This document shows positions 1 through 27,869 of a stretch of 27,869 bases of DNA, one piece after another. The number at the start of each line of letters is the position of its first letter. Within the stretch, counting starts at the first letter, position 1. Under the pieces are notes generated by a model. That model was not told the DNA's origin. It did no database searches and saw only the letters and a program-made list of their open reading frames with translations. The stretch spans positions 1 through 27,869 of the IMG/VR virus record IMGVR_UViG_3300028025_006439; one strand, written 5' to 3'. The translations under genes were made by a program, and so were the position numbers. The stretch is from a virus.

Positions 1-586
1 ACCCTCCACTATACACACTTAGTTCTCCCATATTGTCAACTTCACCTAATCTTAGGTTCACTTCCATCACACCTTGTTTACCTCTTTCAACAAAAACATC
101 AGAATAAACGGTTGGTTGTTCCACAAACCCTAAAAAATGTTCGTTTCTCGTCAATATACCATCAAATATCTCTTCTTTTGTAAATCCAGTGGTATTACCT
201 GTAATCATGGTATAACCGTCTGCGTAGTCTCTATATTGTAAAGTACCTGTTACGGTTGACCCAACGTGTGATAAAGTATATCCCGTCCAACCAACTCCTT
301 CTGAATTAGAACCTGATGTTAATGTTTGTGTAAATCCTGTTGAACCGTATTTTCTTAATTCGTCAATTCTACTTCCACCTACTCCCAAATATGTAAATGT
401 TGTATTTCCCGTATATGGATAGGTGGGTGTTTGCCCCAAAACAGTGTTATCATGTTCATAATAACCTGAATCTCTAAAATCTAAAAAACTTTGTGTAACT
501 GCAGATGCGGATGAAAATGTACCATCTTCCAAAAGGAATGATGGAATAACGAACGACATTGTTGCAAAACTACCAGAATTTGACAT
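1..586 (-). CDS. Structural-looking protein, N-terminal part (runs off the left edge)
   Basis: An open frame begins at an ATG on the minus strand (CAT at 584-586) and stays open to the window edge, giving 195 codons of a partial protein. It begins MSNSGSFATMSFVIPSFL and is rich in Gly, Ser, Thr and Tyr with few charged residues, like the neighbouring fibre proteins. No family is recognised. A stretch near the visible end (FVERGKQGVMEVNLRLGEV) has a more ordinary mixed composition and may start a folded domain. The gene is the last visible member of the fibre block. It is separated from the upstream gene by 84 bases that contain a nested inverted repeat, so it may have its own control. There is no Shine-Dalgarno before the ATG, as for all genes here. 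That it encodes a virion protein is inferred from position and composition only. Confidence 0.75.
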   Translation of the reverse strand, partial: MSNSGSFATMSFVIPSFLLEDGTFSSASAVTQSFLDFRDSGYYEHDNTVLGQTPTYPYTGNTTFTYLGVGGSRIDELRKYGSTGFTQTLTSGSNSEGVGWTGYTLSHVGSTVTGTLQYRDYADGYTMITGNTTGFTKEEIFDGILTRNEHFLGFVEQPTVYSDVFVERGKQGVMEVNLRLGEVDNMGELSVYSGG

Positions 587-670
587 AATTTAAATTGTAC
601 ACTAGTAAATATCTTTACTATGTATTTGGTACAATATAAACAATTAATTACTTTTAATAAACCGTTAAGA
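587..670 (-). promoter_or_regulatory. Intergenic nested inverted repeat before the last gene
   Basis: This 84-base gap holds two nested inverted repeats. The outer pair is ATTGTAC (594-600) with GTACAAT (629-635). The inner pair is TAGTAAA (603-609) with TTTACTA (614-620) around a four-base loop. There is no following T-run on either strand, so it does not look like a standard intrinsic terminator. It could be an operator, an RNA structure in the 5' leader of the downstream gene, or chance in AT-rich DNA. Confidence 0.35.
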
Positions 671-1282
671 TTAAAGTCCAGTAACCCAATAAAAATTAAA
701 ATCTCTTGATAATCCATTTGGGTTATACGTCACTCTATATGTTGAGGTGTTAAGTGTTTGATCTAAGGTATAATTAGTTCTTGTTTCCCCAAATAATTCT
801 AAAGTTGTGCTCCCTACAATACGAGTTCCCAAAGTGCCAGCTAAAAAAGGTCCCGTACTGAGTCCACCTACTGTTGATACGTGTGTAAGTGTAAAATCTG
901 TCTCATTCATAAAAGGATAAACAATAGTATCCCCAAGTACTAATTCGTAAGCACCAGGTGAACCATCACGACCTCCACCTACATCAAAAGAATAAGGTTC
1001 CCCAGCAAATGTGGTACCTTCAACTGGACTTGGCCTATATGTTTGTAGAGCCAGCGTTGATACATCAACATCAGCTGAACTACCACATACACCTGTGCTT
1101 GTTGCTCTAATTGTAACATCACCCGGATTAATGGTTACATTATATCCACTAATTAATGTTGATCTGGAAATATTTGTTGCATACAGAGTAGTTGCTCCTA
1201 AATAATCAATAATTGCTATTGTGAAATTATTTGCAGCGGTTGCCAAATTTAATCCTGTCCCTGTTATTGTTGCTACTGCCAT
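671..1282 (-). CDS. Uncharacterised probable fibre/tail accessory protein, 203 residues
   Basis: A complete frame with an ATG start (MAVATITGTGLNLATAANNF) and a TAA stop, ending in FNFYWVTGL. It is dominated by Thr, Ser, Gly, Val and Leu in alternating patterns, suggesting a beta-rich fold, with a single Cys (VCGSS, near residue 66). There is no signal peptide or membrane segment and no recognised family. It follows the 2603-residue adhesin by 41 bases and precedes another structural-looking gene. Phage genes directly after a large fibre often encode small attachment or chaperone proteins, but nothing in the sequence proves that here. Its leader contains ATAAACAAATA, also found before the 638-residue protein gene. 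Confidence 0.75.
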   Translation of the reverse strand: MAVATITGTGLNLATAANNFTIAIIDYLGATTLYATNISRSTLISGYNVTINPGDVTIRATSTGVCGSSADVDVSTLALQTYRPSPVEGTTFAGEPYSFDVGGGRDGSPGAYELVLGDTIVYPFMNETDFTLTHVSTVGGLSTGPFLAGTLGTRIVGSTTLELFGETRTNYTLDQTLNTSTYRVTYNPNGLSRDFNFYWVTGL

Positions 1283-1323
1283 ATTTTATAAATATTTGTT
1301 TATTTTTATTATTTCTTTAAAGC

Positions 1324-4300
1324 CTAACTTGGGTTTATTAGACAAAAACCATTTGTTGAACATTCTTCAGTACCTGGAATCCATATGTTAGGACATGTTA
1401 CTTCACTTCCGTATTGAACACAAACAGGTATAGCATATGAAGAACCTGTTTTAACACATATACCTGCAGTGTATGTACCGTCACCATTATCCATACTTTC
1501 AAGATCTATTATTCTTACTGTTATAACATCAGTATTAATGTCTCTATATCTTACATACAAGTCACTTGGTACTGAGCTATACGTATATGTGTAACAAATA
1601 GCGTTTGCTGTAACTGTTGCACATGGTACCTCAACTTGTCCAGCATTTGTGACACATCCATTTGCGTCTGTCACTTGTAACCAATAATAACCACAAGATA
1701 ATTCCGTAACAACTCTAGACGGTGTTGTGTGTGGTACATTTGTATATGTTGTAATTAGATTATCAGTTGGGTAGTGGTTATATGGGGACGCCGTATCTTT
1801 ATATAATCTATATGTCTTAGGCCATACTCCACCACTAGAAGAAATCGTTATTGAACCATCATTATCTGCAACAGATGCTCCCACCACATTATACATTGAC
1901 GCATCTTGTAGTGATGGTTGAGTGATTGTTACGGTGTAATCTTTCCAACATGTTTCAGCCGCATTATAAACTCTGAAAGTGTAATCTCCAGCTAGGAATT
2001 GATACATTATTGAATAATTCCCTCCAACATTATATCTTGTAGTATTTGAACCATTGAAACTACTTCCTGAATTAAATCTAAAGAATGTACTTGTTGATGA
2101 TGGTCCTGATGTTCCAATTGATGTTGATGATCCATGACAACTTATAGTACCCACTGATAGGTTTGCATTTGGTATTCCTGTATTTAGGTCAACAGAGTTT
2201 CCTGTTGACGGTGATTCACATCCAGCACTATCTTTAACTCTTATATAATAAGTTCCTCTTGCTAAATTAATAAACTGTGCACTTTCTTGGTACGTGTCAC
2301 CATTATCAATACTATAGTTATATACACCTGATCCTCCGCCAGCATTTATTGTGATGCTACCATTTATACTATCCCAACATGTTGGATAACCCACACTTGA
2401 TACACTTGCAGTAATTGCTCCAGGTATTGTAATAGTACGTGAATATTCAGTTACGCATGGAGTGCTGTCTTTAACAAAAACACTATAAGTGCCAGTAGTT
2501 GTATACGAATATGTTTGTGGTGCATCTAACCAATCACCATTGGTTCCCTTTCTAACTTTATAACCAGTTCCAGAACCACCTGTTGGACTTGATATAGTTA
2601 TTGTACCCGAATTTCCAGGACATGTTGGATTAGATACACTAACCGTTGCAGTTACTTGTGAAGGTTCGGATACTACAACTCCATATGAAAACTCACAATC
2701 ATCTTTATCTCTAAGATAGATATAGTATGTTCCTCCTCTTAATCCACCCCAAACTAATGTGGTTCCCGGCCAATTAGTCCAATCACCTGAACCTAATTTA
2801 TATTTGTAAGTTCCTCCATTTCCACCACTTACTGAGTTTATCGTTATTGAACCGGCGTAAATACCATCACTATTTTGTTCATAACAAGTTAAGTTTGAAA
2901 CGGTATAATTCATCGCAGGATGTGACTTAGATAATGTAACATTATTGGAGAATGCCGTACAATAATTACCATCAACAACTAATACTGAATATGTTCCAGT
3001 TGGTTTATTTGAGAATGTGCCGGTTGATTGTTGTTCACCATAACTAGATTCATTACTACTAATATAATATGTGTAACTTCCTGAACCTCCAGAGGCGGTT
3101 GCAACAACTGAACCTGTGTTACCTGTATAACATGTTGGGTGATTTCCTACCGCTAATGATACTGTTAATGCCGTTGGTTGGGTTACTACTACTGAATACC
3201 AATCACTTTCACAATCAGACGCGTCCTTTACTTTATAGTAATAAGTTCCCGCCGTTTTACCGGTATATTCTCTACTTGTTGTGGTAGTTTGGTAAGTTCC
3301 TCCTGACATTGCATTAACATCACTAAGTTTAATTGCATATGGTCCTCCCTGTCCTCCACCCATAGATGAAATTGTTATTTTACCACTCGAAGCACCGTTA
3401 CAATCAAGATTAACGACTGTAGTTGATGCGGATGGTTGGCTTCTGGCCAAATCAATTCCAAAAACAGATGAAACACAACTTGGTGTATTTCTATCTCTTA
3501 TTTTTGCATAATAATATCCACTAGATAAACTATTAAATGTTGCTCCTGTTTGCCATGTTCTACTAGCATTAGCAGTATCAGTATTTAATGAAATTGAATA
3601 ATCATATAAACCTGAACTACCAGACCCAGACAATATTATTTGTCCTGTTGTACCAGTCCAACATGTTGGTTTTGTTGTTGAGGCCGTTGTTACACTAAGT
3701 TGTGTTGGTTGTGTTATTGTTGCCGATGTGTAACCAGTTTCACCAAAACTATCTTTTGCATAGATATCATAATTACCAGCAGTTAAACTACCGAATGTTG
3801 CACTAACCTGATAATCCACATTATTTCTAGAATACGTGTAATTTGCAGTACCACCGACAACATTACTTACAGTAATTGAACCAGTACCACCATGACATGT
3901 TACATTGGTTACAGATAATGTTGGTGTTATTGTCACATCCGTAATTGAAATAGTTATTGTTTTGTCAAATGTTAAACTTGTACTATCAGTTACTCGTACT
4001 CTAATTGAATATGATGACTTAGCTTCGTAGTTAAACACAACCGCACTTTTTAATACTCCCGATGTAATTGTGAAACTACTATTATCAGGATAATTTACAG
4101 TATCGTGTAATGCAAATGTCATTGCACCACCTTCTTGGTCTGTAGCTGAGAATGTACCGATTGTTGTTCCTGTTGGAACATTCTCGGATATTGAAGCCGA
4201 ACTTAATGAAATATCTGTAGGTGCCTCATTGACATTAGTTATGGTTATTGTAAATGTACTATCATAATATAATCCACCAGCATCTGTTGTTCTAACTCTA

Positions 4301-7300
4301 ATTGAATATGTTGATGGTGATTTAGCCTCATAGTTAAACACCACAGCATTTTTTAATGATGAACCATCAATACTAAACGATGCATTATCATTATCTCCAG
4401 TTCCAGCAACTAATGAATATGTAAATGTATCTCCACCATCAACATCGGACGTTGAGAATGTTCCGATTGTTGTTCCTGTTGCGGTATTTTCTGCTTGTGA
4501 TGAATTACTTAATGATAATCCGTAAGGTGCTTCATTTACATTATTTATAGTAATTGTAAATTGTTTTTCGGTAAATTGTCCAATACTATCTGTACTTCTA
4601 ACTCTAATTTTATATGAAGTTTTTACTTCATAGTTTGGTATAAATCCATTTTTTAATAATGAACCTGATATTATAAAACTACTGTTGTTATCATCTCCAG
4701 TACCAGCAACTAATGAGTAGGTATATGTGTCACCCGGATCAAGACTTGTTGAGCTAAATGTACCGATAGTTGTACCTGTTGCGGTATTTTCATTTATTGA
4801 ATCATTACTTAACGAAATATCTGTCGGTGGATAGTTTGGAGTTGATGATGGAGTTGGTGTTGGTGTTGGTGTTAATACTTGAACCGATAATCCGAACTCA
4901 CAAATTGTTGTTGGTGTTGGTGTTTGCGTTTGAGTAACGGTTGGTGTAACCGTTTTTGTAGGTGTTATGGTTGGTGTTACTGTATTTGTTGGTGTTACAC
5001 TTGGTGTTAATGTTGGGGTTTGAGTTTGAGTAACGGTTGGTGTTGGTGTTGGTGTTAATATAATCACTGATAAACCAAATTCGCAGACAGTTGTTGGTGT
5101 TGGTGTTTGCGTTTGAGTAACGGTTGGTGTAACAGTTGTTGTTGGTGTCACTGTTGGAGTAACTGTACTTGTTGGTGTTAATGTTGGTGTAACCGTCATC
5201 GTTGGTGTTGGTGTAGGTGTAGGTACCGTATAACAATCTCCCGTTTCCAAAATTCTAATATTTGCAACAGGAGAATAATTAACCTCATCTTGTGAACCTT
5301 TTAATGATTTATAAGCAATCGGTTGAGTTATTGTATATATACCTTCGGTAACATTTGAATATATTGTATCAACTATACCTGTACTTATGTCAAATTCATC
5401 ATATTGTACGTAACCAAATGAATCCACAATGTATGTTGTTCCACTATAATATTCACATGGATCCACACCCGCACTTTGTGCAAATGAACCTTGTTCAAAT
5501 GTTGTTTTATTAAATGGATTTGGTGAATCCCAACTTGTTATATCAACACTTGTTATTGTACCACCACTATATGGAATGTTTAGTTGGACAAATTTAGTTG
5601 TTTCATTTGTCCCAATAGTTACATTTTTTGTTGCAAATAATACCGTACTTCCAGTATAGATGTTTACCGTAAATGTAATTCCAAAATAAGATGGTGATAA
5701 GTTTCCATTAGAATCAAAAACATTAAAATTTAAACCATTATCATCATTATCTAAATCACAAATTTCAACTGTATTAATAAAAAGTATTTTTGGTTTATGA
5801 TATGTAAATGGTATAGAATCAAAAGGATAAACTTCTCTAAATGAAGATTCATTTGCCTCGCTATATGTTATTGCGGTTAAATTATTATCAAAAAGATAAA
5901 AACTATCAGGATTTGTTCTATTTTTTATTATACCTTTATTAATTGTATCTCCAGTATAAAATTGATTTGTATTCCAATTTGTAATTAAACCGTCAACATC
6001 ATTACTAAATGATAATGATAAGTCATTTGGGTTATACGAATCTATGAACCAAGCACTTGTGTGATCAAGATTGACACCGTTCAAATTATAAGTTCCACCA
6101 TTCAATTGTGATGTTAAAGAAGTTGTTCCTGAAAAAATATCAGTAACAACACCATATTGAACTTTATAAAATACTAAATTACTCTTTTTATAATCTCTAT
6201 AATATCCATTTAATGCCGATAATCTACCGTCAACATCATAATATAATTTTTTATTTATTGTTATACCTAAAGAATCAGAATTATCATACCAAAGTAGAAA
6301 ATAATTTGGTATTGTTTCTAATTTTAATTCATGAGTAAAATACGTTTCAATATTAGTTACCCCTGGTTTCTTTTCGGCAGATATTGTATTTGTTCCTGTT
6401 GATTCTGTTAATGAAATAAGATATCCTTGTGCTTGATTATCCGCATCTTCTTGTGATGTTGTTGAAACAACATGTCCAACAGGAAGACTATACGTTATCG
6501 GTATTGGATTATTTAATTCACCAATTAGTGTTGATGATTGTGGTTGTCCTATTAAAGAAATAGCATTACTAGAATAAAGTGTTGGGTTAGTATTATATTT
6601 TTCCGGTCTACCAGAAATATATGATAAATAAAATAATCTAGGTGTATCAATTACATATTCTTGTTTTGTTGTGTCATTTAATATGTCTATTTGAGTAAAT
6701 GTTTTTATTCCGTCGACATATTTGTATGACAATTTTCTAGTTGTTGGTGGTCCAAAAGTTGGTCCAGCCGGTACAGAATAGATATACCCACCATCCGAAT
6801 AGTACCCACCTATGTCACCAGTTAAATTATCATATTTTTTAATAACAGAATCACTATCATTTAAGAAGGGTTTATTTGAAAATCGTCTTCTAAAATATTT
6901 TGGTGTTTCTACAAATAATTTTTGTGATGGAAGAATAAAATAAATTAATGCTGCAAATATTAAAGCTGGAAGTACATATAATGCAATAATCCCAAGTGGG
7001 GTTAAAGTTGCAGTTCCAGCCGTTAAACTAGCTAAACTACCCGTAGCACCAACATAATTTCCAGCCCCTACTGCACCTGCCCATGTTGATAATGATGTGG
7101 CACCAAATACACCTAAATTTATTGAAAAACCAAGAATAGTACCCGCTAATGCACCTCCACCAGCCCAATATTTATATCTATTATCGACCATGTATTGTGG
7201 TATATTAGGTAGATAACTACCCTCAACGTAACCCCTGGTCATATAATTCACACAATGTTCAAATCCTGTGGCAGGTAAATGTTTGTTATTTCCAAAATCA

Positions 7301-9135
7301 AATAATGTAAATGTGTTATTGTTTACATCATACTCATTTGATGTTGATCCACTCCACCCTAATAAATAAGAATAAACAGACGGTTGTAATAAATCAGTAT
7401 TATTGATTATTTTATGTAATGTCCCAACTCCAACCATAGTTGGATGTACATTTGCTGGAACAAACCTTACATTCAAATCTACTTCAGGTAAGTCCGCTGG
7501 CGGATTTGAATAAAAATCTCGGAAAATGGTTCCAGCATGATTCCTCGGACCATCTATAACTTCTTTAGTGTTAGTGGGTCCAACAAGCCATCTAGTTGCA
7601 ACATAATCTACCGTTATTCCAAATTCTCTTTTTAATAAATTACCAACTTGATAGACTTTATTTGTTGGTGATGTTCTTACACTATCTCCATAAAAATATG
7701 GTAATGATGGTGTTGTTAACAAATTATCCGCCCAAATGTAATTACCTTTTGTTGAGTAATTATCAGTAGATCCTGACCACTGTGATATTGGTAACTTAGA
7801 CCAAATTTTAGTAACGAATTTTGGGTTATGGTATGCATCATATGGTGAATATGGATTTACACCCATATCATATCCATATATCTCACTACCACAACCAATT
7901 GTAACTTTCACATTAGTTGTACCTCCATTATATGATTTATTTTGTCCGACGGCTAATCTAATGTTAACTAATCCACTAGTTGTAACAACATAAAATGTTT
8001 TAGATGTGTTCCAATCTCTGGGTCCAATTTTTATAAATGCACCTTCTCCAAGTTTATATCTTACTTTTATTAAACTAAATGGTGTCATAACATCATATGC
8101 ACCAACATTTCCAGAATCGTATGAATATGAAACACTACCAATTTGATCACCATTAAGTCCATCTGTAATTAATAATGACACATCTTCGGCACTATCTGTG
8201 GCAGTAACTGTTACAGGTACTATTCTATTTTGAGTTGCGGTACCTGCCAATACATTCTTAATTGCATATTTTAACCCGTTTGGTTTAACATTAGGTGTTC
8301 CAGGTAAATATGGAGTACTTTCAGTATAACCACTTAAATAAAACGGTATTGTTATTTCGCTAGTACCACAACCATACCCAACACCAAAGCAATTACCAAC
8401 AATTTCAAATTTATGTGTTGAAGAGTTATAAGTATACTTTGTTCTTACATTTAAATTTCCAACATTTAACGTTAAAGTTTCATCACTATAAAGTTCAGTT
8501 TGTAAATATGGATCAATGTACCACGGTCCAACTAAAAATGGTGTATAATCGGTAACGTTTTTATTCACTAAACCATCAATAGGTGAATCGGGTAATTTTT
8601 CTCTATAATATGTCACAGTTTGTGGACATGTTGAACAATGTTGTGTTGATGATGTAAACCCTCTACAAAATTCTGCAGAAATTAATGATGGGTCACAATC
8701 TAATTCTACCTTTATTGCACCGCTAGTTCCGTTAGATGTTATTACATCTAACATAATAAAACCATTATCTTTGGTATCTAAATCCATTAATAATTGGTGA
8801 TATTTTATTGTTTGTGTGGATATATTACCTAAGTCATATTCATCTAATATTGTTAGAACTCCGTCTACGTTGTATTTTATTCTTACCTTAACTTTTGTTG
8901 ACCCAATATTTGGTGCTATTGGTGTGAATATAAATTTTAAAAGTTTTAATACTTTTGGTACTTTAAATACATATGTGGGTCTAAGATTAGATAATTGTGT
9001 TCTAATTAAATAAAATGAAAGTCCACTATGTGTACCGTTTCCGGTCCATGTTAAACTTTTGGTGACACCACATTCGTGTGATAGATTATCTGGCGCCTCC
9101 CCCGCTACTGTACAATTTATTTCAAATGAACTCAT
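1324..9135 (-). CDS. Giant modular adhesin (2603 residues) with Pro-Thr stalk, cadherin-like and SprB-like repeats
   Basis: Probable receptor-binding long fibre or surface adhesin of the phage, and the largest gene in the window. Visible modules in order are as follows. Residues 1-650 are a unique, probably beta-rich region with scattered Cys. Residues about 655-735 are hydrophobic, with a Gly/Ala-rich stretch then a strong membrane-like segment (IIALYVLPALIFAALIYFIL) followed by KYFRRR. Residues 740-1300 are a second unique region, including SQEDADNQAQGY, which resembles the signature of DUF5977. Residues about 1304-1431 are a Pro-Thr stalk. Residues about 1436-1732 are three cadherin-like repeats (NVNEAP links; ENTATGTTIGTFS). 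Residues about 1736-2499 are about nine SprB-like repeats, most with a Cys followed by GSITI and GGSG. A Cys-rich tail ends the protein. SprB repeats are known from the motile Flavobacterium adhesin SprB. No signal peptide or type IX secretion C-terminal domain is visible, which fits a virion protein rather than an exported host protein. The start is ATG with no Shine-Dalgarno. Confidence 0.9.
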   Translation of the reverse strand: MSSFEINCTVAGEAPDNLSHECGVTKSLTWTGNGTHSGLSFYLIRTQLSNLRPTYVFKVPKVLKLLKFIFTPIAPNIGSTKVKVRIKYNVDGVLTILDEYDLGNISTQTIKYHQLLMDLDTKDNGFIMLDVITSNGTSGAIKVELDCDPSLISAEFCRGFTSSTQHCSTCPQTVTYYREKLPDSPIDGLVNKNVTDYTPFLVGPWYIDPYLQTELYSDETLTLNVGNLNVRTKYTYNSSTHKFEIVGNCFGVGYGCGTSEITIPFYLSGYTESTPYLPGTPNVKPNGLKYAIKNVLAGTATQNRIVPVTVTATDSAEDVSLLITDGLNGDQIGSVSYSYDSGNVGAYDVMTPFSLIKVRYKLGEGAFIKIGPRDWNTSKTFYVVTTSGLVNIRLAVGQNKSYNGGTTNVKVTIGCGSEIYGYDMGVNPYSPYDAYHNPKFVTKIWSKLPISQWSGSTDNYSTKGNYIWADNLLTTPSLPYFYGDSVRTSPTNKVYQVGNLLKREFGITVDYVATRWLVGPTNTKEVIDGPRNHAGTIFRDFYSNPPADLPEVDLNVRFVPANVHPTMVGVGTLHKIINNTDLLQPSVYSYLLGWSGSTSNEYDVNNNTFTLFDFGNNKHLPATGFEHCVNYMTRGYVEGSYLPNIPQYMVDNRYKYWAGGGALAGTILGFSINLGVFGATSLSTWAGAVGAGNYVGATGSLASLTAGTATLTPLGIIALYVLPALIFAALIYFILPSQKLFVETPKYFRRRFSNKPFLNDSDSVIKKYDNLTGDIGGYYSDGGYIYSVPAGPTFGPPTTRKLSYKYVDGIKTFTQIDILNDTTKQEYVIDTPRLFYLSYISGRPEKYNTNPTLYSSNAISLIGQPQSSTLIGELNNPIPITYSLPVGHVVSTTSQEDADNQAQGYLISLTESTGTNTISAEKKPGVTNIETYFTHELKLETIPNYFLLWYDNSDSLGITINKKLYYDVDGRLSALNGYYRDYKKSNLVFYKVQYGVVTDIFSGTTSLTSQLNGGTYNLNGVNLDHTSAWFIDSYNPNDLSLSFSNDVDGLITNWNTNQFYTGDTINKGIIKNRTNPDSFYLFDNNLTAITYSEANESSFREVYPFDSIPFTYHKPKILFINTVEICDLDNDDNGLNFNVFDSNGNLSPSYFGITFTVNIYTGSTVLFATKNVTIGTNETTKFVQLNIPYSGGTITSVDITSWDSPNPFNKTTFEQGSFAQSAGVDPCEYYSGTTYIVDSFGYVQYDEFDISTGIVDTIYSNVTEGIYTITQPIAYKSLKGSQDEVNYSPVANIRILETGDCYTVPTPTPTPTMTVTPTLTPTSTVTPTVTPTTTVTPTVTQTQTPTPTTVCEFGLSVIILTPTPTPTVTQTQTPTLTPSVTPTNTVTPTITPTKTVTPTVTQTQTPTPTTICEFGLSVQVLTPTPTPTPSSTPNYPPTDISLSNDSINENTATGTTIGTFSSTSLDPGDTYTYSLVAGTGDDNNSSFIISGSLLKNGFIPNYEVKTSYKIRVRSTDSIGQFTEKQFTITINNVNEAPYGLSLSNSSQAENTATGTTIGTFSTSDVDGGDTFTYSLVAGTGDNDNASFSIDGSSLKNAVVFNYEAKSPSTYSIRVRTTDAGGLYYDSTFTITITNVNEAPTDISLSSASISENVPTGTTIGTFSATDQEGGAMTFALHDTVNYPDNSSFTITSGVLKSAVVFNYEAKSSYSIRVRVTDSTSLTFDKTITISITDVTITPTLSVTNVTCHGGTGSITVSNVVGGTANYTYSRNNVDYQVSATFGSLTAGNYDIYAKDSFGETGYTSATITQPTQLSVTTASTTKPTCWTGTTGQIILSGSGSSGLYDYSISLNTDTANASRTWQTGATFNSLSSGYYYAKIRDRNTPSCVSSVFGIDLARSQPSASTTVVNLDCNGASSGKITISSMGGGQGGPYAIKLSDVNAMSGGTYQTTTTSREYTGKTAGTYYYKVKDASDCESDWYSVVVTQPTALTVSLAVGNHPTCYTGNTGSVVATASGGSGSYTYYISSNESSYGEQQSTGTFSNKPTGTYSVLVVDGNYCTAFSNNVTLSKSHPAMNYTVSNLTCYEQNSDGIYAGSITINSVSGGNGGTYKYKLGSGDWTNWPGTTLVWGGLRGGTYYIYLRDKDDCEFSYGVVVSEPSQVTATVSVSNPTCPGNSGTITISSPTGGSGTGYKVRKGTNGDWLDAPQTYSYTTTGTYSVFVKDSTPCVTEYSRTITIPGAITASVSSVGYPTCWDSINGSITINAGGGSGVYNYSIDNGDTYQESAQFINLARGTYYIRVKDSAGCESPSTGNSVDLNTGIPNANLSVGTISCHGSSTSIGTSGPSSTSTFFRFNSGSSFNGSNTTRYNVGGNYSIMYQFLAGDYTFRVYNAAETCWKDYTVTITQPSLQDASMYNVVGASVADNDGSITISSSGGVWPKTYRLYKDTASPYNHYPTDNLITTYTNVPHTTPSRVVTELSCGYYWLQVTDANGCVTNAGQVEVPCATVTANAICYTYTYSSVPSDLYVRYRDINTDVITVRIIDLESMDNGDGTYTAGICVKTGSSYAIPVCVQYGSEVTCPNIWIPGTEECSTNGFCLINPS
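1640..3930 (-). repeat. Array of about nine SprB-like repeats (protein level)
   Basis: In the encoded adhesin, units of roughly 80-95 residues recur. Each has a core such as NVTCHGGTGSITVSNVVGG, PTCYTGNTGSVVATASGG or PTCPGNSGTITISSPTGG. A Tyr-rich strand and an ending like GTYYIRVKDSAGCES follow, often closed by TQPT or a similar link. The last clear unit lacks the core Cys (ADNDGSITISSSGG). The repeats are diverged in both protein and DNA, so they are old rather than a recent tandem expansion. Confidence 0.8.
3940..4830 (-). repeat. Three cadherin-like repeats (protein level)
   Basis: Three consecutive units of about 100 residues start with PTDISLSNDSINENTATG-like sequence, continue with TTIGTFS and YEAKSxYSIRVR-type strands, and are linked by NVNEAP. 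This is the usual look of bacterial cadherin-like adhesin domains, which often bind calcium through acidic residues. Acidic positions (DVDGGD, DQEGG) are present. The third unit keeps TTIGTFSATDQEGG but ends with ITDVT before the SprB-like array. Confidence 0.8.
4840..5230 (-). repeat. Pro-Thr linker of the giant adhesin, with an internal duplication
   Basis: Low-complexity DNA with an approximate 18-base period encodes TPTVTPTxTVTP-type units. Two copies of a CEFGLSV motif interrupt it. A 44-base block is exactly repeated at 4907-4950 and 5090-5133, 183 bases (61 codons) apart and in frame. Confidence 0.95.
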
Positions 9136-9150
9136 CTACTATAATTACTT

Positions 9151-9441
9151 TTAACTTGTTTTTAGTCCGTAAATTGGTGAATTTAATCCAGGAGTATGTT
9201 TTATTTTTATTGTCTCATTAATAATACCACTATTTGACGACTTTGGGTATGTTTTACTAAAACGTTCTTCTTTTGTTGAATAATTAAAAACACTAACAGT
9301 GGTATCTAAAGATTGACTAGGTGTTATGAAAAGATTAATACTATATGTACCTTCGATGTCAGATACATTAAACCAAATAATTTTATCTACCTTATTAAAA
9401 TTGTTCGATATTTCAGGAACTTTTAATGTTGTTATAGCCAT
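9151..9441 (-). CDS. Small uncharacterised protein in the fibre block, 96 residues
   Basis: A complete ATG-to-stop frame starting MAITTLKVPEISNNFNKVDK and ending GLNSPIYGLKTS. It has no Cys, no membrane segment and no signal peptide. The middle (IIWFNVSDIEGTYSINLFI) alternates polar and hydrophobic residues, suggesting beta strands. The family is not recognised. It sits between two large modular fibre genes, 12 bases after one and 15 bases before the other, so it is almost certainly co-transcribed and co-expressed with them. A small connector, cap or chaperone of the adjacent fibre is possible, but this rests on position only. The leader is AATTAATTAAAA with no Shine-Dalgarno. Confidence 0.75.
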   Translation of the reverse strand: MAITTLKVPEISNNFNKVDKIIWFNVSDIEGTYSINLFITPSQSLDTTVSVFNYSTKEERFSKTYPKSSNSGIINETIKIKHTPGLNSPIYGLKTS

Positions 9442-9453
9442 TTTTAATTAATT

Positions 9454-11370
9454 TTATAAACATGTATAATTTTGTAATCCAACTTCACCAGTTATTTTAT
9501 TATAATCATATCCACTGGCACCTAATGCCGGAATTGGAGAGTAGACGAAATAATTTAAATTAAACGGTGTTGTTCCAGCAGCATCTTGGAAAATATACCT
9601 TGGTGGTGCAAATAATTCAGTTCCAGGTACGTAGTAGAAACTAATTGGATATCCTCCACACATATTATTATTATCTTTAACATTAGAGAACCAACCATTA
9701 AAGTGATATTCAGAATTAACATCGTTATAGTATATGTCCGCAGGGGTTACCGTTCCTGAACATAACGCACCTTGTGAAATAGATACTCCTTCTCCGTATC
9801 CACTGTCCTTAACCCCACAAGTTGTGAATATCTCTCCAGATATTAACGTTCTTGTTCTCCAAGCTCCAACACAACTAACCCATCCAATTGTTGTATCCGT
9901 TTCACCACCATTAGAAACAAATGTTAATTCTAAACAATCGTCAGTTCCTGCGTTACATGAATAACCACTATATAATTCTGTGAACACCGCTAAATCTGCA
10001 AATGGGGTACCAGCGGCTAATGATTCATAAACATAACAATCATCTATTCTATGCATTCCGGTTGATGATACAAACTTATAAACGGTGTCTGTGTTGGTAT
10101 CGTATTTAATATATCCAGTATTTGTCACATTTATTTGAGTTCCAGTTACATAAGTTTTTGTCACTAAATTACTACCACAATCTAATGTACTAGGACACTC
10201 CATTTTAATTGTTAATGTGTATGGTATAAAGACGTTTTCATATGCGGTTGAATACACGACTACGTCCATTGTGGTTTTTTCTTTTGTACTATAAAAACCA
10301 ATTACATCTTCTTGGTAAACAACTTGTCCAAGTGTTGATGTGTATAATTCCCCTATTCTTTCATCATGATTACCAACAAATACCTCGTCTGATGAATTTA
10401 ATGATGTGTACGATACCGTTACAGGTACGTTACCATAAGTTTGACCAATATCAAATTTAGTGTTTATATATGTATAACCCGGTGATGAAATTGTAAATTG
10501 ATATTCGGTATTACTACACGAAACACTTCTAAATGTAATACCTAAAGTTGCACAATCTCCATCTTTTTCCACTAATCTAGAATTATTTTGTGGTGATGTA
10601 CATTCTTCACCATTTTGTACACAAACATATGGTTCAGTTGAACAGTTATCACTACAAATGTAATTTGTATATGTACCTGGATTTGAGAATGTCAAATATG
10701 ACATATCTCCAGTAGATGTTCCGCATTCATAATAATAAACATATACTTTACCGTCAGTGCTTAAATTAATATCACCTTGTGTGATAACAATATCATATGA
10801 CGTACATCCTTCACAACTTCTTGGTGTACTTGTAGGTGTAGGTGTAGGAGTTTTGGTTGGGGTTGGGGTTATTGTCTTGGTTGGTGTTAATGTTGGTGTA
10901 ACAGTTGTAGTTGGTGTAACAGTTGGTGTAACAGTATTCGTAGGTGTCACACTATTAGTAGGTGTCACACTATTTGTTGGTGTTTGTGTATTAGTAGGTG
11001 TTACACTTGGTGTAACAGTATTTGTTGGAGTAACGGTAGGAGTAGCGGTCACCGTTGGTGTTGCGGTCGGCGTAACCGTCATTGTTGGTGTAACAGTTGA
11101 CGTTGGTGTAGGTGTTGGAGTTAATGGTGCTAAAGGTTTATCTAAAGTGTTTTCACAAATAAAATCGGTATTTTTGACAATAATTTTAGTTGTCTCTAGT
11201 GGTACTGAAACTAAAACTCCATCATAAAAAGTTAATTGACTTAATGTTAAACCTGTTGCAGGACTATTTTCATAGTACAGAGTCGCCAATGTGGACAAAT
11301 CATCATAATAGATGTTGTAAGGTCCAATTGCGGAGTTCCCCTGAAGTTTAACATATATATACCTTACCAT
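9454..11370 (-). CDS. Modular Cys-rich fibre protein with Pro-Thr linker, 638 residues
   Basis: Probable fibre or adhesin subunit. Residues 1-82 form a small N-terminal domain (MVRYIYVKLQGNSAIGPYNI) that ends in TTKIIVKNTDFICEN. The next gene upstream, for the 800-residue protein, has a similar domain end ([12 protein letters not shown]), so the two probably share an N-terminal fold. Residues about 83-182 are a Pro-Thr linker. Residues 183-638 are a Cys-rich region with many short Cys-containing loops (RSCEGCTSYD, CSDNCSTEPYVC). No enzyme motif, signal peptide or membrane segment is visible. The linker is the same type as in four other proteins of the block. The leader AATATAAACAAATA directly precedes the ATG. 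Host-receptor binding by the C-terminal region is inferred from architecture, not shown by a known domain. Confidence 0.85.
   Translation of the reverse strand: MVRYIYVKLQGNSAIGPYNIYYDDLSTLATLYYENSPATGLTLSQLTFYDGVLVSVPLETTKIIVKNTDFICENTLDKPLAPLTPTPTPTSTVTPTMTVTPTATPTVTATPTVTPTNTVTPSVTPTNTQTPTNSVTPTNSVTPTNTVTPTVTPTTTVTPTLTPTKTITPTPTKTPTPTPTSTPRSCEGCTSYDIVITQGDINLSTDGKVYVYYYECGTSTGDMSYLTFSNPGTYTNYICSDNCSTEPYVCVQNGEECTSPQNNSRLVEKDGDCATLGITFRSVSCSNTEYQFTISSPGYTYINTKFDIGQTYGNVPVTVSYTSLNSSDEVFVGNHDERIGELYTSTLGQVVYQEDVIGFYSTKEKTTMDVVVYSTAYENVFIPYTLTIKMECPSTLDCGSNLVTKTYVTGTQINVTNTGYIKYDTNTDTVYKFVSSTGMHRIDDCYVYESLAAGTPFADLAVFTELYSGYSCNAGTDDCLELTFVSNGGETDTTIGWVSCVGAWRTRTLISGEIFTTCGVKDSGYGEGVSISQGALCSGTVTPADIYYNDVNSEYHFNGWFSNVKDNNNMCGGYPISFYYVPGTELFAPPRYIFQDAAGTTPFNLNYFVYSPIPALGASGYDYNKITGEVGLQNYTCL
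10820..11130 (-). repeat. Pro-Thr linker of the 638-residue protein
   Basis: About 300 bases of period-18 DNA encode TPTPTPTSTVTPT-like sequence. It includes a near-perfect 18-base tandem pair around 10940-10975, encoding two successive TNSVTP units. Confidence 0.95.
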
Positions 11371-11401
11371 TATTTGTTTATATTAAATATTTTTTTTAAC
11401 A

Positions 11402-13804
11402 TTATCCACACGTTATTTTATTTATCACTAAATCATATGTTAAGAATCCTGTCGATGTTTTAGTTATTAATTCTCCACTTACCCATTTACCGTCTAACCC
11501 CATGAATTTATAACAATTACCCACGGTTAACGTTTGTACTGACCTTAGTTGTACACCTCTCAAATATTGTCTAGTTGATCTAATGTCTGTAGGGTTTTTA
11601 ATACTTCTAAATCTGTTATCAATATTTGATTTTAAGAAAGCAGAATCACAAGCCCCAACCTCTATAGATTCAACAATACCGATTGAATTGACATTATATT
11701 TGTTTCCGTTAGGTAATAAATAACTACCAGCTCTATAAACATTTATATAACCACCTCTTGGTCCTTGTTGATATAATTGTGAACCTACAACTAAAGGTGC
11801 CCCGCTAGGAATAGATGTTTGTCCGATATTATATTTTAAGAATATAAGTTCATTGGTATGGTCACAAATTTGTTGTCCTGTTGGTGCGTATAAGAATGGT
11901 GATGTTGCTTCAGTACCAATTGATTGGTTACCCATCCAAATAATATTATTACCTTCCACATGACAAGTACCACTATAGCTAATACCATAAGATGCTTGAC
12001 TCAATCCAATTAAACTTGCACTATTATTATAATTGTAGTAAGTGGCTATATTTGCTCCATTTATGAAGTATATTCTAAAATTAGTTGGTCCATTATAGAA
12101 TCTTATTATATCTGACCATCCATCATAATAATTAAAATACAATTCTTTTAATTGTGGGTCATAGTCACAACACATAGTAGTTACTTCAATTGTTGTTGGT
12201 TCCACACATCCCTCAAATGGAGTTGGTGTTGATGTTGGTGACGGTGTTGGGGTTAGACTTAACTCCATTCCAGATGTCGGTGTGGTAGTTGGAGTAATGG
12301 CGATGGTTGGTGTAGGTGTGGCCGTACTTGTTGGTGATGGTGATGGTGTTGGTGTATTTGATAGTGGTGGTACCGTACAATCATTACATGTTGAATGTTC
12401 ACTAACAATGATACCTGAAGTTTCAGGTGTTAAAAGGGTTAAACCTATAATGATATAACAATAACCATTAGTACTTTTTACAACTTGTCCATAGCTTGGT
12501 CCGAAATTATCAGGTCCATTATATTTTATAACGCCAGTATAAACTGATTCATCTTCTGGTGTGTATTGGTCATCACATCTTTGTACATTATAATATGTTA
12601 TTGGCGGTACCAAAATTTCCGTAATATCACAATCAAATCCACAGTTTGGTGTGGATGATGGTGTAACAGTTGGTGTAACGGTATTCGTTGGTGTCACCGT
12701 TGGTGTAACAGTAGGTGTAACTGTTTGTGTTGGTGTAACTGTTTGAGTTGGGGTTGGGCATGTTGTAACTGATGAAATATATGCATTTCCTGATACTCCA
12801 TATTCACTAATTTCTAAAACATTTGTTAATCCACCTCCCGCTAAATAAAACACTGTTGCGCTTGATGATAACGTGATTTGAATATCTTGTATTGTCCATT
12901 TTTCAGAACCATCAGGTCCTTTATATAAAAACTCACCAACCTCCATTGGTTGATCCGCATCATAAATTAATATGTTACTAGAATAACATTCAAAACATGT
13001 TGAGTACAATGAATCTTTAATACAATATCCACTACTATCTAACGGATTAGTAGGTGTTGGAGTTGGAGTTTCTGTACTCGTTGGTGTTTGCGTAGGGGTT
13101 CCAGTATTGGTTGGTGTTTGCGTTGGTGTCGATGTAACCGTATACGTTGGTGTATGAGTTGGTGTAACGGTATTCGTAGGTGTTTGTGTAACTGTATTCG
13201 TTGGTGTTTGCGTAGGTGTTTCAGTAGGTGTTTCTGTCGGTGTAACACTTGGCGTAACAGTATTTGTAGGTGTTTGTGTAGGGGTCTCGGTTGGTGTTTG
13301 CGTAGGAGTCTCTGTCACCGTTGGTGTGACGGTATTTGTTGGTGTTTGCGTAGGCGTTTCTGTATTCGTTGGTGTTTGCGTTGGTGTCGATGTAACCGTA
13401 TTTGTAGGTGTTTGCGTAGGAGTTTCGGTCGGCGTTTCAGTTGGTGTTATAGTTGGCGTAACGGTATTCGTAGGTGTTTGTGTAACTGTTGGTGTAATCG
13501 TAACAGTTGGTGTAATAGTTGGTGTTGGTGTAACAGTTTTAGTTGGTGTTGGAGTTGGGGTTCGTGAAGGTATGTTGGATACTGCAATACATTGTGATGT
13601 TGTACATAATCCAAAACCTTCTATTTTTATATGTGTTGTATTATTTGGTATTCCTTCAACAAGTAATGGGAAAAGTGAAACGGCAACATTATCATAAGCA
13701 ATCATTTCAGTACATGAAGAGCACTCATCAGTACAGGTGTATAACTTAACCGAAGTTATAGCCCCACCTACAGTCCCTAACGATACTAATGCTGAAAATG
13801 ACAT
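11402..13804 (-). CDS. Modular fibre protein with three Pro-Thr linkers, 800 residues
   Basis: Probable fibre or adhesin with an alternating linker-module plan. Residues 1-78 are an N-terminal domain with a Cys pair (CTDECSSC), similar at its end to that of the 638-residue protein. Residues about 79-256 are a very long Pro-Thr linker. Module A follows ([16 protein letters not shown], then [11 protein letters not shown]). Residues about 350-385 are a second linker. Module B follows ([17 protein letters not shown], then [13 protein letters not shown]). Residues about 482-527 are a third linker. A larger C-terminal region contains [19 protein letters not shown] and RFYNGPTNF and ends in NKITCG. 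The Y-x-GP-[DT] element recurs in A, B and the C-terminal region, suggesting related folds. The YY...RCD element of module B also occurs in the 508-residue protein. No family is recognised with certainty. Only seven bases separate it from the upstream nucleotidyltransferase-like gene. Confidence 0.87.
12225..12360 (-). repeat. Third Pro-Thr linker of the 800-residue protein
   Basis: It encodes [17 protein letters not shown]-like sequence, richer in Ser than the other linkers, and separates module B from the C-terminal region. Confidence 0.9.
12645..12757 (-). repeat. Second Pro-Thr linker of the 800-residue protein
   Basis: A short run of TVTPT units between modules A and B of the protein. 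The DNA is made of variations on GTTGGTGTAACAGT as read on the plus strand. Confidence 0.9.
13035..13570 (-). repeat. Long Pro-Thr linker with exact 34-base repeats
   Basis: The longest linker of the window, about 178 residues, built of [16 protein letters not shown]-type units. A 34-base block is exactly repeated at 13110-13143 and 13368-13401, offset 258 bases (86 codons), so exchange between copies would remove or add sequence in frame. Synonymous codons are otherwise strongly mixed between units. Confidence 0.95.
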
Positions 13805-13811
13805 GTTTATT

Positions 13812-14135
13812 TTATTTTATTATTGATTGACTATATTTTATTGTATCAAATACTACGTTTACGTTTATTTGGTGTTGGTTACTAATTTCTTCATTCAATC
13901 CTGTTAAATAAGTATCTTCATCGATAACAACATCGTAATTAGAGAACTCATCATAATACCCTTCTAAATGACTACCGATAACCCTCACATCCATTTCTTT
14001 ATTAAAATGTATTTCAATTGATTCTTTTATTTTTCTAAAATTATCTTTTACTTCAATTGGTAAATCTTCGAAGTTGGAAATTTGTCCTCTCCTATCTCTT
14101 TCTCTACCGTTATATAATACTTTTGTTATATTCAT
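13812..14135 (-). CDS. Nucleotidyltransferase-fold small protein with altered catalytic residues, 107 residues
   Basis: Residues 54-71 read [18 protein letters not shown]. They match residue for residue in spacing the GS-x(9)-S-D-x-D core of minimal nucleotidyltransferases (family pattern GSRARGDARPDSDIDLLV). The Gly-Ser and the second Asp (D68) are kept, but the first catalytic Asp is Asn (N66). The third acidic residue expected on the next strand also appears to be Asn (INVNVVF, residues 90-96). The fold assignment is therefore good, but activity is doubtful unless D68, D72 or D74 compensates. Residues 26-48 are a charged, probably helical stretch. The gene lies 11 bases after the 654-residue fibre gene and 7 bases before the 800-residue one, so it is expressed with them. 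It has none of the Pro-Thr or beta-rich composition of its neighbours. Possible roles are a binding-only nucleotide or protein adaptor, a modifier of fibre proteins, or an anti-defence protein related to MNT antitoxins. All three are inference. Confidence 0.72.
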
Positions 14136-14146
14136 TTTTTATATTA

Positions 14147-16111
14147 TTATGTGAAACTTAAATTAACTTGATAATATGCATCAACATGGTATAATGGGTC
14201 ATTTGTTGAGAAATTAATTAATAACGTATGAACCGTGCCCGCCGATAGTAAGTATGGTCCAGGGACCAACACCGTTTCAACAATTGGACCCATTTGACAT
14301 TGTAAACTACCTCCTGGAGCGTTACCTCTCGCTAATAGTGTACCATCTAATCTAAATGAAATTACCTCATAATTTGACGCTTCACGTTCTCCAACTCCTT
14401 CAAAATCTATATTCAAATATGTGTCGATAGCACCTACGGTAATAGTTGCAGTTGCGGTACCTGTTTGTGTTGAGTTACAAGTACCACCGCAGTTCTGAGA
14501 ATCTGAAACATTATAACGAATTGCTAAATTATCACTCGATATAATCCAACCAGCATCGGCACATGTTGTTACCCCACTTACATTATTTGTGGTTTCCCAA
14601 ACTAAACCTGTTACAGGTAAAACCTCATATTCCACAAATTGTACTGTTCCTCCACTAAATGTACAGTCAACAGTTGGTGTTGGTGTTTGCGTAACTGTAT
14701 TTGTTGGTGTAACGGTATTTGTTGGTGTCACAGTTGGTGTAATCGTAACAGTTGGAGTAACGGTTGGGGTAACTGTAACAGTTGGTGTTGGTGTTTGTGT
14801 TGGAGTTGGGGTTGGCACGTATTCAATAAATGCTTCCACTAAATAATTGTCTCCTGAAAATATACTTTGTGTAATTTCTAACGAATTACTATTATCAACA
14901 ATAACAGATTGGTCATAAATAACCGTGTTTGTTACAACATCAGTTATTTTAATTCTGTGTCTCCAATAATATTCGGGAGATGTAACCCACTCCGCCAAAA
15001 ATATTCCTCCATCTCCACCATTAACATATGGTAGTAAATCATAATTCTCATTAACTTGTAGATATGGTGTTGTTGTTGAAGGTGATGATGAACTTGCATT
15101 CCAAGTTTTAAATATGTCTCCATTTCCAGTTATTAATCTTAATGTGAATGTACTATTATCATCAGGACTATCTACTTGGTCATATATTCTGAGAGTAATA
15201 TTTGAACTTTCCGGTGTTGGTGACGGTGATAACGTTGGTGTTACACTTGGTGTAACAGTGTTTGTCGGTGTTACACTTGGGGTAACAGTTGGGGTAACAG
15301 TATTTGTTGGTGTAACAGTTGGTGTTGCTGTCGGCGTCTTTGTTTGAGTTACACTTGGTGTAACACTTGGAGTAACAGATGCGGTAGGTGTTGGTGACGG
15401 AGATATAGAAACAGTAGGTGTTACTGTTGGGGTTTGAGTCATTGTTGGTGTTGGAGTAAGATTCTCCGCACAATTAACCGCAACCGCTTTGATTACTTCT
15501 TGAGTAAACCATGGTTCATTAAGACTTATTTTAATATCTTTATTACCATTTGTTGAATATGCCTTTACCGCCGTACCATTAACACTAATCGGTGTTGTAC
15601 TATTATCTCCCCAATGTATGGTAAATTGTAATTCATCAAATAATCTTGTGGAGGTTGCATTTGTAGTTCCTGTTATAGAAACAACATTACAATCAACTGA
15701 ATAGTTGAAATTAATGGATACGGATTGACTTTCATTTCCAATGTTTTTATCAAATCCAACCATCGGACCATATTCATCAACTTTTGAATCTAAGAATAAT
15801 GGTACTTGATGATTATTATATAATTTACTATTAAGGTTTTCTTTAATTTCTAATTCCGTACTTCCAGTTCCTGTAATTAAATTCCAAGTATTTGGGGTTG
15901 GTGTTCCCCATCTATAATAACCATACGGAACGGTTCCTCCGCTTACATTATAAATTGTGTCTCCGGTTAACGGTCCCACATAAGCATTACCCGTATTTCC
16001 AGTCCAAGACATAAGTTCTTCGTTAGAGTCATACCAAAAACGACCGGTTAATGAAACCAGTTTTGTTTGTGGTATGTTTTTTCTCTTAATAGAATGCCTT
16101 ATTCTTTTCAT
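14147..16111 (-). CDS. Modular fibre protein with PKD-like domain and two Pro-Thr linkers, 654 residues
   Basis: Probable fibre or tail-surface protein. A basic N-terminus (MKRIRHSIKRKNIPQTK) is followed by a Gly/Thr/Trp-rich region to about residue 120. Residues about 135-215 look PKD-like (FTIHWGDNSTTPISVNG then KAYSTNGNKDIKISL), the usual WGDGS and Y-x-x-x-G pattern of that beta-sandwich. Residues about 217-302 are a Pro-Thr linker. Residues 303-430 are a middle module (NITLRIYDQVDSPDDNSTFT). Residues about 431-480 are a second linker. The C-terminal module has a Cys cluster (NCGGTCNSTQTG) and ends in YYQVNLSFT. The basic N-terminus lacks a hydrophobic core, so it is not a signal peptide. 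It may be the virion-binding end. The gene lies 20 bases after the 508-residue protein gene and 11 bases before the nucleotidyltransferase-like gene. Its specific function is unknown. Confidence 0.85.
   Translation of the reverse strand: MKRIRHSIKRKNIPQTKLVSLTGRFWYDSNEELMSWTGNTGNAYVGPLTGDTIYNVSGGTVPYGYYRWGTPTPNTWNLITGTGSTELEIKENLNSKLYNNHQVPLFLDSKVDEYGPMVGFDKNIGNESQSVSINFNYSVDCNVVSITGTTNATSTRLFDELQFTIHWGDNSTTPISVNGTAVKAYSTNGNKDIKISLNEPWFTQEVIKAVAVNCAENLTPTPTMTQTPTVTPTVSISPSPTPTASVTPSVTPSVTQTKTPTATPTVTPTNTVTPTVTPSVTPTNTVTPSVTPTLSPSPTPESSNITLRIYDQVDSPDDNSTFTLRLITGNGDIFKTWNASSSSPSTTTPYLQVNENYDLLPYVNGGDGGIFLAEWVTSPEYYWRHRIKITDVVTNTVIYDQSVIVDNSNSLEITQSIFSGDNYLVEAFIEYVPTPTPTQTPTPTVTVTPTVTPTVTITPTVTPTNTVTPTNTVTQTPTPTVDCTFSGGTVQFVEYEVLPVTGLVWETTNNVSGVTTCADAGWIISSDNLAIRYNVSDSQNCGGTCNSTQTGTATATITVGAIDTYLNIDFEGVGEREASNYEVISFRLDGTLLARGNAPGGSLQCQMGPIVETVLVPGPYLLSAGTVHTLLINFSTNDPLYHVDAYYQVNLSFT
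14670..14820 (-). repeat. Second Pro-Thr linker of the 654-residue protein
   Basis: Period-18 DNA encoding TPTPTQTPTPTVTVTPT-like sequence, separating the middle module from the C-terminal module. Confidence 0.92.
15205..15465 (-). repeat. First Pro-Thr linker of the 654-residue protein
   Basis: Period-18 DNA encoding units such as SVTPSVTQTKTPTATPTVTP. It directly follows a segment ending VNCAENL, comparable to the Cys-Glu elements before linkers in the 638- and 2603-residue proteins. Confidence 0.93.
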
Positions 16112-16131
16112 TTATTATAATTAGTTAATTA

Positions 16132-17658
16132 TTAGGAACAACTTGACCAATCGCTTATTGTTCCTCCTATCGAAATAGTTGCTATATATGATATTTTAGA
16201 TTGTCCGGGTAATACAATTGCATATAATTTACCATTCCCATTAAATGTTTGTCCTCCCGTATTTGCATCCCATAGTGTATATGTTGTTGGTGGTGTAATA
16301 CTTGTCTCATTAACATATAAAGGTCCGTATTGTGTATAACCTGCACTCTGTAGAACATATGGATATTGATTACAATAAGGTTGTAATTGAGCCGATGTAG
16401 GGTAACCGCTATTTAATGAATATGCAAATATTTTTTGTGTTCTAATAAATGGAGGTTCTACATAATCACAACCATTTAATCCGATTTCTTCTCCGTTTAT
16501 TGTTATTGTTGATCTTGTAATATATAGATGGTCTCCAGGACTTGGGTCTGTTTCTGTTGTTGCAACCGATCCTGAAATTACATATGTTATGTTAGGGTCA
16601 ATAGAATAAACTCTCATTCCTGAACTCCACGTTCCTGAAATATAATCCCTACTATATCTTATAGTATTATTATCACATCTTGTTAATTTATACCAATAAT
16701 AAACTGGTGTTGGTGGTCCCTCAGGTGTTGTTGAAGGTGTTGGTGTTGGGGATGGTGATAATGCCATTCCCGTTGTTGGTGTTGGGGTTGGGGTTAATGT
16801 ATTGGTTGGTGTTGGGGTTATTGGGTCAATGTTAATTCCTCCACCACTTTCATAAAATTTTATCGGTGAGCTAGTTGTTCCGACTTGGTTACCTTTCGTA
16901 CCGTTAAATTTAAAAATCTTATATGAATAATCTCTTTTATCTATATCAACTTGAAAATACATGTCCTCATTCTCATTAATTTCATGAGATGTTGAATACA
17001 CGTCGTTATAAAAATCTGTAATAATTCCGTCTTTAGCATTAAAGAATTTAGCGGTCATAAAGAAAGTATTTCCTGTGGTCGTACCGCTTAAATTTGTTTC
17101 ATCTAAAACACTCTCGTCTTGAAACCAAAAAAGATACATGTTTTCTTTGTTTGTATAATTTGAACCGTGGAAAACAGGTACATGTATATTCTCTTGTAAT
17201 GGAGTATAAAAATATTTTTCACCTAATGGTAATGTTAAATTTTTTGTGAATATTAATTTTCTATTCTGTCTTGTCGGTGCGGTGTAACCAGTAACATTAC
17301 CATTAACGTCTAATAAATTTGATGTTTTGTAAAACTCCAATCTAAAAAAACTTTCTGTTGATTGTCTCAACATTTTAGCATTTTCTTTAGGTTCTATACC
17401 GACCAAACTATAATCTAATCCTTGGTAATAACTACCTTCTTTAGAAAAATAAAAATAAAACCATATATCAGACTCGTCAGTACCATCTGGATTATGAATA
17501 TATCTGACAGTTTCATAATTGTCGATTGGGTTAATAATATCGTTTAATACCTCGTCCTCAAATTGTTCCATGTTTTCTTGCCATCCCAAATTCATTTGAA
17601 AGTCAAGTTCGTGGTTCAATACAAGATTTAAATCGGTATTTTCTCTTAGTATTTTCAT
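16132..17658 (-). CDS. Baseplate-proximal or fibre-connector protein with Pro-Thr linker, 508 residues
   Basis: The start is placed at the ATG at 17656-17658, which overlaps the stop of the upstream gene by one base (TAATG). A TTG six bases upstream (17664) would add two residues but is a poor choice. Residues 1-275 form a globular, charged domain (MKILRENTDLNLVLNHELDF; aromatic-rich IWFYFYFSKEGSYY) quite unlike the low-complexity fibres. Residues about 277-311 are a short Pro-Thr linker. Residues 312-508 are a module with YYWYKLTRCDNNTIRYSRDY, related to the RCD module of the 800-residue protein. One gene thus joins a globular N-terminal part to the linker-module design used downstream. It may attach the fibre set to the baseplate, which is inferred from order and architecture. 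No family is recognised. Confidence 0.85.
   Translation of the reverse strand: MKILRENTDLNLVLNHELDFQMNLGWQENMEQFEDEVLNDIINPIDNYETVRYIHNPDGTDESDIWFYFYFSKEGSYYQGLDYSLVGIEPKENAKMLRQSTESFFRLEFYKTSNLLDVNGNVTGYTAPTRQNRKLIFTKNLTLPLGEKYFYTPLQENIHVPVFHGSNYTNKENMYLFWFQDESVLDETNLSGTTTGNTFFMTAKFFNAKDGIITDFYNDVYSTSHEINENEDMYFQVDIDKRDYSYKIFKFNGTKGNQVGTTSSPIKFYESGGGINIDPITPTPTNTLTPTPTPTTGMALSPSPTPTPSTTPEGPPTPVYYWYKLTRCDNNTIRYSRDYISGTWSSGMRVYSIDPNITYVISGSVATTETDPSPGDHLYITRSTITINGEEIGLNGCDYVEPPFIRTQKIFAYSLNSGYPTSAQLQPYCNQYPYVLQSAGYTQYGPLYVNETSITPPTTYTLWDANTGGQTFNGNGKLYAIVLPGQSKISYIATISIGGTISDWSSCS
16725..16830 (-). repeat. Short Pro-Thr linker of the 508-residue protein
   Basis: It encodes ITPTPTNTLTPTPTPTTGMA followed by a Ser-Pro-rich stretch. 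This is the first linker met in transcription order and the shortest in the window. Confidence 0.9.
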
Positions 17659-19430
17659 TAACAATCGGTTATTTTTTTATCTTTGAATTTTGAAATTCCA
17701 TCTTGTTTATTTGTGTAGAATCTCTCATTTCTTAAATAGAAGTTTATGTCATTTTTTACATAATGAATACCGTTTGTAAATGGAAACTTTGTACCATATC
17801 CGTCGATATCGACATATCCGTGTTCATATAAATCTCTCCATCTCCACACACCTTCGTTAGAATCGTACTTAGCGTTCTCCGGTAAGTTAAAAATGTCTTT
17901 TGTTTTTGCACTTTCGGTGTATGGTGATAGTTCTCTTAATTTAACTCTATGGTGTGGTTGATAGTATAATCCAAACATATTTGTTACTGACGAGCCAGAA
18001 AAAATAGTACTATCATCTTGTCCATAATCAAATATTGTGGTTGGGTTTGTAAACTTTTGAAAGGACTCACATATGATTCTCTCTTTTAATTCTTTTCTGT
18101 TGTATTCGACAAATGCACCATTTAATATAGTTCCTTTCGTTAATGTACTTCCACTTGTAAATGTTATACCTTGTCTACTAAATGTTCCTCCTGCACCCAT
18201 TGTGCTTTCGTTAGATGTTGTACCATTAAAATGTTCATCAATCCATGTGTTATGAAAATTGAATTTATATCCAACTTTTGGTGGGTAATTAAAATAACCA
18301 TTACCATTTTTAAATAAAGTGGTTACATAAACTTCCGTTGGTGTATAACCTAAATTATTTGTTAAACCTGTTAAAACAAATGGTTCTTTAAAATCATAAA
18401 GAACAGATTCCATTCTATTTCTTTCAACAATTGTATCATTTGCACCCGCAGCGTTTTCAAATAATATTTTCTTTTCTTCTTCCCATATTGGTGATTCAAA
18501 TCCAATATTATCCATTATATAATCAGTACTTGTTGTTAACAACTTATGTTTATGTATATAATATTGTGATGTTGATCCAGTTATATTATTTTTATCGATA
18601 CATCTTTTTCCTATAACTAATGTCGGTACTGATGTGATGGTTTTAAATTCTTTTTTTAATATGTTAATTACATATTTTTCAGAATTATATGTCTCATTAC
18701 CAACACTATCGATGTAATATGTTCTTCCTGAAACTGTTCCACTTATTGTTGTTCCTGAAAATGTAACAAACTCACCAGAACTCATTCCATGTTCTACAGG
18801 TGCAGTAAATTCGTAATATGAGTTGAAAGTGTTTGATAATCTAAATGGTATACCATCTCCGCTTTTAAATGAAATTTTCGTATTACCTGTTAATGTGTAT
18901 GTCATTTGGTAATTCGTGTCTCCAGAATAAACATAACTTAAATAAAGATTCCAATTATGATACGGTGCGGTAATAGGTGTGATTGTTGTGTGGTCTGTTG
19001 ACCCCACATATGTTAATGATGGTGTGTAATCACCTAAAGTACTACCACTAACACTACTTGGTGTTACAACTTTTCTATACAAGTCTCTTCTTAAAAATGC
19101 AAATTCATCATATGGTAAAAACCCAGCTAATGTCGGGTTATCTGAACCATCTCCCCTCCCATTTAAATAAACTCTCTCTTGTAAATAATCATATGAAGTA
19201 TCTCCACTATACATGTTACGAAAAACCATTTTAAGTTTTCCATAAATTTTATACTTGTTACTTTCGTTTCTTTCTTTGTCATATAGTTTATCGATATCTA
19301 AAATAATATCTTTATCCCCAATTCTTAATAAAGTTTGGGAGGTCTCTAAACCTATGTTTAAATTTAAATCTTGTTCGTCCGCCTTTTTGTACCTTTTACT
19401 AGGTAATAATATTTCTTTTTTATTTTCCAT
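17658..19430 (-). CDS. Probable baseplate/tail structural protein, 590 residues
   Basis: A complete ATG frame whose start overlaps the stop of the 1454-residue gene by one base (TAATG). Its own stop overlaps the next start in the same way, so it is probably translationally coupled on both sides. It begins MENKKEILLPSKRYKKADEQ, is charged and mixed in composition, and has no linker, membrane segment or signal peptide. The middle (EFVTFSGTTISGTVSGRTYY) is a strand-rich segment of the kind often seen in phage tail proteins. The C-terminal part is rich in aromatic and charged residues (EGVWRWRDLYEHGYVDIDGY). No family is recognised with confidence. Its place after gp25, gp6 and a very large protein makes an outer baseplate wedge part plausible (T4 gp8, gp10 or gp11 role), but no such match can be claimed from sequence alone. 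Confidence 0.85.
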   Translation of the reverse strand: MENKKEILLPSKRYKKADEQDLNLNIGLETSQTLLRIGDKDIILDIDKLYDKERNESNKYKIYGKLKMVFRNMYSGDTSYDYLQERVYLNGRGDGSDNPTLAGFLPYDEFAFLRRDLYRKVVTPSSVSGSTLGDYTPSLTYVGSTDHTTITPITAPYHNWNLYLSYVYSGDTNYQMTYTLTGNTKISFKSGDGIPFRLSNTFNSYYEFTAPVEHGMSSGEFVTFSGTTISGTVSGRTYYIDSVGNETYNSEKYVINILKKEFKTITSVPTLVIGKRCIDKNNITGSTSQYYIHKHKLLTTSTDYIMDNIGFESPIWEEEKKILFENAAGANDTIVERNRMESVLYDFKEPFVLTGLTNNLGYTPTEVYVTTLFKNGNGYFNYPPKVGYKFNFHNTWIDEHFNGTTSNESTMGAGGTFSRQGITFTSGSTLTKGTILNGAFVEYNRKELKERIICESFQKFTNPTTIFDYGQDDSTIFSGSSVTNMFGLYYQPHHRVKLRELSPYTESAKTKDIFNLPENAKYDSNEGVWRWRDLYEHGYVDIDGYGTKFPFTNGIHYVKNDINFYLRNERFYTNKQDGISKFKDKKITDC

Positions 19431-22400
19431 TATTCAGCTGGTGGGAACGCCCCTTTAGGTCCGTAATATTTTATTAGTCTATCAAATGCTGATTTACCCG
19501 GTCTTATACCAAAGTAAAATTGTAGTCCTGTAGATAATACTTGTTTATTACCGCTATAATTTTTAGCAGTTCCGAAAATAAATAACTCTTTACTGTTGTG
19601 TACATAACTTATTGGTGATGACCAAGTTTGCCCAGAAACAAGATAAATGTTTCCCGTTGATGGTGATTTTAAATCTCCAGATGTTACTTCTAACCATAAG
19701 TCACCTTCAGTATATTGAGACGCTGGGTCCGTTGGTGGAGTTGTTTCAATTCTATCAAATCTTTCCATCATATCAGTATAGTTACCGTCATATGAATATG
19801 TGGAATGTTTTTTAGTCATTGGTAATAATAAAAATTCTTCTTCTCCATCAGGGAACAAATAGTTTGTACCTGTTTCAGTTTCACCGGATATTGAAATAAC
19901 TCTTTGAATTCTTTGTGTTGCAATTTTAGTTCTATCCCATCTTTGTTTATCTGAATTTGCATTAAATGGACCAAAATCTTCACCTTTTTTATCCCATAAA
20001 AAGAACGGAACTTTTTGTGAGTAATCACCTAATCTATTATTTAGACACAACCTAACAAATCTACCGTTGTCGTCTAATTTAAAATCAATTGGTGTTGGTC
20101 CGTAATTTCCAGTTCCTCCTGTAAAATAATCTTTACCAGGAGTTTCTTCAGGGTCTAAAAATTCACCATTGAACATAAAATATTTTGATGAGTCTAAATC
20201 AAATGCTTCTATACCCGCTTCGTTATTAATAGAAATTAATTGTGTTATATCACCATCTAAAACCTGTCCAAAATTATAACTTGAATCACTAAAGAAATCA
20301 CCAACATCAAATTTAGCTTGAGATATATCCATTCGGTAATTAATTGCGTGTTCAATAATATTTGCAGGGTCTTGGTATGTTGTTGTGGTTAAATCTCTAA
20401 CAACAGAACACGTTGGGTCAATTCTTGGGTCATAACAAATTTCATACATAAATTCATCTCTCACTCCTACATCATAAAATGTTGTTGGGTGTAACAATTC
20501 TAAATAACTCGAATAATTTTGACCGATAAATTTATTTGTTGGGTTGTATGGTGTTGCTCTATAATAGAATTTTTTATGTAAAACATTATAGAAAACCAAT
20601 TCTCTTGGGAATTTTGAACCTCTTTGATTTAAATCAAGAACTTGTTGGTTATCCCATTTAATTCGATAGTCAAATTTAAAGAAGTATAATAATCCATTTA
20701 ACCAGTTATCTATAAATGAAAAATTTGTGACTCCTCCACAGAAAAATAAACCAACTCTTTTTCTTTTATACCATTCTGTTAATAAATCAATATTTTTTGA
20801 TGACCCTCGAATAACAGGTATAATTGTAAAAACACCGTCTCTTATTTCTGAGTAACCGGATTTAGTTTTTCTATCATAATATTTGTTACCAATTTTTGAC
20901 CATACTTTAAAGTATGGCATTCTTTCTGAACCTCCGCCCGCAATAATATCGGCCATAATTGTCGAACCAGCAACAGGTGTTGAGGATTCAACTAGACCAG
21001 CGGCATATCCTGTTAAAGGATTGATTGGTGAATGTGAATCACCATATGATGATGCTGGTGTTGCCCATAAATATTTATACGATAATGTCTCGTTATACGC
21101 TTTGTCATATTTTTGACAACCTACTTCTGTTGCAATTTCTGTTCTTATTTGGTCATCTGGATTTTTCTTTCTAATTGTTCTATCATAAATTCTCATGATA
21201 ACGAAAGTTCCTCTATCAGTAAAATTACCAACTCCATTATGTCCACCCTCATATCCCGAATAGTTAACACCGCACAAATTTGTCCACTCCTCATGACTAA
21301 ATGACATTACCTCCATATAGTTTCTCCATATACCAACAACATTTGTCCATTGTTGTATTTTAGTACTTAATCTTGTTGGTCCATCCGAAGCACCGTACGC
21401 CTCCCAACTATCTTCTTTATCTGGACCCAAAAAAGTTGCTCTCCAATGACTTCTAAATTGAGCAGCACTAAATCTACCTTTATTACCTAAAGCATTATTT
21501 GATTGATTAAAGTTTAATACAAAATTTGAAAACGATATGGAAGCCGCACCTTCCTTGTCTGGAGGTACCGTAAATGGAATAATTGTATCGTCAACCAAAG
21601 AATACATATCTGCAATAAATCTACTATCGTTTATGTCCCCCTGTAATGGTGTAACCTTTGCAGTATGAAGAAATTCTAATATTGTTTTTTGTGTTGCCTT
21701 TGTTGGGTTTGTTAATTGGAAATTATTACTGTTTAATGGTGATGATGTATCGGAACTATACTCTCTTGCTTGTGCATCTGGAAAATCTGACGCTAACCAA
21801 GATGAACCGTTTGTAGTTGAGGTGTTAAATTCTATTGGTATTAACATAACCCTTCCCGCCCCTTGTCCAATTCCAACCACTTTTAATCTTATTTCACCAA
21901 TAGAGGCGTATTCAGATTCGGTTGATAAATCGGCAAACCCACTTGTATCTTCAGAACACTCCTCACAATCAGGATAAACAGTTAATGGAAGTACTTTTGT
22001 ACCCTTATCTTGCATACTATACGCGGCACTCATAAATTGTTCACCAATTCTTGCAAATGGTCTCCAATTAAATGGCCATCCAAAATATATTCCATATAAA
22101 CCTTGACCTACCGAAAATAAAAATGAACCAATAAATTCAAAAAACTTAACAATAATAATTGCAAAAACAAATTGTATAAATGTAACAATAGAAGAAATTA
22201 ATAAACTAAATTTAATTCTATTTCTAAACGCGAAGTTTGTTGGTATATAATTCGCATTACCTGTACAATCATCTTCTTGACTTGGTCTAATTTGTTTTAT
22301 ACCTAAAAAAGCATCCCTTCTAGAAAGACCAAAAAATGATTCCACAGAAGATACTTCGTAGTGTGATCCTTGAAAAGAAGTTGGTGTATATACTTTACCG

Positions 22401-23794
22401 TAAATAAATTTATAGAATACATCTTCAGGAACCCCTCCGTTGTTTGTTCCTAACATTGCAGCTAGTTTGTCATTAACAAATGCCGCTGACATATTAGATG
22501 TAGTTACACCAGATGGTGGAACAATATTTATATAATCTTCAAATACATTTGAAAATTGATAGGTTGTTAATAATTCTTCATCATATTCACCTAAATTATT
22601 TGATCCGTCCGCATTCTTATTGTACTCTCTAATTTGTGGTATTAAATAATGTGCTGATGTTGTTCCCTTTGTTGCTTCTGTATTTCCCTCACCTAAACCA
22701 ATTCTAAGTCTTGCGGTTGTTGTTGTTGGGATTCCTTTATTTGGGTCATTAGTTATTTCCTCTTCACCAAATTCATTTGTAAAAGTATATTCCATGTTCA
22801 TTGGAATAACAGCCATTGCTGTACCATCATCTTCTATAACACCTGGATTAAAATACTCTAATTCGGGATATAATGTTGTTCCATTTGAACCATAAACTTT
22901 ATTACCTGTATATCTAACTCCTTCAATTTTACCGCCACTAGTTTGTAAATTACATTTGTACCCGGTGTTCATTCTAATAACACCAGTTTTCTTTACCGCA
23001 TCCGAATTATTATCGGTTACAGATGAAATTAAAATTAATGATATTGGTTCTACCTTAACTCCTTTATCGGATAAATCAAAATCTACTCTTGATATACCTA
23101 TTTCACATAAATCTTGATTTCCCCAAAACGGAAAGACTTCAATCTTTTTGTTGAATGCAACAATTTGTTCTAATCCATCTAAATCTTCATCGGATTTAAA
23201 ATTATAAAATCTGTCAAATTTTTTCTCATCAACTCCTTGTCTAATAAAATCATATGGTCTAATTGAAAAACATCCCATATCTGACAAGTCAACTTCAGCA
23301 TGAATTGTTTGTTCACCTAAAGGAACTCCCCAAATCATGAAGTCACCAGCACTATTGGTTTTCACAGTATAATTGTAATAAGTTTCATAAACTTCTAAAA
23401 CCTCTTCTCTTGATAATATTTCTTGTTGGTCGAAGAATGTACCCGTTGGTACGTGTCCTCCGTGTTGTTTTCTTGATGGTAATAAGTTATATCGATATCC
23501 TTCATCGTTTTTATCACCAACCGATGTGTAAGGATATAATGCTGATATAACAGGGTCTGTGGAATCTGTATCCTTTTGTGGTACAAAAACAGAAACTTTA
23601 ACATTAGGTATACCTAATCCGTTATTTGCTGTAACTCTACCACAAACCACACCATAGTCTGAGCATAATGATGTATATGCCTGTTGTTGAGTGAATTTTA
23701 ATGATAAAACCTCCAATAGGTCGTAGTCTTGTTTTAACTCAACCGTGACTCTTTGGTCCTTCCCAATATTTGTTGAAATTCTATGTTTTTGCAT
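19430..23794 (-). CDS. Very large baseplate-region protein with carboxypeptidase-regulatory-like domain and membrane-like segment, 1454 residues
   Basis: It follows the gp6 homologue, the slot T4 uses for the long wedge protein gp7 (about 1030 residues). A gp7-like role is a positional inference. Residues about 47-172 look like a carboxypeptidase-regulatory-like beta-sandwich: GVVCGRVTANNGLGIPNVKV begins it and TNSAGDFMIWGVPLGEQTIH ends it, with an insertion of about 65 residues between. Residues about 527-571 are strongly hydrophobic (SLLISSIVTFIQFVFAIIIV, then FFEFIGSFLF), enough for one or two membrane passes. This is unusual for a cytoplasm-assembled baseplate protein. The remainder is mixed and globular, with Cys pairs (CEECSED). 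There is no signal peptide and no Pro-Thr linker. A 57-base gap separates it from gp6. Its stop and the next ATG overlap as TAATG. Alternative: a tail-associated protein that enters the host envelope. Confidence 0.87.
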   Translation of the reverse strand: MQKHRISTNIGKDQRVTVELKQDYDLLEVLSLKFTQQQAYTSLCSDYGVVCGRVTANNGLGIPNVKVSVFVPQKDTDSTDPVISALYPYTSVGDKNDEGYRYNLLPSRKQHGGHVPTGTFFDQQEILSREEVLEVYETYYNYTVKTNSAGDFMIWGVPLGEQTIHAEVDLSDMGCFSIRPYDFIRQGVDEKKFDRFYNFKSDEDLDGLEQIVAFNKKIEVFPFWGNQDLCEIGISRVDFDLSDKGVKVEPISLILISSVTDNNSDAVKKTGVIRMNTGYKCNLQTSGGKIEGVRYTGNKVYGSNGTTLYPELEYFNPGVIEDDGTAMAVIPMNMEYTFTNEFGEEEITNDPNKGIPTTTTARLRIGLGEGNTEATKGTTSAHYLIPQIREYNKNADGSNNLGEYDEELLTTYQFSNVFEDYINIVPPSGVTTSNMSAAFVNDKLAAMLGTNNGGVPEDVFYKFIYGKVYTPTSFQGSHYEVSSVESFFGLSRRDAFLGIKQIRPSQEDDCTGNANYIPTNFAFRNRIKFSLLISSIVTFIQFVFAIIIVKFFEFIGSFLFSVGQGLYGIYFGWPFNWRPFARIGEQFMSAAYSMQDKGTKVLPLTVYPDCEECSEDTSGFADLSTESEYASIGEIRLKVVGIGQGAGRVMLIPIEFNTSTTNGSSWLASDFPDAQAREYSSDTSSPLNSNNFQLTNPTKATQKTILEFLHTAKVTPLQGDINDSRFIADMYSLVDDTIIPFTVPPDKEGAASISFSNFVLNFNQSNNALGNKGRFSAAQFRSHWRATFLGPDKEDSWEAYGASDGPTRLSTKIQQWTNVVGIWRNYMEVMSFSHEEWTNLCGVNYSGYEGGHNGVGNFTDRGTFVIMRIYDRTIRKKNPDDQIRTEIATEVGCQKYDKAYNETLSYKYLWATPASSYGDSHSPINPLTGYAAGLVESSTPVAGSTIMADIIAGGGSERMPYFKVWSKIGNKYYDRKTKSGYSEIRDGVFTIIPVIRGSSKNIDLLTEWYKRKRVGLFFCGGVTNFSFIDNWLNGLLYFFKFDYRIKWDNQQVLDLNQRGSKFPRELVFYNVLHKKFYYRATPYNPTNKFIGQNYSSYLELLHPTTFYDVGVRDEFMYEICYDPRIDPTCSVVRDLTTTTYQDPANIIEHAINYRMDISQAKFDVGDFFSDSSYNFGQVLDGDITQLISINNEAGIEAFDLDSSKYFMFNGEFLDPEETPGKDYFTGGTGNYGPTPIDFKLDDNGRFVRLCLNNRLGDYSQKVPFFLWDKKGEDFGPFNANSDKQRWDRTKIATQRIQRVISISGETETGTNYLFPDGEEEFLLLPMTKKHSTYSYDGNYTDMMERFDRIETTPPTDPASQYTEGDLWLEVTSGDLKSPSTGNIYLVSGQTWSSPISYVHNSKELFIFGTAKNYSGNKQVLSTGLQFYFGIRPGKSAFDRLIKYYGPKGAFPPAE

Positions 23795-23851
23795 TGTTCT
23801 TATAATAAATAGAAAGCATGAGATTTTCTACTATTATAACGAAAAAACATT
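23795..23851 (-). promoter_or_regulatory. Possible promoter region before the 1454-residue gene
   Basis: The 57-base gap after the gp6 homologue contains TTATAATAG on the minus strand (plus strand 23831-23839), 36 bases before the ATG. The same nine bases occur in the gap before gp25. It could be a late-promoter element of the phage, loosely like the T4 late TATAAATA box, or an AT-rich coincidence. No clear hairpin or host-type -33/-7 pair is seen. Confidence 0.3.
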
Positions 23852-25681
23852 TTAGTATGTAGTCGTTCCTAAAGATTTAGTTCGTACCTTGATATCTACA
23901 TTTGGGAATCTAATTTGGAAAATTTGATTAGACTTCATGAATATCGTTAAATCGGTTTGTGTGATTAAACCTGTTGTTGCGTTTACATCTTGTGAAACCT
24001 CAGAACTTGAGTAATTTCCTCCCTTTTTATTGAAAACTCTTATATCAACAACGTTTACAACTCCTGAAACCGCACCAATTTCTCTCATTAAATCTCCAAC
24101 GAATAATGGGTCACCCATTTTACGCTTTTCAATTGCAAAGAATTCTATGGTGTTTTGGATTGTTGTTTTTAGAATATCACTCGTTTTTTCGTTCTTATCA
24201 ACAATTAAATCGATTTCTAATCCTAAATCGATTACTTGTCCACTTGTGATATCAATATAATCATTTATCATTCTATATTCAGAAAGGTAATTTAAAATGT
24301 TGTTTTTCAATGTGTTAGAAACAATATCAGTTAAATTACCGTTTTCATCATATGATAAAAGTTTAATTTTAACCTTGTTATCTTCTTCCATTACATTAAC
24401 CTTAGCAGGTGCTCCATATGTGGATGGCATCGTTTCAATTAATGATTTATAGTCATTTAAGGTTACCGCTCTATCTTGTGCTGAAAAATTGTAAGCAACC
24501 ATGTTTCTCAATTCTTCTATGGACGGTTGGTCTGCTCCACCTATTGCCGCAGTGACATTAGTTACCCTTAACGATTGTTGTACTTGTGAGTTAAAGTTCT
24601 CATTTGGACCGTTAACATCAAATTCAACGTCATCTACACTTGTTATAACATTAACCCCTAAATTTGAGTCTTTACCACCGCCAATTCGATATTTGATGAA
24701 TAATGTGGTGTTAGCCTTTGGTACGGAACCTAATGACATGTTATTTAGATATGTTGCTAAATTAACCTTTAAAGAACCATTCATATAGTTATCTAAGTTG
24801 TCCAATGGGTTAACCGTTCCTGAACCAAATGTTATTGAGAAATAACTTTCAGGTGTATATTCTGTAACAAATTTGTTACTAACATCAATATATTTTCCCG
24901 CTTTAAAATTATCCGAATCTGATGCGGCGGTTGGGTCTGGTATAAAAACTTTATCTTGTATTAATGTTTTTACCTCATACCATTTGTTTGTATTATTTGT
25001 AAATTCTGAAGATGATGGATTTGCACCAAACGAAGTACCGTCTTTATGGATAATTGATGTTACTCCTAATACATCTTGTTCAGGTAAATAAAGTTTAAGG
25101 AATGGTTTTTGGTCTAATTCTGAAATAACTCTTCTATAAATTCTTGTAACACCATTAACTACAGGTTCTCTTTTTGTAATCGTATATGAGATTAATTTAT
25201 TATTGTTATCAAAATTAGGTATTTTAAGTCTGTTTGGTTCTCCTCTACTATTAAATGGGTCAGAAAAATCAATATCTTCTAATGTTTCAAAAATCTGTCC
25301 TCCACCTGAAACTTGAGCTCCTGCTTTAACAACTCCCAAATATCTATCATCTTCTTTATCTCCTCTCACGGGTACGTTAATAGAAAAATCACATAAAGAA
25401 ACGGACGGTCTATTACCCGGTATTTTAATACCATAAGTTTTTGCAATATGAAATAACGATTGTCTTTGTTGAGCAAAATCCAACATAGTTTCTTGCCAAA
25501 CTCTATCAATATGAAAGTGTAGGTTATCGGCAACCGCAGCATTTAAATCTAACAATACAGAGAATATCGACGCGTCATTGGTATTCTTAACCAAATCAGG
25601 GTAGTATTCTTTTGTTAAATTCACTAATTCTTGTCTAAGTCCCGCAAAATCTCTGGTTGCGTATGATATCTTTTTTCCCAT
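23852..25681 (-). CDS. Baseplate wedge protein, gp6 / baseplate J-like, 609 residues
   Basis: Structural protein of the contractile-tail baseplate. In T4, gp6 dimers form the inner ring of the wedge together with gp25 and gp53. The N-terminus (ISYATRDFAGLRQELVNLTK, then NDASIFSVLLDLNAAVADNL) has the usual gp6/J pattern of a short helix region that docks on the baseplate core. Residues about 383-412 carry the family hallmark IEELRNMVAYNF followed by RAVTLNDYKSLI. The C-terminal part (residues 412-560) has the KVNVMEEDNKVKIKLLSYDE strand and the FVGDLMREIGAVSGVVNV segment typical of J-like proteins. Its length is close to T4 gp6 (660). The ATG lies one base after the stop of the gp25 gene, so the two are surely co-translated. 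No unusual feature is seen. Confidence 0.95.
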   Translation of the reverse strand: MGKKISYATRDFAGLRQELVNLTKEYYPDLVKNTNDASIFSVLLDLNAAVADNLHFHIDRVWQETMLDFAQQRQSLFHIAKTYGIKIPGNRPSVSLCDFSINVPVRGDKEDDRYLGVVKAGAQVSGGGQIFETLEDIDFSDPFNSRGEPNRLKIPNFDNNNKLISYTITKREPVVNGVTRIYRRVISELDQKPFLKLYLPEQDVLGVTSIIHKDGTSFGANPSSSEFTNNTNKWYEVKTLIQDKVFIPDPTAASDSDNFKAGKYIDVSNKFVTEYTPESYFSITFGSGTVNPLDNLDNYMNGSLKVNLATYLNNMSLGSVPKANTTLFIKYRIGGGKDSNLGVNVITSVDDVEFDVNGPNENFNSQVQQSLRVTNVTAAIGGADQPSIEELRNMVAYNFSAQDRAVTLNDYKSLIETMPSTYGAPAKVNVMEEDNKVKIKLLSYDENGNLTDIVSNTLKNNILNYLSEYRMINDYIDITSGQVIDLGLEIDLIVDKNEKTSDILKTTIQNTIEFFAIEKRKMGDPLFVGDLMREIGAVSGVVNVVDIRVFNKKGGNYSSSEVSQDVNATTGLITQTDLTIFMKSNQIFQIRFPNVDIKVRTKSLGTTTY

Positions 25682-25682
25682 T

Positions 25683-26135
25683 TTAAATGTTTAATATTAT
25701 AAAGTCTGAAGACGAAAAGGCTCCGTTATTAACTGTGTATTCAATTTTTACTTTAGCGGTGTATGGTTTATTGGTGCTGTCTGAAACCCTAAAAAGTCTT
25801 TCGTCTTCATCAGAAGAAAATGTTCTCACGTTATCAGGATCATCTTCTGCAGATATCACTTCAAGATTTGTTATATCTAAATTAGGTATGTATCTTTTTA
25901 CCGATTCTCTAATTTCTTCTTCAATTAAGTTCCAAGTTACCATATCATTTTGGTCGAATATAAATTGATATAATCTTGTACCAAAATCAGGTAAGAAATA
26001 ACGACTACCTCTTTTTGTTAATAATAGGTGTATTAGATTGGCTCTAACTTCCCTATCGGGAGCTGAAGTCATCTTTAAATAACTACCCTCTAAACTGTCT
26101 CTAAAAGGAAAATCAATTCCGTATTTTACCGCCAT
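25683..26135 (-). CDS. Baseplate wedge protein gp25 (GPW/gp25 family), 150 residues
   Basis: A small core protein of the baseplate wedge in contractile-tail phages, which seeds the sheath and binds gp6 and gp53 in T4. The family signature is clear. FPFRDSLEGSYLKMTSAPDR is followed by EVRANLIHLLLTKRGSRYFL and PDFGTRLYQFIFDQND, then the helix NLIEEEIRESVKRYIPNLDI. T4 gp25 is 132 residues, so this is of normal size with a slightly longer acidic loop (SAEDDPDNVRTFSSDEDERL). It is the first gene after the terminator that closes nrdA, so it probably begins the baseplate transcription unit. The ATG at 26133-26135 has no Shine-Dalgarno. TTATAATAG lies 15 bases upstream of it. Confidence 0.96.
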   Translation of the reverse strand: MAVKYGIDFPFRDSLEGSYLKMTSAPDREVRANLIHLLLTKRGSRYFLPDFGTRLYQFIFDQNDMVTWNLIEEEIRESVKRYIPNLDITNLEVISAEDDPDNVRTFSSDEDERLFRVSDSTNKPYTAKVKIEYTVNNGAFSSSDFIILNI

Positions 26136-26172
26136 ACCAATAAATATAAACTATTATAAAATGGTAATAAAT
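26136..26172 (-). promoter_or_regulatory. Possible promoter/leader for the baseplate unit
   Basis: Only 37 bases separate the U-tract of the nrdA terminator from the gp25 ATG. The stretch is almost entirely A/T and contains TTATAATAG (plus strand 26151-26159), shared with the gap before the 1454-residue gene. If the terminator is efficient, a start site for gp25 must lie here or readthrough must occur. No host-type promoter pair can be assigned with confidence. Confidence 0.3.
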
Positions 26173-26196
26173 AAAAAACCCAGCCGAAGCTGGGTT
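26173..26196 (-). terminator. Intrinsic terminator of nrdA with UUCG tetraloop
   Basis: On the minus strand the sequence reads AACCCAGC-TTCG-GCTGGGTT followed by TTTT. This is a perfect 8-base stem (26177-26184 with 26189-26196) closed by a C(UUCG)G tetraloop and followed by a U-run. It lies 84 bases after the nrdA stop. UUCG-loop terminators are common in T4-like phages. On the plus strand the trailing sequence is TTAATTTAG, too weak to be a good terminator in that direction. Confidence 0.92.
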
Positions 26197-26280
26197 AATT
26201 TAGTGTCTTGATATTCGTCCCTCTTTATTCTCAAAACATAGAAGTTTAAAAATACAATTGAGGGGGTCTTCCATTTATCT
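26197..26280 (-). other. 3' untranslated stretch between nrdA stop and terminator
   Basis: No reading frame of note. A possible RNA fold is GACCCCCTC (minus strand, from 26268) with GAGGGAC (ending at 26217), or alternatively CTCAA with TTGAG (26230-26234 and 26258-26262). The two pairings compete for the same bases, so the fold is uncertain. Confidence 0.3.
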
Positions 26281-27869
26281 TTACGAACCACACCCTTCAC
26301 ACTCAAAAGGTGAGTCTGTTGGTCTTTCCGATGTCATCACTAATTCAGGTGTATTTTCACTGATGATTTGATTATTTGTTGGTGTTACCACCGTATTCAC
26401 TGTTTGTGGTTGTTCTACTGGTTTAGTTGTTGACATATCTATACCTAAACCTTTTAACGCATCAACCGCAGAACGAGTTCTTAAGTAATACATACCGGTT
26501 TTTAATCCTAATTTCCATCCGAATAGATGTGCCGCAAGTAATTTTGCTTTAGTTGCGTCAGCAATAAACAAATTCAATGATTGTGATTGGTCAATGAAAA
26601 TACTTCTATTTGCGGCCATTTGAAGAATTCTTTTTTGAGACATTTCCCAAACAGTTTTATAGACTTCTTTCATTTGTGTTGGAATTTCAGGAATATTTTG
26701 GACTGAACCATTTTCCATGATTAATTTTTTCTTAACCTCATCATTCCACATACCTAATTTAAGTAAGTCATTAACCAAGTGTTTGTTAATCATGATAAAT
26801 TCACCGCTTAATGTTCTACGAGAATATAAGTTAGTTGTGAATGGTTCAAACGCTTCGTTGTTACCTAAAATTTGTGCAGTTGATGCTGTTGGCATTGGTG
26901 CAACTAATAATGAGTTTCTAACTCCGTAATTTACAACTTCTTTTCTTAATGACTTCCAATCCCAACGACCTGATAATTCTTTGTCTTTTTTACCCCACAT
27001 TTCAAATTGGAAAATACCTTTTTCTATTGGTGAACCTGAAATAGATTCGTATGGGCCAACTTCTTTTGATAAATCTTTTGAAGATGTTAATGCCGCAAAA
27101 TATATTGTTTCAAAAATATCTGTCTGTAATGTATCCGCTTCATCAGATTCAAATGGTAAACCCAATAAACAGAATACATCGGCTAAACCTTGAATACCTA
27201 AACCAACTGGTCTGTGTTTAAAGTTTGAACGTTTTGTTTCTTCTGTAGGATAGAAATTTAAATCAATAACATTGTTTAAGTTTCTTACAACTTGATATAC
27301 CGAACTATATAACACATCATGTGAGAATTCACCATTTATGATAAATTTTGGTAACGCTAATGATGCTAAATTACAAACAGCCTGTTCAGTTGGTGAACTA
27401 TACTCAATAATCTCAGTACATAAATTTGATGATTTAATTGTACCTAAATTCTTTTGGTTTGATTTATAGTTAGCTGGGTCCTTGTACAACATATAAGGAG
27501 TTCCAGTTTCAATTTGAGCAGTTAAAATTGCATCCATCAATTTTCTTGCTTTAACTACTTTTCTACCAACACCTTGTTGTTCATATGATTCATACAAACG
27601 AGTAAATGTTTTTTCTTCAGGTGTATCGTAAACATCTGATAAACCAGGAGCTTCGTCAGGTGAGAATAATGTCCAATCACCATCTTGTTCAACTCGTTGC
27701 ATAAACAAATCAGGAGTCCACATAGCTAAGAATAAATCTCTCGCTCTCATTTCTTCTTTACCGTGATTCTTTCTTAAATCAATGAATTCCATAACATCAG
27801 CGTGCCATGGTTCTAAATAAATTGCAAAAGAACCTTTACGTTTTCCTCCTTGATTAATCCAACGAGCAA
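26281..27869 (-). CDS. nrdA: Ribonucleoside-diphosphate reductase, class I large subunit (C-terminal part; runs off the right edge)
   Basis: It reduces ribonucleoside diphosphates to deoxyribonucleotides together with a small radical-bearing subunit (NrdB), supplying dNTPs for phage replication. 528 residues are visible. The frame continues past the internal Met at 27790-27792 to the window edge ([20 protein letters not shown]), so the real start lies outside. Visible landmarks: [19 protein letters not shown]; the active-site triad Asn-Cys-Glu in NLCTE (27412-27426; E. coli N437, C439, E441); the second redox Cys in [10 protein letters not shown] (27373-27375; E. coli C462); the phosphate loop [20 protein letters not shown]; the radical-transfer Tyr pair in GMYYLRTR (26485-26490); and the swivelling C-terminal Cys pair in ECEGCGS. 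A flexible linker of about 40 residues rich in Thr, Pro and Gln precedes that tail. All key residues seen are intact, so the enzyme should be active. It is followed by a strong terminator and is therefore a separate transcription unit from the baseplate genes. Confidence 0.97.

Follow-up and report, generated by a model that had tools for sequence, protein, structure and literature searches.

A SprB- and cadherin-repeat protein in the tail gene cluster of an uncultured T4-like phage as a probable adhesion arm with exchangeable tips

What is a protein with repeats of the SprB gliding adhesin family doing among the tail genes of a virus? Gliding adhesins of Flavobacterium and Cellulophaga are suspected phage receptors, and in the literature that we found they are discussed in relation to phages only in this capacity (PMC7345892, PMC13288928). 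The sequence that raises the question is a viral record, the 27.9-kb linear IMG/VR fragment IMGVR_UViG_3300028025_006439, which was analysed over its full length of 27,869 nucleotides (hereafter, the window). A preliminary description, made from the sequence alone, proposed that one of its genes encodes a 2603-residue phage adhesin made up of repeats that belong to a host gliding adhesin. We therefore asked how the protein is organised, to which virus and host it belongs, where its repeats come from, and what it probably does.

The open reading frame is present as described, at 1324..9135 on the minus strand (as are all window features located below), with an ATG start at 9135, a stop at 1324 and 2603 codons. 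The Pfam search that had been proposed as a check of the repeats matched the SprB family (PF13573; E = 6.4 × 10−30, 102.9 bits against a curated cut-off of 28, 7 stretches), and the Cadherin family also scored over its cut-off (PF00028; E = 3.4 × 10−16, 59.9 bits against 28.8, 3 stretches). From N- to C-terminus, the protein consists of an N-terminal region of ~1300 residues without a clear database match, a Pro-Thr stalk (about residues 1305-1433; 4837..5223), three cadherin-like domains (residues 1434-1736; 3928..4836), an array of SprB-type units (residues 1737-2505; 1621..3927) and a variable tip of 98 residues (residues 2506-2603; 1327..1620), so that the stalk and the three cadherin-like repeats of the preliminary description are borne out. 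Cutting the array at the repeat boundaries gave nine units, R1-R9, of 76-96 aa each, in agreement with the earlier estimate of about nine; their pairwise identities are 18-43% (mean 30%), the divergent ones being units 8 and 9. Each of the nine scores under a repeat profile that was built from these same units, and the independent count is the seven of Pfam. A PHROGs search with the adhesin returned one weak match only, of unknown function.

The N-terminal region was divided into three parts. N1 (residues 1-330; 8146..9135) is an anchor module of the 'MSSFEINC' type, found at 10 viral loci with 35-86% identity (see also alignments A2 and A4); N2 (residues 331-860; 6556..8145) is the most diverged part of the anchor; and N3 (residues 861-1304; 5224..6555) has a weak match to DUF5977 at residues 876-906, below the cut-off. 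The only hydrophobic peak of the protein is a membrane-helix-like segment at residues 704-742 (6910..7026; Kyte-Doolittle peak 2.66), which is kept in relatives although the sequence there is among the most diverged of the anchor. Such a segment was found in all 7 of the scanned MSSFEINC-type proteins and in neither of 2 scanned proteins with another anchor type.

The main genes of the window are collinear, running from the large chain of ribonucleotide reductase through a gp25-like baseplate wedge protein (25683..26135; Pfam PF04965, 2 × 10−12; PHROG 261, 9 × 10−16), a gp6-like baseplate wedge protein (Baseplate_J; 23852..25681; PHROG 219, 3.8 × 10−22; Pfam PF04865, 1.4 × 10−5), conserved proteins of 1454 aa (19430..23794) and 590 aa (17658..19430; 57-91% identity in relatives, alignment A5) and a series of Pro-Thr stalk proteins to the adhesin, a layout that is kept in relatives. 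The adhesin had been described as lying beside baseplate genes; it does belong to the same minus-strand collinear run, but the gp25- and gp6-like genes are 14.7 kb upstream of it. Further stalk proteins are encoded at 11402-13804, 14147-16111 and 16132-17664 (within 11402..17664), followed by a 638-aa stalk protein at 9454..11370. The direct neighbours of the adhesin, a 96-aa small protein upstream (9151..9441) and a 203-aa protein downstream (671..1282), are both kept in relatives. Between two of the stalk genes lies a 107-aa gene (13812-14135), the product of which has a nucleotidyltransferase-like motif and a weak Pfam match (0.073) to the poly(A) polymerase palm domain. Near-repetitive Pro-Thr stalk DNA (4836-5223, 10813-11132, 12620-13567 and 14654-15346) is common to several neighbouring genes and also gives rise to long spurious open reading frames on the opposite strand.

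The 1454-aa protein directly follows gp6, the position of gp7 in T4, and served as the marker of the lineage. It carries a membrane-helix-like segment at about residues 527-564, and T4 gp7, at the matching position, likewise has a hydrophobic segment. Profile comparisons, which used shallow alignments, gave no match of the 1454-aa protein to T4 gp7 or of the 590-aa protein to T4 gp8.

The window is one piece of a T4-like phage genome. With the marker protein as query, 52 related loci were recovered from IMG/VR and none from INPHARED. The T4-like contractile traits were seen in a related 251-kb contig (G032) and not in the window itself: G032 encodes a T4-type terminase, a T4-type portal (Portal_T4, 1.6 × 10−75), a Gp23 capsid protein (1.4 × 10−62) and a tail sheath, and holds a cluster of 21 tRNA genes. 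Gp23 scored over the cut-off in 4 of the 9 related records that were searched. For the gp6-like protein and the G032 terminase, the closest matches, 27-29% identical, come from uncultured huge phages and from Flavobacterium phage immuto, which is the nearest relative in culture that was found. Shine-Dalgarno-like starts were seen for 0 of 11 genes in the window, 7% in G032 (1.4-3.8% expected by chance) and 4% in immuto, compared with 78% in T4. When 84,980 species genomes were scanned with two peptide patterns and the best 80 cellular matches to the SprB region were kept, all 80 were Bacteroidota proteins; a scan of this design is no census. Kinship with immuto, SD-less starts and these matches together make a Bacteroidota host very likely, as judged from sequence.

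Other products of G032 are of note. Two (L228 11456-16276 and L229 341-1756) have Bacteroidota-looking signal peptides ending in ..FGQ or similar, and one of them has a C-type lectin match (1.9 × 10−5). Near the end of the contig (L235-L237) lie many glycosyltransferase-looking and radical SAM/SPASM-looking genes, together with long '..SGSxxVSG..' repeat proteins, all of them named by eye.

We then compared the protein with the cellular adhesins whose repeats it shares. No type IX secretion system (T9SS) sorting domain (TIGR04131/CHU_C) was detected in the adhesin with NCBIfam or Pfam profiles, which did score two positive controls, the T9SS-exported SprB-repeat protein L109 (Cyclobacteriaceae) and the phage protein L249; on this point the preliminary description was right. 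These HMM tests replaced a crude motif regex because the latter had recovered no more than 12 of the 89 SprB proteins from cells, a set in which many sequences are cut by locus ends. CHU_C was likewise absent from 15 related viral records. Matches to Por_Secre_tail in 3 of 20 homologous C-termini (best 0.0029), the window not being among them, were judged to be spurious cross-matches between beta-sandwich domains. The adhesin also has no hydrophobic N-terminal segment or Sec signal peptide, and no sprF/PorP-type gene adjoins it, its flanks being phage baseplate and stalk genes. Like Flavobacterium SprB and other T9SS-exported SprB-repeat proteins, it has a long PF13573 tandem array and a Bacteroidota setting; unlike them, it lacks the signal peptide and the T9SS C-terminal domain, has cadherins and a Pro-Thr stalk before the array, and is surrounded by phage tail genes. 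The earlier view that this is a phage protein and not a simple host gene is supported, and the protein does not have the features of an orthologue of the SprB gliding adhesin.

A different phage does encode a SprB protein of the cell-surface type. In the 642-kb uncultured phage LR756502.1, L249 (12817-17829) is a protein of 1670 aa in which a signal peptide (MKKLILITSILLTSLLAWAQ..), PKD and a sorting domain of T9SS type B accompany 13 SprB repeats; it resembles the window protein in having a SprB array within a phage genome and differs from it in these sorting signals and in the absence of cadherins. The same record has a Gp23 capsid match and three CHU_C matches, and this phage may place proteins on the host surface through the type IX system of the host.

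The SprB-family nature of the repeats had been claimed correctly; outside phages, they match Bacteroidota surface proteins. The suggestion that a host gliding adhesin supplied the repeats of the phage protein, with the capture that this implies, was not supported in this form. For 267 of 270 phage repeats, the best match that was not near-identical lies in another phage, a figure that is partly expected from kinship; the positional result is stronger, with first repeats matching first repeats in 29 of 29 cases and last repeats matching last repeats in 27 of 27. Because first and last repeats retain their identity across phages, recent capture from a host was rejected. In an alignment of 20 homologous C-termini, all with SprB at E ≤ 0.01, the last unit (R9, 1621..1908; ..SSSGGVWPKTYRLYKDT..VTDANGC..) is aligned in 20 of 20 and strongly conserved, and the variable tip follows directly. 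The phage arrays form a family of their own, established among phages, in which the ends are constant, the middle varies and the tip is exchangeable.

Among 38 related viral records, SprB follows the marker gene downstream in 17, and most of the examined records without it end before the position of the gene; in one group (G028, G019 and G023) there is a single weak SprB match, in a different protein. Further scans yielded 37 SprB loci, as well as 10 loci that have an N-terminus of the window type. There are 27 complete proteins with at least 5 repeats, 26 of them of the tail type. The ~26 complete homologues fall into three N-terminal anchor classes that are unrelated to each other: the window type, a '..SGTxxGPYxIYYD' type and a 'MKISFIYSG' type. 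The payload that they carry ranges over 5-14 SprB units, 3 or 6 cadherins and about seven classes of tip. One tip, '..CASLGLMNCSDLEEI', recurs in slightly altered form on each of the three anchors, and the tip family of the window, '..GFCLINPS', on two (in L189 on the same anchor, in L097 on another). Conversely, the window tip is only 19-25% identical to the tips of L193, G009 and G004, with which it shares the anchor. Clustering of tips by connected components may fuse distinct tips, and the argument for swapping therefore rests on tips that are visibly alike at the C-terminus. The second anchor type occurs within the window itself, as the N-terminal 73 aa ('..GPYNIYYD..') of the 638-aa stalk protein, which has neither SprB nor cadherin units (own anchor HMM, E = 3.6 × 10−19). 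Tips common to several anchors, together with this SprB-less bearer of the second anchor, show that payloads have changed anchors. In three loci (L198, L205 and L210), the SprB-bearing cassette includes a separate conserved 1180-aa 'MPYSNTV..' protein with a single SprB-like match.

Comparison of the window gene with its closest homologue, L189, shows that synonymous divergence is uneven along the gene: dS reaches 0.67 in N2 and, in the cadherins, 0.50, but is close to zero in the stalk, in R4-R6 and in the tip. The two genes share 230 consecutive identical codons (maximum of 46 in 2000 shuffles), and since this run stands beside stretches with dS of 0.5-0.7, the alleles are mosaic. Other homologues are likewise uneven: identity to L094 is 35% in the N1 anchor and 76% in the cadherins, identity to L193 is 57% in N1 and 95% in R1, and identity to G009 is 41-56% in R2-R4 and 89% in the cadherins. 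The gene is under purifying selection, with dN/dS below 1 in each segment for which an estimate was obtained. It is plausible, though unproven, that the repetitive stalk DNA common to the neighbouring genes is the site of the exchanges.

A model of R7-R9 and the tip, built from 20 sequences, is all-beta, with pLDDT of ~90 in R7 and much of R9 and ~50 in the tip, whose low-confidence model leaves a receptor-binding fold conjectural. Foldseek comparison with the PDB gave fragments of Aureispira GhpA as the best match (5.6 × 10−9), followed by SiiE, strings of FnIII domains, T5 pb4 and the straight fibre of DT57C; TM-scores were low (0.2-0.45) because chains of domains flex. By sequence, the SprB profile matched GhpA alone in the PDB (E = 0.0034), and a direct search with the C-terminal part gave marginal filamin matches only. 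GhpA (PDB 9flx, 9flu and others), a hook of 5898 aa on the bacterial surface, is thus the closest solved fold and likewise a string of beta-sandwich domains, but at 13-18% identity and low TM-scores the likeness is one of fold and plan, not of orthology. T5 pb4 and the DT57C fibre, with their Ig/FnIII-like strings, are alike in carrying extended beta-sandwich arrays on the tail, but belong to other domain families. The AlphaFold2 model of N1 was poor (pLDDT 55; best PDB match marginal, at 4.6 × 10−4) and yielded nothing usable as a clue to the anchor.

These observations are best accommodated if the protein is, as we consider probable, an adhesion arm of variable length, borne on the tail or baseplate of a large uncultured T4-like phage of water-living Bacteroidota, with specificity set by the tip. 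The ~1300-residue anchor would dock on the particle, the stalk and the three cadherins would lead outward from it, the SprB-type beta-sandwich units (nine here, 5-14 in the family) would act as a spacer that sets reach and flexibility, and the conserved last unit would present a small exchangeable tip, which most likely determines the surface structure that is bound. We infer the location in the virion, the orientation and the function of the tip from the gene context and from the combination of a shared N-terminal anchor with a variable, exchangeable distal part, a fixed base and a variable end being the usual pattern in phage receptor-binding proteins. The anchor itself speaks against an arm, in that it has no recognisable homologue and a poor model, and its hydrophobic segment of ~39 residues is unusual for a fibre. 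The missing links of the 1454- and 590-aa proteins to T4 gp7 and gp8 and the low confidence of the tip model also count against it. The segment would suit a phage protein that sits on the surface of the infected cell, for instance in aggregation or superinfection exclusion, instead of on the virion, and LR756502.1 provides the example of a phage SprB protein equipped for export. We regard display of this kind as the least likely of the readings: the window protein has neither of the export signals of L249, CHU_C is missing from its viral relatives, and its payload shares an anchor with another protein of the tail cluster and comes after the baseplate genes.

It is also conceivable, though unlikely, that the SprB and cadherin units themselves bind, recognising the surface or extracellular polysaccharides to which host SprB binds, in a weak, multivalent and reversible adsorption, and that the tip is a cap. 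The exclusively Bacteroidota origin of the best 80 cellular matches, the strong conservation of the last repeat and the divergence of relatives within the repeats next to well-conserved cadherins, as in G009, would all be in keeping with binding by the repeats. Against it, the number of repeats varies from 5 to 14 whereas tips swap as units, a string of beta-sandwiches is a generic fold, and the literature searched names no ligand for the SprB repeat as such; the pattern of variable repeat number, constant end repeats and exchangeable tip fits no less well with a spacer arm that ends in a specificity tip. A direct engagement of the gliding machinery, in which the array mimics or pairs with SprB and the virion is transported over the moving surface until it reaches a site of injection, is very unlikely in our judgement. 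SprB and RemA have been proposed as phage receptors (PMC13288928) and in F. columnare the receptors are believed to belong to the gliding apparatus (PMC7345892), but gliding adhesins could serve as receptors for phages without any SprB repeats, the sequences give no evidence of SprB-SprB pairing, and the adhesin lacks the T9SS-sorted C-terminus, which aids SprB secretion and propulsion according to a title cited in PMC9127263. Equally a long shot is a combined scheme in which a SprB-family arm exploits the gliding surface, the virion binding the ligands of SprB or SprB itself and riding the moving track before the tip commits to a receptor.

Returning to the arm with a specificity tip, parts of this picture were already known: phage fibres often contain Ig-like strings, and two UniProt entries from uncultured phages, A0A6J5LD72 and A0A6J5LDA4 ('SprB repeat [uncultured Caudovirales phage]'; the best viral fold match, 1.9 × 10−12), already carry the SprB label. 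These are isolated automatic annotations, for which the literature found describes no architecture, context or function, and a full-text search that covered few subscription journals found no description of SprB repeats in phage adhesins; nor did the present search find exchange of a cadherin-SprB payload among unrelated anchors in T5 pb4 or the DT57C fibre. What is new here is a SprB/cadherin payload on three unrelated anchors with exchangeable tips. Phages with an arm of the same repeat family as the gliding adhesins raise a testable question about the role of the SprB repeat, and the signature of SprB units, cadherins and tip could help to predict the host phylum of such contigs. With interchangeable base, length and tip, these proteins amount to a natural kit of host-recognition parts in a group of phages that is uncultured and widespread.
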